Shown here one piece after another: positions 1-64,000 of a DNA stretch of 64,000 nt. The translations under genes were made by a program, and so were the position numbers. How positions within the stretch are numbered: position 1 is the stretch's first letter; each line of letters starts with the position of its first letter. This DNA is from Terrimicrobiaceae bacterium (GTDB taxonomy: Bacteria; Verrucomicrobiota; Verrucomicrobiia; Chthoniobacterales; Terrimicrobiaceae). The stretch is taken from the NCBI GenBank assembly GCA_018402345.1, contig JAGYIV010000008.1:310001-374000 (forward strand), given 5' to 3'. The notes under the pieces are model-generated. The model saw nothing but the letters and a program-made list of their open reading frames with translations, did no database searches and was not told the origin of the DNA.

Positions 1-1680
1 GCCGCCGCCCGCCTCGACTCGACGCTCACGGCGGACGGCACCGCGGAGGTTCTTGACTCGATCGTTTCGGGTTCGCTCAAGTTGCTCTACGTCGCCCCCG
101 AGCGCTTCGGCAGCGAGGCGTTCCTCGCCCGCCTCCGCAAGAACCCGCCTGCCCTCCTCGCCATCGACGAGGCGCACTGCATCTCGGAGTGGGGACACAA
201 CTTCCGGCCGGACTACCTCCGCCTCGCCGCCCTCGCCAAAAAACTCCGCATCCCCCGCGTGCTGGCACTCACCGCCACCGCGACTCCCGCTGTGGCGGAG
301 GAAATCCGGAAGGGTTTCGGCATCCTAAAGAAGGACTGCACCATCACCTCGTTCCACCGCAGGAACCTCTCGATCCACGTCACCCCAGTCTCCTCGATCA
401 AACGACTCGACCTTCTGGTTGAACTCCTCGCAGACACAACCCGGCATCCGTCCATCGTTTATGTCACACTCCAACACACCGCTGAGCAAGTCGCCGCCCG
501 CCTGAAATCTTCCGGACTCTCCGCGAGGGCCTACCACGCTGGTATGGCCGACGAGGTCCGCGCATCGGCCCAGGACGACTTCATGCACGGCCGCTGCGAC
601 ACCATCGTTGCGACAATCGCCTTCGGCATGGGCATCGACAAGGCGGACATCCGCTCTGTCATCCACTACAACCTCCCGAAGACGCTGGAGAACTATCAGC
701 AGGAAATCGGGCGCGCGGGCCGCGATGGGAAACCCTCCCGGTGCGAGATGCTCGCCTGCGCGGATGACCTCACCGTGCTCCGCAACTTCATTCTGGGCGA
801 TACTCCCGACGAACCGTCACTCCGTCGATTGATCGACCACCTGCTCCGCCAAGGGGAGGAATTCGACATCAGTCGCTACGATCTCTCGCGCACGACGGAC
901 ATTCGCCAACTCGTATTGGAAACCGTGATCGCCCACCTTGAAAAGGAACGCCTCCTCGAACCGGCGGGCATGTTCCACTCGCGCTTCCAAATCGCATTCA
1001 GACATCCGGAGGAACGCGTCATCGCGGGCCACACGCCGGCCCGCCAGCGGCTTCTCAAATCCCTTTTCGACTCGGCCAAACGCGGCACCCGCCTCCTCAC
1101 GCTGGATGTCGATCAATCCGCCACCACCCTCGGCGAATCACGGGACCGGATCGTCAAGGCCCTCCGGTATCTCGAGGAATCCGGTGATATCGAATTGAAG
1201 CCCGCCGGGCTGCGCCACCGGTTCCGCCTCCTGCCAGCCGCGAAGGACCGCACCCCGCACCAGGTCGCCACCTGGCTGTTTGGGATTTTCACCAACCGCG
1301 AGGCGCGCGACCTGGGGAGGCTTGACGGCATCGTCTCCTTCGCCACCGGCTCAGGCTGCCTGACCACCCGCCTTCTGGCCTACTTCGGCGAGTCGATGGA
1401 CGCCCCGTGCGCCCATTGCGGCGGCTGCGATGGCGCGTCCGCCGACTCCCTACCGGCGTCTCCCGTTACTGAAATCACCACCGAACACATCGCCGCGATT
1501 CATTCCCTCAGGGAGGAGGGACACGCCGCATTGCGAAGCAAGAGGGCGCTGGCCCGCTTCCTCTGCGGCATCACCAGCCCGGCCACCACCCGTGACCGCC
1601 TGACCCGCCACGATGCCTTCGGCATGCTCGAATCCGTTCCCTTCGCCAAGGTGTTGGACCATCTCGAAGCCTCGCTTTGA
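1..1680 (+). CDS. recQ: RecQ-family ATP-dependent DNA helicase (5' truncated by window edge)
   Basis: A 3'-5' DNA helicase used in recombination and stalled-fork repair. The frame is open from base 1, so the start and the Walker A part lie upstream of the window. Visible are YVAPERF, the motif II box DEAHCISEWGH, motif III LALTATAT, motif V IAFGMGIDKADIR and motif VI QEIGRAGRDG. A cysteine cluster of zinc-binding type, CAHCGGC, follows an FGE motif near the C-terminus. A winged-helix-like region (DIRQLVLETVIAHLEKE) lies before the cysteine cluster, whereas E. coli RecQ has helicase, zinc, winged helix, HRDC. No clear HRDC domain is seen. It is followed after 57 bp by cdsA on the same strand. 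Confidence 0.95.
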   Translation, partial: AAARLDSTLTADGTAEVLDSIVSGSLKLLYVAPERFGSEAFLARLRKNPPALLAIDEAHCISEWGHNFRPDYLRLAALAKKLRIPRVLALTATATPAVAEEIRKGFGILKKDCTITSFHRRNLSIHVTPVSSIKRLDLLVELLADTTRHPSIVYVTLQHTAEQVAARLKSSGLSARAYHAGMADEVRASAQDDFMHGRCDTIVATIAFGMGIDKADIRSVIHYNLPKTLENYQQEIGRAGRDGKPSRCEMLACADDLTVLRNFILGDTPDEPSLRRLIDHLLRQGEEFDISRYDLSRTTDIRQLVLETVIAHLEKERLLEPAGMFHSRFQIAFRHPEERVIAGHTPARQRLLKSLFDSAKRGTRLLTLDVDQSATTLGESRDRIVKALRYLEESGDIELKPAGLRHRFRLLPAAKDRTPHQVATWLFGIFTNREARDLGRLDGIVSFATGSGCLTTRLLAYFGESMDAPCAHCGGCDGASADSLPASPVTEITTEHIAAIHSLREEGHAALRSKRALARFLCGITSPATTRDRLTRHDAFGMLESVPFAKVLDHLEASL

Positions 1681-1686
1681 ATCCCG

Positions 1687-1714
1687 CTTTGCCGGATTGC
1701 GCAATCCGGCGAAG
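1687..1714. repeat. 28-bp near-perfect palindrome between recQ and cdsA
   Basis: The arms CTTTGCCGGATTGC and GCAATCCGGCGAAG are inverted repeats with one mismatch, which is a G-U pair in RNA. The central 20 bp (1691-1710) is a perfect palindrome. It starts 7 bp after the recQ stop. As RNA it forms a long stem with almost no loop and has no T-tract, so a classical terminator is doubtful. A processing or stability hairpin, or a dispersed palindromic repeat, is more likely. Confidence 0.6.
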
Positions 1715-1737
1715 TCGGCCAGTCTCGAAATCAAGCG

Positions 1738-2616
1738 ATGACCACCGAACGCTTCACATTCCTCATGCGGCTCTCGAGCACACTCGTGCTCTGGGCGCTG
1801 ATGCTGACCACTGTGTTCGCTGGATGGGAAATCGGATTTTTTGCCCTCCTCGGATTCATGGCCCTGCGGGCGCTATGGGAATACTACCGGATGCTTGAGG
1901 TGGACGGCATTGCCGTGTTCACGCTCACCGGCCTGATTTGCGCCGCGGTGCTTCTGTTCGGCGGATTTTGGTTCATTAGCAGAGAGGGCCCCGAGAACAG
2001 CATGGATTTCGAACTGCTCGTGCCGGTTCTGTTTTTGCTCACGGTCTTCACGCGGCAGATGTTTCGCGGCGCGTCGGATGATCCGTTGAGGGCGATGAGC
2101 TACACGGTCTTCGGCCTCCTTTACATCCCTTGGCTGTTCAGCTTCGTCACGAAAATCATCTATCTCACCCCTCGCCTCGAAAACGGCATGACCACCGGCC
2201 AGTATTACGTTCTCTATCTGGTGGCCGTGACAAAGTTCAGCGACATGGGCGCGTATGTGTTCGGCACGCTCTTTGGAAAACATCCGTTCGCTCCCCATAT
2301 CAGTCCCAAGAAAACATGGGAGGGCTTTGCCGGCGCTCTCATCTCCTCCCTCCTTTGCAGTTACTGGATATATGCGCTCATGCCGGAAAAGCTCAGCCTC
2401 TTCCGCTTCGACGACCTCACCCTACTCGGTCTTGGCTTGGGCTTTGCGGCAGTCATCGGCGATCTTGCCGAATCCGTGGTCAAACGCGGGGCGCACACGA
2501 AGGATTCCAGCACGATGCTCCCGGGCATCGGGGGCACCCTCGACCTGATCGATAGCATCCTGTTCACCGCGCCGATCCTGTTTTTCTACATGCGCTTCGT
2601 CCTGGGGGCCGGCTGA
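1738..2616 (+). CDS. cdsA: Phosphatidate cytidylyltransferase
   Basis: Makes CDP-diacylglycerol from CTP and phosphatidic acid at the inner membrane, the entry to phospholipid head-group synthesis. At 292 residues it has family length, with about eight hydrophobic segments. Conserved stretches are SDMGAYVFGTLFGKH, SPKKTWEGFAGAL and, near the end, the family signature GDLAESVVKRGAHTKDSS continuing into PGIGGTLDLIDS. The 3' end overlaps the convergent exporter gene by 31 bp. Confidence 0.95.
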   Translation: MTTERFTFLMRLSSTLVLWALMLTTVFAGWEIGFFALLGFMALRALWEYYRMLEVDGIAVFTLTGLICAAVLLFGGFWFISREGPENSMDFELLVPVLFLLTVFTRQMFRGASDDPLRAMSYTVFGLLYIPWLFSFVTKIIYLTPRLENGMTTGQYYVLYLVAVTKFSDMGAYVFGTLFGKHPFAPHISPKKTWEGFAGALISSLLCSYWIYALMPEKLSLFRFDDLTLLGLGLGFAAVIGDLAESVVKRGAHTKDSSTMLPGIGGTLDLIDSILFTAPILFFYMRFVLGAG

Positions 2617-4955
2617 GACGCGCGCTGCTCGAACAGAGGAACGAGGAACAGCGCAACAGCGGCGTTCAATGCCAACCCGATCGCCGCGACCTTCCCGAGC
2701 ATTGCCAAACCGGCATGGGTCGAGAATCCCACCGATCCAAACCCGGCGACCGCCGACAGCGCACACAGCGCGATCACCAGCGCAACCTCGCGCCGCGCCT
2801 TTGCCACATCACCCCCCTGCCGCTTCAGCGCGAGCAACATCAGCATGCTGTAATCGGTCCCCGTGCCCAAAAGGAGCAGGATTGCAGCAAGGCTGAAGAT
2901 GTTCCATGAAATCCCGGCAAGCGACATCGCCCCCAAGAGGGCGGCGGTCGAAAGGACGATTGCCCCGGCGAACACCACCACCCGCCTGACGCTGCGGAGG
3001 GCGATCCCGAGGACGCCCAGCACCGCCACCGCCAACCCGAAAGTCAGATTCAACAGCCCTCCCGCCAAAACCCCGGCAATCTCATGGCCGAGCAGTGGCC
3101 AACCGGTCAGCATCACTCCCTCCGACGCGACACGCTCCGCCACCGCCACCTCGCGACCGGGCGCGGGCACCACATAGCCCGAGGCGAAAAATGTCCCGTC
3201 CGGCGCGACCCGCACGAAGCGCTCGAGAATCCATCGACTGGCCGGGTTGCCGGGCACATCGGGCAGCCCGGAGGCGTTCCATGCCATCCACCGGTCGAGA
3301 ATCCCCGCATTGAGCGCGAATGCCTCGCGGGTGAACCCGGCATCATAAGCCGCTTGTTCGAGTTTTCCCTTCTCCAACGACACCTCTCTTGTCAGTGCCA
3401 AATTTTCCCGCAACGCCCCTTCCCGCGGCCAGAAATCGAACGCGGTCTGGAACCGCAGGACATCTCCACTTTGTTGCGCCGAGGCGAGCGCCCGGTTTGC
3501 AGCATCCAAACGCCCGCGCACCTGATCCACAGAATCACCCTCGACGAGTAGGTTCAAAACCTCCCGCTCTCCAGAGAGTTCGCGGGTCAATGTTTCGAGC
3601 GCCTCATAGGCTGGGGTATTGCCGGGCCTCAGGCTGTCAGGCGAAAAATCGAAGGCCGGCGGCCCCTTCACCACGAGCGCCACAAGGCAACCACACACGA
3701 CAACACCGGTTGCCACCGCGCCACTTCTGTTCCAAGGTGTGGACTGGAGCAAACGGCGCATCGCCAATTCCCCGGCGGATGGCTCCACACGCCACCGCAT
3801 CGCCAATGGTGCGAAGAAGAGCAACATCACCCCGAGCCCGGAAATGACCCCGACCCCGACAAGCAAGCCAAGCTGGGACAGCCCGGGCAGGCCGCTCGCA
3901 TCGAGCATGAAGAATGCTGCCGCCGTCGTGCCGACGGTGAGCGTGAGTGTCTTCAGACAATCCACACGCAACTGTGCGACCGTTCCCTGGAACCACCGCG
4001 ACCGCTCGAACACAAAATACCCGTAGTCCACACTGAGCCCGATCAGAATCGCCGCGCACCCGGCCCCGATCGCCGTGAGTGTTCCCGAAACCACCCCAGC
4101 CACCCCGAGCGTGATCGCGAAGGTGAACAGCAGGAGTGCAATCAACCCGGCAAGCGGCCTCAAGCGCCTGTAGCAAACCCAAAAAACAAATCCCACCAGC
4201 ACCAGCGCAACCCCGCCAGACAATACCATGTCGCTCTCCATCGCCCGCGAGATTCCGGCGACAAAGGCCGGCTCGCCCGTGACCCCCAACCGGACATCCA
4301 ATCCCTCCACCGCCTTCGTCGCCGCCCCAGCCACCCCGTCCACGATCCTCCCTAGATCACGGTAGCCAAGCCAGGCGGCTCCCGTCTCGATATACAGCAC
4401 GCGAAACGTGCCGGCGGCATTCGCAAATCCGTCACCGCCCCGCCACACCTGTGCGCCGCTGGGAAGCCCGTCGACCACCAACCGGTAGGGATCGTTTGAA
4501 ATCAGGGCGCTCTCTGCGGGAGACACACTCTCGGTGAGTCGTCGGATGGATTCGCGAAGGGTTTCCTTGCGTTGCCCAGGTGACATTCCCTCCATCGTTC
4601 CCCGAAAATCCTCCGGCGCACGGTTGAGCGCGAGAAACGCCGCGATTTCGACAAGCAATGTCGGCTGCGCCTCCCAGGGCGGCGCGGCCAGCACCCCGCC
4701 GGGGGCCAAGTCCTCGTCCCCCTCCAACCGTGCAACGATGCGCCTTGTCGCATCGTCGACGGCTTCCGCATCGCTCCCTGACACCGTCACCAGCAACCTC
4801 CCGGGTTGTGAAAAATTCTCCAAAAACACCCGCAATCCGCGCACCTGCGGCAGGTCGCCTGGAAGTAACTGGAAAAGATCACCCTCGAAGGACAGACGAG
4901 ACAATCCCACCACAGCCACCGCAACCAACGCGGCTGCCGCCAAGCCCAACCTCAC
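2586..4955 (-). CDS. MMPL/RND-type lipid exporter
   Basis: A 789-residue membrane transporter of the MMPL (COG4258-like) group, whose members export lipids or glycolipids and can act with a LolA-like chaperone. There is one N-terminal membrane segment, a periplasmic region, a block of membrane helices around residues 240-390 containing GLSVDYGYFVFE, a second periplasmic region, and a C-terminal helix block with GTGTDYSMLML. These Asp-Tyr sequences correspond to the proton-relay position of RND proteins. The start is GTG and overlaps the upstream LolA-like stop as GTGA, so the two are translationally coupled. The substrate cannot be told from the sequence. Confidence 0.87.
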   Translation of the reverse strand: MRLGLAAAALVAVAVVGLSRLSFEGDLFQLLPGDLPQVRGLRVFLENFSQPGRLLVTVSGSDAEAVDDATRRIVARLEGDEDLAPGGVLAAPPWEAQPTLLVEIAAFLALNRAPEDFRGTMEGMSPGQRKETLRESIRRLTESVSPAESALISNDPYRLVVDGLPSGAQVWRGGDGFANAAGTFRVLYIETGAAWLGYRDLGRIVDGVAGAATKAVEGLDVRLGVTGEPAFVAGISRAMESDMVLSGGVALVLVGFVFWVCYRRLRPLAGLIALLLFTFAITLGVAGVVSGTLTAIGAGCAAILIGLSVDYGYFVFERSRWFQGTVAQLRVDCLKTLTLTVGTTAAAFFMLDASGLPGLSQLGLLVGVGVISGLGVMLLFFAPLAMRWRVEPSAGELAMRRLLQSTPWNRSGAVATGVVVCGCLVALVVKGPPAFDFSPDSLRPGNTPAYEALETLTRELSGEREVLNLLVEGDSVDQVRGRLDAANRALASAQQSGDVLRFQTAFDFWPREGALRENLALTREVSLEKGKLEQAAYDAGFTREAFALNAGILDRWMAWNASGLPDVPGNPASRWILERFVRVAPDGTFFASGYVVPAPGREVAVAERVASEGVMLTGWPLLGHEIAGVLAGGLLNLTFGLAVAVLGVLGIALRSVRRVVVFAGAIVLSTAALLGAMSLAGISWNIFSLAAILLLLGTGTDYSMLMLLALKRQGGDVAKARREVALVIALCALSAVAGFGSVGFSTHAGLAMLGKVAAIGLALNAAVALFLVPLFEQRASQPAPRTKRM

Positions 4956-5608
4956 AAGCCGACCTCCCGCCAGCCAGCGGTTTCGATGCGAAACACCCCC
5001 ATGTCAACCGACCCGTTGACAATCGCTTGCCGGAATTCGTTACGGATAGTCCCCCCGTTCGACAAACGAATCTCAAACTCCACCACCGCCCCGCCCTCCA
5101 CCACAAACTTCAATACCAACGCCTTCACAAAGCCTCTCGCCCGAGCCTCTCTGGGCAACATCTCGACACGGCAAATCCCATCGTCTTCAACTGCCACTCC
5201 AAGCACGTCGAACCGTCGGTGGAACTCCTCGACCCCCAATCCACCAGGAAATTCCAGCGCCCCGCGCCACTCGGCCCCCTCCGCCTCCGCCGGATCGACC
5301 TTTTGAAACTCCCTCCTCCGCGGCCACGCCAACCACACACCCTCCGGTGTCTGCAACACAACCACACCCGCCGGATCCCCGATCTGCCAACGGAAATAGC
5401 CGCCCCGAACCATCCATAACCTGCCCTCGCTCCTCAGCGGCACGCGCAGCGCGGGCAACTCCCGTGTTTGCACAAAACCGGCCTCGACCGACTCCAACCG
5501 GGCCTGCGACTCGATCCAACGCTCAAGCACATTCCCCGAGTCCACAGGAGCGGCCACGACAACAGCCGACATCGCAATCCACACGGCGAGGAATCTGGGT
5601 TCGAACAC
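4952..5608 (-). CDS. LolA-like outer-membrane lipoprotein carrier homologue
   Basis: A predicted periplasmic protein with a LolA-type fold that would carry a lipid or lipoprotein intermediate to the outer membrane. The GTG start at 5608 is preferred because a signal peptide follows at once (FLAVWIAMSAVVVAAP). The frame is open up to an ATG at 5722, but that would add 38 uncharacteristic residues. Family features are RLESVEAGFVQTRELP, GRLWMVRGGYFRWQ (the strand following the typical EGRF..RPG position) and LQTPEGVWL. It is coupled to the MMPL exporter. The same pairing occurs in aryl-polyene clusters, but no other aryl-polyene gene is near. Confidence 0.75.
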   Translation of the reverse strand: MFEPRFLAVWIAMSAVVVAAPVDSGNVLERWIESQARLESVEAGFVQTRELPALRVPLRSEGRLWMVRGGYFRWQIGDPAGVVVLQTPEGVWLAWPRRREFQKVDPAEAEGAEWRGALEFPGGLGVEEFHRRFDVLGVAVEDDGICRVEMLPREARARGFVKALVLKFVVEGGAVVEFEIRLSNGGTIRNEFRQAIVNGSVDMGVFRIETAGWREVGL

Positions 5609-5770
5609 CCGCGCACGATAACCCCGCGCCCCCTCATGCCTGCAATGCGGAATGCCTGAGAAAATCCAACTCGTGGAAAAATTCCTGATGCCCAGCGGCA
5701 ACGATCGTGACAAAGATGTCACACGTCAGGCATTCCTGCGCTGGCAGACCGTTTGAATCCTTCTCTTTTC

Positions 5771-6727
5771 ATGTCAACGCCCAGACACCATACCCTCCTG
5801 TCCGCCGCGTTCGCCTTCCTGCTCTGCGCGCTCCCCTCGACAGCCAAGCCAGCGGACGCCCCGCTTCGCATCGGGGCATGGAATCTGGAGCACCTCGGGA
5901 GCCGGAACGAACCCAAGCGGACTGATGCCGATCTTGACGCCCTTGCCGCCAAAATTCGGGATCTCAATGTCTCTGTCCTAGCCGTCTCCGAGGTCAACGG
6001 CTGGCGCACCCTGCGCGATCTTGCGCGCCGTATCGGCCCCGAATGGGACGGCGTCCTCGGCCGGAGCGGATATCTCGGAGGCAAGCCCCCGAAGCAGATC
6101 GGCATTGGATTTCTTTGGGACACCCGCCGCGTCGAACTCCTCGAAGCGTCGGATTGGAGAGCACTCCCCCGCCGCCGCGACGGCCTCCCCGTCTTCCACC
6201 GCATTCCAGTGACCGCATGCTTCCGCGCCGTTGGCGGTGGCCCGGACTTCCGCCTCGTCGCCGTCCACCTCAAGGCAGGCTTCGAACCTGCCGATACCCA
6301 AAAACGCACGATCGAACTCTCGGAGATCAAAAAACGCATCGATGCCCTCCTGGCCACCCCAGGTGAGGATACCGATATCGCTGTGCTCGGCGACTTCAAC
6401 CACGGCCCTGTCTCGCCAGAGCATGCCATTCTCACCAAGGAAAACTTCGCCACCTACCTCGCAAGCGATCCTCCCGAACCCTCAATCATCCACTTCGACG
6501 ATCAAATCGACCACATCGTGCCCTTGAATGGATTCAGCGAAATTCGGAAGACCACCTTCGATGTGGTCGACGACAAGGGGAAACTGGACAAAACCGCCTG
6601 GCGCAACCGCTATTCGGACCACTATCCAGTCGTTGTCGAACTCGACCTCGGCCCGGATGACGATCCTGAAGCGACCTTCTCCTCCGGCGAATCGCCCCTC
6701 CGCCCGTTGTCGCAATTCCGCGACTGA
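5771..6727 (+). CDS. Secreted endonuclease/exonuclease/phosphatase family protein
   Basis: A 318-residue EEP-fold phosphodiesterase with an N-terminal signal peptide (LLSAAFAFLLCALPSTA), so it acts in the periplasm or outside. Fold motifs in order are IGAWNLEHLG, LAVSEVNG (metal-binding Glu), FRLVAVHLKAG, AVLGDFNHGP (catalytic Asp and Asn) and SDHYPVVVEL (catalytic Asp-His). All expected active-site residues are present. The ATG at 5771 is preferred to the in-frame TTG at 5753 because the signal peptide then starts normally. It is divergent from the LolA-like gene. The substrate (nucleic acid, phosphoinositide or other phosphodiester) is unknown. Confidence 0.87.
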   Translation: MSTPRHHTLLSAAFAFLLCALPSTAKPADAPLRIGAWNLEHLGSRNEPKRTDADLDALAAKIRDLNVSVLAVSEVNGWRTLRDLARRIGPEWDGVLGRSGYLGGKPPKQIGIGFLWDTRRVELLEASDWRALPRRRDGLPVFHRIPVTACFRAVGGGPDFRLVAVHLKAGFEPADTQKRTIELSEIKKRIDALLATPGEDTDIAVLGDFNHGPVSPEHAILTKENFATYLASDPPEPSIIHFDDQIDHIVPLNGFSEIRKTTFDVVDDKGKLDKTAWRNRYSDHYPVVVELDLGPDDDPEATFSSGESPLRPLSQFRD

Positions 6728-6823
6728 GCTTGCAAATCCTCCATCTTCGGCGAATGTATCGGCCTCTCAAGGGACCACCTCGCCTCCCCCGACGGCGTCA
6801 GCTCCCAGCCAAGCACAGACTTC

Positions 6824-7966
6824 ATGAAACACATTCTCAGCAAAATCCGCGTCACCAACAGCGTCTTCCTGATTGGAACCTTCGCCACCACCTGCACTGC
6901 CGTCCCGCTCTACATCTGGCACTACGGGCTCGACACCTTCCAAATCGCCCTCTTTCTGTTCTTTTTGATCTCGAGCGGCATCAGCATCACCCTCGGCTAC
7001 CACCGCCTCTTTTCCCACCTGACCTTCAAAGCAAATCCGCTGGTCAAACTCTACACCCTTCTTTTCGGAGCCGCCGCCTTCGAGGGTTCGGCGCTGGCAT
7101 GGTCGGCAGACCACCGCAGGCACCACAAATTTGTGGATCACGACGACGATCCCTACGACATCTCCCGTGGCCTCTTCCACGCCCACATCGGCTGGCTCCT
7201 CTTCCGCCGCGGCCCCGAAACCCCGCTCACCTGGGTGCGCGACCTCCAGCAGGACAAACTCGCCTGGTGGCAACACCAATACTACGTGCCCGTCGCGGTC
7301 TTCATGGGCTTCGGCCTCCCGGCACTCATCGGCTGGATGTGGGGCGGACCGGTCGCCGCGCTCGGAGGGTTTCTCCTCGCGGGCGTCGCACGCATCGTGT
7401 CTGTGCACCACATGACCTTCTGCATCAACTCCCTGTGCCACTGGATCGGCAACCGCCCCTACTCCAGCAAATGCTCAGCGCGCGACAGCTTGATCATGGC
7501 CTTCTTCACGTTTGGCGAGGGATACCACAACTTCCACCACGAATTTCAGCACGACTACCGGAACGGAGTGAAGCCCTGGCAGTTCGACCCCACCAAGTGG
7601 GCAATCTGGCTTCTCAGCAAGGTCGGCCTCGCCAGCAACCTCCGCACCGTGCCCGAAGAGAAAATTCTAAAGGCGCAAATCGCCGAGCAGGAAATCATTC
7701 TCCAAAAGCGCCTGCAAAGCCGGGCCACCCCAGTGACAGACCAGATTCAAGCCATGGTGGACGCCGCACGCGCCCAAATGAACGCGGCCCTGCTTGAATG
7801 GGAGGAACTTCTTGTCCAATACCGCGCCGCCCTTGCCGGGAAAACCGAACTCTCCCGCCGCGAACTCGCCGAGCTTCGCCGCAAGGTGAACGCCGCCTCG
7901 GACAGCTTCCGCGAATCGCTCCAAGCCTGGCGCGACACTTGGCAGGCGATTCCTGTCGGCTGCTAA
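6824..7966 (+). CDS. Acyl-CoA (delta-9 type) fatty acid desaturase with C-terminal coiled coil
   Basis: A membrane di-iron desaturase introducing a double bond into saturated acyl chains. The three histidine boxes are intact: HRLFSH, HRRHHKFVDHDDD and GEGYHNFHHEF, with hydrophobic helices between them. The catalytic part ends near residue 265. A long alanine-, glutamate- and glutamine-rich tail of about 110 residues follows, predicted helical and coiled-coil, which is unusual for the family. The neighbours (EEP phosphodiesterase, S41-like protein) do not suggest a shared pathway. A second desaturase lies at 22356. Confidence 0.92.
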   Translation: MKHILSKIRVTNSVFLIGTFATTCTAVPLYIWHYGLDTFQIALFLFFLISSGISITLGYHRLFSHLTFKANPLVKLYTLLFGAAAFEGSALAWSADHRRHHKFVDHDDDPYDISRGLFHAHIGWLLFRRGPETPLTWVRDLQQDKLAWWQHQYYVPVAVFMGFGLPALIGWMWGGPVAALGGFLLAGVARIVSVHHMTFCINSLCHWIGNRPYSSKCSARDSLIMAFFTFGEGYHNFHHEFQHDYRNGVKPWQFDPTKWAIWLLSKVGLASNLRTVPEEKILKAQIAEQEIILQKRLQSRATPVTDQIQAMVDAARAQMNAALLEWEELLVQYRAALAGKTELSRRELAELRRKVNAASDSFRESLQAWRDTWQAIPVGC

Positions 7967-7973
7967 GCCAATC

Positions 7974-9035
7974 TCACTTCTTGAAAAACCGAATCGCCGT
8001 CACGAGATCGACGGCCCGCTGAAGCACGGGATCACGGAGCGCATCGCCCTCTTCTGATTTGCCTGCTGAAATTTCCGGGTTTGTCCTGGCTACCAGCGCG
8101 GCCTCGTTCATCCGGGGTCGTTCGACATCAAACACAAAGCGGCTCACTCCTCCCGTTTGGCTTTGCTGGAAAACACGGTCGCGCAGTTCAGGATTGAACT
8201 CCACGGGCACGTCGGGCCGCACTCCATCGGGAAAAAGCGCGCCACCGACAGGCATAACCACCCGGGAGACGGCCACTCGCAACACCTTGTCGCCGCCAAG
8301 AGAAAACTCGCCGAACTCGACCCCCTCGCCCGCTGTCGCCGCCCCGACCACCATTGCCCCCGCATGCTCGCGGAGCGTTGCGGCAAGCACCTCCGACGCC
8401 CCCGAGGTCCCGGAATCCACCAACACCAGAAGAATCCCGGAGAACAGCGGATCCTTATCTGAGGTCAGGATGCGTTCTTGCTTGGCACTCGGATTTTGAA
8501 TCGTGAACAGGATTTTCCCCTTCGGCGAAAACCTCCGTGCGAACTCGGCGGCCGATTCCATGTCGCCGCCCGCGGCCACCGCCCTCAGATCCAAAATCAC
8601 TGCAGGGACTTGCTTGCCGGTGAAATTCTCCAAGGCCGCATCGGTTTGACCGAGCGCCTTCTCATCCAAGGTTCCCGGGCGGATATATCCCGCCTGCCCA
8701 TCGAGAATCTCAGCGAGAAATGGCGCGCCCGCACCGACCGCTATCGTGCCTGAGCCGAATCCGATCCCGGGGGCGAACAGTGCTCCGAACCCCTCGAGCA
8801 ACGCCCGCTGCTTCGCGGCGGCATCAAGCTTATCCGCTCCTTGGAAATTGATTTCGAACACTTCCAACGCCTTCTGCACTTGGGCATTGTCCAGCCCGTC
8901 GACCCATTCCCCGAAACCCGGTGCCGACACCGGCGCTGGCGTGGGTTCGGGACTCGGCGTGGGCGACGGAGCGGACTCCGTGGCATGCAGAACAGGCAAC
9001 AAGGTGAAAAGCAGAAGAATCCGGCGCGTGGTCAT
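7974..9035 (-). CDS. S41 (C-terminal-processing) peptidase homologue, catalytic dyad lost
   Basis: A 353-residue exported protein: signal peptide (ILLLFTLLPVLHATES), a Pro/Ser/Thr linker, a short helical segment, then an S41-type core without an obvious PDZ domain. In active members the Ser is three residues before the Glu of SASE, and the Lys is 22 residues after that Glu. Here GTSGASE places Gly212 at the Ser position, and TAGEGVEF places Glu237 at the Lys position. Surrounding family sequence (LVLVDSGTSGASEVLAATL) is well kept, so the alignment is firm. The inference is a non-catalytic substrate-binding or scaffold protein. Its start overlaps the purD stop as ATGA. Confidence 0.8.
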   Translation of the reverse strand: MTTRRILLLFTLLPVLHATESAPSPTPSPEPTPAPVSAPGFGEWVDGLDNAQVQKALEVFEINFQGADKLDAAAKQRALLEGFGALFAPGIGFGSGTIAVGAGAPFLAEILDGQAGYIRPGTLDEKALGQTDAALENFTGKQVPAVILDLRAVAAGGDMESAAEFARRFSPKGKILFTIQNPSAKQERILTSDKDPLFSGILLVLVDSGTSGASEVLAATLREHAGAMVVGAATAGEGVEFGEFSLGGDKVLRVAVSRVVMPVGGALFPDGVRPDVPVEFNPELRDRVFQQSQTGGVSRFVFDVERPRMNEAALVARTNPEISAGKSEEGDALRDPVLQRAVDLVTAIRFFKK

Positions 9036-10309
9036 GGCATTCGGCGTGGAGCACCAATGTCGTTGCGCCGCTGCATCCCGTCGAAGGAAATTTCATCCGC
9101 CCCCAAGTAAGCCAACGCCCGAGCAGCCTCCAACCCGAGTGCCTTGCCGGTAACACCCAAGACACGCCCGCCACTCGTCAGCACCTGCCCGTCGCTTGCC
9201 TTGGTTCCGGCATGGAACACCTCGACCCCCTCGATGAATGCGGCCTTTGAAAGCCCATGGATCGCCTTCCCCTTCTCGTAGGCCCCCGGATACCCACCAG
9301 AGGCAAGAATCACACACACCGCAGCGGCATCGTCCCAAACAGGAAATTGGTCGGTGAGCGTGCCGTCGATCGTGGCCTCGAGCAGCGGCACCATGTCGGA
9401 ATTCAACCGCCTCACCAGCACCTGAGTCTCGGGATCCCCCCACCGGCAGTTGAACTCGAGCACCTTCGGCCCCTCGGCGGTCAACATCAGCCCGGGGAAA
9501 AGCATTCCACGGAAGCTCAACCCATCGGCCCGGATACCTGCCATGAAACGGTCGAGGATTTCCGCGCGGATACGTGCCGTCATTTCCTCGTCGACTGTGC
9601 CGGACGGACAAATCGTGCCCATGCCGCCGGTGTTCAAGCCGAGGTCGCCGTCGAGCGCCTTCTTGTGGTCGCGGCAATCGGGAAACAACAAATACCCGCT
9701 CCCATCGACAAGCGCGTGGATCGAGCATTCCACCCCGACCAGAAACTCCTCGACCACAACCTTCATTCCGGCGGCGCCAAACACCTTGTCCTCCATGCAC
9801 GTCCGGATCGCCGCATCGGCCTGCTCGGCATCCGCGGCGATGATCACACCCTTCCCGAGGGCCAATCCGTCTGCTTTCACCACGAGCGGATAGTTCGCTG
9901 CGCGGCAATAGTCGCGCGCCTCGGCGCTGTCGGTGAATTCCCGATACGCGGCGGTGGGAATCCCGTGCCTCTGCATAAAATCCTTCGCAAACGCCTTGGA
10001 CGACTCCAACCGTGCCGCAGCCGCCCTCGGCCCGAAAATCCTCAACCCGGCATCCTCGAACACATCGACCACCCCAGCCGCCAAGGCGTCATCCGGCCCG
10101 ACCACAGTCAGGTCAATCCGGTGCTCGCGGGCAAATGCCAGCAAGCCCGCTGCGTCCTCGGGAGAGATCGGCACATTCTCGCCAATCAATGCGGTGCCGG
10201 CGTTCCCCGGAGCCGCATACACGCGTTCGACCCGTGAAGACTGGCTCAACTTCCAGGCCAAGGCATGCTCGCGCCCGCCGGAACCGGTGATTAGAATTCT
10301 CATGCCCAT
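9032..10309 (-). CDS. purD: Phosphoribosylamine--glycine ligase (GAR synthetase)
   Basis: Second step of de novo purine synthesis: joins glycine to phosphoribosylamine with ATP, in the cytoplasm. The 425-residue length fits. Features: N-terminal MRILITGSGGREHALAWKL, PDDALAAGVVD, the ATP-grasp stretch VVKADGLALGKGVI, DHKKALDGD, NTGGMGTICP and EFNCRWGDPETQ. An alternative ATG at 10303 would drop two residues. No other pur gene is nearby; it sits 3 bp downstream of an odd lipoprotein gene and overlaps the S41-like gene. Confidence 0.97.
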   Translation of the reverse strand: MGMRILITGSGGREHALAWKLSQSSRVERVYAAPGNAGTALIGENVPISPEDAAGLLAFAREHRIDLTVVGPDDALAAGVVDVFEDAGLRIFGPRAAAARLESSKAFAKDFMQRHGIPTAAYREFTDSAEARDYCRAANYPLVVKADGLALGKGVIIAADAEQADAAIRTCMEDKVFGAAGMKVVVEEFLVGVECSIHALVDGSGYLLFPDCRDHKKALDGDLGLNTGGMGTICPSGTVDEEMTARIRAEILDRFMAGIRADGLSFRGMLFPGLMLTAEGPKVLEFNCRWGDPETQVLVRRLNSDMVPLLEATIDGTLTDQFPVWDDAAAVCVILASGGYPGAYEKGKAIHGLSKAAFIEGVEVFHAGTKASDGQVLTSGGRVLGVTGKALGLEAARALAYLGADEISFDGMQRRNDIGAPRRMP

Positions 10310-10312
10310 TGG

Positions 10313-11002
10313 TTAAAAATGCAGAGTGGCCGTGGCGGCGGGGAGCATCTCGCGGGCGAGCAAAAATGTGCTTCCATTGGCCATGAATTTTTCCCCGACA
10401 CTCCATCCGCGAGCCCCGGAACCTGTGGGAATCACCAACCGCGGCTTCAATTGACCGATCAATGCCTCCCTGACGCCCGCACCCATCCCCTGCGGAGCCA
10501 TGAACAACACATCCACCCGCCCGATCTGGGCGAGTTGATCGGCATCCAGCGGACGCACCGGACTTTCCGCAAAGCAATAGCGGATGCCATCCATCGTCCA
10601 CAGATAAACGAGGTTCATGCCGAGCGAGGAGGCAACCTCGGGGTTCATGTAAATCGGCACACCGAGAATCTTGATGCCTGTGATGTTGTTCACCCCGATC
10701 CCGACCCCGCCACGCAGAATCGCCGGCTGGTTGGTCAACGAGTTCACATTGTTGTTCCGCGGGGATTCGGAGGTGACCAACACCACGTCGCTATTTAGGC
10801 TCGCGGGCAACGACCTCCCGTCAGTCTTGGCAGCATAAGGGTTGGTCAGGATCGATGTGCCGATCGGCGAGGTGATGCGGAAACACTCGTTGCCCAGCCA
10901 CTCGATCCGAGTATAGCGGGGACCGGCAGGTGTGGCGGCTTCGCGGCCTCCGCACCCGGCCACCGCCAGGACAAACGCCGCCAAAAGCAGGACCCGGCGC
11001 AT
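10313..11002 (-). CDS. Lipoprotein with degenerate metallo-beta-lactamase-like fold
   Basis: A 229-residue protein with a lipoprotein signal (LAVAGC lipobox). The mature part resembles the UlaG/COG2220 branch of the MBL fold: IEWLGNECFRI, GTSILTNPYA and DVVLVTSESPRNN in the order expected for the first strands and the metal loop. The metal-binding HxHxDH is absent; that position reads Ser78-Glu-Ser80-Pro-Arg82-Asn83. A later stretch, VDVLFMAPQG, follows the fold but has no metal-binding residues. It is probably not a hydrolase. It lies 3 bp after nuoG and 3 bp before purD, all on one strand. Confidence 0.62.
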   Translation of the reverse strand: MRRVLLLAAFVLAVAGCGGREAATPAGPRYTRIEWLGNECFRITSPIGTSILTNPYAAKTDGRSLPASLNSDVVLVTSESPRNNNVNSLTNQPAILRGGVGIGVNNITGIKILGVPIYMNPEVASSLGMNLVYLWTMDGIRYCFAESPVRPLDADQLAQIGRVDVLFMAPQGMGAGVREALIGQLKPRLVIPTGSGARGWSVGEKFMANGSTFLLAREMLPAATATLHF

Positions 11003-11004
11003 GG

Positions 11005-12638
11005 TCAGGCGGGAAGCGTCAGTTGCACCCCGAGATCGCCCACCCGGCTGATCGTCAGACTCTCAAGCACGGAAACCCCGGAAGCCATCAGCTTGAAGAC
11101 CTCCTCGATGGTGTAGATGCCATTCGCTCCGGAGACCGCATGGATCAAGTCGCGCAGGATTTCCCAGTCGTCCCTCGCCTGGCCGGGCGGGTTCACCGCC
11201 TTGTTCAAGCGCTGCAAACGGCCTTTGAGGTTGATCATCGTGCCGCGCTTCTCGGCCCACGCGCTGGATGGCAGAACGACATCCGCAAGCCCCGTGCTGG
11301 TGTTTTCAGGATGCCCATGACAACGAGCGCCCCGAGCTTTTCCAATGCCCCGTTCGAGATGCCGCAGTCGACCGCATCCTCGCCGAGGACAAGAAGGGTT
11401 TGAATCGCGCCGGACTCCACGCCACTCACGATCCCCGCCATCTTGCCCGTGGCCATGCCCAGAAGCTTCGCGCCGGTGGTGTTCGGATTGCCGTCGTCGG
11501 ACACAAGGAACCCGTCGCCCTGCTGAGGCCGGAGCAACACATCGAACTGGTCGATCTTGAGCGCCTCGGCAAGTCGTCGGGCAAGGAAGAGTTCCTCGTT
11601 CGTCATGCGCGCGGAGGCGATCATTGCCGTCTTCGTAGGATCGCACCCGCGAAGTTTCCCGGCAGCGGCCTCGATCGCGCGGGTCCATTTGGCGGGGGCT
11701 TCCTCGCCCTTCACCAGCGGATCCTTCAAACGCGCCTCGCTGTTCAGGTAGTGGAAATTCAACCGGTGGCTGTCGGGCATCCAGCAGGAGTTCACAAAAT
11801 CGTTCTCACGGGGAGTGATGCGGTAAACCACATTCTCGCGGCTGGAGATGAGAATATTCGACCCCATTCCGCAATTCACATCGATGCTCTTCGTTTCCTT
11901 CAGAAACCAGACGCGCATCTTGAAACGGAAGTCCTTGCTCGTCAGTGCGCCCACGGGGCAGATGTCCACCGTGTTCAGCGAGTAGTTGCTGTCGAGCCGC
12001 TTGCCAGGGTAGACCGACAACGTCGTGTGGCTGCCGCGGTTCAAGAAGCCCAGCACGTCGTCATTGGCGATCTCCTTCATGAACCGGATGCACCGCGAGC
12101 ACATGATGCACCGCTCGTCGTCGAGCACGATCCGCTCGCCGATATCCACCCGCTTGGGCTTTTTGACTTTTTCCTCGCGAAAGCGGGACTCGCCCTTGCC
12201 GAACTCGACCGAAAACTCCTGCAACCGGCACTCGCCGGCCTGGTCGCAGATCGGGCAATCGAGCGGATGGTTAATCAACAAAAACTCCATGACCCCCTTG
12301 CGGCACTCCTCCACCAGCGGCGACGTCGTGCGCACGCCCATGCCCTCGCTCACCTCGGCCGAGCAGCAAATCTCGGGCTTCGGCCCCCAGGCGATCTCCG
12401 GGCGCCCTTCGGCGTCGAGCACAGGTTGGCGGTCGGGAGCCATCTTCGGCCGCCCCGTCTCCACAAGGCACATGCGACAATTCCCGGGGGAACTCAATTT
12501 CGGATGGTAGCAATAATGCGGAATGAATTTGCCGCTTTGCATGCAGGCCTCGATCACTCGCGTGCCTTTAGGGAACTGCTTCCACTCCCCGTCGATTTGC
12601 ACATTGACCATTGCCACAGGTGTTGCCGTCTCGCTCAT
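11005..12638 (-). pseudogene. nuoG: NADH-quinone oxidoreductase subunit G, interrupted by a one-base frameshift
   Basis: Iron-sulfur subunit of respiratory complex I. The N-terminal [2Fe-2S] cysteines (CYHPKLSSPGNCRMC), the His-Cys [4Fe-4S] motif HPLDCPICDQAGEC and a ferredoxin-type motif (CIMCSRC with CPVGA) are intact, followed by a molybdopterin-type domain. The frame breaks near 11314-11318, after ALVVMG. One missing base there restores HPENTSTGLADVVLPSSAWAEKRG and continues to a natural stop at 11005, about 544 residues in all, at the short end for the family. No slippery heptamer is seen at the break. No other nuo gene is in the window. SD-like AAGGA lies 11 bp before the ATG. Confidence 0.82.
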
Positions 12639-12833
12639 GTTGAAAAGTATCCTTGAAAAAATCCCCGGTTCGGGGTGATGAAAATCGCGTCAACATATCG
12701 GCGGATGCCTCCTCACTGGCAAGCAAAAGAAGGAACCCGATCCATTGGGCAGCCAGCACATGGACCGTAGCCACGGAATCGGGCGGCACGATGATCCCCG
12801 GTTCCCCTGAGCATGATGCAAAATGAGATTTTT

Positions 12834-12860
12834 CCTCTGTGACCTCTGTGCGCTCTGTGG
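12834..12860. repeat. Short periodic CTCTGTG repeat
   Basis: Three near-tandem units, CCTCTGTGA, CCTCTGTGCG and CTCTGTGG, lie between nuoG and the glycosyltransferase-like gene. On the other strand the element reads TTAACCACAGAG-like, a degenerate intergenic repeat seen in many environmental bacterial genomes. The rest of the 266-bp gap (12639-12904) shows no gene I can support. Confidence 0.65.
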
Positions 12861-12904
12861 TTAATTCCTCCCAACCGCGCTCCACCCGTCGGTTGCTGAA
12901 AACC

Positions 12905-14056
12905 ATGCGGATCATCGTGACAGGACTCATCGGCCAATACTCGTTCGGCGGGGTCATTTGGGATTACATCCAATACGTGCTCGGCTTCCGCGCACTCGGG
13001 CACGACGTCTGGTATCTGGAGGACACCGGCGCCTGGGCCTACGACCCCGTGCGCATGGAACCCAGCGCCGATTGCTCGATCAATGTCGCCCGCCTCTCCA
13101 ACATCATGCACGATTTCGACATGGGCGATCGGTGGATTTACCGCAACGGGGCGGATGGAAAAACTCACGGCGTTACCGATCCCGAAGAGGTCGAAAAAAT
13201 CCTCTCGTCGGCGGATGTCCTCGCGAACGTCTCCGGAGCCTGCTGGTTGCGACCAGAGACGGCCCGCATCCCGCTGAAGCTTTTCTTGGACGGCGACCCG
13301 ATGTTCACCCAGATCAAACTGGCTGAAAACTTGCATCCGGAACACACCGCCCGCGTCAAGGCCCATGAGCGCCACTACTCGTTCGGCCTGAATATCGGCC
13401 GCCCCGGTTGCCGGGTTCCCGTGGCCGGCATCTCCTGGCACCCGACCGTCCAACCCGTGGCACTCGACCATTGGCTGTCCAACGACTCTCCTGGAACCAA
13501 CTGGACCACGGTCATGAACTGGGCCAGTTACGCCCCAAAAGAATTCGAGGGAGAAAACTACGGGCAAAAGGATTTGGAATTTACTCGATTTGTTGATCTT
13601 CCACAGCACTCCAGCGAACACTTCGTGCTGGCCATGGGCGAGGGAATCGGCTCACGGCGCCCCACCGCCATGCTGGAGTCCAAGGGCTGGACCATCCTGG
13701 AACCGGACGAGCACATTCCCGACCATATCGCATATCAACATTTCCTGGTGTCCTCAAAAGGCGAGTGGAGCATCGCCAAGCACGGCTACGTCCATTCGTG
13801 GAGCGGATGGTTCAGCTGCCGCAGCGCGTGCTACCTGGCGGCCGGAAAGCCCGTGGTCGTCCAGGACACTGGGTGGAGCGACCATCTGCCGACCGGGGCG
13901 GGAGTGTTCGCCTTCACCACCTTGGAGGAGGCTCGGGCGGGCATCGCCGCCGTCTCCGCCGACTATGACCAACACTCCCGCGCCGCCCGCGCCTTTGCGG
14001 AAAAATATTTTTCAGCGGACCGGGTTTGCGCCGATCTTCTGGAACCGGTCGGCTGA
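12905..14056 (+). CDS. Glycosyltransferase-like protein (GT-B type, unassigned)
   Basis: A 383-residue cytoplasmic protein. It begins MRIIVTGLIGQYSFGG and has a C-terminal half typical of GT-B donor binding: HGYVHSWSGWFSCRSACYLAAGKPVVVQDTGWSDHLPTG, in which the chosen-donor Glu of GT4 enzymes is not evident, followed by FTTLEEARAGIAAV and YFSADRV. The middle includes FLDGDPMFTQIK. The start is the ATG at 12905; the frame runs 22 codons further upstream, through the CTCTGTG repeat, and those codons do not look coding. The acceptor and donor are unknown. It is followed by cbiX after 50 bp. Confidence 0.6.
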   Translation: MRIIVTGLIGQYSFGGVIWDYIQYVLGFRALGHDVWYLEDTGAWAYDPVRMEPSADCSINVARLSNIMHDFDMGDRWIYRNGADGKTHGVTDPEEVEKILSSADVLANVSGACWLRPETARIPLKLFLDGDPMFTQIKLAENLHPEHTARVKAHERHYSFGLNIGRPGCRVPVAGISWHPTVQPVALDHWLSNDSPGTNWTTVMNWASYAPKEFEGENYGQKDLEFTRFVDLPQHSSEHFVLAMGEGIGSRRPTAMLESKGWTILEPDEHIPDHIAYQHFLVSSKGEWSIAKHGYVHSWSGWFSCRSACYLAAGKPVVVQDTGWSDHLPTGAGVFAFTTLEEARAGIAAVSADYDQHSRAARAFAEKYFSADRVCADLLEPVG

Positions 14057-14106
14057 TCAAAAACCGGGTTCCATTCCCCGCCGGCTCTCGTATCCTTCGC
14101 CCTGTC

Positions 14107-14901
14107 ATGAATGATTTTTCCCGCTCGGCACTTGTGATTGTCGGCCACGGCTCGACCGTGAACCCCGACTCCAGCGCCCCGACACTCGTCCACGCCCGCG
14201 ACATCCGGAACCGCGGCATCTTTTCGGAGGTTGCCAGTTGCTTTTGGAAAGAGGAACCCGGCTTCCGTGAAGTCCTGCGCATGGTGGACAGCGACGAGGT
14301 CTATGTCGTCCCGAACTTCATCAGCGAGGGGTATTTCACCCGCACGGTCATCCCCCGCGAACTCGGACTCGAGGGAAAAACGACCCGGCTCGGCGACCGG
14401 ACAATCCACTACTGCGAACCCGCCGGCAGCCACGACGCCATGACCTCCCTCCTGATCAAACAGGCCAAATCCGTCGCTCCGGACATCCCGCCCTCCGAAA
14501 CCACGCTCTTCATCGTGGGACACGGCACCGGACTCAACGAAAATTCGGCCGTCGCAGCGAAACACCAGGTCGCCATCATCTCGGAACAGGGCGAATACGC
14601 CGAGGTCCTTGCGACCTATATGGAGGAGGATCCCCTCATCTCGGACTGGGATAAACTCTCCTCCCAACAAAATGTCGTCGTCGTCCCGTTTTTCATCTCG
14701 GATGGTCTCCACAGCTACCAGGACATCCCAGTGCTTCTCGGCATCCACGAAGACATCGGACCGGCAGCCAGCCAAAGCGAGGTCTTCCGGCACAACCCCT
14801 ACCAACTTCGCGGCAAACAACTCTTCTACAGTGGCGCGATCGGCACCGATCCAGGCTTTGCCGAGGTGATTCTCGACCAAGTCCACAGCTTCACGGCCTG
14901 A
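14107..14901 (+). CDS. CbiX/SirB-type sirohydrochlorin chelatase family protein
   Basis: A 264-residue class II chelatase-like protein with two similar halves. The first has ALVIVGHGSTVNP and VYVVPNFISEGYFT, the second LFIVGHGTGLNE and VVVVPFFISDGLHSYQDIP. The conserved histidines of GHGS and GHGT are in place and correspond to catalytic or metal-ligand residues of CbiX/CbiK. Such enzymes insert Co2+ or Fe2+ into sirohydrochlorin for cobalamin or siroheme. No other cobalamin or siroheme gene is in the window. The ATG at 14107 starts the first domain directly; an upstream in-frame extension lacks family features. Confidence 0.82.
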   Translation: MNDFSRSALVIVGHGSTVNPDSSAPTLVHARDIRNRGIFSEVASCFWKEEPGFREVLRMVDSDEVYVVPNFISEGYFTRTVIPRELGLEGKTTRLGDRTIHYCEPAGSHDAMTSLLIKQAKSVAPDIPPSETTLFIVGHGTGLNENSAVAAKHQVAIISEQGEYAEVLATYMEEDPLISDWDKLSSQQNVVVVPFFISDGLHSYQDIPVLLGIHEDIGPAASQSEVFRHNPYQLRGKQLFYSGAIGTDPGFAEVILDQVHSFTA

Positions 14902-14916
14902 GCGGACTCCGCTCGA

Positions 14917-17900
14917 TCACAAAAAATCGCCGTCAGCCCCGAGTGCGGCGGTCGTGCTGTTGATGATCGAGGCCAGACGCTTCACCCCTGGGAAATCCAG
15001 CATACACGCCCAAGGCGACTTGGTGACCTCGAAATCCGCCGCGGGCAGGACCTCCCTCCACTGCGCCGCCGTGTCTGGCTCGACATCGGCGGGCAACACA
15101 ACCGTCACCGGAAAATCGCACTGCTCGATCTGATACGACTTCCAAAGCTCAAGATGCCTCTGCTCGACATCGCCACCCAGCCCGCCGGGCTCCATGCGCC
15201 GGGGCGGGGGGGATTTTTTCAATGCCTTCTTCAACGTGCCCAGCCACCCGGCAGGCACCTCGTGTCGCGGCGGCATCGCACCAAACAACAACAACCTCGG
15301 CAACGGCCGTCCCGCCGCCGCCAATTGCCTCGCCATCTCAAGCACAACCGTTCCCCCGAATCCAAACCCCGCCAACTGGTATGCCTCGGATCGCTCCTCT
15401 TCGAACAAGGCCGCCAGATAGTGCGCGGCAGCGCTTTCCACCGACGGATGGCATGCCTCGGGATTCGATGCGCCCCGGGCCTCGATGCCGAGCACCGGGC
15501 GCTCCGGGCCGAGCGCTTTCAGCAATTCCATGTATTCCCGCGGATCGCCCGAGGCGGGATGGACCAACACAAGCAACTCCCCTCCCTCGCCGGTCTGCAT
15601 TTTGACCAGCGGCGTCCATGCCTCGGCCGATGATCGGCGCGGCGGCTGTTGGCGTTGCGCGGCCTCTTGGCGCACGGGGCTTGCGGATGCCTGCTCCAAT
15701 TGAGGTTCGGCAGGCGCGGCGGCGCCCCGACCTGGCAAGGCGGAAACCTCCACCCAGCCGGCCCTGTTGAGCGGCCATTCGTCCACACGCACCGCTCCAG
15801 GCACTTCATCCGTGGAAAGCACATACACGTCACCGGCGACACAGACATCAAGGGCATGCGCATTGAAAGGAACACCCGCCGATCGCTCCGCGGCCCCCGG
15901 AAGGCCGGTGCAGATGTTTTCCTCGCTCTCGATCGTGACATCCCCGAAGGCATCCCGCCAACCAAGCAGCCCCAACTCCACCCCGAGGCGCCCGCCACCG
16001 CCGGTGAGATTCTTCCAGCCGGGAAATTTCATATGCACCGAGGCGGCGAATCCCGGCAACACCTCCATGCCATCCTCGTCGGCCAGAAACACCTGCACAT
16101 CCCCTGTGGGCTTTCCCACTGGGAGTGTTGCGAGGTCTTTTCTGGCAGCCCCTGCGATCCCCATGCCAACCAGACCTGCGGGACTGAAAAAGACCACCTG
16201 GTGCAGCGGCGGGTGCAACCTCGTGTGCCACACAGTCCGGGCGATCTGCGAGGGCATGCCGGCCTCGACCGCGACCACCCGGAGGGTGTCCGCCGGCGGC
16301 GGGCTTCCGCGCAACCACGCTGCGGCCTGGTTCGCCCACTCGGGTGTAGCCAACCGCAAGTGCGTCACCGGCGCGGTCGCAGGTTCTTTCAAGTCCTCGT
16401 CGGCGATGTGAACCGTCCCGCCGGTGAGCAATGGAATGAGCCACTCGTCGAAAAACGCCCCACTTCCAGGAACCGCCCGGGCAAGGAACGACTCGCCGGG
16501 CTTGAAATCCATCACCCTCGCCCCCTCGAGCGCGGCCGCAGCCATCGTCCCATGGGTCAACGCCCCGAGCACCGGCAATTCGCACCCCTCGTGTCCCGGC
16601 AACGTTGCCGCCAACCGGTCCGGGGTGATTTCCCTCGGCTCCAACAATGCAAGCTCGAGCGTGTCCCAATCCTGGTCGATCACGATGCAACGCCTCTGCG
16701 ACTGGTCGATGCCCGGCGCGGTGCCCGCATCACAGACGACCACCGCGACATCGTGCGCCCCGAGGGTCCTCTCGATCCATGCGGCGTCCGCCTCGGGATC
16801 GATCGCGATGCATGAATTTCCGGCCTTCCACGCACCAAAGAGCGCGACTCCAATCCACGCGGAGGGCGACAGGATCAACCCAGTGTGCCAACCTCCCGCA
16901 AATCCGGCCTGGGTCAAATGTGCGGCCAACTTGTCGGACAACTCGTCCAATTCCGCATAGCTCATCACATAGTCGCCACATCGAATCGCCACGCTCCCGG
17001 CGTGCGCCTGCGCCACCGTGCGAAACGCCACGACCAGCGAGGAGGGCGTCTGCGGAACCTCGGCACCGCGCGTCCAATCCCGCAACACACGAATCTCATC
17101 GGGTTGCAGGATCGGCATCCTGTCGACCGGCTTGTTGTAAATAACGGAGATTCCGGAAATCAATCCGACCAACCGCGACAACACATCCTTCGCCACAGCC
17201 TCGGTCGAAAACGGCCCGGACAGAACCAACTCGAGCCGGGGCCCGGGATGCGCCTCCAGATACACCCCTGCGACATCCACCTGGCGGGGCTGCGCGTCGA
17301 AATTGATCCACCTCGGCAGGGCGGTGTGGACAACCGTGTTGATCGTCCCGGTCTTCGAGGCGTAGGCCACGGGAATGTCAGTGGCCCGAAATTCAAGACC
17401 CGCCTCCCGCAATGCGGCATCAGGCTCGATCCAAGTGTGCTCGGACAGCGCATCAGTGCGTTCCTGCTCCTCGGCAAGCCATTCGCGCACCGTGCCCCTC
17501 CACGAGTGGGCCACGGGCAACCAGTTCTGGAAATACCCGGCCTCGGCCGACTCTCCGCGCCCATCGAAGAGCACGTTCATCACATTGCCCTTCGCCCCGA
17601 GGCGCCTTAGGAGCAGCGCAAACAGGCAGCGCACCATCAGGCTCTCTTCCAAATCGTGATCGAGGCAAAACGTGGAAAACTCCGCGGTCTTGTCGCGATT
17701 GAGCAGGATCGACGCCCTCGCTATCGATCCACTTCCGTGCCGAGGAGACAACACCTGCGGCGCCTTGGCCTCCTTCAAAAACCCCTCCCAGCCCTTCGCA
17801 GGCAATTGAGCGGGCATCTCCCCGGCGGGAGAAATCCGGGCGTCGCCAAGCGTCAACAGGAGATCGACGAGAATCCGGGTCGTCGAAAAATCGTCGAGCA

Positions 17901-18315
17901 AATACGAGGGACAGGAAAGCAGATGGTGGCTCGCGCCCCCGGGCAACATGATGGCATGCCAGCGGAACAACGGCACCGCCAACGCCTCGAATTCGTTTCC
18001 TGCGTCGCGCACCAGCAACTCGTTCCACTTCGAGGGGATGTCCTCCGGCGGGATGCTTTTCCAATCGAGCGCGATCCAGTCGGGTTCGCCCTTCTCCGCC
18101 TCCCGCACCATGAGCCCCGTTCCGGTTTTGATGAACGCGGAGCGGAGGATGGGATGCCGGTCGAAGACCGCCCTCCATGCCTGGCGCAATTGCTCCAGAT
18201 CGACAATCTCGCCGAAGCTGATCGAAATTTGGCGGGTCGCTCCGGCGACCCGCGGCGCGGCCTCGTGGCGCAGGAAGGCCGCCGCCTGCATCGGGTTTGC
18301 CGGATATTGGCTCAT
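14917..18315 (-). CDS. NRPS-like C-A-TE protein with all catalytic motifs degenerate
   Basis: 1132 residues, uninterrupted. Residues 1-440 are a condensation fold (start PMQAAAFLRH; WRAVFDRHPILRSAF). Where HHxxxDG is expected the sequence is PSYLLDD (136-142). Residues 440-860 are an adenylation fold (A1 MSYAEL, A2 GAWKAGNSCIAID), but the A3 phosphate-binding loop is missing before LTHGT (586-590), YGPTE is replaced by FSPAG, and the A10 lysine is Trp854 (PLNRAGWVEV). No carrier domain follows, only an Ala/Gln/Pro linker (860-900). Residues 905-1120 are a thioesterase fold with GFGFGG, Gly985 replacing the nucleophile Ser, and Trp1102 at the His position. It lies 19 bp after ilvD. Probably a binding or scaffold protein; function unknown. 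Confidence 0.8.
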   Translation of the reverse strand: MSQYPANPMQAAAFLRHEAAPRVAGATRQISISFGEIVDLEQLRQAWRAVFDRHPILRSAFIKTGTGLMVREAEKGEPDWIALDWKSIPPEDIPSKWNELLVRDAGNEFEALAVPLFRWHAIMLPGGASHHLLSCPSYLLDDFSTTRILVDLLLTLGDARISPAGEMPAQLPAKGWEGFLKEAKAPQVLSPRHGSGSIARASILLNRDKTAEFSTFCLDHDLEESLMVRCLFALLLRRLGAKGNVMNVLFDGRGESAEAGYFQNWLPVAHSWRGTVREWLAEEQERTDALSEHTWIEPDAALREAGLEFRATDIPVAYASKTGTINTVVHTALPRWINFDAQPRQVDVAGVYLEAHPGPRLELVLSGPFSTEAVAKDVLSRLVGLISGISVIYNKPVDRMPILQPDEIRVLRDWTRGAEVPQTPSSLVVAFRTVAQAHAGSVAIRCGDYVMSYAELDELSDKLAAHLTQAGFAGGWHTGLILSPSAWIGVALFGAWKAGNSCIAIDPEADAAWIERTLGAHDVAVVVCDAGTAPGIDQSQRRCIVIDQDWDTLELALLEPREITPDRLAATLPGHEGCELPVLGALTHGTMAAAALEGARVMDFKPGESFLARAVPGSGAFFDEWLIPLLTGGTVHIADEDLKEPATAPVTHLRLATPEWANQAAAWLRGSPPPADTLRVVAVEAGMPSQIARTVWHTRLHPPLHQVVFFSPAGLVGMGIAGAARKDLATLPVGKPTGDVQVFLADEDGMEVLPGFAASVHMKFPGWKNLTGGGGRLGVELGLLGWRDAFGDVTIESEENICTGLPGAAERSAGVPFNAHALDVCVAGDVYVLSTDEVPGAVRVDEWPLNRAGWVEVSALPGRGAAAPAEPQLEQASASPVRQEAAQRQQPPRRSSAEAWTPLVKMQTGEGGELLVLVHPASGDPREYMELLKALGPERPVLGIEARGASNPEACHPSVESAAAHYLAALFEEERSEAYQLAGFGFGGTVVLEMARQLAAAGRPLPRLLLFGAMPPRHEVPAGWLGTLKKALKKSPPPRRMEPGGLGGDVEQRHLELWKSYQIEQCDFPVTVVLPADVEPDTAAQWREVLPAADFEVTKSPWACMLDFPGVKRLASIINSTTAALGADGDFL

Positions 18316-18334
18316 GCGTCGAACTACCTCGGGA

Positions 18335-20032
18335 TCACAACCCCGCGTCGGTCACCGCACCCTCGGATGCGGTGGAGACAAGTTTCGCGTATTTCGCCAG
18401 CACGCCGCGCGTCATGCGGGGCTTGGGCTTTTTCCATTTGGCCAGCCGCGCCTCGATTTCCTTCTTTGGCAAATCCAGCGTGAGCGTGTGCGCGATGCCG
18501 TCGATCGTGATCAAGTCGCCGTTTTTCACAATCGCCAGCGGCCCCCCGTCGAACGCCTCCGGGGTGATATGCCCGACCACAAATCCATGCGTGCCGCCGG
18601 AGAACCTTCCGTCGGTGATCAACGCCACATCTTTGCCCAGCCCGGCGCCCATCACGGCACTCGTGGGCGAGAGCATCTCCCGCATGCCGGGCCCGCCGCG
18701 GGGCCCCTCGTAGCGGATCACGATCACATCCCCCTTTTTCACCTTGTTCGAAAGAATCGCCTCAAGCGCGTTCTCCTCGGACTCGAACACCCGCGCGCGT
18801 CCGCTGAATTTCTCGCCTTCCTTGCCGCTGATCTTCGCCACTGCCCCGGCGGGCGCGAGATTGCCTTTCAGAATGACAAGGTGGCTATCCTTTTTGATCG
18901 GCGCCTTGAGCGGTTGCACAATCGTCTGGCCCTTCGGATAGGGCTTGAAGGGCGCGAGGTTCTGCTTGAGCGTTTTTCCGGTCACCGTCAGGCAGTCGCC
19001 GTGCAGCAGGCCCTCACCAAGCAGCGTCTTCATCAGCGGAACGATGCCTCCGATCTCGACAAGCTCGCTCATCAAATACCGGCCACTGGGCTTCAAATCC
19101 GCAAGCACAGGCACTCGCGCGCCGATGCGCGTGAAATCCTCGAGCGCGAGCTTGATGTTTGCCGTGTGCGCGATGGCAAGGAGGTGCAATACGGCGTTCG
19201 TCGATCCTCCCAGGGCGATCGTGACCGTGATGGCGTTCTCCAGCGCCTCTTTGGAAATGATGTCGGACGGGCGGATGCCGCGCTTGAGCAGATTCAACAC
19301 CGCCGCGCCGGCGTTCCGGCAATCGGCGGTTTTCTGCGCCGACACCGCGTTTTGCGCGGAGCTGTTCGGCAAGCTGAATCCCATCGCCTCGATCGCGGAG
19401 GCCATCGTGTTGGCGGTATACATGCCACCGCAAGAACCCGGCCCGGGGATCGCCCGCGATTCGACGTCGTGCAGTTCTTTTTTGGAAATTTTGTTCGCAG
19501 CGCATTGCCCAACTGCCTCGAAGACGGACACGACATCAAGTTGCCGCTTGGCCAAGCACCCAGGCTGGATCGTGCCGCCATAGACAAAGACCGACGAGCG
19601 ATTCATCCGGGTCATCGCCATGACGCAGGCAGGCATGTTCTTGTCGCAACCACCGATCGCCACAAACCCGTCGAACCCTTGGCAACCGACCACCGTCTCG
19701 ATCGAGTCGGCGATCACCTCGCGCGAGACCAACGAGTATTTCATTCCCTGCGTTCCCATCGAGATGCCGTCGGAGATCGTGATCGTGTTGAAGATCGTCG
19801 CCTTGCCTCCAGCGGAATCGACTCCCAGCGCGGCCTCGCGGGCGAGTTGGTCGATATGCATATTGCAAGGCGTGACCATGCTCCATGTGGAGGCGATGCC
19901 GACCTGAGGCTTGGAAAAATCACTCTCCTTGTAACCGACCGGATACAGCATCGCCCGGCTCGGGGCGCGGCTGAGGCCATCAAAAACTTCGGAGGAATAC
20001 GGGCGGGGATCGGGTTTCGGCTTGGTGGGCAT
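18335..20032 (-). CDS. ilvD: Dihydroxy-acid dehydratase
   Basis: Dehydrates 2,3-dihydroxy-isovalerate and its methyl homologue in valine/isoleucine (and pantothenate) synthesis; an Fe-S enzyme of the cytoplasm. Motifs: [11 protein letters not shown] with a cluster cysteine, [34 protein letters not shown] and VVGHITPEA. 565 residues from the ATG at 20032 ([13 protein letters not shown]); 12 further codons are open upstream. The CoaE gene ends 48 bp upstream, so coaE, ilvD and the NRPS-like gene may share a transcript. No ilvC, ilvB or ilvE nearby. Confidence 0.96.
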
Positions 20033-20080
20033 AAACAACTCGTGAGTATTTCGACTCCCCACCCCCAAGGAAAGGCATTT

Positions 20081-20692
20081 TCATTCCCTCTCGGCGGGAC
20101 TGAAGCCGAGCCACCTCGACACCAACTCCCGCGCCTGGGAGCGCAATCCCTCGAGGCTTCCATCGTTCCACACCACACGGTCGGCACGCGCCGCTTTTTC
20201 CAGCGTGGGCAACTGCGCCCGCAGGATCGCTTCGGCCTGGTCCCGCTCGACACCACGCGCACAAACCCGCTCCAATTGGGTCTCGGGAGCACATCCGACC
20301 ACGACCACCTCGTCAAAAAACCCCTCCGCGCGGGTTTCATAAAGCAACGGGATATCGACCAGAAAATACCTGCCGGAGCATCGGAAACCCTCCGCTTTCT
20401 CCCTCCAACTCGCCCGCACCCGCGGATGCACGATCGCCTCGAGGCGAGCCCTCGCCGCAGGGTCGGTGAAAACCACCTTGCGCAACACCTCCCTGTCCGG
20501 CAATCCATCCCCCCCATACGCCTGCGGACACACATCGCGCACCACCGCTTCGCGCACTTCCTCATCGTTCGCCAACACATCCCTCGCCACACGGTCGGCA
20601 TCAAAAATCTCCGCCGGAAGCAACTCCCCGAGAAAGCCGCAAAATGTCGACTTTCCCGAACCGATGCCCCCCGTGATTCCGATCACCGCCAT
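20081..20692 (-). CDS. coaE: Dephospho-CoA kinase
   Basis: Last step of coenzyme A synthesis: phosphorylates the 3'-OH of dephospho-CoA. P-loop GITGGIGSGKST at the N-terminus, FDADRVARDVL, the HPRVRASW region and FLVDIPLLYE. 203 residues, normal for the family. The ATG at 20692 puts the P-loop at residue 6; the longer in-frame upstream extension has no family likeness. Located just downstream of lplA on the same strand. Confidence 0.95.
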   Translation of the reverse strand: MAVIGITGGIGSGKSTFCGFLGELLPAEIFDADRVARDVLANDEEVREAVVRDVCPQAYGGDGLPDREVLRKVVFTDPAARARLEAIVHPRVRASWREKAEGFRCSGRYFLVDIPLLYETRAEGFFDEVVVVGCAPETQLERVCARGVERDQAEAILRAQLPTLEKAARADRVVWNDGSLEGLRSQARELVSRWLGFSPAERE

Positions 20693-20735
20693 GGTTGTAG
20701 TCGGTAATCCGCGCCGGATCCCGTGGCAAGACACC

Positions 20736-21395
20736 TCACCGCAAATCCCTCCACGCGACCGTCCCGTATTTGTCACGCTCCAATACCGCCGCCGCCTTCT
20801 TGATTTCCTCGATTTCCTCGAAACGCCCGACCTCCCCGGCCAGAGCCTCCGCCAAATCCCGACATGCGAGCCCGGGGCAATGCAGCGACCCCTGATACAA
20901 CACCCCTCCGCGAAACCGCCTCAACGCCCCGCCACAGATTTTCCGCACCCCATCGCCGATGTCGTATTCAACCGGACTCTCAAAACACACACCGCCACCT
21001 CTGCACTCCTCGGCCAGAACCAGACGGGCCCCCGGAAAGCCACTCCGAAGCACCCCCACCCACGCCTCGTGAATCGCCCGATACACCCCGTCCGACCGCT
21101 TCCCCGCTAGCTCCTCAGTCGAAGGAAAGACCAAGGCCAAGGTTAAATCGTCTCCGTGATACACCACCCCGCCCCCGGTCCAGCGGCGCACCGGATTCAA
21201 CGCCCTTGCCGCCTTGGGCAACTCCCCGAACCGCTGCGAATACCCGAAGGTCGCCGCCGGATCCGCCCACCGATACACGCGCAGGACCGGATACCCCGCG
21301 AGACGCGCCAACGCCTCATCGCAGGCCATCTGCCCGGCAGCGGACCTTTCGGCTTCGTCCTCCCACAACCGGAGACTGGAAAAATGCTTGGTCAT
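20736..21395 (-). CDS. Lipoate-protein ligase A family protein
   Basis: A 219-residue BPL/LPL-fold protein. Features: ARLAGYPVLRVYRWADPAATFGYSQ, the lipoate-ligase motif VRRWTGGGVVYHGDD, and KICGGALRRFRGGVLYQGSL, where the catalytic-type Lys and Gly-rich loop fall. It probably attaches or transfers lipoyl or octanoyl groups to 2-oxoacid dehydrogenase subunits; a biotin-ligase or non-catalytic role cannot be excluded. Start at the ATG 21395 (TKHFSSLRLW). Divergent from parB with 67 bp between the starts. Confidence 0.8.
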   Translation of the reverse strand: MTKHFSSLRLWEDEAERSAAGQMACDEALARLAGYPVLRVYRWADPAATFGYSQRFGELPKAARALNPVRRWTGGGVVYHGDDLTLALVFPSTEELAGKRSDGVYRAIHEAWVGVLRSGFPGARLVLAEECRGGGVCFESPVEYDIGDGVRKICGGALRRFRGGVLYQGSLHCPGLACRDLAEALAGEVGRFEEIEEIKKAAAVLERDKYGTVAWRDLR

Positions 21396-21462
21396 GAAAC
21401 TCCACCTGCACCTCCGTGCTTCTTCTTGTCGGAGATCCCCTCCACGTCTAAGCTTGCGGGTC

Positions 21463-22359
21463 ATGGCAAAGCAAGCACTCGGCAAGGGCCTCGGAGCGTT
21501 GATCAATAAACGCGTCGCCAATCCCGCCCCCCAGGAGGACCTCGGAGAACGCGTCCAAAACCTCCCCCTGTCGGATATCGTTCCCAGCCCCCTCCAGCCC
21601 CGCCAGGAATTCGCGGGCGAACAATTGCAGGAACTCGTCGAGAGCATCCGCGAACGCGGAATCATCCAACCCCTCATCGTCCGCCTCGTTGGCAAAACCC
21701 ACGAACTCATCGCGGGGGAACGCCGCTGGCGCGCGGCGGGAGAACTCGGCCTCGCCGAAGTCCCGGTCATCGTCCGCGAGGCCACCGACCGCGATGTGCT
21801 GGAACTCGCCCTCATCGAAAACCTCCAGCGCGAGGGCCTCAACCCGATCGAGGAGGCCACCGCCTACGAGCGTCTCCATAAGGATTTCATCCTGACACAG
21901 GAGGAAATCTCCCGCCGTGTCGGAAAAAGCCGGGCCTCCGTGGCCAATGCCATGCGCCTTCTAGACCTTGCACCCGATGTCCAATCGCTCCTCAAGCACG
22001 GGCGCATCACCGTGGGCCATGCGAAAGTCCTTCTCTCACTCAAAAACCTCGCGGAACAACAACTCCTCGCCGACCAGATCGTCCGCAAATCCCTCTCCGT
22101 CCGCATCGCCGAGCAACTCGCGGCCGAACAACACCTCAAGGAAGGCCGCTCGAAACCCGGCCAAGGCAGGACAGCTGTCAAATCCGAACCCACCGCCGCC
22201 GTCAAACGCATGGAAAACATCCTCACCCACCACCTCGGCACCCGCGTCGTCCTCCACCACGGGGAGAAAAAGGGCCACATCACGATCGAATACTACGGCT
22301 CGGACGATCTGAACCGCATCCTCGGCATCATCGGTATCAAAGACCAAGATTCCCTATGA
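21463..22359 (+). CDS. parB: ParB/Spo0J chromosome partitioning protein
   Basis: Binds parS and loads SMC; a CTPase clamp. Typical order: N-terminal ALGKGLGALI, then VPSPLQPRQEF, the CTP-binding stretch ELIAGERRWRAAGELGL, ALIENLQREGLNPIEEA and the helix-turn-helix SRRVGKSRASVANAMRLL, followed by GRITVGHAKVLL and a C-terminal dimerisation region. 298 residues. No parA is adjacent. The stop overlaps the start of the downstream desaturase as ATGA, an odd partner. I did not find a convincing parS. Confidence 0.93.
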   Translation: MAKQALGKGLGALINKRVANPAPQEDLGERVQNLPLSDIVPSPLQPRQEFAGEQLQELVESIRERGIIQPLIVRLVGKTHELIAGERRWRAAGELGLAEVPVIVREATDRDVLELALIENLQREGLNPIEEATAYERLHKDFILTQEEISRRVGKSRASVANAMRLLDLAPDVQSLLKHGRITVGHAKVLLSLKNLAEQQLLADQIVRKSLSVRIAEQLAAEQHLKEGRSKPGQGRTAVKSEPTAAVKRMENILTHHLGTRVVLHHGEKKGHITIEYYGSDDLNRILGIIGIKDQDSL

Positions 22360-23315
22360 CCTCTCTCGGCAACCTTTTTTCACCCCTCGTCCGCCTCGTC
22401 GACTCAGACCACTTTCCCCAAGGCGCCGACGCCGTGCGCGACCTCCCGGAGCGCTTCGAGTGGAAACGCGCCGTCCCGTTCGCGTTCCTCCACCTCGGCT
22501 GCCTCGGCGTGATCTGGACCGGCTGGAGCTGGACCGCCGTGGCCGTGGCTGTGGCGTTGTATGTCGTTCGCATGTTTGCCGTGACCGCCATCTACCACCG
22601 GTATTTCTGCCACAGGGCCTACCAAACCTCCCGCGCCACCCAGTTCCTCTTCGCCCTCTTCGGGCTCACCGCCATGCAGCGAGGCCCGCTCTGGTGGGCG
22701 GCTGTCCACCGCCACCACCACGCCCACTCGGACGACGAACACGATATCCACTCGCCGGGCGTGAAGGGATTTCTCTGGGCGCACATCGGCTGGCTCACCA
22801 GCAGCAAAAACTTCCCCACCGACTACCGCCGCGTGAAGGATCTGGCCAAATTCCCGGAACTCGTCTTCCTGAACCGCTTCGATGTCATCGGACCAGCCCT
22901 CCTGCTGGTTCTCCTCTATGCCCTCGGAGCCTCGCTGGAGGCTTTCGCCCCGGGTCTCGGCACCTCGGGCATGCAGCTCGTGGTCTGGGGATTTTTCATC
23001 AGCACCACCGTGCTCTTCCACGCGACCTGTTTCGTCAATTCCCTCGCCCACTGCTTCGGCAACAAGCGCTTCGACAACGATGACGACAGCCGGAACAGCT
23101 TCCTCCTTGCTATCATCACCCTCGGCGAGGGTTGGCACAACAACCACCACCAATACCAAGCCTCCGCGCGGCAAGGCTTCTACTGGTGGGAAATCGACGT
23201 ATCCTACTACATCATCCGTCTCATGGGCCTCCTCGGCATCGTGTGGAACATCAAGTCCGTCCCGGTTGCCGTTTACGACAAAGCCGCCCGCCGCGACACG
23301 GCCCCCGCGAAGTGA
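22356..23315 (+). CDS. Acyl-CoA delta-9 type fatty acid desaturase
   Basis: A 319-residue membrane di-iron desaturase with histidine boxes HRYFCHRAYQ, HRHHHAHSDDEHD and GEGWHNNHHQYQ and hydrophobic helices between. First of three overlapping genes (desaturase, flavoprotein, DUF1365), all joined by 4-bp stop-start overlaps, so synthesis is coupled. The set resembles lipid-modification operons that usually also hold a cyclopropane/methyl-type fatty acid methyltransferase, absent here. Likely introduces a double bond used by the following enzymes. Confidence 0.92.
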   Translation: MTSLGNLFSPLVRLVDSDHFPQGADAVRDLPERFEWKRAVPFAFLHLGCLGVIWTGWSWTAVAVAVALYVVRMFAVTAIYHRYFCHRAYQTSRATQFLFALFGLTAMQRGPLWWAAVHRHHHAHSDDEHDIHSPGVKGFLWAHIGWLTSSKNFPTDYRRVKDLAKFPELVFLNRFDVIGPALLLVLLYALGASLEAFAPGLGTSGMQLVVWGFFISTTVLFHATCFVNSLAHCFGNKRFDNDDDSRNSFLLAIITLGEGWHNNHHQYQASARQGFYWWEIDVSYYIIRLMGLLGIVWNIKSVPVAVYDKAARRDTAPAK

Positions 23316-24568
23316 GGGAACGCATCGCGATCGTCGGCTCGGGCATCGCCGGCATGGGCGCCGCATGGCAACTCCGCAACCATGCCGACATCACCCTGGT
23401 GGAACGCGACACCCGCCCAGGCGGACATACCAACACTGTTTGGGTCGAGGAGGACGGACGCAGCATCCCGATCGATACCGGATTCATCGTCTTCAACCAC
23501 GCCACCTACCCGAACCTCGTCGCGCTCTTCAAGGAACTCGGCGTGGCCACCCAACCCTCCGAGATGTCGTTCAGCGTCCGCCACGACGATTCGGAACTTG
23601 AATACAACGGCATGGGCCCGGACAAACTCTTCGCCCAGCGCCGAAACCTCCTGAATCCCCGCTTCCACCACCTCGTCTGGCAAATCCTCCGCTTTTTCCG
23701 CGTTGCACGCCGCGCCCTCGAGGCCCCGACCGATCTCGAGTGCACCGTGCGAGAGTTTGCACGCCGGCACCGCCTCGGAAACGACTTCCTGGATTTCTAC
23801 CTCCTCCCCATGAGTTCGGCGGTCTGGTCGACAGAACCCTCCCGCATGCTCGATTTCCCGGCGCTCAGCCTGATCCGCTTCTTCCAAAACCACGGATTCC
23901 TCGGCGTCACAACCCACCACCCGTGGTTCACCGTCACCGGCGGATCCCAATCCTACCGCGACAAACTCCTCTCGCACCTCGCGCCGGTCCGCCTCCCGGC
24001 GAAGGTCGTGGAGGCGCGAGAGTCGGACACGTCGACAACCATCCGCCTCGAGAGCGGTGAACTTCTCGATTTCGACCGTGTCATCATCGCAACCCATGCG
24101 GACGAGGCTCTCGCCCTTTTGGCTGAACCAACCACCGAACAACACCGCCTCCTCTCCCCCTTCCGCTACCAGAAAAACACAGCCACCCTCCACACCGACC
24201 CCGCGGTGATGCCCCGCACCAAACGGGCGTGGGCTTCATGGAACTACCGCGTCCGCTCGGGGCACGCGACCACCCACTATTGGATGAACGCTCTCCAAAA
24301 CGTGTCGCAAACCAAGGACTACTTTGTCTCGGTCAATGGCGAAGCTCTCATCGATCCCTCAACCATCCTTTACCAGACCGTCTACGACCATCCCGTCTAC
24401 ACGCTCGAGGCCATGCGCGCGCAGACGGACCTCCCCTCCCTGAACTCCCGCTCGCCGCACCAGCGCCTTTTCTTTTGCGGAAGCTATTTCCGCCACGGAT
24501 TCCACGAGGATGCCTACGCCTCGGCGGTGCAACTCGCCGACACCCTCCGTCCGCACCTGCGCGCATGA
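23312..24568 (+). CDS. FAD-dependent amine oxidase-like oxidoreductase (COG2907 type)
   Basis: A 418-residue flavoprotein. GTG start at 23312 overlapping the desaturase stop, directly followed by the FAD dinucleotide-binding motif IAIVGSGIAGMGAAW and ERDTRPGGHTNTV; GGSQSYRDKL and a C-terminal FCGSYFRHGFHEDAYASA complete the fold. COG2907 proteins sit with DUF1365 and a fatty-acid methyltransferase in lipid operons; some relatives act on acyl chains in furan fatty acid synthesis. The present substrate is inferred to be a membrane or acyl lipid, not an amine. Confidence 0.85.
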   Translation: MRERIAIVGSGIAGMGAAWQLRNHADITLVERDTRPGGHTNTVWVEEDGRSIPIDTGFIVFNHATYPNLVALFKELGVATQPSEMSFSVRHDDSELEYNGMGPDKLFAQRRNLLNPRFHHLVWQILRFFRVARRALEAPTDLECTVREFARRHRLGNDFLDFYLLPMSSAVWSTEPSRMLDFPALSLIRFFQNHGFLGVTTHHPWFTVTGGSQSYRDKLLSHLAPVRLPAKVVEARESDTSTTIRLESGELLDFDRVIIATHADEALALLAEPTTEQHRLLSPFRYQKNTATLHTDPAVMPRTKRAWASWNYRVRSGHATTHYWMNALQNVSQTKDYFVSVNGEALIDPSTILYQTVYDHPVYTLEAMRAQTDLPSLNSRSPHQRLFFCGSYFRHGFHEDAYASAVQLADTLRPHLRA

Positions 24569-25344
24569 GCGCCCCGGCTTCCCGGCTCTACGAGTGCACG
24601 GTCATGCACCGCCGCCTCCACCCGAAGGTGCACGGCTTTGTTTACCGGCTGTTTCTTTTCCACCTCGATCTGGACGAACTCCCATCCATCGCCACCCGCA
24701 TCCCGTTTTTCAGCCATAACACGCCGAACATCTACAGCCTCGACGACCGCGACTACATTCAACTCCACTCGCGCGGCATCCGCGAAAACATCCTGACCTT
24801 CCTCAAGAGCGAGAACTTCCCGGAGCGCCCGGACAAAATCCATCTCCTCACCCTCCCGCGCCTCCTCGGCTACACATTCAACCCGATCTCGATCTTTTTT
24901 TGCCTCGACGCCGCCAACCGCCCGATCGTGTCAGTGGTCCAAGTGGGCAACACCTTTGGGGAACTCAAGCCCTACCTCGTTCCCCTCGATCCCACAGGCA
25001 CCGGCTTCCACCTCCGCACCCCCAAAGACTACTACGTCTCCCCGTTCTCCGCCCTCGACCTGGAATTCGACTTCCGCTTCGACCTGCCGGACCACACCCT
25101 CTGCGTTCAAATCGACGACTACTCCAACGGCGAAAAAACCCTCGTTAGTTCGCTCACCGGGAAAAGCCTTCCACTCACCGCTTGGAATCTCGCCTCCCTC
25201 TCGCTCAAATACCCCCTCGTCACACTCAAGGTCATTCTCCTCATCCACTGGGAGGCCCTGCGACTCTGGATGAAAAAAATTCCCTTCCGCATGAAGGAGG
25301 CCGACCCCCGACTCCAACAAGGTGCCTTCCGCGCCAAGGAGTGA
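24565..25344 (+). CDS. DUF1365 family protein
   Basis: 259 residues; ATG overlaps the flavoprotein stop. Family features: start YECTVMHRRLHPKVHGFVYRL, LPRLLGYTFNPISIFFC, VVQVGNTFGE and KDYYVSPF. The biochemical activity of DUF1365 is not established; it is nearly always beside a COG2907 flavoprotein in lipid-modification operons. A hydrophobic segment near the C-terminus (YPLVTLKVILLIHWEALRL) may contact the membrane. Converges on leuS with 8 bp between stops. Confidence 0.85.
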   Translation: MSAPASRLYECTVMHRRLHPKVHGFVYRLFLFHLDLDELPSIATRIPFFSHNTPNIYSLDDRDYIQLHSRGIRENILTFLKSENFPERPDKIHLLTLPRLLGYTFNPISIFFCLDAANRPIVSVVQVGNTFGELKPYLVPLDPTGTGFHLRTPKDYYVSPFSALDLEFDFRFDLPDHTLCVQIDDYSNGEKTLVSSLTGKSLPLTAWNLASLSLKYPLVTLKVILLIHWEALRLWMKKIPFRMKEADPRLQQGAFRAKE

Positions 25345-25352
25345 AGGGCAGC

Positions 25353-27887
25353 CTACTTCACCACCACATTGACCAGCTTGCCGGGCACGACGATCACTTT
25401 GACGATCGCTCCCCCACCCACCGCCTCGAGCACCTTAACGCTCGATCGCGCAGCCTCCTCGATCGCTTCCTTGGAAGCATCGCGGGCAACCACGAGCCGG
25501 TCGCGCACCTTGCCATTCACCTGCACTGCCAACTCAACCTCGTTGTCGACCAGCAACGATTCATTGTGCACCGGCCAGGATTGACTTGATGCCGCTCCCT
25601 CGAAACCGAGCCGTTGCCAGAGCTCCTCGGCAAGGTGCGGCGCGAATGGACTCAACAACGGCAACAGGATTTTCAACGACTCGAGCGGACGAGGCGAGGC
25701 GTTCACAAATTCATTCGTGAACACCATCATCTGCGAAATCGCCGTGTTGAACGCCAAGCCACGCATGTCCTCGGTCACTTTCTTGATCGTCGCATGCGCG
25801 ACACGCGCCTGGGCGGGAGTCATCGGCACATCGGCCAGCGCGGAGGACACCACCCACTCGCCTTCCTGGTCCTCTTCCATCGCGAGACGCCAGACACGGG
25901 CCAGGAACCGGTGGACCCCCTCGACACCCTTCATGCTCCACGGTTTCATCTGCTCGAGCGGCCCCATGAACATCTCGTAAAGCCGCAGCGAATCCGCCCC
26001 GTAGTCTTCGATCACCGCATCAGGCGTGATCACATTTCCCCGGCTCTTGGACATCTTCTGCCCGTCGGGGCCGAGGATCATCCCTTGGTTCACCAACCGT
26101 TGGAACGGCTCGGGCGTGGTCAAGTGCCCGAGGTCGAACAACACCTTGTGCCAAAACCGTGCATAGAGCAGGTGCAACACCGCGTGCTCGGTCCCGCCGA
26201 TGTAAAGATCCACCCCGCCGGGTTGGCCAGACCTCCCCATCCAGTAACGGTCGGGCCCCTCACCGACAAACCGCATGCCGTTTTCAGGATCGCAAAACCG
26301 TAGATAATACCAGCACGACCCCGCCCATTGCGGCATCGTGTTTGTCTCACGCTCGGCTCTCTCGGAATACCGCACCCAATCCACCGCCTTCGACAGCGGC
26401 GGTTCGGGAGTTCCGGTCGGCTTAAAATCATCCATATCGGGCTGCACCACCGGCAACTCAGTTTCGGACAGCGCACGGTGCCGCCCGCCCTCCCACACGA
26501 TCGGAAACGGCTCGCCCCAATACCTCTGACGCGAAAACAACCAGTCGCGGAGCTTGTAGTTCACCATGCCACGCCCGATGTTCCGCTCCTCGAGCCAAGC
26601 GGTGATCGAACGCTTCGCTTCTGCCGTGGAGAGGCCGTCGAGAAAGCCGGAATTCACCGCCACACCATCGCCCGAGAAAAAGCCATCGACTGCCTCGGAG
26701 GGCTTCACCACCTCACGGACTGGTAGTCCGAACTTTTGCGCAAACTCAAAATCCCGCTCGTCGTGCACGGGCACGGCCATGATCGCCCCGGTCCCGTAGC
26801 CCATGAGCACATAGTCCGCGATCCAGATCGGTATCCGCTCGCCGTTTACCGGATTGATGGCATACGCGCCGGTGAAGACACCTGATTTCTCCTTGTTGAG
26901 TTCCGTTCGGTCGAGGTCGCTCTTCGAGGCGACCGCCACCCGGTAGGCATCGATATCCCCCCGCTGCGCGTCCGTGGTGATTTTTTCGACCAGAGGATGC
27001 TCGGGCGACAAAATCATGTAGGTCGCTCCGAACAACGTGTCGGGCCGCGTTGTGAACACCTCGATTTCCGCACCGCCAGCCTCCTCGCGGAACACCACCA
27101 CCGCCCCCTCGCTGCGTCCGATCCAATTCCTCTGGAGCAATTTGATCCCCTCCGGCCAATCCAGCCCGTCGAGGCCCTCGATCAACCGCTCGGCAAAGGC
27201 GGTGATCCGGAGCATCCATTGCCTGAGCGGACGCCGCTCGACTGGGAACCCCCCGACCTCGCTCTTGCCGTCCACCACCTCCTCGTTGGCCAGCACCGTG
27301 CCGAGCTGCGGACACCAATTCACCGGCATCTCGGCGACATACGCCAACCGCACAGAGTCGGGATCGGCCCCTTTATAGGTCGCAATCGACTCGGCCTTGC
27401 GCGTCGCCGGATTGAACCACGCATTGTATAGCTGGAGGAAAATCCACTGCGTCCATTTGAAATACCCGGGATCAGTCGTGCTGACCTCCCGGTCCCAGTC
27501 GTAGCTGAACCCGACCGCCTGCAACTGACTCCTGAAGTTCGCAATATTTCGCGCGGTCGTCTCCCGGGGGTGTTGGCCGGTCTTGATCGCATACTGCTCC
27601 GCGGGCAAACCAAACGCATCCCAACCCATCGGATGCAGCACATTGAACCCTTGCATCCGGTGGAATCGCGCCAGGATGTCCGTGGCCGTGTATCCCTCGA
27701 CATGGCCGACATGCAAGCCGTCGCCGCTCGGATACGGGAACATGTCGAGGATGTAGTATTTCGGCTTCGAGCCATCGAAATCCGCATCGCCTGGATTCGC
27801 CGCCCGGAACGCCCCGGTTGCGACCCAGTACTCCTGCCACTTGGGTTCGAATTCGTGAAATGGAAATGGTCTGCGCTGCGTGGACAT
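25353..27887 (-). CDS. leuS: Leucyl-tRNA synthetase
   Basis: Charges tRNA-Leu. 844 residues from the ATG at 27887 ([17 protein letters not shown]); the frame is open further upstream into the VWA gene region but without family sequence. HIGH motif within [15 protein letters not shown], the editing domain inserted after it, [13 protein letters not shown], and KMSKS within [11 protein letters not shown], followed by the anticodon-binding domain and a short C-terminal domain. Same strand as, and 68 bp downstream of, the VWA gene, so it may be read from the energy-transduction operon or its own promoter. Confidence 0.97.
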
Positions 27888-27955
27888 GGCGCGAGACGCT
27901 ACAATGATCCGGCCGTCCTTGGCACTCCAAACATGCCCCTGACCGCCCGCTCCCC

Positions 27956-29002
27956 CTACTTCAACTCGAGCGTCTTTCCGCCGGTCTTTTGGGACAAGCG
28001 TCTCAATTCTTTCGTGTCCTGCTCCGTGGCCTCGAACGTGATGAAGTTGACCTTGCAGTTGTTGTCCTCCTGCAACGGCCCCTCGATGATTTTCCGCAAC
28101 ACATCCCATGGAATCGTCCCCCCGCCTCCGGGCGGCTTCCATTGGAAACTCCCGTCGCTGATCACAAAAATCACGTCGGGCTTCATGCCTGCGGCGACAT
28201 CCAGCACTCCGGCGAACCCCCTCGGATTTTTCGTCACCGCCTTCGATGCCGAGGCCATCGATCCCGTGGTCACCCACTCGTTCTGAATCCAATCAAGCGC
28301 CGCCTTCCGGTTGTTGTCGGTCGCAGGAACCAACTCGGGTGTGAACGCCTTGTAGTTTTGCGTGAACTGGATGATCCCGAACTTCGAGGTGATGGGCAGC
28401 TTCTCGATCAGTGACGCTGTTTCGGACTGGATTTTGGAAAGCGGCACACCGGCCTTATCGGCCTTCGTAACCACACTGGAGGATACGTCGAACACCATCA
28501 GAATCCGCTGCCCGGTGGATTGCACCCCGAGAAAACTCATCCCCTTGTTGCCAAACCCACCGCTCCCCCCGGAGGCCATGCCACCGCTATTTCCGAGCGC
28601 CTCGGCACCTGAAAGCGAGGCCATCTGGTCGGAGACCAACTCCGAGGGGTCCAACGGAAGCATCTGGTCGAGCGGCAACGGCGGCACGTCGGGCAACGGG
28701 AATTCCGTCGGACGCGTGCTCTGCATCTTCTCGCTTAACGCGGGCTTAGGAGCCATCGCATCCATCGCCGCCATGTTCATCTTGTGCTCACGCTTCTTCG
28801 CGGGAAGCCGGATGTCACGCTTCACCTCGAAATTCGCCGGGGGCGGGAAAATGTATTTCGCCACAATAAACACACCAGCCACCACGCCGGCGGCGACATG
28901 GAGCAACAACACTCCAATCAAAATCGACACGACCGTGGCCCAACGCTTTTTCTTGGCCGCGCTGCTCTCCGAAATCAGGGATTCGATACCACTGTTGGCC
29001 AT
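27956..29002 (-). CDS. von Willebrand factor A domain protein, membrane anchored
   Basis: 348 residues: an N-terminal cytoplasmic stub, one membrane helix ([20 protein letters not shown]), a Pro-rich periplasmic stretch, a Gly/Ser-rich linker, then a VWA domain. The metal-ion adhesion site is partly seen: DVSSS at the DxSxS position, and VISDG at the later Asp position. TonB-like topology at the end of an ExbB/ExbD/ExbD operon suggests it takes the place of, or works beside, a TonB-type energy transducer; this is inference. Start overlaps the ExbD stop by one base (TAATG). Confidence 0.82.
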
Positions 29003-29448
29003 TACTCGTCCTCCCCTCCGGAATCAGCAAATGTCACGCCGGTGATCTCAGCCCTCGCGCAGACGTTCAGCACCGCCACGATCCGCTGGTGGTTCGCGGC
29101 GTCATCCGCGTCGATCGTGATCAATGCCTCGCTCTTGTTCGCGTCGGCCGTTTCCTTGAACCTTTTCAATGTCGCTAACAACGCGGGCATCTCGAGTGTG
29201 CCGGTGGAGTCCATCGGCTGCTCGTTCAACAACACACGCCCATCAGCCTCGATGCGGATGCGCTGCTCGTCGGGGATATCTACCACGTCCTCCTGAGCCG
29301 CGGTCCCGGGCAAGCCGATATTGATGTCGCTCTCCTGCTTGATCGGCTTGGCCGAGACCATGAAAAAAACCAGCAGCAGAAAGACCATGTCGATCATCGG
29401 CCCCATCTGCATTTCAACGGTCTGGGTGTCTTTTTTACGGAGGCGCAT
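29002..29448 (-). CDS. ExbD/TolR family biopolymer transport protein (second copy)
   Basis: About 148 residues with the ExbD pattern: a short basic N-terminus, QMGPMIDMVFLLLVFFMVSA with the proton-path Asp in the helix, then a periplasmic domain (IRIEADGRVLLNEQPMD). The ATG at 29448 gives the usual N-terminus (RLRKKDTQTVEMQ); an ATG at 29532 would add 28 residues. No strong ribosome-binding site is seen for either. Between the candidates lies AT-rich DNA with a tandem TTTTAAG, and the gap to the first ExbD (29533-29593) contains GGGACGCCTGTGCC, like a fragment of a dispersed repeat. Confidence 0.87.
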   Translation of the reverse strand: MRLRKKDTQTVEMQMGPMIDMVFLLLVFFMVSAKPIKQESDINIGLPGTAAQEDVVDIPDEQRIRIEADGRVLLNEQPMDSTGTLEMPALLATLKRFKETADANKSEALITIDADDAANHQRIVAVLNVCARAEITGVTFADSGGEDE

Positions 29449-29593
29449 CGGAGTTTTAAGTTTTAAGTTGCTGCGTTTTGGGATCGGGCGCGTCCGAAAA
29501 AAAGGGAGTTTGAGAGGAACCATATCTGCCATTAAAGGAGGGACGCCTGTGCCCCCTTCTTTGGCTGACGCGTATTTTTTGGGAGCGGGCTCA

Positions 29594-30001
29594 TCAGTCC
29601 TGGTAGGTTCCGAAAATCACGTTCACCGCGCCGGCCTCGCTGGCGATGCGCATGAGTTCCTTGATCTGCTTGCCGGGCGTGTCCTTGTCGGCCCTGACAT
29701 AGATTCGCAACGGCGGCGTCACTTTGAACCGCTCTTTCAAATACGACGTAAGTTCCTTTTTGTCCGTTCGCCGCTGGCCGATGTGGTAGTTCCCCTCGCC
29801 GTCGATGCTGATGACATCCCGGTTCGACAAATCGTTCGGAATCGTGGCGTTTGCAGCCGTGGGCAGCTTGATGTCCACCTTCACCTGCTCCTTGGAAATC
29901 TTGGTGGTCACCATAAAAAAAATCAGGAGCAGAAAGGTCATATCGATCATCGGGGCGAGCTGGAACCCGATTTCGTCCTCCTGTTTCTTGGCGAGTTTCA
30001 T
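29594..30001 (-). CDS. ExbD/TolR family biopolymer transport protein (first copy)
   Basis: 135 residues: basic N-terminus, membrane helix with the conserved Asp (QLAPMIDMTFLLLIFFMVTT), periplasmic domain ending TPGKQIKELMRIASEAGAVNVIFG. With ExbB it forms the proton-driven stator that energises outer-membrane or envelope processes. Begins 3 bp after the ExbB stop. Sequence differs markedly from the second ExbD, so it is not a recent duplicate; two different ExbD chains probably form a mixed complex. Confidence 0.92.
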   Translation of the reverse strand: MKLAKKQEDEIGFQLAPMIDMTFLLLIFFMVTTKISKEQVKVDIKLPTAANATIPNDLSNRDVISIDGEGNYHIGQRRTDKKELTSYLKERFKVTPPLRIYVRADKDTPGKQIKELMRIASEAGAVNVIFGTYQD

Positions 30002-30004
30002 TGC

Positions 30005-30808
30005 CTATTCGGCGGCCTCCTGCCCGTGTTGCTCGTATTCGGCCGAGGAACCGGAGAGTTTGATTTCGCCGCTCAGAAGATCGAGCATGAACGTCACCCG
30101 CTTCTGGATGTTCGCCACATGCACCTGCAAGAGGTTGCGGAAGTAGAAATACAGGAACATCGCAGGGATGCCCACGAGCAGTCCGGCGGCGGTCGTCGTC
30201 ATCGCCTCGCCGATGCCTCCCGCCAAATCCGAAGGCTCGGACTTCCCGGCGGCGAGTTGGTCGAAACTCGCGATCATTCCGGTTACGGTGCCGAGCAACC
30301 CGAGCATCGGCCCGATTGTGGCGAAGACATTCAAGTAGTTCACCCAGATGTTTATTTTCGTCTCCTCGTTGGCGAGCGTCTCTCCGGCCGCCTGCTCCAT
30401 GGAAATCTTGTTCGCAAGATCCCGCTCGAAGTTCACCTTAAGCAACGCGGCAGCCATCGTGTTCGCAAAGACATTCGGCTGGCTGTGGCACAGCGAGTAG
30501 GCGGACGAGGCGTCGCGCACCTGCATGTATTGGCCGACCGCCTCGACCTGCGCGGGCGGCATCATCTTCCTCCCCTGGATTTGCAGGAAACAATAAATCC
30601 CGACCGCCGCCGTGCCGATCGAGCACCCCAGCAATGGCCACATGAGCGCACCGCCGGAGTTGAAGAGATCCATCAATGTCTTGTCCTTCGGCGGCTTCGC
30701 AGCGGCGGCCTCGTCCTGCGCAAGCAGCGGTGCGGCGCATCCGAGCACAGCGAGCGCGAGACACGCGGTGGCGAGGAGTTTTTTCTGTTTCATACGGGTG
30801 GTTTTCAT
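30005..30808 (-). CDS. MotA/TolQ/ExbB proton channel family protein
   Basis: 267 residues: a signal-like N-terminal helix (LLATACLALAVLGCAAPLLA), a periplasmic stretch (KPPKDKTLMDLFNSGGALMWPLLG), then ExbB helices with NVFATIGPMLGLLGTVTGMIASF and EAMTTTAAGLLVGIPAMFLY, the two most conserved parts of the family. The extra N-terminal exported region is common in ExbB proteins of operons of this kind. Start overlaps the stop of the upstream secreted-protein gene as ATGA. Confidence 0.92.
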   Translation of the reverse strand: MKTTRMKQKKLLATACLALAVLGCAAPLLAQDEAAAAKPPKDKTLMDLFNSGGALMWPLLGCSIGTAAVGIYCFLQIQGRKMMPPAQVEAVGQYMQVRDASSAYSLCHSQPNVFANTMAAALLKVNFERDLANKISMEQAAGETLANEETKINIWVNYLNVFATIGPMLGLLGTVTGMIASFDQLAAGKSEPSDLAGGIGEAMTTTAAGLLVGIPAMFLYFYFRNLLQVHVANIQKRVTFMLDLLSGEIKLSGSSAEYEQHGQEAAE

Positions 30809-31836
30809 GGGTTTTCGGGTTGATTTGATTTGGAAGCCGGCGACAAGCCGCCTGCCGCGTTGGCCATTTCCTCCACAGCCTCCCGGGCGGCATCGCGCGC
30901 GAGCAACTCGGGCGGCAACGTTTCAAGGTAGGCTCCGGCCAGTTTGGCCTCGGGAGCCGCGGGGTAAAGGGCAACAATGTCGCGGGCAACCTCCATTGCC
31001 TTGGCGTCGTCGCCTCCAAGGCGGTGAATGCGAACAGCACCCCACAGTCCACGCGCGGCCTTGGCATTGTCGGATCCATAAAACAGCGCGGGATACAGAA
31101 ACAATTCCAACGCCCGTTTGTGAAGTTTATGGCGCTGGTCGATCACCCGCGTTCCAGCGTCGTCGATCTCGCGCGTGTCCTCGCTCCACCGGGGATTTTC
31201 CTTCAAGAACACCTCCAACTCGCCGGCGGTTGCCTGTGCCATGATGTGGTTGGCCTCGATCAAAATCACGGGATCGTCGAACTCCTCGGCAATCTTTCTG
31301 GCTTCGCCAACCGCCTCGGCGGCGTTGCCCGAGGCAACCATGGCGCGCAACCTCCCCTGCTTCGCCCGCATCCGGTCGGCCCCGCTCCAAGCCCCGCCCT
31401 CGACTTCGCGAAACACTTCGAGCGCCTTGGCGACATCCTCCGGCGCTCCCTTGACCAGCAACAACTCGCCGAACTTGCAGCCCGCCGCGCCGGCGAGGGA
31501 ACGCGGCATCGCCACCCACTGCCGTTGCCGCATCCACTCCAACTCGACCTCAAGCATCTGCTCGACCCCCGCATCCCTCAACAACTTGTTCCTCGCCGGA
31601 TCATCGCGGAATTCGATCGCCTCGATATCAGCGCGCGGGATCGACACCGTGGCGGTCGCCCCGGCGGGAATCGCCCCAACACCGGAGTTCGGCAACGGAA
31701 CGCGAAGCCTCAGGGTGGTTCCATCGAACCCCGCAATCTCCCCCGCACGGCTCTCGCCGTTGGCAAGAATCACCACATCACGTGCCGATGCCGCCGCGGC
31801 GAGCATCAGGGATGCAACAAAAACAAGTCGTTTCAT
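30805..31836 (-). CDS. Secreted helical-repeat protein of the ExbB/ExbD operon, function unknown
   Basis: 343 residues: signal peptide (LVFVASLMLAAAASA), an N-terminal beta segment (VVILANGESRAGEIAGFDGTTLRLRVPL) reminiscent of small SH3-like domains that measure or bind, then helical repeats of TPR-like character and an Ala-rich tail. No enzymatic motif seen. Coupled by 4-bp overlaps at both ends to the SNase-TPR gene and to exbB, so it is a fixed member of the operon and probably acts in the periplasm with it. Confidence 0.65.
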   Translation of the reverse strand: MKRLVFVASLMLAAAASARDVVILANGESRAGEIAGFDGTTLRLRVPLPNSGVGAIPAGATATVSIPRADIEAIEFRDDPARNKLLRDAGVEQMLEVELEWMRQRQWVAMPRSLAGAAGCKFGELLLVKGAPEDVAKALEVFREVEGGAWSGADRMRAKQGRLRAMVASGNAAEAVGEARKIAEEFDDPVILIEANHIMAQATAGELEVFLKENPRWSEDTREIDDAGTRVIDQRHKLHKRALELFLYPALFYGSDNAKAARGLWGAVRIHRLGGDDAKAMEVARDIVALYPAAPEAKLAGAYLETLPPELLARDAAREAVEEMANAAGGLSPASKSNQPENP

Positions 31837-34800
31837 CCCCTGCCCTCCCCGTTTGGTTGATCGCCGCCGTTCTCCTCCGACTCATTGCCAGATGGCACCG
31901 GCCCCCCGAGCGCCTCCAACCGCGCCTTGGCGTCCGCCGTCTCGGGAAATTCCTCGAGATCGGGATTGGCCGTCAATTCCTGATACGTCCGCCGCGCGCT
32001 CAACTGGTCTTGCAACAACTCGAACGCCTCGCCGCTGCGCCTGTAAGCCTTCGCCACCCACGGCCTCCAGCGCTGGTGCATCACATAAATCCGCTGGAAA
32101 TACGGGATCGCCAACTTGGGATTGTTTTCGGCCATGTGCGACTCACCGATCAAATACAACGCCTCCGCCTTTTGCTCGCCCCGAACCCCCTCGTTGGAAA
32201 GAACCGCCTCGAGCACCCGGCGCATTTCCTCTCGCTTGTCGGCCTTTGCAAGCAACCGCGCCTTGGCAAGCATCACCGGGCCGAAGACCGGCGTGCCCAT
32301 CGTCTCCTTCTCAAAGCGGTCGAACCAAACCATCGCGGCATCTTCGTTCCCACGCTCCATCTCCAACTGCCCGAGCGCCGCGAGAATCCGGTCCTTCTCG
32401 ATCGCGCGCGGATTCCACCGCAATGTGTCCCTCAACATCATCTCTCCCTCCCGGACCCGACCGGTCTCGATCAGGGCATTCCCGAAATCCACCAACATCT
32501 CGGGACTGTGCACAGCCGGATCGGCGTATGCAGACGCCCGCGCCAGCAGACTCATCGACAATGCCGGATCGGCCTTCGTCGCCAACTTCGCCTGCGCGTG
32601 GATCAACCGCATCGCGAACGTCTCGCGACCCCCCGACAATGCGGCATCGCTCTTTTCCCTCAACATCGCGGCATAGGCCTCGGGCTCGCCGGGCCCACGG
32701 TAAAGACGCGCCAGCGATTGGAAAATCTCGCCGGTGGATTTGATGGCGGGATCGTTGCCCGACTCCTCGAGAATCCTCCAATGCATTTCCCGGGCCTTTT
32801 CGACCTCACCGGTTTGCCGGTAATACCACCCCATGTTCCGCACCGCCTCGCCAAGTCGCGGCGACTGGGGCATCTCGGCGAGGAACTTCTCCATCAACTC
32901 CCGGTAGCGCTCGGGCTCCTCCAGCAGTTTCAGCCCCTCGGCTGTCCGAAAGACTCCTTCCTCATAGGGCTTCACATCTTCGGGTGGGATCGAGGCGAAC
33001 ACCTTGAACCCCTCCTCAAGCGCCCCCTCGTTCATCATGGCATTGCCCAAAAGCACCTTCGCTTCGCTGTTCTCGGGCTCGGCGGGAAATTTCTCCAGAT
33101 ACCCGTGCAACTCGTCGATCGCCTCGCCGAACCGTTCCATCTGCTGCAAACAATACGCCTTCCGGAACACCGCCGCACCCCGATACCTCCCGTCGGGCTG
33201 CGACTCGAGGTAGGCATCCATCAACTCCCGGCACTCGTCGTATTGCTTGTCGTAGGAATACGCCATCCCGAGCCAATACGCGGCACCGTCGGCCATCGCG
33301 TGCTTCGGATGCCTGGAAAGAAAATCCCGGAACGCCTCCGCGCCATCCATGTTCCTCTCGGCGAGCAACAGGCAAAACGCCCTCATGAAGCGTGACCTAA
33401 TCGCATATTCCGAGGAAGGATGCGCCTCGGTGATCCTGCCGTAGGCCGCGACCGCCTCCTCATACATCAAGGACGACTGCATCGCCTCGGCCTCGAGGAA
33501 CAACGCCTCGGGAACATGTTTCGAGTCGGGGAACCGCTCGACAAACCGCCGCGAGGCATCCGCCGCCGCAGGCCAGTCCTCGAGCGCCGTCCAGCACCTC
33601 ACCACATTCAAGGCCGCCTGCTCGGTCAGCGGGTCCGCGGGCAACTCACTGATCATCCCTTCCATCACCAGCGCAGCCTCCTGATATCGCTTCATCCGCA
33701 AATACGCCATGGCCAACCGGAACCGCAATGAGGCATCGAAACTCTCGACCTTGCGGAAATTCTCCAACTCCCGCCGCACCTCGGACACCAACCGAGTGAA
33801 CAGCAGCCGCGTGTAGGGATCCAGCGACGCATTTTCCTCGGCGGCCTTCCTTCGGCTCTCGAGGGCCTCGAGCCGCTCCTCCTGTCGCTTCACCAACCGA
33901 TCGAAGGTCCACACCCGCTGCAGGCACTGGATCGCCTTGCGGAAGTCCCCCTTGTCGAGCCACCGGTTCCCGAGCTGCAGCGTCAGGCTTTGAAACGAGA
34001 TCAGCTGCGCGATGTCCTCCATGCGCGGGTATTCCTCAAGCACCACTCCAATCGCCTCGTCGTCCTCGCCCAACTCAAGGAGCGCATACAATTGGAAAAT
34101 CACGGCCCTGCCGCGCGCTTCTGGAGCCAACTCCCCCTTCATCGCCTTGAAATGATCCGCCGCCTCACGGTAGTTGCCGTTGAGCAGCATCGCGGTCCCG
34201 ATCAAGGATCGCGCCTCGGGCACCCGCGCCACCATCGGATTCCTGCGGACAAACAGAGGATTCTTCTCCACCCCGGGCTCGAACATGGCAACAAACCGCT
34301 CGAGCGATTCACGGGCACCAGCGTGGTCGTTGAGTTGCATGTTCACAACACCCTGCCAAAACGCCAACTCCCTCACCTGCGCCTCGGGAAGCGGGGGATC
34401 CATCGCCAGCGCGGTGTCGATCGACCCGAGCGCCTCGGCGAACCGGCCAAGCAGGATCTGGCACATCGCCACCGGATACCGGGAATTCCGCACCGCCGTC
34501 TGTGCGGCGTCATTCGATCCATAGTCCCGGATGAATTGCTCGTAGATGCCCAGCGACTCCTCGTATTTTTTCTCAAGAAACAACGCCCTCGCCTTCTCGA
34601 AGGCCTCGTCGGCGGTCATGCCCCCGATCACCACCCCGCCAAGACCGCCAGGCGCACCGCCGCCAAAAATCCCCGCCTTCGCTTTTCTCGCCCGATCCTC
34701 AAGTTTTTGAATCTCGGGAAACGATGGTGCCTTGGGTGCGCTTGTGGCCTTGCCATATGCCCTCGCCAACCCTGCTTCAACGAGCAATTCGGCCAGATCC

Positions 34801-35393
34801 TTGCTCTGTCCCACCGGGCGAACCACCGCGTAATGGCGCTTTATTTTGCTGTCACCAAGCGCGTCCTCGAACCGTGTCACCACTTGAAAGGGCTTCTCTA
34901 GCAACTTGGCAGTGAATTCAGTGGCCTGCTGACCGGCTTTCAAGACCGCCGTCTGATCCACACCGAAAGCCTCCATCTGCTCGGCAACACGCTCTTTTTG
35001 ACTCAGGTTCGTCTCGGGCGCATCCGCAAGATACAGCCGGAAAATATATTCCTTCCCGTCGTGCCGGACATGGAAGGAGTCGCCGTCGTTGGCCCTGTTG
35101 GGAAGAAGCACGCAGCCCTCGAGCATCTTCCATTCCGATCCGGCCACGGTCGTGACACCGAGCGACACCAAACACAACCCGGCGGACAGCAGCCTGCGAA
35201 ATTCAAAAACAACCCGCCCGCTGCGGCGGGTCGGGCCCCCCGCCACATCGGAATCCGGCGTCACACCGGCGACCGCATGTCGGCAATTCTCCTGAATCAT
35301 TGGATCGTTGTCGGGGCAGGGAACGAGGTTCATACCATAGTTTTCTCGCGGATGTCCAAGACCAAATACGTTGCGATTTCGTGACACGGCCAT
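31833..35393 (-). CDS. Exported fusion: staphylococcal-nuclease-like domain plus long TPR array
   Basis: 1186 residues. A hydrophobic export segment lies near residues 64-84. Residues 90-243 match the thermonuclease fold: [17 protein letters not shown] with Arg119, Asp124 and Glu127 at the catalytic positions, Arg186 in KIKRHYAVV, and the closing [11 protein letters not shown]...ARKAKAGIF. From about 258 to 1150 there are many TPR units (for example [19 protein letters not shown]). The ATG at 35393 has GGAG 7 bp upstream; ATGs at 35333 and 35300 are alternatives and give a more usual signal peptide length. First gene of the operon with ExbB/ExbD, divergent from infA. Confidence 0.75.
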
Positions 35394-35471
35394 TCAGCCA
35401 CTCCAAGCCTCACGCTCGGCGGGAGAAGTGATTGCCACGCGCGAACTCCTGTCGTATTGATCCCAGCCCAC

Positions 35472-35720
35472 ATGGCAAAAGACGACTGCATTACAAGCGA
35501 AGGAGTGGTGGTGGAGGTCCTTCCCGGAACACTCTTCCGGGTGAAACTCGCCAACGACCACGTCATCCTCGCTCACATCTCCGGGAAAATGAGAAAGCAC
35601 TTCATCCGAATCGTGCCCGGCGACAAAGTGACCGTCGAAATCTCCCCATACGATCTCACCAAAGGCCGCATCACCTTCCGCGAAGCGGGCAGCGGTCCCG
35701 CCCGCCCACCACGCCGCTGA
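35472..35720 (+). CDS. infA: Translation initiation factor IF-1
   Basis: 82 residues with the OB-fold signature: [58 protein letters not shown]. The ATG at 35472 gives the usual AKDD N-terminus; five more codons are open upstream. A basic tail (PARPPRR) extends slightly past the usual end. Divergent from the SNase-TPR gene; 26 bp before the Hsp70 gene. Confidence 0.96.
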
Positions 35721-35746
35721 TCCGGCGTGGCCTGCCGATCCTCCGA

Positions 35747-37444
35747 ATGATTGCCGGCATCGACCTCGGCACCACCCACTCGCTCGCGGGAGTCATGGAA
35801 AGCGGGTTTCCGGTTCTTGTCGCGGACCCACTCGGACGACGCCTCACCCCCTCGGCCGTTTCCTTTCCCGAGTCAGGCCCACCGGTTGTTGGGTGGCCGG
35901 CATTGGAAATAAAATCCACCGCCTTGGGCAGGGTCGTCACCTCCGTGAAACGCCTGATCGGCCGCCGCGCGGGCGAACCTGTCGATCTTCCCCACTCGGA
36001 TATCGTCAGTCCCGGCCCCGGCGGATCGCTCCTCGTCGACTCAGGCCACGGACACCTCAAACCAGAGGAGGTCTCCGCCCTTGTCCTGGCAAAACTCAAA
36101 AACGATCTCGAGGCCTCTTGCGGATGTTCCGTCGATCGTGCCGTGATCACCGTCCCGGCCTACTTCAACGACGCCCAGCGCGCGGCGACGAAACGCGCGG
36201 GCGAACTCGCCGGATTCACCGTGGAACGCATCCTCTCGGAACCCACCGCGGCCGCCCTGGCCTATGGACTCGACCGCCTGGGCACCCGCTCGAAGATTGC
36301 CGTCTACGACCTCGGCGGCGGCACGTTCGACATCTCGGTTCTAGAACTCGACAACGGCGTCTTTGAAGTCATGTCGACAAACGGCGACACCCGCCTCGGT
36401 GGCGACGATCTCGATGCCGCCTTGGCATCGGCTTGGAACATTTCCACCGGTGATGCAGCGACCATCAAACATCTCCTCACCGATGCCTCCGAGACGGAGC
36501 GCCATGGACGCACGTTCACCCGCGCCGATCTCGAAACCGTCTGCCGCCCGGTCATCGAAAAAACGCGCACCCATTGCCTGCGATCCCTCGCAGATGCGGG
36601 AATCGCGCCAGCGGACCTCGATGCCGTCGTCCTCGTCGGCGGCGCCACCCGCATGCCGCTCGTCCGTCGCTTCGTCGCCGACATCTTCGGGCGCGAACCC
36701 GACACCTCGCAACACCCGGACGAAGCCGTGGCCCTCGGCGCCACCATCCAGGCGGGCATCCTGTCCGGAGCGATCGGGAACATCACCCTGCTGGATGTCA
36801 CCCCGCTTTCCCTCGGCATCGAAACCTTCGGGGGCCTCATGAATGTCCTCATCCCCCGCAACACCACGATCCCTTGCAAGGCGGGGGAAATGTTCACCAA
36901 TGCCTTGGCGAACCAAACCGGCATGCGGATTTCCATCCTGCAGGGCGAACGAGAAATGGCCCGCGACAATTGGAAACTCGGCGAGATGGATGTTGCCTTC
37001 ACCCCCGCCCCGAAAGGCCAGGCACGCGTCGGCGTCCAGTTCGAACTCGATGCCGACGGCATCCTCCGCGTCCTCGCCCGCGACACCGCTACCGGCAAGG
37101 ATTCCGTGCTGGAAATCAAAAGCGCCGTGGAGGTCGCCGACGAGGCAGTCGAGCAAATGCTCGGCGATTCGCTGGACCACGCCTTCGAGGACATGGACGA
37201 ACGCGTCTTCACCGAGGCGAAACTCAAGGCCGAAGAGATGCTCCCGGCCGTCGAACGCGCCCTCTCCCAAATCGGCGAGGGAGTCGATCCAGCCACACGC
37301 GACGCCGTCGCGGCGCTCGTGGACCAAATCCACACGGCCATCGCCGCGAAGGCCACAAACGACCTCAAAGCCCGCCTCGCCGAACTCGACCACCTCACCG
37401 AACCCCTCGCCGCCGCCCTCGTCGAAAGCCTCATGGCTTCCTGA
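35747..37444 (+). CDS. Hsp70 family chaperone with shortened nucleotide-binding subdomain
   Basis: 565 residues from ATG 35747. Hsp70 signatures are clear: [54 protein letters not shown] and the substrate-binding [13 protein letters not shown]. The segment from GGDDLD to RADLE is about 46 residues, against about 62 in HscA and about 79 in DnaK, so part of subdomain IIB, the nucleotide-exchange-factor contact, is missing. Total length is also shorter than DnaK (about 640). Could be an HscA-like or a specialised Hsp70; no J-protein, GrpE or iscU gene is adjacent. Confidence 0.88.
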
Positions 37445-37666
37445 GCAGGGCCACTCTCAAACCGTTTTATTTCGATACCGGATTTTTCGACAGGAGGCTT
37501 GGAGGAAAAGGATTCACAGGAGTTCCCTGTGGGGTTGGTCGAATTTGCACAAAAAGTTGAATCCTCCTGAAAGTGCAAACACCTCTGTGCACTGTTGAAA
37601 GGTGGTTAATTCTGTTGAATTCGGGTTAATCTCGGAAAAAGCGAACGCTGCCGGGCCTCCTCTTTG
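37445..37666. other. Intergenic DNA upstream of the toxin-antitoxin module
   Basis: No gene is supported here. The base composition is clearly richer in A+T than the neighbours. A small hairpin CACAGG/CCTGTG lies at 37515-37531 without a T-tract. CACCTCTGTG followed by GGTTAATTC near 37590-37615 faintly resembles the CTCTGTG repeat at 12834. Confidence 0.4.
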
Positions 37667-37691
37667 ACAAACCAGATCAGGTCTGGTTTGT
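37667..37691. promoter_or_regulatory. Inverted repeat, probable autoregulatory operator of the Phd/VapC module
   Basis: Perfect 10-bp arms ACAAACCAGA and TCTGGTTTGT with a 5-bp spacer (TCAGG), ending 8 bp before the GTG start of the antitoxin gene. Antitoxins of the Phd/YefM fold repress their own operon by binding such palindromes. No other copy was noticed in the window. Confidence 0.6.
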
Positions 37692-37699
37692 TTTATCCC

Positions 37700-37939
37700 G
37701 TGAAGACACTGACAATTACCGAGAGCAAAACGCGTCTGTCGTCCTTGGTCGATTCGGTGGTTCGCACCGGTAATCCTGTTGTGATCGGTAAAGCCGGAAA
37801 GCCAATGGTGCAGTTGGTTCCGTATCTGCCCAAGTCGGGCAGGCAACGTTTGGGGGCGATGCGTGGCCAGATTCGTAAAGCGCCCGGCTTTGATTCATGG
37901 AATGAAGAAGAGGCCCTTGCCTTGGGGTTGAAGGAATGA
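37700..37939 (+). CDS. Phd/YefM-type antitoxin
   Basis: 79 residues from GTG 37700: VKTLTITESKTRLSSLVDSVVRTGNPVVIGKAGKPMVQLVPY, the Phd-fold DNA-binding part, then a C-terminal toxin-binding tail (FDSWNEEEALALGL). An in-frame TTG at 37664 would add 12 residues but lies before the operator palindrome, so the GTG is preferred. Stop overlaps the toxin start as ATGA. Neutralises and co-represses with the VapC-type toxin, which here is broken. Confidence 0.85.
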   Translation: MKTLTITESKTRLSSLVDSVVRTGNPVVIGKAGKPMVQLVPYLPKSGRQRLGAMRGQIRKAPGFDSWNEEEALALGLKE

Positions 37940-38316
37940 TCGCCACGGTGTTGGTGGACTCCTGCTCCCTGCTGTGGGCAGTAGACACGCCCGAAAAACT
38001 TGGAACCGCAGCGAGAGAGGCGATCGGGTCGGATGAAAATCGGGTTTTGGTGAGTTCCGGGACACTCTAGGAGCTTTCCATCAAAGCGGAACTGGGCAAA
38101 TTGGCGTTGCCAGAGGGTTTTTTCGAGGAGTTGGCGGAACTCGGTTACGAGACGCTGGCCATAGAGGATCACCATTTGGCGGAATACCGGAAGCTACCGC
38201 TCCACCATCGCGATCCTTTCGACCGTCTTCTGGTTGCCCAATCAAAAGCCGAAGGGATTCCGTTGGTGACATGCGATCCGGAGATCGCCAAATACGGAAC
38301 GATGATCGTTTGGTGA
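37936..38316 (+). pseudogene. VapC-type PIN-domain toxin interrupted by an amber codon
   Basis: The full frame would give 126 residues: LVDSCSLLWAVD (first PIN Asp), a middle block SSGTL-stop-ELSIKAELGKL, PLHHRDPFDRLLVAQ (PIN Asp cluster) and VTCDPEIAKY. Codon 45 at 38068-38070 is TAG. VapC homologues have Trp (TGG) here in the pattern SAxxWEIxIK, so a single G-to-A change explains it. All other PIN residues are kept, and the reading frame is otherwise open. Overlaps the antitoxin stop. Either a recently inactivated toxin, an amber-suppressed gene or a sequence error. Confidence 0.88.
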
Positions 38317-38457
38317 TGGGCAACTGATGGGGACCGGCATCCCACACTGGCGAAATCAAAGTCTCCAAGGAGGCGGGGGTTCAATCGACTTTGCTTGGAC
38401 AGTTCTCGTGCGCCCCAGCGCGCATCATGCATGGATTCCACCCAAGTCCTTCCGCAC

Positions 38458-39127
38458 TCAGGCAGGCAGCAATTCCGACAATCTCTCGAACCCTGCACGT
38501 CCTAGCTCCAGGACATGGGCCGAATTGCGGCGCGTGATTCTCGCGCCGCGCCCGTAGGGCTTCACCGCCAGCACCGCCTCGAGCCTCACCACTGTCGAGC
38601 GGTCCAACCGCTCCGCACCGTCTTTTTTCAGGAGCGATTCCCAATCCCGCAGACCGCGGCGGTCTGGATGGCTCCCCGATGCCGTGTGGACCACCGAATG
38701 TTTGCCATCCGCTTCCACAGCGAGCACAGCATCGAGCGGGACGAGTTGATGGTCCGATCCGCCCCGCCAGCGCATCCAGCTTTGCCAGCGCACGCACCAA
38801 ACGATCCTCGCGCACCGGTTTCACCAAATAATCCACCGCCTCCACATCGAAGGCGGAGAGGGCAAATTGACGGTGCACGGTCGTGAACACCACAGGCGGA
38901 AAACGCCCCGCGCCGCGCAGGAGCGAGAAGCTGTTCTCGCGCCCCAGCTCGATATCCAAAAACACCAAATCAATTCCCGGCCGCTCCAACAGCGCCTTCG
39001 CGCCCTTCAAATCCGACGCCTCGCCCACGATCTCGATGTCGGGCAACCGCTCGAGCATCGTCCGTAGCAGCAACCGCTCGTGCGGGCTGTCATCGACCAA
39101 ACCAACTTGGCGGGCATTGGGTTTCAT
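38458..39127 (-). pseudogene. LytTR-type response regulator, interrupted by a one-base frameshift
   Basis: Start ATG 39127 (KPNARQVGLVDDSPHERLLL) with a receiver domain: acidic pair DD, phosphoacceptor Asp in LVFLDIELG, and VDYLVKPV with the conserved Lys. The frame breaks near 38755-38769, in a GGGGCGG run, after KLDALAG. Removing one base resumes with SDHQLVPLDAVLAVEADGKHSVV and a LytTR DNA-binding domain (RLDRSTVVRLEAVLAVKPYGRGARITRRNS), ending at 38458, about 222 residues. The start overlaps the kinase stop as ATGA. The 141 bp to the toxin gene hold nothing recognisable. Confidence 0.82.
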
Positions 39128-40295
39128 GCCCCAATCAGCGGCGGCAGCACCACCGTAAATTCCATTCCGCACGGCTCCCCATTCCGTGCCCTCACCTTGC
39201 CTCCGAGGAGTTCCGCGTTGCGAGCCACCACGGCGAGCCCGAGCCGCACGCCGCGGTCGTGCCGCGGTCCCTTCACCTCGCTCTGCTCGAATTCACCAAA
39301 AAGCGATGGCAACCGCGCGGGCTCGATGCCCGGCCCCTCGTCGCGCACGCACACCTCAAGATTTTCCCCGCGAAGCGAAATCCCCACACGCACCGTGCGC
39401 CCTCCGCCGCCGGAGAATTTGACGGCATTGTGCCCGAGGTTGAGCAGGATTTGCGACAGCCTCAGCGGGTCGGTGCGGAACCTCGCCTCGCCGTCCGGTG
39501 GCCCTTCTATTTCCAGCCTCACACCGTTCGGCGCCGCGATCGGGTGGAGGATTTTGCCGATATCCAAAGCCCAATCGGCAACAAAAAATCCCTCGACCTC
39601 GACTCTCGACTTGCCTGCCTCCTGCGCGGACACCTCCAGAATATTCGTCATGATGAGGTTGAGGTATTCGCCGCCGGATTGGATTTGCCCGAGCAATTCC
39701 GCGAACTCCTGCGGCAACTCCAGCTTCTCGCTTTCGAGGCAGAACACACGGGCCAACGCGATGAGCGAGGTCAGCGGTGTGCGCACCTCATGGCTCATGC
39801 TGGCGAGGAAAAGACTTTTCGCCTTGTCGGCCCGCTCCGCCGCCTCCCGGGCCGCTTGCGCGCCGTGATGTCCTCCATCGAGACAAGCATCTTGTCTCCC
39901 ACCATCGTCGTGCTGGAAATGACATGGATCCATTTCCCCACGGCCCCCATGGCGACAAGCTCCACGGCGTTCAACGCCCGTCCAGTTTCTCGCGCCTTCG
40001 CCGCCACACTCTCCCGCCAGGCGATGTTGCGACGTCGCATCTCAGGGTCGGGATAGAGGCGCTCCGTGGCCTGCGTGACATTCTTCACCTCGTCCGTGCC
40101 GAAGCCGAAGAGGTCGCGCCACTTTTTGTTGTAGAAAGTCACCCTCGCATCCGGCGCAATGGTTCCATCGGCCAACACCGGTTCGGCCACACCCAGCGCC
40201 ATGGGAAGATTCTCAAGGATCCGGAAGAGCGCCTCGGAGTCGCCGAGGGCGTCGAAGGAGGAGGGTTGGGATGGGGGGAGATGGGCTGTCAGCAT
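39124..40295 (-). pseudogene. PAS-domain sensor histidine kinase, interrupted by a one-base frameshift
   Basis: About 389 residues once repaired. The N-terminal PAS domain (LFRILENLPMALGVAEP; VTFYNKKWRDLFGFGTDE) ends with MEDITARK. The frame breaks near 39850-39856; adding one base continues AREAAERADKAKSLFLASMSHEVRTPL, the HisKA phosphoacceptor box. A HATPase domain follows, with LGHNAVKFS (N box), VRDEGPGIEP (G1) and VRLGLAVVARN (G2). No membrane helix or signal peptide, so a soluble sensor. Paired with the LytTR regulator, an unusual partner type for a HisKA kinase. Confidence 0.82.
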
Positions 40296-40370
40296 TGATG
40301 GATCAACAAAACCCTACCGGCCGGTTTTGGGAAAAAGAAAAAACGGATTTCTGAGGTGCCGTCGAAAGCG

Positions 40371-40453
40371 CGATCGGCGCGGCAGTGCCTATCGAAAAGG
40401 AAAGGGACGCCTGGCCCAGTGGTCCCACTTTTGCGGCACAGCCGCCCCCATCC
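40371..40453. repeat. GC-rich dispersed repeat, copy A
   Basis: Read on the minus strand it shares with copy B (41462-41549): GGGGCGGCTG, a CAAAA-TGG block, GTCCCT or ATCCCT, TTTTCGA and CTGCCGCGCCG, in the same order over about 85 bp with many substitutions. The two copies have the same orientation and flank the PEP-CTERM gene. This copy lies immediately after the stop of that gene. Confidence 0.55.
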
Positions 40454-40459
40454 AAACAA

Positions 40460-41290
40460 TCACGCGACCACAGCAACCTTCGCCGATTTCCGGCGCTTCA
40501 GAAACACATACCCGCCGATGCCAGCGACGAGAAGCAGCGAGGCGGCCATTTGGCCGGGCTCGGGAACGCCTGCGGTGTCCGGAACGCCAGGCCCGCCGGT
40601 CTCGCCCGGCCCGAGAGGCGGAGCGACAATCTGCCCGCTGAAGCCGGATTGCACGGTGGCTCCGGAGACGAGATAGCGTTGGAAATTCCAGTTTCCAGAG
40701 TCCGTGAAAACGACGCTCGTCAGGGTTTTTCCGCTGTAGGCCCCGAAGTCGAACCACTGGCGATCCAAGGCATAGGACGAGGCCGGGTTCAAATACACAT
40801 TCCGTGTGGTCGTGTTGTTGATCTGGTTGGTGTAGGTCACGGTCTGGTAGTTGAAATCCCGGATGTCCACATTGCCGACAAGGTTTTTGGTAAACGACGA
40901 ACTGTCGCTGAAATTGAAGGTCAGCGAGGCATAGGAGGAGGGTCCGGGCTGTCCCCACCAAGTATTGATCACGCTGTAGAAGCCGCGCGCATCGGCGACA
41001 TTGGTATTGATCGTGAGGGTCTGGACGCTGCTGCCGGATTGGGTGATGCCGTTGGAAAGGTAGGCACCGTTCCAAACCTGCCCGAACTGATCGTTCTGGG
41101 TGAAAGGCACACCTCCCAGGTAGGTTTGATTGCCGAGGGGAAATCCCGCAATGCTGCCACTCGTGCTCATGCGGTAGTTTCCGTTCAGGTCAAGTTGCGT
41201 GAAGTTCAGGGCGGCGCTGGAGGAATCAATCCCTGCGAGGATTAAAACGAATCCTGCGGCGGTGAGGATGGAAAAAAACGTCTTTTTCAT
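40460..41290 (-). CDS. PEP-CTERM sorting-signal protein
   Basis: 276 residues from ATG 41290: signal peptide (KKTFFSILTAAGFVLILAG), a Ser/Thr/Asn-rich beta-type extracellular domain without recognised enzyme motifs, and a C-terminal sorting signal: VPEPGQMAASLLL, a membrane helix, and a basic end (FLKRRKSAK). Such proteins are processed by an exosortase and released or anchored at the surface, often with exopolysaccharide. No exosortase or further PEP-CTERM gene is in the window. The histidine kinase/LytTR pair lies directly downstream and might relate to its regulation; this is speculative. Confidence 0.85.
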   Translation of the reverse strand: MKKTFFSILTAAGFVLILAGIDSSSAALNFTQLDLNGNYRMSTSGSIAGFPLGNQTYLGGVPFTQNDQFGQVWNGAYLSNGITQSGSSVQTLTINTNVADARGFYSVINTWWGQPGPSSYASLTFNFSDSSSFTKNLVGNVDIRDFNYQTVTYTNQINNTTTRNVYLNPASSYALDRQWFDFGAYSGKTLTSVVFTDSGNWNFQRYLVSGATVQSGFSGQIVAPPLGPGETGGPGVPDTAGVPEPGQMAASLLLVAGIGGYVFLKRRKSAKVAVVA

Positions 41291-41461
41291 TTCTGGAATT
41301 GGGTGGATGAATTGGTTTGGGGCGTGGCGGTTTACCACGTGTGGGTTTGAAATGGTCTGCAATCAAAACCCCGCCAACCGGATTTTCCTAAAACCGGAAC
41401 GAATCGGCCAAAAAAGGAGTGAATCGACCAAAGACCGCTTTGTGGCCGATGGCGCAGAAAT

Positions 41462-41549
41462 CGAACGCGGCGCGGCAGCGCCGTCGAAAACCCAACTGGA
41501 GGGATGACCGCCGTGTCGTCCAATTTTGGGGGCGCAGCCGCCCCTGTCC
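41462..41549. repeat. GC-rich dispersed repeat, copy B
   Basis: Homologous to copy A at 40371-40453, same orientation. On the minus strand: GGGGCGGCTGCGCC, CCAAAATTGGACGACACGG, TCATCCCTCC, TTTTCGACGG, CTGCCGCGCCG. Followed within 30 bp by the inverted repeat at 41580. Confidence 0.55.
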
Positions 41550-41579
41550 CGTTCCGGCAATCGCAAGTGGCCCGTGGAA

Positions 41580-41631
41580 CGGGCGTCCCGCCCGTCGGCA
41601 GTTGGCTTTTCACTCGCAGGCGGGACGCCCG
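41580..41631. repeat. Inverted repeat with 13-bp arms
   Basis: Arms CGGGCGTCCCGCC (41580-41592) and GGCGGGACGCCCG (41619-41631) are perfect inverted repeats around a 26-bp loop; the left arm also contains the smaller palindrome ACGGGC/GCCCGT. The pattern of GGGACGCC/GGCGTCCC blocks is a common dispersed element in this type of genome. No T-tract, so not a standard terminator. Confidence 0.6.
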
Positions 41632-41854
41632 CGCTACGCTCCCGGACGGCGCCTTCGCGCCAAGAAAAAGAGGGGCATGGCCGTCTTTCCGAGGCTTAGG
41701 CTCTAAAATCCTAAGATACCGAGCATGCCCGCTACACCAGTTGGGAGAGCAAGGTATGAAGTGGCACGACCACTGGCGTGGTATGAGCGAAGCAGTTGAT
41801 CGACTCGTGCGGGAGGTCGAGCACGGCTTGGAATGCGAGAGGGCTCCGGTTTGT

Positions 41855-41880
41855 AATCCTGTAAATCCTGTCCTCCTGTC
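41855..41880. repeat. Short periodic ATCCTGTAA repeat
   Basis: Units AATCCTGT, AAATCCTGT and CCTCCTGT in near-tandem, followed by CTAAAA. Distinct in sequence from the CTCTGTG repeat at 12834 but similar in layout (8-9 bp period, three units). It lies about 50 bp from the stop of the adenosine deaminase gene. Confidence 0.55.
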
Positions 41881-41928
41881 TAAAAATCCGTTTTCGGGTT
41901 CAAGCCATTTGCAGCCCCCTCTCTCACA

Positions 41929-42918
41929 TCAACCCATCGAAGCCAGCACTTCAAGGTGCGGCGCCTTCCAAGCGTCCGGAACCAAAGCCACCTCGAACCC
42001 GTTCCGCGCGACCCGCGCGAGGTCTTGCCTCGAAAACCCCATCCCGTCGGCCAACATCCGGTAGTCGTCGCCTAGCGTGTTTCCGAAACTCACCGGATCG
42101 TCAGTGCTCACCGTGCACACGATCCCAGCATCCAGTAGGGCGCGGATCGGATGCGACGACGCGTCGGGAACCACCCCGAGCTTCACATTGCTGACCGGAC
42201 ACATGTCCAATGCCACCCCTTCGCCCCTCAACATCGCAACCACCTCGGGATCCTCCACCGACCGGACGCCATGCTGGATGCGCCTCACCCCAAGTTCCTC
42301 GACGCACCTCCTTACAAACTCCGGGCCTTGAAATTCCCCGGCATGCGCCTTGGTGAATTTGCCCGCCTCACACGCCCGCTTCCAATACGGCGCGGCCCAG
42401 TCCCCCAGTGGCATGTCCTCCGCCCCATGCAGGTCGATCCCGTCAAGTTTTCCCCACAGCAATGCGTCCTCGAGCACGGGGGCCATTTTTTTGGTCCAAC
42501 CATCGTGGTGGATGCCCAGAAAAATCCTCACCTCAAGACCCTCCGGAACCGCCGCGCGGATCGCATCACACACCTCGCGCCCGTCGAGACCCATGAAATC
42601 AATGCAACCGGACGCGAAACTCGTTTCCACATACTTCACATTCGCCGTCACCCGCGATGCGAAGACCGCCTTGGCGCACTCGTGATACCTGTCGGCACTC
42701 TTGAAGTAATCCCCCGCATACCCCAGCAACTCGCCCTCGAAATGCGTAAAATTCCTGAACCGGAACCCGGAATCCCAAGACGCTGGCGGCTGCGCGTATT
42801 TTCCGGGATTCGCCTCGCGGAGCAACTCCCACGGCAAGGCGCCCTCCAGATGCAAATGTGTTTCTGTCTTGGGAAGGCGTTGGACAAACGCAGCAACCGT
42901 GTCGTCACCCGTGCTCAT
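41929..42918 (-). CDS. Adenosine deaminase family protein
   Basis: 329 residues, an amidohydrolase of the adenosine/adenine deaminase group: metal-binding KTETHLHLEGA (HxH), FTKAHAGEFQGP (His and catalytic Glu of HAGE), RIQHGVRS (catalytic His) and VSTDDPVSFG (metal Asp pair). All active-site residues are present. Purine salvage in the cytoplasm; adenine or aminofutalosine as alternative substrates cannot be excluded. Start overlaps the stop of the upstream glycosyltransferase as ATGA. Confidence 0.87.
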   Translation of the reverse strand: MSTGDDTVAAFVQRLPKTETHLHLEGALPWELLREANPGKYAQPPASWDSGFRFRNFTHFEGELLGYAGDYFKSADRYHECAKAVFASRVTANVKYVETSFASGCIDFMGLDGREVCDAIRAAVPEGLEVRIFLGIHHDGWTKKMAPVLEDALLWGKLDGIDLHGAEDMPLGDWAAPYWKRACEAGKFTKAHAGEFQGPEFVRRCVEELGVRRIQHGVRSVEDPEVVAMLRGEGVALDMCPVSNVKLGVVPDASSHPIRALLDAGIVCTVSTDDPVSFGNTLGDDYRMLADGMGFSRQDLARVARNGFEVALVPDAWKAPHLEVLASMG

Positions 42919-44090
42919 GCCAGCGATTCAAACATCTCCATGAATCCACGAACAGCCCCATCAACCGTCGCCTCCGCGCCGGCCTCACGGGCGCTACGGC
43001 AAGCCGCCGCATGCAAACCGGGGTTCTCCATCCACTTGAGAATTGCCGCCGCCAATTCCTTGCCATCACCAGGCGCAACCACCCAGCCAGCTCTGGATTC
43101 GCGGATCACCCGTGCGACCTCGGACTCCTCCGGCCCGACAAAAAGACAGGGCCGTCCAGCGGCGAGGACCCCGTAGAATTTGCTTGGAACCACCAATCCG
43201 CACAGATTCGAGCGCATCGTGACAAGATGTGCTTCCGCCGCCGACAGGCTCTCCGCAAGTGCCTCGCGCGGCTGCGGGGAAAGGAATCGCATGTTACCCA
43301 ACCCCCGCCGCCGGGCTTCATCCTCGACCTGCGCACGCCTCGGTCCCCCGCCAACCATCAAAAATACAACCCTCTGGTCTTGGAGTGTCGCGGCAGCCTC
43401 GAGGATGGTATCGAACTCGTGTGCGAGCCCCATGTTCCCGGAATAGGCCACCACAAAATCCTCCCCGACCCCGAGCGAGGCGCGGAACCTGTTTTGTTCG
43501 GACTCCACGGGAACCACCGGCGGTGACCAATTGGGAATCTCGCGGATTTTTCCATAAACCACCCCGCGCGCCAGAAGCCGAGCGGTCATGCACCGCCCGA
43601 TCGACACCACCGCATCGCTCTGCCGGAGAGCAAGCGAGGAGATGTCGCGCAGCATCCGCGAAAGCGCATTTCCTCGCGGAAGCACCCCGAGTTCCTCAGC
43701 GACCTCCGGATACAAATCCTGCGCCCAGTGGACCACCCGGTTGCGCTTGAAAAAGGAAATCATCGGCCCCACGACCGCCAACATCGGCGGATCGGTCATC
43801 GTGACCACACAATCCGTCCGCCGCAGCAGCAACGCCCGGAGAAGAAGGGACGGAATCATCAAAACATACGCGGCAGCCCGCAGGACTGTGTTTCTCCGCG
43901 AAAACATACCGCCCACTCGAACGACCCGCACCCCGTCGATCCACTCGTCGGAACCACCCCCGTCCCCCATGCACACCACGGTCACATCCAGCCCGCCAGC
44001 GGCCAGACCGGTTGCCAGATCCCGCAGCATGTCACCGGTCGCGCCCGAAGACGGCGGGTAAACGCGGTTGATGAAAAGAACGGACCTCAT
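42915..44090 (-). CDS. Glycosyltransferase family 4 protein
   Basis: 391 residues, GT-B fold, WcaI-like. N-terminal acceptor domain begins SVLFINRVYPPSSGATGDMLRDLATGLA; donor domain has DFVVAYSGNMGLAHEFDTIL, RFLSPQPREALAESLSAAEAHLVTM and GLVVPSKFYGVLAAGRPCLFVGPEESEVARVI, with Pro-Ser-Lys at the loop where the donor sugar binds. Membrane-associated assembly of an exopolysaccharide or glycolipid is likely. 3 bp after the YdcF-like gene, coupled to the deaminase gene. Confidence 0.9.
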   Translation of the reverse strand: MRSVLFINRVYPPSSGATGDMLRDLATGLAAGGLDVTVVCMGDGGGSDEWIDGVRVVRVGGMFSRRNTVLRAAAYVLMIPSLLLRALLLRRTDCVVTMTDPPMLAVVGPMISFFKRNRVVHWAQDLYPEVAEELGVLPRGNALSRMLRDISSLALRQSDAVVSIGRCMTARLLARGVVYGKIREIPNWSPPVVPVESEQNRFRASLGVGEDFVVAYSGNMGLAHEFDTILEAAATLQDQRVVFLMVGGGPRRAQVEDEARRRGLGNMRFLSPQPREALAESLSAAEAHLVTMRSNLCGLVVPSKFYGVLAAGRPCLFVGPEESEVARVIRESRAGWVVAPGDGKELAAAILKWMENPGLHAAACRSAREAGAEATVDGAVRGFMEMFESLA

Positions 44091-44093
44091 GGC

Positions 44094-44696
44094 TCACCCA
44101 TCCCCCACCCAAGGGCTAATCCCGTGTATAACCCAATAATAACCGAGTTTAACGAATTCCTTCGCGGCCCAATTATCCTCCTGCGGCCGTCCCTGCGGGG
44201 TGTCCCACCATCCGATGCGTGAGGTGGAAACGCCGAATTCGACATCGGGAATCCGTTGCTGGAATGTCGCAAGGGCGCGTCTGGCATGGAACGAGGAGGT
44301 GACCAGAAGCACCCTCCGAATGCCAGCCCGCTTGAGCAACGGACGGACAAACGTGGCGTTCTCGAGCGTCGACGAGGACGAGGGCTCGATCAAAATAGCT
44401 TCCGCCGGCACACCCGAGCGGCTCAGGACTCTCCGGTTCGACGCGTTGTCACCCGTGCCAACCACCACCACGTGCGGGGCCACGCCAAGATGATACAGAC
44501 GCGCAGCCTCCACCGGGCGTCCCTGCGGTTCGCCGCCGAGGAGCACGATCGCATCGGCGGTTGCCATGGGCGCCTCGACCACAAGAAATCCCCGCCACAC
44601 CTTGGGAAACCACCACGGAGACGCCAAAAGACCCGCCAGAACCACCAGCGTCATCAGCAAAACCACCCCTCCCGCCGTTTTTCGAACACGTCGCAT
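44094..44696 (-). CDS. YdcF/ElyC/SanA-type (DUF218) membrane protein
   Basis: 200 residues: a membrane helix (VVLLMTLVVLAGLLASP) then a periplasmic DUF218 domain with ADAIVLLGGEPQGRPVEAARLYHLG, PHVVVVGTGD, SSSTLENATFVRPLL and VLLVTSSFHARRALATF. ElyC/SanA relatives affect envelope and enterobacterial-type polysaccharide handling. Start at ATG 44696 (RRVRKTAGG); the frame is open further upstream without likeness. Placed between murI and a glycosyltransferase, consistent with envelope polysaccharide work. Confidence 0.82.
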   Translation of the reverse strand: MRRVRKTAGGVVLLMTLVVLAGLLASPWWFPKVWRGFLVVEAPMATADAIVLLGGEPQGRPVEAARLYHLGVAPHVVVVGTGDNASNRRVLSRSGVPAEAILIEPSSSSTLENATFVRPLLKRAGIRRVLLVTSSFHARRALATFQQRIPDVEFGVSTSRIGWWDTPQGRPQEDNWAAKEFVKLGYYWVIHGISPWVGDG

Positions 44697-44766
44697 TTCA
44701 ATATCACGATGGAACGGCCCCGCCCCACTGCAAGCCGAATCCCGCGCGGACCTGCCTCGGGAAATA

Positions 44767-45600
44767 TCAGACGCCCTGCTTTTCCTCGCTCTGCACCGAG
44801 CGCAGCGCGACATCGCCGATCTCGAGATCGAGCGCGTGTGCCGCGACCCGCAGGAACCCCTCAGTGGCGTCGGTCAACGCGACACTCAACGAACCCAACC
44901 GGCGCGGCGCGGCGGAAAGGTCGGACTCGGCCAACAACAGTTTCACAGCATGGGCGCAATTCTCCGCCGAGTCGACAAGAGTCACTCTGGGGCCTGCCAC
45001 CTCCGCAATCGCCTTCTTGAGCAGAGGATAATGCGTGCATCCCAGAACAAGCGTGTCGATCCCGGCGCCGAGCATGGGGCCTAGATACCGGGCAAGCATC
45101 GTCCGCGTCACCTCGTCGTCGAACATCCCTTCTTCGATCAAGGGCACAAGCAACGGACAGGCGGCGCTCAGCACCTCGATGCCGGGATTGATCCCTTGAA
45201 TCGCATGCTCATAGGCGCCACTTGAGATTGTGGCCCGCGTGCCAACAACACCCACCTTGCCGATGCGCGTGGATTTCGCCGCGGCTTCCGCGCCGGGGGC
45301 GACCACTCCCTGCACCGGGACATTGAAAATCTCCTTCATGCGCGGCACAGCAAGCGCAGAGGCCGTGTTGCACGCCACGACGATCACCTTCGCCCGCTCG
45401 GCGAGCAGCAACCCGCCGATCTCGATGCTGTAGCGCTCGACCGTGCGCCGACTCTTGCCGCCGTAGGGCACCCGCGCAGTGTCCCCGAGGTAAAAGATGT
45501 TCTCGGACGGGAGAAGCCGCTGAAGCGCGGCGACCACCGTCAGTCCGCCAATGCCGGAGTCGAACACCCCGATCGGCTCGTTGGATCGCTCAGTTGCCAT
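44767..45600 (-). CDS. murI: Glutamate racemase
   Basis: Supplies D-glutamate for peptidoglycan. 277 residues: IGVFDSGIGGLTVVAAL (first catalytic Asp-Ser), YLGDTARVPYGGKS, VVACNTASALAVP (first Cys), GVVAPGAEAA, and LVLGCTHYPLL (second Cys). ATG at 45600 chosen; it overlaps the end of the amidase gene by 11 bp. Together with the amidase it forms a cell-wall pair. Confidence 0.97.
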   Translation of the reverse strand: MATERSNEPIGVFDSGIGGLTVVAALQRLLPSENIFYLGDTARVPYGGKSRRTVERYSIEIGGLLLAERAKVIVVACNTASALAVPRMKEIFNVPVQGVVAPGAEAAAKSTRIGKVGVVGTRATISSGAYEHAIQGINPGIEVLSAACPLLVPLIEEGMFDDEVTRTMLARYLGPMLGAGIDTLVLGCTHYPLLKKAIAEVAGPRVTLVDSAENCAHAVKLLLAESDLSAAPRRLGSLSVALTDATEGFLRVAAHALDLEIGDVALRSVQSEEKQGV

Positions 45601-46729
45601 TCGTTTCGATCTCTTTTTTGAAGGTTTCCGAGGCGCGTTGCACGGCTTCATTCAATGTCGTGCTCATCCGGATCGGAGAAAATTCGCGCCGGATGTCCGG
45701 AACGCTGGTCGCATCTGTCGCAGTGGCCACCGCGGATGGGGCAGGCGAGGATGTCGCCGAGCGTCCCGAGATGGCGCTGCTGTAGCGGTTCACACCCTCC
45801 AGAATCGCCTTGGCAAAGGAGTCGCGGAAACTCGAACTCGCGATCAACTGGCTGTCGAGCGGATGGTTCATGAACCCTCCCTCGAGGAGCACTCCGGGAA
45901 TCCTGATGTTCCGGATCACAGCAAACCGCGCCCGTTTGATGCCGCGGTCGTAAAGCCGCATCTTGCGCAGCATCGAGGAGTGGAGGGCCGTCGCGAGGGC
46001 GATATTCTCGGGGTCGCGCGCGTGCCCGGGATGCTGCTTCAAGTCGCTGTAACTGAAATTCTGCTCGTCCATCGAGGGAACCCCGCGTGGCGCAAGAGCG
46101 AACGTCTCGATGCCCGATGCCGTGCCTTTCGAGCTTTTGTTAAAATGGACACTCACAAAAATGGCGTCGGGAAACCGGTTCGCATAGGCCGCCCGCTGCT
46201 CGAGCGGAACAAACACATCGCGCGACCTCGTGAGTCGCACCGTGTATCCCTGCGCCTCGAGCAACCGCTTTGCGCGGAGCACGACATCCAACGCCGCCTC
46301 CTTTTCCATTCCACGCCTGCCCGTGGCCCCGCTGTCATGCCCGCCGTGCCCGGCATCCAGCACCACGGTCCGCACCGGCCCGGCGTTCTTGATCTTTCCG
46401 GGCCGCAAGACGGGCTCGAGGATCTTCGTCACATCCATCGCGGAAATCAGGATCGATCCGCCTTTTTTCACGATTGGAAAACAGAGGATGTATTTGACGT
46501 TGTTGATGAACACCTCGCGGGTGCCGAGCTTGCCGCGAATGCTCCTGCCGGGACTCTCGATCCGGAATTCCTTCTCGCCCTTGACTGGCGTGCCGAGCTT
46601 GTAAAAGCGGGCCACATCCTCGATCGGCACATGCCGCCGGTTACCGTGCATCACGACATTCCACGCGGAGGCGATGCCCTCCAAGGGGATCAGGAGCACA
46701 CACAGGAAAATCAGCGCCGGAAATCGCAC
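45590..46729 (-). CDS. N-acetylmuramoyl-L-alanine amidase
   Basis: 379 residues, exported (LIFLCVLLIPLEGIASA). N-terminal small beta domain (residues 25-105), then an Amidase_3 zinc domain: VVLDAGHGGHDSGA, the Glu of GMEKEAALDVVLRAK, VSVHFNKS and LLEGGFMNHPLD with the second catalytic Glu. A low-complexity Ser/Ala/Thr segment and a helical tail end the protein. Cleaves peptide stems from glycan in daughter cell separation or wall turnover; AmiC/AmiA-like. Confidence 0.92.
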   Translation of the reverse strand: MRFPALIFLCVLLIPLEGIASAWNVVMHGNRRHVPIEDVARFYKLGTPVKGEKEFRIESPGRSIRGKLGTREVFINNVKYILCFPIVKKGGSILISAMDVTKILEPVLRPGKIKNAGPVRTVVLDAGHGGHDSGATGRRGMEKEAALDVVLRAKRLLEAQGYTVRLTRSRDVFVPLEQRAAYANRFPDAIFVSVHFNKSSKGTASGIETFALAPRGVPSMDEQNFSYSDLKQHPGHARDPENIALATALHSSMLRKMRLYDRGIKRARFAVIRNIRIPGVLLEGGFMNHPLDSQLIASSSFRDSFAKAILEGVNRYSSAISGRSATSSPAPSAVATATDATSVPDIRREFSPIRMSTTLNEAVQRASETFKKEIETNGN

Positions 46730-46808
46730 AGCGGGGTAACCTGCTTATGCCCCTGTTGGCGCGCAAGGCGATTTTCCCGGCGATTGCAGGGTCCGGCCAG
46801 AAACTGCT

Positions 46809-48266
46809 TCAAGCGTGGCGTGGTCGGAGATGTGGAAAAAGGATCACGTCCCGGATGCTTTCCGCTCCGGTCAGCATCATGACCAACCGGTCAATCCCGA
46901 TCCCGATCCCACCGGCAGGCGGCATGCCGTGCTCTAGCGCGGTAAGGAAATCGTCGTCGAGCTTCTGGGTCTCCCCGCCGCTCTGGTGCTCGAGGCGCTC
47001 GCGCTGGACAACCGGATCGTTCAACTCGGAATAGCCGGGCGAGATTTCTTGGCCATTGATGACGAGTTCGTAGACATCGACCACGGAGGGATCGGCGGCG
47101 TTCTGCTTCGCGAGCGGCACCAGTTCCTTCGGGCAATGCGTGACGAAGAGCGGGTTCATCGTCTTTTCCTCAACCAGTTTCTCAAACACATGCTGCGTGA
47201 TTTCGAAATCCTCGGCGCAATGAGAGACATCGATCTTGTGGTCAACGCACCACTGTCGCCGGCCCTCCGGCGTGCGCCCATACCAGCCGGGATCGACCTC
47301 GCGGATCAGATCGGCATAAGCCGCGCGCCGCCACGGGCGGGCCAGATCGATCACCTTGTCGACATTCCCCTCGGCGTCCTTGTGCTCGATGCGCAACGTG
47401 CCGCACACCGTCTCCGCGACATGGCAGACCATCTCCTCCACGAGGGTGGCCATCTTTTCAAAGTCCGCATAAGCCCAATAAGCCTCGAGCATCGTGAACT
47501 CGGGATTGTGGCGGCGCGAGATTCCCTCGTTCCGGAAATTGCGGTTCAACTCGAAAATCTTCGTGAACCCGCCAACCAAAAGCCGCTTCAGGTAAAGCTC
47601 CGGAGCGATGCGCAAATACAGATCGAGCCCGAGCGCGTTGTGATGCGTCTGGAACGGTTGGGCCGCGGCACCCCCAGGAATCGCCTGCATCATCGGCGTC
47701 TCGACCTCGATGAATCCGCGATCCTCGAGAAACCGCCGTATTTCACGCACGATCGCAATGCGTTTTTGGAAGACCTCCATCGACCCGCGGTTCGACACCA
47801 GATCGAGATAGCGCTGGCGGTATTTGATCTCGGTGTCTTGCACCCCATGCCACTTGTCGGGAAGCGGCCGGAGGGACTTCGACAACACCCGGAAGGTCTC
47901 TGCCTTGATGCTCGGCTCGCCGGTTTTCGTCACAAATGTCGTCCCCTCGACCCCCAAAAAGTCGCCGATATCCACCTGATCGAATGCCGCCATCTGCTCC
48001 GAAGGAATCTCCTTGGCGTTCAGGTAAACCTGCATCCGACCAGTGTGGTCGGAGAGATCGATGAAATGACTCTTGCCCATATTGCGGTGGGCGGTGACGC
48101 GTCCGGCGGTGCGGACCTCTAGGCCCTCGGCAAAGGCAGCGCGGATTTCCCCGGGAGACCCGGTGGTGTCGAATGCGGAGCCGAACGGATCAATCCCCCC
48201 GGCTCGGAGGGCGTCGAGTTTCTGCCTGCGAATGGCTAAAAGGTCGTTGTGGGAATGGTCGTCCAT
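46809..48266 (-). CDS. lysS: Lysyl-tRNA synthetase (class II)
   Basis: 485 residues from ATG 48266 (DDHSHNDLLAIRRQKL); an in-frame GTG at 48281 is an alternative. N-terminal OB-fold (VRTAGRVTAHRNMGKSHFIDLSD), class II motif 2 region FELNRNFRNEGISRRHNPEFTMLE and motif 3 GGIGIGIDRLVMMLTG. Normal length. 38 bp downstream of the FHA gene; the 79 bp to the amidase gene hold nothing recognisable. Confidence 0.97.
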   Translation of the reverse strand: MDDHSHNDLLAIRRQKLDALRAGGIDPFGSAFDTTGSPGEIRAAFAEGLEVRTAGRVTAHRNMGKSHFIDLSDHTGRMQVYLNAKEIPSEQMAAFDQVDIGDFLGVEGTTFVTKTGEPSIKAETFRVLSKSLRPLPDKWHGVQDTEIKYRQRYLDLVSNRGSMEVFQKRIAIVREIRRFLEDRGFIEVETPMMQAIPGGAAAQPFQTHHNALGLDLYLRIAPELYLKRLLVGGFTKIFELNRNFRNEGISRRHNPEFTMLEAYWAYADFEKMATLVEEMVCHVAETVCGTLRIEHKDAEGNVDKVIDLARPWRRAAYADLIREVDPGWYGRTPEGRRQWCVDHKIDVSHCAEDFEITQHVFEKLVEEKTMNPLFVTHCPKELVPLAKQNAADPSVVDVYELVINGQEISPGYSELNDPVVQRERLEHQSGGETQKLDDDFLTALEHGMPPAGGIGIGIDRLVMMLTGAESIRDVILFPHLRPRHA

Positions 48267-48304
48267 GCGTTGGAAAATCACCCGGGCTCAGAAGACAAGC
48301 CGGG

Positions 48305-48823
48305 TTATTGGTTGGATATTGTGGAAATCGTGTAAACAACCGCCCCGACGGAGACAAAGCCCGCGACGGCGGCGGCAACGAGCGGGATGCTCGAGTTGTT
48401 GTTCGCGGGGGCGCGTTTGAGCGGCGAGATGCTGGCGAAACTCGCGGGACGGCGACTCTGCCCGGGCGTGATGGACAGCTCCGGCGCGGAGATTGGCTGT
48501 TCATCGACCACTTCTGCGGGCACACCGGCATCCGCCTCAAGGGCTTGAAACCCGGCTGTCAATTCTCCGAATTGCAACTGGTCGCCATGCGTGAGTTGGA
48601 TGCTGTCGATCTGCGTTCCATTCACAAATGTGCCGTTGGTCGACTGAAGGTCCTCCAGCTCGCAAACGCCATCCCTCAACACAAACCGCGCGTGCCTTCC
48701 ACTCAACGACTCTTCGTCAATTGCGATGTCATTCTCGGGCAGGCGGCCGATAAATATTTCCTCATTTACAAGATCGAAAGGAACTTGTGTTCCATCCACG
48801 AGGGAGATCAGCAGGGTTGGCAT
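48305..48823 (-). CDS. FHA-domain protein with C-terminal membrane anchor
   Basis: 172 residues. FHA domain at residues 5-90 with IFIGRLPENDIAI, ESLSGRHARF and LEDLQSTNGTFVNG, the phosphothreonine-binding residues being Arg, Ser and Asn of those loops. A Pro/Ser linker and a membrane helix (IPLVAAAVAGFVSVGAVVYTI) close the protein, so the FHA faces the cytoplasm. No Ser/Thr kinase is in the window. 11 bp downstream of carA. Confidence 0.88.
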   Translation of the reverse strand: MPTLLISLVDGTQVPFDLVNEEIFIGRLPENDIAIDEESLSGRHARFVLRDGVCELEDLQSTNGTFVNGTQIDSIQLTHGDQLQFGELTAGFQALEADAGVPAEVVDEQPISAPELSITPGQSRRPASFASISPLKRAPANNNSSIPLVAAAVAGFVSVGAVVYTISTISNQ

Positions 48824-48834
48824 GGCGCGGATTA

Positions 48835-50013
48835 TTAGGCTCCCGCCTTCGATGCGGCAACCACTTTGGCGAACTCGGAAAAAAAGTAATCCGCATCATG
48901 CGGTCCGGGGGCGGCCTCCGGGTGGTATTGCACGCTGAAGGCGCGCCGCGTTTCGTCGCGCAGGCCAGCGCAGGTGCCGTCGTTCAGATTCACATGCGTC
49001 ACCTCGACTCCCTCGGGAAGCGTCTTGGGATCGACCGCATACCCGTGGTTTTGGGAAGTGATCGCGACCTTGCCGGAGCGGAGGTCCTTCACCGGCTGGT
49101 TGGCCCCACGGTGCCCGAACTTCAATTTGAATGTGCTCGCACCGAGAGCGAGGGCGAGAATCTGATGGCCAAGGCAGATGCCGAAGATCGGTTTTTTCCC
49201 GACGAGTTCCCTCACCGTGTCCCGGGCGTATTCCAGCGCCTCGGGGTCGCCGGGGCCGTTCGACAGGAAAATCCCGTCCGTGCCGAGAGCCAGAATCTCG
49301 GCGGCACTGGCCGTGGATGGCACGACCGTGACCTCAAAACCATTCCGCCGCAACGATCGCAGGATGTTTTTTTTCATTCCGAAATCGATCGCCGCCAAGG
49401 TGTGCACGGGCGCGGGAAGATTCTCGAAAAGATTGCCCTTCCCATCGGGTTCGCCGGGCGAGTTCTCTCCGCCGAGTTTTTGAATCCACCGCCTGCTGAG
49501 GCGACTCTCCGGGTCCCACGCGAATTTCCCGCCGGTGGACACCTCCTTCACAAAATCCACGCCTTCGTAGCTGGCCTTGCGGGCTATCTCCACCGCCTCG
49601 GTATCGACCTGCGTGTCGGTCGTGATGCACGCGCGCATCGCTCCACGGGTGCGGAGGTGGCGCGTCAGGGCGCGGGTGTCGATGCCTTGGATGCCTTGAA
49701 TGCCGTGGCTTTTCAGATACGTGGCCAAATCCGAGTCCGCCCTCCAGTTGCTCACCACGGGGCTGAGTTCCTCGATCACAAATCCCCTGACCTGCGGCGT
49801 GTCGCTCTCAAGATCGACCGTGTTCACCCCGTAGTTGCCGATCTCGGGATACGTCATCGCCACAATCTGGCCGCGGTAGGAGGGATCGGTGAGAATCTCC
49901 TGGTAGCCGGTCATGGAGGTGTTGAAACAAATCTCCCCGGTTGTCGTGCCGGTGGCGCCAAACGCCGCGCCGCGAAACACCCGTCCGTCCTCCAAAGCCA
50001 GAAGTGCAATCAT
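48835..50013 (-). CDS. carA: Carbamoyl-phosphate synthase small subunit
   Basis: Glutaminase subunit supplying ammonia for carbamoyl phosphate (pyrimidines and arginine). 392 residues: N-terminal [28 protein letters not shown], and the class I amidotransferase domain with [33 protein letters not shown] (nucleophile Cys) and [13 protein letters not shown] (His and Glu). The large subunit carB is not in the window. Start overlaps the bioF-like stop as ATGA. Confidence 0.97.
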
Positions 50014-51224
50014 GGCGCGTCTTCTACCATGCCCGCGCGCGGCATGAAATCGATTTTCCCGAGCTTCTCGATTTCCTCGCGGGTGTGGTTGGCGGAGAGC
50101 GTGATCCGAAGGCGGGCACCACCCTTGGGCACGGTGGGATAACGGATTGCGGGAACCAAGACCCCTCCCTCCAGCAGGCGTTGCGAAGCCTCAACGGCCG
50201 AGGATTCGCTCCCGAGCACTACGGGCAGAATCGCCGAGGCGGGTGCGGAAACCCCCAACACGGCGGCCATGGTCCGGAGGTTGTCCCAAAGCGCCCGGCG
50301 GCGTTCGTCACCTTCGGGGGACTGGAGAAGTTCGATACCCTTGATCGCGGCGGCGGCGAGCGGCGGCGGCGGGGCGGTGGAAAACACAAAACTCCGTGCG
50401 CGGTGGATCAGATAGTCCCGCAACACGGCGCTCCCGGCGATGAACCCGCCATGCGCTCCCACCGCTTTTCCCAGCGTGCCCATGCGAATCTCGACCCGCT
50501 CGCCTAACCCCCAGTCGTGCGCGAGCCCGCGCCCGCCTTGGCCGATCACCCCCGTGGCATGGGCCTCGTCGAGCAAAAGCCACGCCCCGTGTCGTTCCTT
50601 GAGCGCGACGATCTCATCCAGGGGACAGGTATCGCCATCCATGCTGTAAACCGCCTCGGCGATCACCAGGATGTTCGCCCCGGGGCGCTTCTCGCGCGCC
50701 CACTTCAAATGGCTCTCAAGACGCCCGCAGTCGTTGTGCGGAAACACCCGAATATCGGCGCCGCACGCGCGAGCGGCATCGACGAGGCAGGCGTGCGACA
50801 ATTTGTCGAGGATCACCACATCCCCGCCGCCGCACAATGCGGGCACCGTTCCCGCAGCGGCGGCCGACCCGCTGGAAAACGCGAGCGCCGCAGGCGTCCG
50901 CTTGAACGCCGCGATCGCGACCTCCAACTCAGCATGGGCACGCATCGTCCCCGACACCAAGCGCGAAGCGCCGGAACCGAAACCGGAGCGGCGGGACTCG
51001 ATCAATGCCGCCTCGATCAACGCAGGGTGCGCCGCGAGGCCCAGATAATCATTCGAGGAAAAATTAACGAGTTCGCGACCGTCACGCACGACCCGCGTTC
51101 CCTGCGGCCCGTCCGCGACATGCAGGCGGCGCTCCAAGCCGGCGGCGCGGAAATCCTCCAAACGGCCGGCGAGAACCCCGTCCATGCCGGATTGGTCGAC
51201 CGAATCAGCCTCGCCGAATGACAT
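50010..51224 (-). CDS. 8-amino-7-oxononanoate synthase / alpha-oxoamine synthase family
   Basis: 404 residues, PLP fold type I. Features: [70 protein letters not shown] and [18 protein letters not shown] with the PLP lysine. Fits BioF (biotin synthesis), but no other bio gene is present, so another acyl-CoA condensing member of the family is possible. Start ATG 51224 overlaps pdxJ by 20 bp; ATG 51185 would shorten it by 13 residues. Confidence 0.87.
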
Positions 51225-51942
51225 CGCACATGTCCCGGACAGCGGTTTCCAGGCCGACCACCACGGCCCGCGAGATGATCGAATGCCCGATATTGAGTTC
51301 CTCCAGGCCCGGAAGCGCTAGCACTGGCGGGGTGTTATCCAGCGTGAGCCCGTGTCCGGCATTCACGCGCAGGCCCGCCCCGATCGCCCGCCGCGCCCCC
51401 TCCACGAGCTTCGCCAACTCGGCGGCGCGCTGCGCTCCGGAGGCATTCGCATACGCCCCGGTGTGGAGTTCGACAAATTCCGCCCCGAGCCGCGCGGAGG
51501 CATCGATCTGGGCATCCACCGGATCGACAAAAAGACTCACACGAATCCCGGCGGCGCGAAGCGAGGCGACCACCGGTGCCAAAGCGTCGAACTGCCCAGC
51601 ACAATCCAATCCGCCCTCGGTGGTGACCTCGCGGCGGTTTTCAGGGACGATGCAGACATCCTCAGGCCGGATTCTCAAGGCGAGCGCCACGATGTCCGGA
51701 GCGATCCCCATCTCAAGATTCAATTTCGTCGAAACCCTCTCCCGGAGCTGGAAAATATCGCGATCATGAATATGGCGGCGGTCCTCGCGCAGGTGGGCGG
51801 TGATACCCGATGCGCCGGCGCGCTCGGCGATCAATGCCGCCGCGACGGGATCGGGCTCGGCGTGCGGCGAGTCCGGCGTGTCCCGGTAGCGGGCCTGCCG
51901 AAGGGTGGCGACATGGTCGATATTGACTCCAAGTGATGGCAT
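51205..51942 (-). CDS. pdxJ: Pyridoxine 5'-phosphate synthase
   Basis: Condenses 1-deoxyxylulose 5-phosphate with 3-amino-2-oxopropyl phosphate to make vitamin B6. 245 residues from ATG 51942: [70 protein letters not shown] and [14 protein letters not shown]. First gene of a coupled run pdxJ-bioF-carA; supplies the cofactor used by the bioF product. Confidence 0.97.
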
Positions 51943-52022
51943 GGAGGGATCATCCCGATCGAACCCCGCATCGGCAAGCACAGCATGGCGGCTTGATCAG
52001 CAGCGAGGGAACGGGCTATCCC

Positions 52023-53567
52023 ATGCGTGTGACCCTTGCCCGATTGAAAAGCAATGCCCCAGAGGCCGCGATCATCCTGCTCGCCCTCGCGCTCCGGTGC
52101 TGGTGGATCGAGATCAAGCCGCCCCATTTCGACGAGGCGATCAACGGCTGGTTCGCCGACCGTATCACCTCGACCGGGCTCTACAGCTACGACCCCTCGA
52201 ACTACCACGGCCCGCTGCATTTCTATCTGGTCTGGATTTTCCAGACGCTCTTCGGCCGCGAACTCTGGGCGCTGCGTGTGCCCGCGATTCTTGCGGGGGT
52301 TCTGAGCGTCGCGGCGATGCTCCGCTTCCGCGTCTTTTTCGGGGAACCCGTCTCCCGCTTCGCCGCGCTGGCGATGGCCCTCTCGCCTGCCTTTGTCTTC
52401 TATAGCCGCTACTCGATCCACGAGTCCTGGCAGGTGCTTTTCTCCATCCTTCTCCTGCAGGGCATCCTCGGCCTGTGGCAAACGGGGCGCCGCAGGTGGC
52501 TGTTTTCCCTCTGCGCCGGACTGGCCGGCATGGTGCTGACCAAGGAGACCTGCGTCCTCCATGCCGGGTGCTTCGTTCTCGCCGGGGTGGTCCTCTGGAT
52601 CTGGGGACGGATTGTCCCCTCCCGCCCGGCTTGGCCGATCGCGCGCCAATCCTGGACACGCGACGACGCGATCCTCGGATTCGGCATCGGCGCGTTGGCG
52701 ATTGTCTTTTTCTACTCGGGGGCGTTTCTTGATTTCACTCTCCTACAAGGTCTTTACCAGACATTCGCGCTCTGGATCAGCACCGGCGTGGAGGCCTCGG
52801 GGCACGAGAAGACGGCCCACGACCTCGCCGGACCCCTGAACTACTACTGGATCGCCCTCATGGCCCGATATGAATGGCCGGCTCTGGCAGGTCTGGCCGC
52901 GGGATTGTGGTTCGCCGCCCCCTCGGACGCCCGCTTCCGCTACATCGCAATCTCGGCGGGCGGCGTCCTGCTGGCATATTCGATCATCCCCTACAAAACC
53001 CCGTGGTGCGTCATTTCCATCCTTTGGCCATTCTACCTGCTGCTTGGTGAGGTGCTCCACGAACTGGCCCACACCCTGTCCTCGCGCCGCGTATGGTGGG
53101 CCGCCGTTCCCCTGCTGGCGGTCTCGACGGGCGTCATGCTGAAACTCAATTTCCAGGATTTCACCAATGAAAAGGAACCCTATGTCTATGTGCAGACCTA
53201 TTCGGACATTTACGATTTCGTCGACCCAGTCCTGGCGGCAGCGGAGGCGGACCAGGAGGGCCGTCACATGCACGGCGCGATCATTCTCGACAGCTACTAC
53301 CCGCTCCCGTGGATGCTCGGAGACTTCACCCGCATCGGCTACTACTCGGTGGACAAGCCTCCCGAACTCAACGCACTGGATTTTTTTGTGATAGAATCCT
53401 CTCGGGAAAAGGAAATCGAGGACTCGCTCAGGTTCCCATTCTTCAAGGTGCCCTTCCGCATCCGGAGCGGACAGGAGGGCTGCACGGCCTATTTCTCCGT
53501 CCCGCGATTCGCGCCCGTGTTCAACCGTGAACCCGAATTCCAGCCCTGGGAGCGGCAACAGGAATGA
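52023..53567 (+). CDS. Multi-pass membrane glycosyltransferase-like protein (GT39/Agl23 type)
   Basis: 514 residues, about ten membrane helices. First loop carries FDEAINGWFADRI and YDPSNYHGPLHFYLVW, the acidic Asp-Glu motif of GT-C transferases (PMT/ArnT-like) and the pattern of the TIGR03663 family. YSRYSIHESWQVLFS and IIPYKTPWCVISILWPFYLLLG are also family-like. A soluble C-terminal domain follows (YSDIYDFVDPVLA). Likely moves a sugar from a polyprenyl-phosphate donor at the outer face of the inner membrane. Coupled to the next gene. Confidence 0.78.
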   Translation: MRVTLARLKSNAPEAAIILLALALRCWWIEIKPPHFDEAINGWFADRITSTGLYSYDPSNYHGPLHFYLVWIFQTLFGRELWALRVPAILAGVLSVAAMLRFRVFFGEPVSRFAALAMALSPAFVFYSRYSIHESWQVLFSILLLQGILGLWQTGRRRWLFSLCAGLAGMVLTKETCVLHAGCFVLAGVVLWIWGRIVPSRPAWPIARQSWTRDDAILGFGIGALAIVFFYSGAFLDFTLLQGLYQTFALWISTGVEASGHEKTAHDLAGPLNYYWIALMARYEWPALAGLAAGLWFAAPSDARFRYIAISAGGVLLAYSIIPYKTPWCVISILWPFYLLLGEVLHELAHTLSSRRVWWAAVPLLAVSTGVMLKLNFQDFTNEKEPYVYVQTYSDIYDFVDPVLAAAEADQEGRHMHGAIILDSYYPLPWMLGDFTRIGYYSVDKPPELNALDFFVIESSREKEIEDSLRFPFFKVPFRIRSGQEGCTAYFSVPRFAPVFNREPEFQPWERQQE

Positions 53568-55204
53568 ATAGCGGCACCCCTTGGAAGCCGGGCACGGGTC
53601 TGGTGACCGGAACGCTCGCCGGGGTCGCCGTGGCAGTGATCTGCGCCATGGCGGGGGCATCCCGCCCAAGCGGACTCGACACGACAACCGCCGCCGCCTC
53701 GCTCGGCGCGGGGTTGTTGGTGGGCCTCGGCGCATGCTGGATTTCCCACGACAGGGAATCCCGGCCGTTCACCCCGTGGGACTGGCTTCTATCGTTCATC
53801 TGGGCACTGGCATCGATGAGAGCGTTCCTGTGGGTGCTGTATCCCGCCGACAACGAATGGCGCGTGCTCTCGCCCTACAACCTCGGCGACATCTCCCTGC
53901 ACATCCATCTCATCCGCTACTTTGCAAGCGGAGTGCCCTTTTGGCCCGACAGCCCGATTCTGAGCGGAGTTCCCCTCACCTACCCACCGGGCGCTGATTT
54001 TTTCAACAGCCTCCTCCTCCTTGTAGGCGTCCCTGTCGAGCGGGGATTGGTCTGGACCGGGCTCGTTGGCGCGGCGATGTCCGGCTGGGCGCTCTGGAGA
54101 TGGGGTGGAGCATTTGCCATGGCTGCGTTCCTCTTCAACGGCGGACTGGCGGGCTTCGCGCTCTTCCAGACCGGAGCACTCGAGGATTTCCAATCAACCG
54201 GGGCGTGGAAAAACATGTTCCTCACGATGCTTGTTCCGCAGCGGGGGCTGCTGTTCGCGATCCCCTGCGGCCTTCTCCTGCTGACCTCCTGGCGCGAGAC
54301 GTATTTTCGCGGAGGGACCGGAGTGCCAACATTCGTGCAGTGGATCCTCTACGCGGCGATGCCTCTTTTCAATCTCCACGCGTTTATTTTCCTGAGCCTT
54401 GCGCTGGGCTGCTTCTTTCTTTTTGCCACAAGCGCGCGCGCGCGCATCCTCCTCTTCACGCTGGCTTCGCTGGCTCCGGCGACCCTCGCCGTGTGGCTCG
54501 TCACCGGCGGGTTCGCCGCCGCAAATGGCCTGCATTGGAAACCCGGGTGGATGCAGGAGGACGAGGGCGCAATGTTCTGGATCATGAATTTCGGCATCGC
54601 CCTGCCGCTCGGAGCGCTTCTCCTTTGGAGCGGAGGTGTGCGCGGCGACGCGGAATCGCGGGCGGTCACACTCCTCGCGATCGGAGTCTTCGTGCTCTGC
54701 TCGCTGGTGTCGTTCGCGAAATGGGAGTGGGACAATACCAAGCTCATGCTCTGGGCCTGGATCGCGGCTGCCCCTTACGTCTGGTCGCGCGTCCTACTGC
54801 CATGGCCCACAGCAGCGAGGATTGCCACCTGCATCATTCTTTTTTTCTCGGGCGCGGTCTCGCTGGCCGGAGGACTGGACGGCCGCCATGGATACAAGCT
54901 GGCCGACCGCAGCGAACTCGACAGCATGCGCACCCTCCTTGCCGATGTCCCTCCAGCCTCGCGACTTGCCGTGGAACCGGAATACAACCACCCGGCCATC
55001 CTGCTCGGTTTCCCCGTGGTGTGCGGCTACGAGGGCCACCTTTGGAGCCACGGGTTGGATTACAGGAAGACCTTGGCCGCACTGCAACGGGTTCTGGCCC
55101 TTGATCCGGGTTGGATCGACGACGCCGACGCCATCAAGGCCGAATGGATCGTGCAGCCGGGCACCCCGCCGCGGCTTATCAAAGTGCCGCCGGCCGGCGA
55201 CTGA
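53564..55204 (+). CDS. Large polytopic membrane protein, GT-C-like
   Basis: 546 residues, about twelve hydrophobic segments. A first-loop acidic-His pattern (NLGDISLHIHLIRYFASGVPFWPDS followed by PLTYPPGADFF) resembles GT-C enzymes; the end is a soluble domain (SELDSMRTLLADVPPASRLAVEPEYN) that also occurs in such proteins. Start overlaps the previous stop as ATGA, so the two probably work together in cell-surface glycan assembly. No firm family name. A (GC)n run near 54437-54446 encodes Ala-Arg and is not special. Confidence 0.6.
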   Translation: MNSGTPWKPGTGLVTGTLAGVAVAVICAMAGASRPSGLDTTTAAASLGAGLLVGLGACWISHDRESRPFTPWDWLLSFIWALASMRAFLWVLYPADNEWRVLSPYNLGDISLHIHLIRYFASGVPFWPDSPILSGVPLTYPPGADFFNSLLLLVGVPVERGLVWTGLVGAAMSGWALWRWGGAFAMAAFLFNGGLAGFALFQTGALEDFQSTGAWKNMFLTMLVPQRGLLFAIPCGLLLLTSWRETYFRGGTGVPTFVQWILYAAMPLFNLHAFIFLSLALGCFFLFATSARARILLFTLASLAPATLAVWLVTGGFAAANGLHWKPGWMQEDEGAMFWIMNFGIALPLGALLLWSGGVRGDAESRAVTLLAIGVFVLCSLVSFAKWEWDNTKLMLWAWIAAAPYVWSRVLLPWPTAARIATCIILFFSGAVSLAGGLDGRHGYKLADRSELDSMRTLLADVPPASRLAVEPEYNHPAILLGFPVVCGYEGHLWSHGLDYRKTLAALQRVLALDPGWIDDADAIKAEWIVQPGTPPRLIKVPPAGD

Positions 55205-55216
55205 ACCCTACCCGGA

Positions 55217-56524
55217 TCAAACTCCCTTCAGACCCGCGAGAAGAAGTTCGGCATTCGAGCGGGTGTGCTGAAGATTCGTGACAAGAATCTCCATGGCCTC
55301 GGCAGCGGGAAGCTCCGACAACTGGCGGCGGAGCTGGACCACGCGCTCGTATTCGTCAGGATGCAACAGTAACTCCTCGCGGCGCGTGCCGGACTTCACA
55401 ATCTGAATGGCTGGAAAAATCCGCATCTCCGCAATCGAGCGGTCGAGGTGCAGTTCCATGTTTCCGGTGCCCTTGAACTCCTCGAAAATCAACTCATCCA
55501 TGCGGCTGTGGGTCTCGATCAACGCCGTGGCGAGAATCGTGAGGCTGCCGCCCTCCTCCGTGTTGCGAGCCGAACCGAAAAACTTCCTCGGCCGCGCGAG
55601 CGCCTTTGCGTCCACACCACCGCTCATCGTCCGCCCCTTGCCGGGCTGGCTGTTGTTGTAGGCTCGGGCCATGCGGGTGATCGAATCCAGCAGGACGATC
55701 ACATCGCGGCCCAATTCGACAAGCCGTTGGGCGCGGTTCGCAACGGCTTCGCAAATTTGCACATGTCGGGCGACTGGCTCATCAAACGTGGAGGCGTAAA
55801 TCTCGCAATCCAACGCCCGCCGCATGTCGGTAACCTCTTCCGGACGCTCGTCGACCAGCAACAACATCAACGCGGCATCCGGATGGTTCGCCCGGATGTT
55901 CCTCGCCAGCGTCTGAAGCATGATCGTCTTGCCAGCCCGTGGCGGTGCCGCGATGAGTCCGCGCTGACCCATGCCCACCGGAGTCAACAAATCGACTGCG
56001 CGGGCCGCGGTTTCCGGGTCCTTTGGGTTTTCCAAAAAAACCCGGCGGTTGGGAAAGAGGGGTGTGAGTTTGTCAAAGGGCAATGGCTGTTTCCACTCGG
56101 CTGCCGGACGTCCCTCGATCGATAAAATCTCCTCGACGACGAACCCCTGCTCCCTATCGCGGGGAAGCCTCACGGCACACTCGAGCATCACGCCGGGCTG
56201 CAGCGCATATTTGCGAATCAATGCGTGCGGAATCGTCAAATCCTCCGGTCCGGGGCGTAAATCATGGGCCGCCCAGCGAATCGCCGAGTGGTCTTGGACC
56301 CGCTCGAGCAACCCCGCGCCTGTGACCCGCCCGCCGCGCGTCAACGCATGGCGGATGCGATCGGTGATAAACTGGCGACGGGTCGAATCGGGTCGAATCC
56401 GAAGCCCAAGCGCCTTGTTGCCTGAGATGAGATCGCGCAGCGGGAGCCGCTGGAGATCGTTGATGACGATCGACAGCTGAGGCTCGGCGGCAAGTGCCTG
56501 CGGCTCGTTCTCATTGGGTGTCAT
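55217..56524 (-). CDS. rho: Transcription termination factor Rho
   Basis: 435 residues from ATG 56524 (TPNENEPQ). RNA-binding N-terminal part without the long acidic insertion seen in some phyla; Walker [13 protein letters not shown], Walker B region [28 protein letters not shown], the Q-loop region [27 protein letters not shown] and the R-loop/arginine finger stretch [19 protein letters not shown]. Downstream of the ffh-rpsP-khpA-lipoprotein genes on the same strand. Confidence 0.97.
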
Positions 56525-56612
56525 GTCAGGCTGGGAGTCTCTGGAAAGGAACAAACGGAACGTGAGAGGTGAACGGAGCACATTGGCAGACGCCAGATAG
56601 CGCACCCTCGGT

Positions 56613-56631
56613 CGGAGGCTCGGTGCCTCCG
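56613..56631. terminator. Hairpin between lipoprotein gene and rho, possible terminator or processing site
   Basis: Stem CGGAGGC / GCCTCCG (7 bp) with loop TCGGT, 7 bp beyond the lipoprotein stop. No T-tract on either strand, so factor-independent termination is unproven. The GGAGGCTCGG pattern also recurs as a dispersed hairpin in genomes of this kind. Confidence 0.4.
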
Positions 56632-56638
56632 CTGAACA

Positions 56639-56842
56639 TCACTCTGCCTTCGCAGGGAAATACCCAGGAGCGGCCGGATCCGTGGTCTCCCCGATCGCAG
56701 CATCTTTTTTGGCATTGGCTTCCTTCTCCTTCATTTTCTCGGCATAGCCGGGAACGGTCTGGGACGCCGGATGCATCTCGCAACCGGTGTGTGCAAGGAG
56801 AAAGGCCAAGGAGAAAAGCAGGCAGGTGGCGAGGGATTTCAT
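56639..56842 (-). CDS. Small lipoprotein, unknown function
   Basis: 67 residues: signal peptide and lipobox (LLFSLAFLLAHTGC), followed by a short Lys/Glu/Ala-rich helix and PAAPGYFP near the end. No domain recognised. ATG overlaps the KhpA stop (ATGA), so it is coupled to the ribosomal operon at the place where rimM normally sits. Confidence 0.7.
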   Translation of the reverse strand: MKSLATCLLFSLAFLLAHTGCEMHPASQTVPGYAEKMKEKEANAKKDAAIGETTDPAAPGYFPAKAE

Positions 56843-57072
56843 GATTCGATCAGTTCAAGTGAGGTTGACAAATTGCGTCTGCGACCGGCGGCGACAAGAA
56901 GGGTGCGAAGGGCACGGATCGTGTGGCCGTTCTTTCCGATCACGCGGGGCGCATCGGATTTCCGGAGCGCCACACGGAAGTCGATGCGACCGGTGGATTC
57001 GGTTTTGGAAACAACCACGCTGGCGGGAAATTCCACCATGGCACCGATCGCGAAGCGCAGGAATTCCTCCAT
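56839..57072 (-). CDS. khpA: KH-domain RNA-binding protein
   Basis: 77 residues with the KH core RVALRKSDAPRVIGKNGHTIRALRTLL, where GKNG replaces the consensus GxxG loop. KhpA-type proteins bind RNA and lie between rpsP and rimM in many bacteria. 13 bp after the rpsP stop; rimM and trmD do not follow. Confidence 0.9.
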   Translation of the reverse strand: MEEFLRFAIGAMVEFPASVVVSKTESTGRIDFRVALRKSDAPRVIGKNGHTIRALRTLLVAAGRRRNLSTSLELIES

Positions 57073-57085
57073 CGCGCCGGGTGAC

Positions 57086-57337
57086 TCAGGCAGCCAGTTT
57101 TTTGCGCGCCTTGTTGATGATGCTGCCGACCGTCTGGCTGGCGCGTGCGCCGCAACTGAGCCAATGCTCGGCGCGGTCGAGCTTCACGGTGAAATTCTCG
57201 CCTTCCTGCTTCGGATCGTATTTGCCGATGATCTCGATGAATTTGCCGTCTCGCGGGGAGCGTTGGTCGGCGACGACGATGCTGTAATACGGATGGTTCT
57301 TGGCGCCTGCGCGGCGCAGTCTGATTGCTACTGCCAT
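57086..57337 (-). CDS. rpsP: 30S ribosomal protein S16
   Basis: 83 residues: AVAIRLRRAGAKNHPYYSIVVADQRSPRDGKFIEIIGKYDP, the full S16 signature. ATG 57337 chosen; the longer frame upstream has no likeness. 99 bp downstream of the ffh stop; no gene in between. Confidence 0.97.
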   Translation of the reverse strand: MAVAIRLRRAGAKNHPYYSIVVADQRSPRDGKFIEIIGKYDPKQEGENFTVKLDRAEHWLSCGARASQTVGSIINKARKKLAA

Positions 57338-57436
57338 AATTCGATAGGTTTTGTGATAAGTCGGGTTGTGAGCTTGGCTGATTTTTTGGGATTTGTCTTT
57401 AGGTTTTTCACCGGACCGCATGGGTTGACGGAAGGA

Positions 57437-58765
57437 TCACAGGCGGAAAGGCAGCCCTCCCCCGGCCTTGGCCATCAACTTTTTCATGGCCCCCATATTT
57501 TTCATCATCTTGCGCATCTGCGTGAAGCGCAAAATCAAATTATTTACCTCGGACACACTAACGCCGCTTCCGCGGGCGATTCGCTGTCGGCGGCGGGCGT
57601 TTAAAATATCCGGCTTGGCGCGTTCCTTGGGAGTCATCGAGAGGATGATCGCCTCCACACGCTTCATTTGTTTCTCGTCGATAGAGGCGTCCTTGACCTT
57701 GTCCATGCCAGGAATCATGCCAAGCAGGTTTTCGAGCGGCCCCATGCGCTTGAGCATTTTGAACTGCTGCAGAAAGTCGTTCAGATCGAAACTGGCCGTG
57801 CGAAGCTTCGCCTCCATGCGGCGGGCATCCTCCTCAGTGATGGCCTCGGCCGCGCGCTCGACGAGGCCGACGACATCACCCATGCCAAGAATGCGTCCGG
57901 CGAGGCGGTCGGGGTGGAACACCTCGAACTGGTCGATCTTTTCCCCCGTGCCGGAAAATTTGATCGGGCAACCGGTGACAGTGCGCAGCGATAGGGCGGC
58001 ACCACCGCGCGCGTCGCCGTCGAGCTTGGTGAGAATGATCCCAGTGAGGCCAAGCGCCTCATGGAACCGCTCGGCGACATTGACCGCCTGCTGTCCTGTG
58101 GCGGCATCGCAGACAAGGAGGATTTCCCGAGGTTGAAGAAAATCGCGGAGCCTCTTGAGTTCGTCGATCAGCGGTTCATCAAGGTCCTGCCTGCCCGCTG
58201 TGTCGAAAACCATCACGTCGCCGCCCGCTGTTTTCGCCCATTCCAACGCTTGACCCGCGACAGCAAGCACGTCCTGCTCGCCGGGCTGGGGCTGAAACAC
58301 CGGGGTGTCGACTTGGCGACCAAGGACGGCGAGTTGCTCGATCGCCGCCGGCCGCTGGAGGTCGCAGGCCACGAGCAAAGGCGAACGCCCCTGGAATTTC
58401 AACAACCGCGCGAGCTTGGCGGAGGATGTCGTCTTGCCCGCACCATTGAGACCCACCACAAGAACCCGGGCGGGAGCGTCGAGAGACAGCGGCGCAGCGT
58501 CCCCGCCGAGAAGCGCCTGCAACTCGTCATGGAAAATTTTGACGATCTGCTGCCCGGGCGTGACGCTACGCTGCACCGCCTCGCCGAGCGCCTTTTCCTT
58601 CACCCGGGCGATGAAATCCTTCGCGACCTGGAAATGGACGTCCGCATCGAGCAATGCCATGCGAACCTCGCGCATGGCGTCGTTGATATTCGATTCGGAA
58701 ATCCTCCCCTGCCCGCGCAGGTTCTTGAAGGTATCCTGAAGCTTGTCCGAGAGTCTGGCGAACAT
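57437..58765 (-). CDS. ffh: Signal recognition particle GTPase Ffh
   Basis: 442 residues. N domain, then G1 GLNGAGKTTSSAKLA, DLQRPAAIEQL, MVFDTAGRQDLDEPL, ILTKLDGDARGGAALS, and the Met-rich M domain with the RNA-binding RRRQRIARGSGVSVSEVN. Binds 4.5S RNA (not found in the window) and targets nascent membrane proteins to FtsY. Confidence 0.97.
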   Translation of the reverse strand: MFARLSDKLQDTFKNLRGQGRISESNINDAMREVRMALLDADVHFQVAKDFIARVKEKALGEAVQRSVTPGQQIVKIFHDELQALLGGDAAPLSLDAPARVLVVGLNGAGKTTSSAKLARLLKFQGRSPLLVACDLQRPAAIEQLAVLGRQVDTPVFQPQPGEQDVLAVAGQALEWAKTAGGDVMVFDTAGRQDLDEPLIDELKRLRDFLQPREILLVCDAATGQQAVNVAERFHEALGLTGIILTKLDGDARGGAALSLRTVTGCPIKFSGTGEKIDQFEVFHPDRLAGRILGMGDVVGLVERAAEAITEEDARRMEAKLRTASFDLNDFLQQFKMLKRMGPLENLLGMIPGMDKVKDASIDEKQMKRVEAIILSMTPKERAKPDILNARRRQRIARGSGVSVSEVNNLILRFTQMRKMMKNMGAMKKLMAKAGGGLPFRL

Positions 58766-58863
58766 CGTGGTGGAAATTCAGCGGCGGAGCGAGGAATGCG
58801 GGTCGCCGCATTTCCCCTTTGATCTCGCAACCGGCGGGGGCCGGTTCGCAAAATCGTTCAAGC

Positions 58864-59847
58864 CTACCCAAGCATAGCCGCGACCATGACCCGCTCGTCG
58901 ACGAGTTCCTTGTTCGTCACGGCGATTTTCGACTTGGCGAAATCGTCGAGCGGAATGTCCGTGAGCACCTCGTAGGCGCCAGGCGCGGTGGTTTTGACTG
59001 GCATCCCCGCCCAAACCTCGGGATCGAACCCGTAGCGGCCCTCGGATTTCACCGCCACCGAGTGGATCGCCCCCGGAGTGCAAAGGTCGCGCACATGGTC
59101 GACAAGGGCGCTTGCGGCGGATGCCGCGGAGGACGCTCCGCGCGCGGCAATGATCGCCGCTCCGCGCTTGCCGACCTTCTCGCAGAATTCCCCCTCAAGC
59201 CATGCGCGGTCGTTGACAACCGCCTCGGCCGGCTTGCCGCAGATTGTCGCATGTCCGAACGCCGGGAACATCGTGGGGCTGTGGTTGCCGAAGATGAAAA
59301 TGTTTTCCACATCCGTCGAGGCAACACCGCCCTTCTTGGCAAGCATCGTGCGGGCACGATTCTGGTCGAGTCGGACCATGGCGGTGAAGCGGTCGGGCGT
59401 GAGTCGCCGAGCCTTGCTGGCAGCGATCATGGTGTTGGTGTTTGCGGGGTTTCCCACCACCGCGACACGGGCGTTCCCGGCGGCAACCTCGTCGATCACC
59501 GTGCCCTGTGCCGTGAAGATTTTGCCGTTGTCATTCAGCAAATCCGCACGCTCCATGCCGGGTCCGCGCGGCTTCGCACCAACGAGCAGACACCAGTTCG
59601 CATCGCGAAAGGCCACCTTGGGATCGTCGCTAAGCACCATGCCGCTCAGGAGCGGAAACGCGCAGTCGTCCAACTCCATGGCCACGCCTTCGAGGGCTTT
59701 CATGGCTTTTTCAACAGGAACCTCGAGCAGTTGCAGGATCACTGGTTGATCTGCACCGAACATGGCACCGGAGGCGATCCGGGGAAGAAGGGAATAGGAA
59801 ATCTGGCCGGCGGCACCGGTCACAGCGACACGAATGGGAGTTTTCAT
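58864..59847 (-). CDS. mdh: Malate dehydrogenase
   Basis: 327 residues from ATG 59847 ([20 protein letters not shown]). NAD-binding [35 protein letters not shown] with the two substrate Arg, [20 protein letters not shown] and the catalytic His of [15 protein letters not shown] cycle, cytosolic-type enzyme of the animal/Thermus lineage. 63 bp after the manA stop, same strand. Confidence 0.96.
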
Positions 59848-59910
59848 TGGAGGCGCGAGGGTAGATTCGGGCCCCTCCCGCATCCAAGGAAAAACACACG
59901 CCACCGCGGT

Positions 59911-60855
59911 TCACACCGGAAGCGTGCAGACGAGAATCGTTGCCTCGCCATCCGCCGCACCAACCTCGAGACCCTGACCGCTCGCTGGAACCAGGAAAAA
60001 ACCGCCCTTCTGAAATTCCTTCCCGCCACAGCAAACAGCCCGGTCAACAGACACACATAGGGCAAACCGCCCCGCGGGCCTGATATCCTCACCGGAGCCC
60101 ACCTTGCGTTTCTCAACGCGGAACAGTGGACAATCCGCGACGCGTGGGGAATCCACTCCGCTCACGCCAGGCTCGAAGTCATCGAAGTCGATCGACTCCA
60201 TCGATTCACCGACATGCAGGGCGCGCGGCGCTCCATCGAGTCCCACCCGCCCCCAGTCATACACCCGGTAGGTCGTGTCGCTGTTCTGCTGGATTTCCAC
60301 AATCAAGTTCCCCCCGCCGATCGCATGCAACCTGCCGCTTGGAATGAAAATGCTCTCCCCGGTGCTCACCGGAATGCTGTGCAGTGTTTCCTCGACCCCA
60401 CCCATTGCCAAGCGCTCCTCGAAGCCGGCGCGTGTCACCCCTTTTTTCAACCCCGCATAAACCAGAGCTCCCGGATGGGATTCTAAAAAATACCACACCT
60501 CGGTCTTCGGCTCTCCCCCCAGCGCGGCGGCCTTTGAAGCGGGCGGATGCACCTGGACCGACAACGTGTCCCTGGCGTCGAGCAGCTTGACCAGCAGCGG
60601 GAACCTTGGTGCGCTCGAGGCGAGGTAGGCCGCGCCGAACACCTCCTCCCGCCGCTCCCGCCACAAACAATGCAGCGAGTCCCCCTTGCATGGCCCGGAG
60701 TCCACCACGCTCTGGGCATCCTCCCGGTCGACCACCTCCCACAACTCTCCGACAGGCACGCCCGCGGGCAGTTCCTTGCCGGGCAGGGACTCGAATGCCC
60801 GCCCCCCCCAGACACGCTCCATTGCAAGCGGTTTGAATGTGATCGGTGATGTCAT
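59911..60855 (-). CDS. manA: Mannose-6-phosphate isomerase, class I
   Basis: 314 residues from ATG 60855. FKPLAMERVWGGRAFESL, LVKLLDARDTLSVQVHP (zinc Gln-His), EVWYFLES (zinc Glu) and FIPSGRLHAIGGGNLIVEIQQNSDTTYRVYDWGR (zinc His and catalytic Arg). Interconverts fructose-6-P and mannose-6-P, feeding GDP-mannose glycans. Divergent from the sigma-like gene with 117 bp between; an in-frame upstream start at 60891 would add 12 residues. Confidence 0.93.
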   Translation of the reverse strand: MTSPITFKPLAMERVWGGRAFESLPGKELPAGVPVGELWEVVDREDAQSVVDSGPCKGDSLHCLWRERREEVFGAAYLASSAPRFPLLVKLLDARDTLSVQVHPPASKAAALGGEPKTEVWYFLESHPGALVYAGLKKGVTRAGFEERLAMGGVEETLHSIPVSTGESIFIPSGRLHAIGGGNLIVEIQQNSDTTYRVYDWGRVGLDGAPRALHVGESMESIDFDDFEPGVSGVDSPRVADCPLFRVEKRKVGSGEDIRPAGRFALCVSVDRAVCCGGKEFQKGGFFLVPASGQGLEVGAADGEATILVCTLPV

Positions 60856-60972
60856 GGCTCCGAGAGTTCCAATCCCGGGCTGGAAGCGCAATCGGAAATT
60901 CCCACCACTTCCCGAGCTGAGAAAAAATCCGGACTTTCTCGCAGGCGAATTCTCGGCTTACATTCAACACAG

Positions 60973-61386
60973 ATGTCCCATCTCCCCAAAGAATGGCGAT
61001 TCCTGAGGCTCGCTTGGATCTACGCTCATGTGCTCACCGGCCAACCGGAGTCGGCCACCGCACTCGTCACAGAAACGCTCAATTCCATCGCTGCCCGAGC
61101 CGACGTTGTCAGCCCCCGCCGCCGGAAGAGGCTTTTTTTCTCGAATCTTTTCCGGGCCGCCTCCGCCCACCCAAAGACCCAGCCCTTCGCCATGGATATC
61201 CCGCCCGCCGTGCGGACGTTTCACAACCTTGCGGAGCCCGGCCGCAGCGCGCTAACCCTTCTCTATCTGCGCGTCTTCACGCCGGAGGAACTCGCGGGCA
61301 TCCTTGGCAAGTCGCCGATCGAACTGGCCGACCTGGTTCAATCCACCCGCGCGGAACTCTCTCCACACCTAGGCCCGGTCCAATGA
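60973..61386 (+). CDS. Small protein with sigma-region-4-like helix-turn-helix
   Basis: 137 residues, tandem pattern reminiscent of ECF sigma factors: an N-terminal helix block (WRFLRLAWIYAHVLTGQPESATALVTETL) and, after a basic stretch (RRRKRLFF), a C-terminal block ALTLLYLRVFTPEELAGILGKSPIELADLVQSTRAEL that resembles region 4 with its turn. Motifs are weak and the length is short, so this could be a diverged sigma factor or an unrelated HTH protein. Coupled (ATGA) to a membrane protein gene. Confidence 0.55.
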   Translation: MSHLPKEWRFLRLAWIYAHVLTGQPESATALVTETLNSIAARADVVSPRRRKRLFFSNLFRAASAHPKTQPFAMDIPPAVRTFHNLAEPGRSALTLLYLRVFTPEELAGILGKSPIELADLVQSTRAELSPHLGPVQ

Positions 61387-62117
61387 ATCCAAAAACCGCA
61401 CGGCGCATTCTCGCGACCCATTACGAGGACCCGAACGGCGACATTCCGTCCGATGTCGAAAAGGCGCTCACAACTCTCGAAAAACACCCCGATCTCATGT
61501 CCGAATACCGGGACCAGGCGGTACTGGACAAAAAGGCCGCGCGGCATTTGTCTGATACCGAAGTTCCCGAAGATGTCATCGACCATCTCGCCAGCGCCGT
61601 CTCCTCCCTCCCGGCGTCGCGGTTTCGTTGGAACGACCCGGCCATGCTGGCGGTGCTCATTGGCATTGTCCTGCTGGTATTCGTGCTCGCATGGGATTTC
61701 CTCGGACGTCCGGCGTCGTTTCCACCGGACGCCATTGAGATCGCAGCGGATGTCTGCGGAATTCCCGCAGAGAAATTCGAAGAGGCGGACCTCACGGCCG
61801 GGGAAATGGACGACTGGTTTGTGCTCAAGGGATTCGATGCCTTCACCGCGCCGGGACGTCTGGCGGGGATGCCAGTTGGGTCCGCCACCCTCATCACCTC
61901 GGGAAGCATTCCGATGGCCGTCCTGGAAATTCCGGAAAACAATTTCCGCGTCGCTGGCTTCGACGCCGCCGCCCTCGATATTCGCATCCCCGAGGGCGAG
62001 TGGCGCTTTACCCAACTCGAAAAATCCCTCTCGGCCGCCGTTCGCATCGAGGGGACCCAATGTGTCCTGGTCGTCCACCCAGGCTCCGTGGAGACCCTGC
62101 GCGCCCGGCTCGAGTAG
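61383..62117 (+). CDS. Single-pass membrane protein, possible anti-sigma partner
   Basis: 244 residues: an N-terminal cytoplasmic part (about 90 residues, TARRILATHYEDPNGDIPSDVEKAL), one membrane helix near 93-115 (LAVLIGIVLLVFVLAWDFLG) and a periplasmic C-terminal domain without known motif (VLEIPENNFRVAGFDAAALDIRIPEG). Topology and coupling to the sigma-like gene fit an anti-sigma factor, but no zinc or ASD motif is visible. Converges on the peroxiredoxin gene with 4 bp between. Confidence 0.55.
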   Translation: MNPKTARRILATHYEDPNGDIPSDVEKALTTLEKHPDLMSEYRDQAVLDKKAARHLSDTEVPEDVIDHLASAVSSLPASRFRWNDPAMLAVLIGIVLLVFVLAWDFLGRPASFPPDAIEIAADVCGIPAEKFEEADLTAGEMDDWFVLKGFDAFTAPGRLAGMPVGSATLITSGSIPMAVLEIPENNFRVAGFDAAALDIRIPEGEWRFTQLEKSLSAAVRIEGTQCVLVVHPGSVETLRARLE

Positions 62118-62121
62118 AGCC

Positions 62122-62640
62122 CTACTTCAAAGCATCGAGCGCCGCCTGAACCTCCCCGGCATGCTTTGCCGTTTCCGCCGACTCCGCCTTCCACGCGACC
62201 TTGCCGTCCTTCACCAGAAACGACTGGCGCTTGGCAACCGGCATCCCGAGGATCCCGGGAACTCCAAACGCCTCGGCGATCTTCCCGTCGGCATCCGCCA
62301 CCAAGGGATAGGGCAGGTTGTATTTTTCACGGAATTTTTTCTGTGCCGACGCCTTGTCCCGGCTCACCCCGATGACTTGCAAATGTTCCGCCGAAAGCGT
62401 CTCGAACGCATCCCTCAACGAGCAAGCCTGGGCAGTGCATCCGGGCGTGTCCGCCTTCGGATAGAAAAACACCAACACCACCCCGTTGGCGTAGGCGTCG
62501 GCGAACTTGAACGGGTTCCCGTCCTGGTCGACTCCCTCCACCTGCGGCGCCGCGGCGCCGACCTCGATGGCTTTTGCTTTGCCGCCAAATCCAAAAATGC
62601 CCATGGTGATAAGTGTAACAAGTGCCGTGCGGATGAACAT
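62122..62640 (-). CDS. Bcp/PrxQ-type thiol peroxidase, exported
   Basis: 172 residues: a short N-terminal hydrophobic segment (ALVTLITMGIFGFGGKAKA), then a peroxiredoxin domain: VLVFFYPKADTPGCTAQACSLRD with peroxidatic Cys and a resolving Cys five residues on, VIGVSRDKASAQKKF and LVKDGKVAWKAE. Reduces hydrogen or lipid peroxides with a thioredoxin-type donor. The signal-like N-terminus suggests a periplasmic location, unusual for Bcp. ATG 62640 chosen since the upstream frame lacks likeness. Confidence 0.88.
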   Translation of the reverse strand: MFIRTALVTLITMGIFGFGGKAKAIEVGAAAPQVEGVDQDGNPFKFADAYANGVVLVFFYPKADTPGCTAQACSLRDAFETLSAEHLQVIGVSRDKASAQKKFREKYNLPYPLVADADGKIAEAFGVPGILGMPVAKRQSFLVKDGKVAWKAESAETAKHAGEVQAALDALK

Positions 62641-62696
62641 GGGAAAAACCCTACAAGCCACTCCCCGCACCCGCAAACGTTGATTTCCCGGACTCT

Positions 62697-64000
62697 GTGA
62701 ACTCCCGCATCCTTCTCCTAACCGCCCTCCCGGCGTCCACCTGCGCCGCCCTCCCTGCCTTTTTTTCGAGGGAGGGCATTTACACGAGGGTCGCCGGAGC
62801 GTTCGAAGCCGGGTGGGGCACAACGTCACCGGTAAACCATGCCTTGGCTGCCGCTTGGCGCCTGGGGGGGATTCACGCCTCCGAGGCGCTGCTGTTTCTC
62901 ATGACCTTTCTGCCATGGATGCTTCTCTTCGCCGTCATCGGCCTGGCCACCCACCGCATGCATCGCGGGAACGCCTCACGCATCCGTCTTGCCGCACTGA
63001 TTGGCGCCCTTGCCCTCGGCGCGCTCGGTCTCCGCGAAACCGCCCATGCCATCCGCACCGATGTGCGCACCCCGGAACTCGCGGGACCAGTTCTCCTTGC
63101 CGCCGAGGCCACATCCCTCGACGGGCACGTCCTTCTCGACCGCCGCACGCGGGCGTTCGCCCTCATGTTCGGCCACCAGGTTTCCAACGAACCCGTGTCC
63201 CCGGAAACCCTCCAATCCCCCCTCGCCTGGAGAACCGCCCATCGCGAGTCCCCCTTCTCCGCCGTGGCGCTCGCCTACCCCTTCGATTCCTCCCGCCAAC
63301 TCTTTGAAACCCTGTCCGCCTCGCCGGACTGGACGCTGGCGAAAATCGACAACCAAGGGGTGCTGTTTCGAAACGCCGCATCCTCCACGGAAATCCCTTC
63401 CGCCCAAACCGCCCGGACCCTCTTCGATTCCCCGCGCGAGCAAGCCTTCTGGCTCGCCCAGTCCGCCCTCGTTCTTCAATCAACCGGCCATAACACCCCC
63501 GCCACGGCTCTGATGGAAGAGGCATTGAAACTCGCCCCGGCGGATTCTGCGGTTTTGACCAAGGCCGCATCCCTTTCCTCAGCCCATGGCAAATGGCGCC
63601 GCGCCAAGTCCGAGGCGGAACAAGCCACCGCCAGGGATTCCCGCTCTATTTCCGCCCGCTACCTCCTCGCCCTCGCCTGCATGAAAACCGGATCGCTCGA
63701 CCGGGCATTGGACGAATCCGCAACACTCGTGCGCCTCGCTCCAAGCGATGCGGCCAGCCATCTCCTGCGCGCCCGCATCGCGGAGGCGGCAAACGACCCA
63801 ACCACCGAGGCGGATGCGTTGGAGCGCCTTCTCGACATCGCCCGGACACAAAACCAACCCACGGAAGGCATCAGAATCCTTCTTGGCCAGGCCTGGGCAC
63901 GCGCCGGATTCCCCGAGCAGGCCCTCCAAAACAACCGCGCCGCCCTCGCAGGGGAACTCACCCCTCGGCAACGCAAACTGATCGAGGACTCCATCGAACT
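62697..64000 (+). CDS. TPR-type membrane protein (3' truncated by window edge)
   Basis: A reading frame of 434 codons from GTG 62697 with no stop before the edge. Two or three hydrophobic segments lie near the N-terminus (SEALLFLMTFLPWMLLFAVIGLA and RLAALIGALALGALGL), then a periplasmic region and from about residue 275 helix pairs of TPR type (TALMEEALKLAPADSAVLTKAASL; GSLDRALDESATLVRLAPSDAAS; GFPEQALQNNRAAL). No enzyme motif. Divergent from the peroxiredoxin gene with 56 bp between. Confidence 0.7.
   Translation, partial: MNSRILLLTALPASTCAALPAFFSREGIYTRVAGAFEAGWGTTSPVNHALAAAWRLGGIHASEALLFLMTFLPWMLLFAVIGLATHRMHRGNASRIRLAALIGALALGALGLRETAHAIRTDVRTPELAGPVLLAAEATSLDGHVLLDRRTRAFALMFGHQVSNEPVSPETLQSPLAWRTAHRESPFSAVALAYPFDSSRQLFETLSASPDWTLAKIDNQGVLFRNAASSTEIPSAQTARTLFDSPREQAFWLAQSALVLQSTGHNTPATALMEEALKLAPADSAVLTKAASLSSAHGKWRRAKSEAEQATARDSRSISARYLLALACMKTGSLDRALDESATLVRLAPSDAASHLLRARIAEAANDPTTEADALERLLDIARTQNQPTEGIRILLGQAWARAGFPEQALQNNRAALAGELTPRQRKLIEDSIE

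Follow-up and report, generated by a model that had tools for sequence, protein, structure and literature searches.

A terminal NRPS module that may have become a free-standing, non-catalytic binder in Chthoniobacterales

Dead domains within working synthetases are already known, and to our knowledge no whole synthetase module has been known as a stand-alone pseudoenzyme. In the open-access literature, no description was found of a whole NRPS module retained in such a form. According to one account, the X-domain of glycopeptide antibiotic NRPS, in which the motif reads HRxxxDE, serves P450 recruitment (PMC6565677). Similarly, PMC8795117 cites the C1 domain of VibF as an inactive condensation domain kept for dimerization. 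Here, the window, the whole 64,000-nucleotide stretch of DNA from a Terrimicrobiaceae bacterium, was analyzed for a gene, referred to as pseudo-NRPS, that lies directly behind ilvD.

The gene is a single, unbroken frame of 1132 codons at positions 14917-18315 of the minus strand, frame 1 of the plus strand containing stops, and the complete frame claimed in the preliminary description was thus confirmed. In the 1132-residue protein, Pfam recognizes AMP-binding at residues 431-554 (E = 3e-17) and Thioesterase at residues 915-1020 (E = 2e-16), together with Condensation at residues 3-124 under Pfam's cut-off (E = 5e-5), and no carrier domain was found by Pfam. The predicted full-length model, with a mean pLDDT of 60, is matched by Foldseek to whole C-A-PCP-TE modules, with E = 1e-38 to 4zxh. 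The adenylation part of the model aligned with 4d56 in VIA-align with a Z of 26.2 and an rmsd of 3.1 over 322 aligned positions (residues 422-825), and with 1amu_B with a Z of 25.4 and an rmsd of 4.8 over 407. Modelled alone (pLDDT 76), the thioesterase matches NRPS/PKS thioesterases, with a best E of 1e-12. Regarding the condensation part, the profile of the family places ordinary C domains on top (8hlk, E = 7e-47; PvdL, E = 8e-46), while 4tx2 (E = 7e-14) and 6m7l (E = 2e-10), which we take to be X-domain chains, rank 16th and lower and nonetheless outrank some other ordinary C domains. By profile match, the nearest solved relatives of this part are not X-domains. Condensation, adenylation and thioesterase folds are present in a single chain, as in an active NRPS. 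In an alignment with the working-type modules L101, L061 and L062, it can be observed that the A3 loop is replaced and that Trp854, Gly985 and Trp1102 occupy the columns of the A10 Lys, the thioesterase nucleophile and the thioesterase His, respectively. With PSYLLDD at residues 136-142 in place of HHxxxDG, each catalytic substitution named beforehand was located where it had been claimed, and the A5 Glu has additionally become Gly. Gly985 was also assigned to the nucleophile by HMMER alignments to solved thioesterases, and Trp1102 to the His only by a second stretch against 7dxo/7crn, which alone is non-significant. No intact active-site residue was found among the aligned positions. Judged from its sequence, the protein appears to lack the HHxxxDG His, the A3, A10 and A5 features, the carrier serine, and the nucleophile and His of the thioesterase. 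The features are listed in Table 1.

Table 1. Location of the pseudo-NRPS gene, its degenerate parts and ilvD within the window
Feature	Position	Strand	Evidence
Pseudo-NRPS gene (1132 aa) of C-A-TE order, no carrier domain	14917..18315	-	ORF, Pfam, Foldseek
Degenerate condensation domain, approximately residues 1-400	17116..18315	-	Pfam; C-part profile match to 8hlk, PvdL, others
Former HHxxxDG motif, now PSYLLDD, residues 136-142	17890..17910	-	Sequence, motif alignment
Degenerate adenylation domain, approximately residues 401-870	15706..17115	-	Pfam; VIA-align to 4d56
TLPGHEGCELPVLG at the site of the A3 phosphate loop, residues 571-584	16564..16605	-	Motif alignment
Trp854 in place of A10 Lys	15754..15756	-	Motif alignment
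Short linker at the expected site of a carrier domain, residues 871-894	15634..15705	-	Alignments
Degenerate thioesterase domain, approximately residues 895-1132	14920..15633	-	Pfam, model, HMMER, fold matches
Gly985 in nucleophile place	15361..15363	-	Alignments, including HMMER against solved thioesterases
Trp1102 in thioesterase His place	15010..15012	-	Motif alignment; non-significant HMMER stretch
ilvD (dihydroxy-acid dehydratase), 19 bases upstream of the pseudo-NRPS gene	18335..20068	- (same strand)	Sole conserved neighbor

The pseudo-NRPS gene was found in 33 of 213 Chthoniobacterales genomes, in four families, many genomes being fragmented bins in which absences of the gene are not all certain. 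Each carrier holds one family-level copy among the at most three best candidates scored per genome. No other carriers were found in the class and phylum samples, and the survey of named records comprised 17 loci, near relatives only. Two carrier genomes measure 0.9 Mb, one of which, of 0.92 Mb, is presumably that of the nematode symbiont Xiphinematobacter. The motif table and the tree comprise the 29 complete members, the contig-cut genes of G001, G006, G011 and G022 being left out of the 33 carriers. Neither the A3 loop nor the carrier serine is kept in any of the 29, and Gly stands in the nucleophile place of all of them. The A10 Lys is kept in 0 of 28 scorable members (L038 has the region deleted), and the thioesterase His likewise in 0 of 28, one row being a gap. 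Two of 28 members, L047 and L050, align a Glu at the A5 position, a further row having a gap there; the catalytic condensation His is kept in one of 29 (L054, with both His of the motif), and the Gly of HHxxxDG has become Glu in 22 of 29. The carrier domain is absent in 25 of 29, and a serine-less remnant is aligned in the four f9 rows; in the f9 member L051 Pfam detected no such remnant. No member with all active sites intact was found, and neither outcome that the preliminary description had named as refuting it was observed. In the tree the 29 members form one side of one branch (SH-aLRT 100), apart from the working-type synthetases, and the family branch nearest to these retains the serine-less remnant; in the comparison set, L060, with a degenerate A region, was kept, and L056, which has no C domain, entered neither the tree nor the comparison of family-specific positions. 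From alignment and tree, the carrier serine was probably lost first and the whole domain later, and the condensation His was possibly lost more than once independently. dN/dS was 0.065-0.187 in 13 of 14 pairs and 0.317 in the remaining one, the pairs sharing sequences and thus being non-independent, with dS saturated in win/L031 (2.1) and L048/L049 (2.7). In the eight pairs for which the domains were analyzed separately, it is also far below 1 for every domain, and frames are open and full length in all 29 complete members across the four families. Because the losses are common to the 29 members, the frames are open and dN/dS is low, catalytic residues appear to have been lost without frame decay and under selection, as had been suspected from the window alone, and the relatives sharing the substitutions fall in one clade. 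Retention of the family by purifying selection is supported in this way, and enzyme homology without catalytic residues combined with such selection is what would be expected of a pseudoenzyme. Horizontal spread from elsewhere was rejected, family-level matches being confined to one order and GC3 of the gene (0.771) resembling that of its neighbors (0.711-0.801); phage or virus origin was also rejected, since no relative was confirmed when viral contigs were scanned.

The preliminary description had named coaE and ilvD as companions, of which only ilvD was upheld, and not in every family. Wherever the distance was measured in f1, f2 and f9 (26 of 26 loci), ilvD lies directly upstream, at 3-78 bases, and most other neighbors differ between loci. 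In the four f7 genomes, the gene is present and away from ilvD (4/4). At the other listed loci the neighbors of the gene include no coaE relative, and coaE was rejected as a functional partner. No common partner appeared among the few genes scanned next to the G381, G313 and G365 relatives. ilvD is present in all 33 carriers and ilvC was found in 31, with no match in G014 (72% complete) and G019 (95%). ilvD occurs without the pseudo-NRPS gene in genomes of f12 and f13 and in G016 (71% complete). A hidden, diverged copy behind ilvD was considered and rejected: a profile that did detect the gene in the loci of carriers gave no match in 20 ilvD neighborhoods (18 from non-carriers, two from f7 carriers), of which L136 spanned only 3.9 kb. 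In the non-carrier G004, a 93% complete bin, both ilvD and the pseudo-NRPS gene are missing at the syntenic spot and ilvC was not found. Nevertheless, the argument for co-loss with the branched-chain pathway is weak, because G004 retains ilvB and a match to ilvC is missing in the carriers G014 and G019 as well. In G021, the adjoining ilvD is without about 187 codons, in frame, and other ilvD copies occur elsewhere in the genome. Overall, the link with ilvD is partly supported: it holds as gene order in three families but not in the fourth, and common descent is a partial confounder. Genes of an operon can be inherited and lost together without a common function.

Since the active sites are lost yet the gene is held intact by selection, the protein probably acts by binding and not by chemistry. 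Our preferred reading, to which we assign a probability of roughly 0.4, is that a terminal NRPS module lost catalysis long ago and became a binder, its role lying most probably in branched-chain amino-acid synthesis. In this protein, the C-A platform together with the thioesterase-like lobe would hold a partner protein or a small molecule, by analogy with the X-domain holding P450s. Close position behind ilvD in three families is the reason for which the partner or ligand is taken as belonging to branched-chain synthesis; candidates are IlvD itself, or a pathway acid in the old substrate pockets. Made together with IlvD, the protein may bind IlvD or the acid, and subsequently tune or protect the dehydratase step. 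That the whole module was exapted, as a protein standing on its own and without catalysis, to regulate or scaffold branched-chain synthesis with IlvD, and is vital enough to persist in a 0.92-Mb nutritional endosymbiont, is a tentative and rather unlikely proposition. A non-catalytic binder whose job lies outside branched-chain amino acids, its place behind ilvD being an inherited operon, is quite possible. Retention of the gene in f7 away from ilvD and persistence of ilvD alone in f12, f13 and G016 agree with such a binder, against which stand the adjacency at every measured locus of three families while most other neighbors were replaced, and the joint absence in G004.

The protein might instead be a new enzyme, with catalytic residues newly placed elsewhere in the old folds. 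The family conserves residues of its own, which also accords with the preferred reading: at 42 positions a residue is shared by 86% or more of the members and by no more than 5 of the 16 comparison synthetases. Among them are the polar residues H130, D340 and D529 (29/29 each), D823 (27/29) and H652 (25/29), which would suit catalysis; however, 25 of the 42 are Trp, Pro, Gly or Leu, and by eye, without coordinates, no catalytic set of a known type was recognized among the conserved residues, which leaves this explanation improbable. A helper acting in trans, as a docking or recruitment part, on other NRPS assembly lines of the cell would resemble the role that a dead C domain plays inside assembly lines, as PMC6565677 describes for the X-domain. 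Another C domain occurs in 4 of 18 carriers searched (G018, G019, G025 and G026), and NRPS-like matches occur in further carriers, for example G005, G021 and G055. No other C domain was found by Pfam in 14 of the 18, including two 0.9-Mb genomes, although this search could miss very degenerate copies, as its model misses or barely sees the pseudo-NRPS gene itself; such a helper is therefore disfavored and very unlikely. Loss of the catalytic motifs is also what an ordinary NRPS decaying to a pseudogene would display, a process ruled out by the dN/dS values and the distribution: full-length open frames in four families and retention in 0.9-Mb genomes make it scarcely credible.

Within the clade, a natural series leads from working-type C-A-PCP-TE to a serine-less carrier remnant and then to complete loss of the carrier, so that the change from enzyme to binder can be traced. 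Such genes are probably called NRPS by annotation pipelines, which would overcount biosynthetic capacity, and if the family is tied to IlvD, it would represent a new control of an essential amino-acid pathway. The terminal modules of EntF, SrfA-C and AB3403 are like it in overall architecture and folds, and unlike it they are active, with a carrier domain and catalytic residues. VibF C1 is a single domain of a larger synthetase, in contrast to the free-standing pseudo-NRPS. The domain order is shared with single-module C-A-PCP-TE synthetases from the same class (L101 of G381, 7925-11839; L166 of G365, 3060-7163; L165 of G313). They differ in that L101 and L165 have the working-type second His, A3, A5, A10, carrier serine and thioesterase Cys, and in that a carrier domain is present by Pfam in L101 and L166. 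Outside the order, no single match to the family profile scores higher than that in G381 (508 bits), whose synthetase and ilvD lie on separate contigs. The likeness to VibF C1 (cited in PMC8795117) lies in a catalytically inactive condensation domain retained for protein-protein contact. As with the X-domain (PMC6565677), the condensation fold appears inactive through a changed HHxxxDG, and by analogy it may also have been turned to binding. The Glu that replaces the Gly of the motif in 22 of 29 members is likewise seen in the HRxxxDE of the X-domain. The X-domain, however, is one domain within a working synthetase, whereas the pseudo-NRPS is an entire, free-standing and apparently dead module.

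The pseudo-NRPS and its orthologues are established here as homologues of NRPS modules with lost catalytic residues, the folds (as predicted) of condensation (C), adenylation (A) and thioesterase (TE) domains, detectable selection and a recurrent gene order, and the protein is predicted to be catalytically inactive. The single open frame that the preliminary description had claimed is borne out (see table), as are the three folds, by Pfam, Foldseek and VIA-align, and the lack of a carrier domain, by Pfam. AMP-binding and Thioesterase matches were obtained with Pfam, Condensation being sub-threshold and no carrier domain being detected. The AlphaFold model of the full protein is of modest confidence (pLDDT 60; 17 sequences). 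Its top Foldseek matches are whole C-A-PCP-TE modules (4zxh, SrfA-C and EntF), the TM-scores of the first three being low, 0.35-0.38, and therefore the placement of the domains is not fixed by the model. In VIA-align, the A domain 4d56 was superposed with Z 26.2 and rmsd 3.1 over 322 aligned residues, and C-A stretches with Z 24-25 at rmsd 15-17. The TE part modelled alone (pLDDT 76) matched NRPS and PKS thioesterases.

By the standard names and roles of NRPS motifs, HHxxxDG belongs to condensation and A3, A4, A5 and A10 to adenylation. The 29 complete members were aligned with working-type modules, four contig-cut members being omitted. It can be observed that the catalytic second His of HHxxxDG persists in one of the 29 (locus L054) and its Gly in none, the replacement being Glu in 22, Arg in 3, His in 2, Asp in 1 and Asn in 1. 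The A3 loop and the A4 Asp are absent from all 29, the A5 Glu remains in 2/28 (L047 and L050), the A10 Lys in 0/28 (the region is deleted in L038) and the TE His in 0/28, while the TE nucleophile position is Gly in 29/29. The homologue search proposed in the preliminary description returned relatives with the same kind of losses, no carrier serine or TE Ser being found in any of the 29; the loss at catalytic points is family-wide at most sites, the exceptions being the C His of L054 and the A5 Glu of L047 and L050. The C domain of L054 might have kept some chemistry, as predicted from its motif. The carrier domain is missing in 25 of the 29, and the other four, all of family f9, have an aligned remnant, apparently a fossil stage of module decay; that of L051 was not detected by Pfam. 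Locus L038 (8367-11633, genome G003) is without residues matching 829-862, the A10 region, which are present in the 94% identical L037. A 1282-aa synthetase-like protein, L060 (7322-11170; G050, family f8), has condensation, carrier and thioesterase motifs and a degenerate adenylation region, with no A3 loop and the A10 Lys replaced, and groups with synthetases in the tree.

Features of the pseudo-NRPS family and other genes noted
Feature	Location	Genome or strand	Remark
Pseudo-NRPS ORF	window 14917-18315	minus	1132 residues, uninterrupted
Divergent AhpC/TSA and TPR gene pair	window 62122-63998		
Serine-less carrier remnant, A-TE interval	L051 7979-11572, L052, L053, L102		alignment
HH-keeping member	L054 1576-5097	G026, f2	condensation motif HHSLFDE, sole complete member with HH
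ilvD with in-frame gap of ~187 codons	L042 11655-12788	G021	beside open pseudo-NRPS
Two ABC ATPases converging on pseudo-NRPS	L047 6800-8331	G031, f7	915,884-base genome

The dN/dS estimate (Nei-Gojobori), also proposed earlier, lay below 1 in each of 14 pairs, at 0.317 for L052/L053 and 0.065-0.187 for the other 13; dS was saturated in two of the 14. The value for the pair of 0.9-Mb genomes was 0.187. For ilvD, ten of the 14 pairs gave 0.011-0.054, and for the C, A and TE domains, with approximate bounds, eight pairs gave 0.045-0.197. Forty-two conserved positions, including W80, W85, W97, P125, H130, P334, W336, D340, D529, W696, G717, G719, D823 and G985, hold the same residue in 86% or more of the family and in no more than 5 of 16 comparison synthetases; a further 51 conserved positions, including Asp141 of the old motif, are common to both. 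The dN/dS values and the family-specific positions therefore indicate a constraint proper to the pseudo-NRPS itself.

A sequence search returned orthologues of full length within the genus and family, and more divergent ones across the rest of the order; the named near relatives (17 loci) belong to Spartobacteria, Chthoniobacter, Terrimicrobiaceae, Chthoniobacterales and other Verrucomicrobia bins. With profile A1, built from 21 members, carriers were found in 33 of 213 genomes of the order (23 in family f1, 2 in f2, 4 in f7 and 4 in f9). Uncut members scored above 1000 bits, the best single match of other proteins in the order reached 345 bits, and the best in the class outside the order 508 bits (G381, which has a C-A-PCP-TE module). 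No more carriers were found by profile in samples of the class (286 genomes) and phylum (387 genomes). The carrier G031 is a single contig of 915,884 bases; 915,884 bases and 817 proteins are given for Xiphinematobacter americani CP012665 in the available part of PMC4607532. Within the portions available, neither peptide synthetase nor adenylation is mentioned in the main text of that paper or in a later Xiphinematobacter paper (PMC7857533).

A module tree was built by quick search, without bootstrap, from the 29 members and 19 synthetase modules for comparison; several of its branches are long. All 29 members lie on one side of one branch, SH-aLRT 100. With the root placed among synthetases, the f9 members with the carrier remnant split off first, with a support (SH-aLRT 92) that falls short of the 95 threshold. 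L054 sits within the clade, so there may have been more than one loss of the condensation His. In the IlvD tree (45 rows), f1, f2, f7, f9, f12 and f13 are set apart from other families, SH-aLRT 99. The pseudo-NRPS gene is missing from f12, f13 and genome G016, a distribution that suggests an ancestral gene with later losses.

The ilvD neighbourhood claimed earlier stands for f1, f2 and f9 and fails in f7, where ilvD is located away from the pseudo-NRPS. In 26/26 measured loci of the former, ilvD lies immediately upstream on the same strand with a gap of 3 to 78 bases, and in their other three carriers (G011, G021 and G094) ilvD sequence adjoins the gene by coordinates. The shortened ilvD of G021, a genome with further ilvD copies, may reflect an error of binning or assembly. 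Other neighbours mostly differ from genus to genus, and genes for TPR and AhpC/TSA proteins precede ilvD in several more distant loci. Since relatives of one or both AhpC/TSA-TPR genes of the window precede ilvD in several f1 (genera g3 and g5) and f9 loci, AhpC/TSA, TPR, ilvD, pseudo-NRPS may be the ancestral order. The C-terminal domain of branched-chain amino-acid transporters is present in one ABC ATPase of L047 and matched below threshold in the other; relatives of the two ATPases occupy the same place in L050, also of f7. In some genus members the pseudo-NRPS gene adjoins a CbiX-like gene, and at the syntenic spot of genome G004 CbiX and the next gene are present, with neither pseudo-NRPS nor ilvD. 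G004 has ilvB; ilvC gave no match in G004 or G002 and is present in 31/33 carriers, with no match in G014 and G019. For a NuoG-like ORF of 467 aa at window 11235-12638, the matched part of the NuoG model is roughly its first half only (1-339 of 606).

When the Pfam Condensation model was run on 18 carriers (E 0.001), the pseudo-NRPS was the sole match in 11, no match was obtained in three (G017, G020 and G033) and a second C domain was found in four (G018, G019, G025 and G026). Other NRPS-like matches were obtained in carriers beyond the 18, for instance G005, G021 and G055. No assembly line for the pseudo-NRPS to serve is evident, with a model that misses or barely sees this family and that an equally degenerate second protein could escape.

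The pseudo-NRPS would act by binding, and its partner or ligand would be a member of branched-chain amino-acid synthesis; the family may be a candidate for an NRPS module that has come to control primary amino-acid synthesis. No description of such a protein was found by title or abstract start among the open-access papers searched. VibF C1 is reportedly a dead C domain serving dimerization. The X-domain, as described in the available part of PMC6565677, is a dead condensation domain recruiting P450s, in which HHxxxDG has become HRxxxDE. It is the best precedent for the proposed role of the pseudo-NRPS, and its Gly-to-Glu change is the commonest state in the family. In a profile search with the family C part, the top matches are ordinary C domains, whereas the X-domain chains rank lower: 4tx2 and 6m7l, which we take to be X-domains, stand 16th and lower of 56, ahead of some other ordinary C domains.
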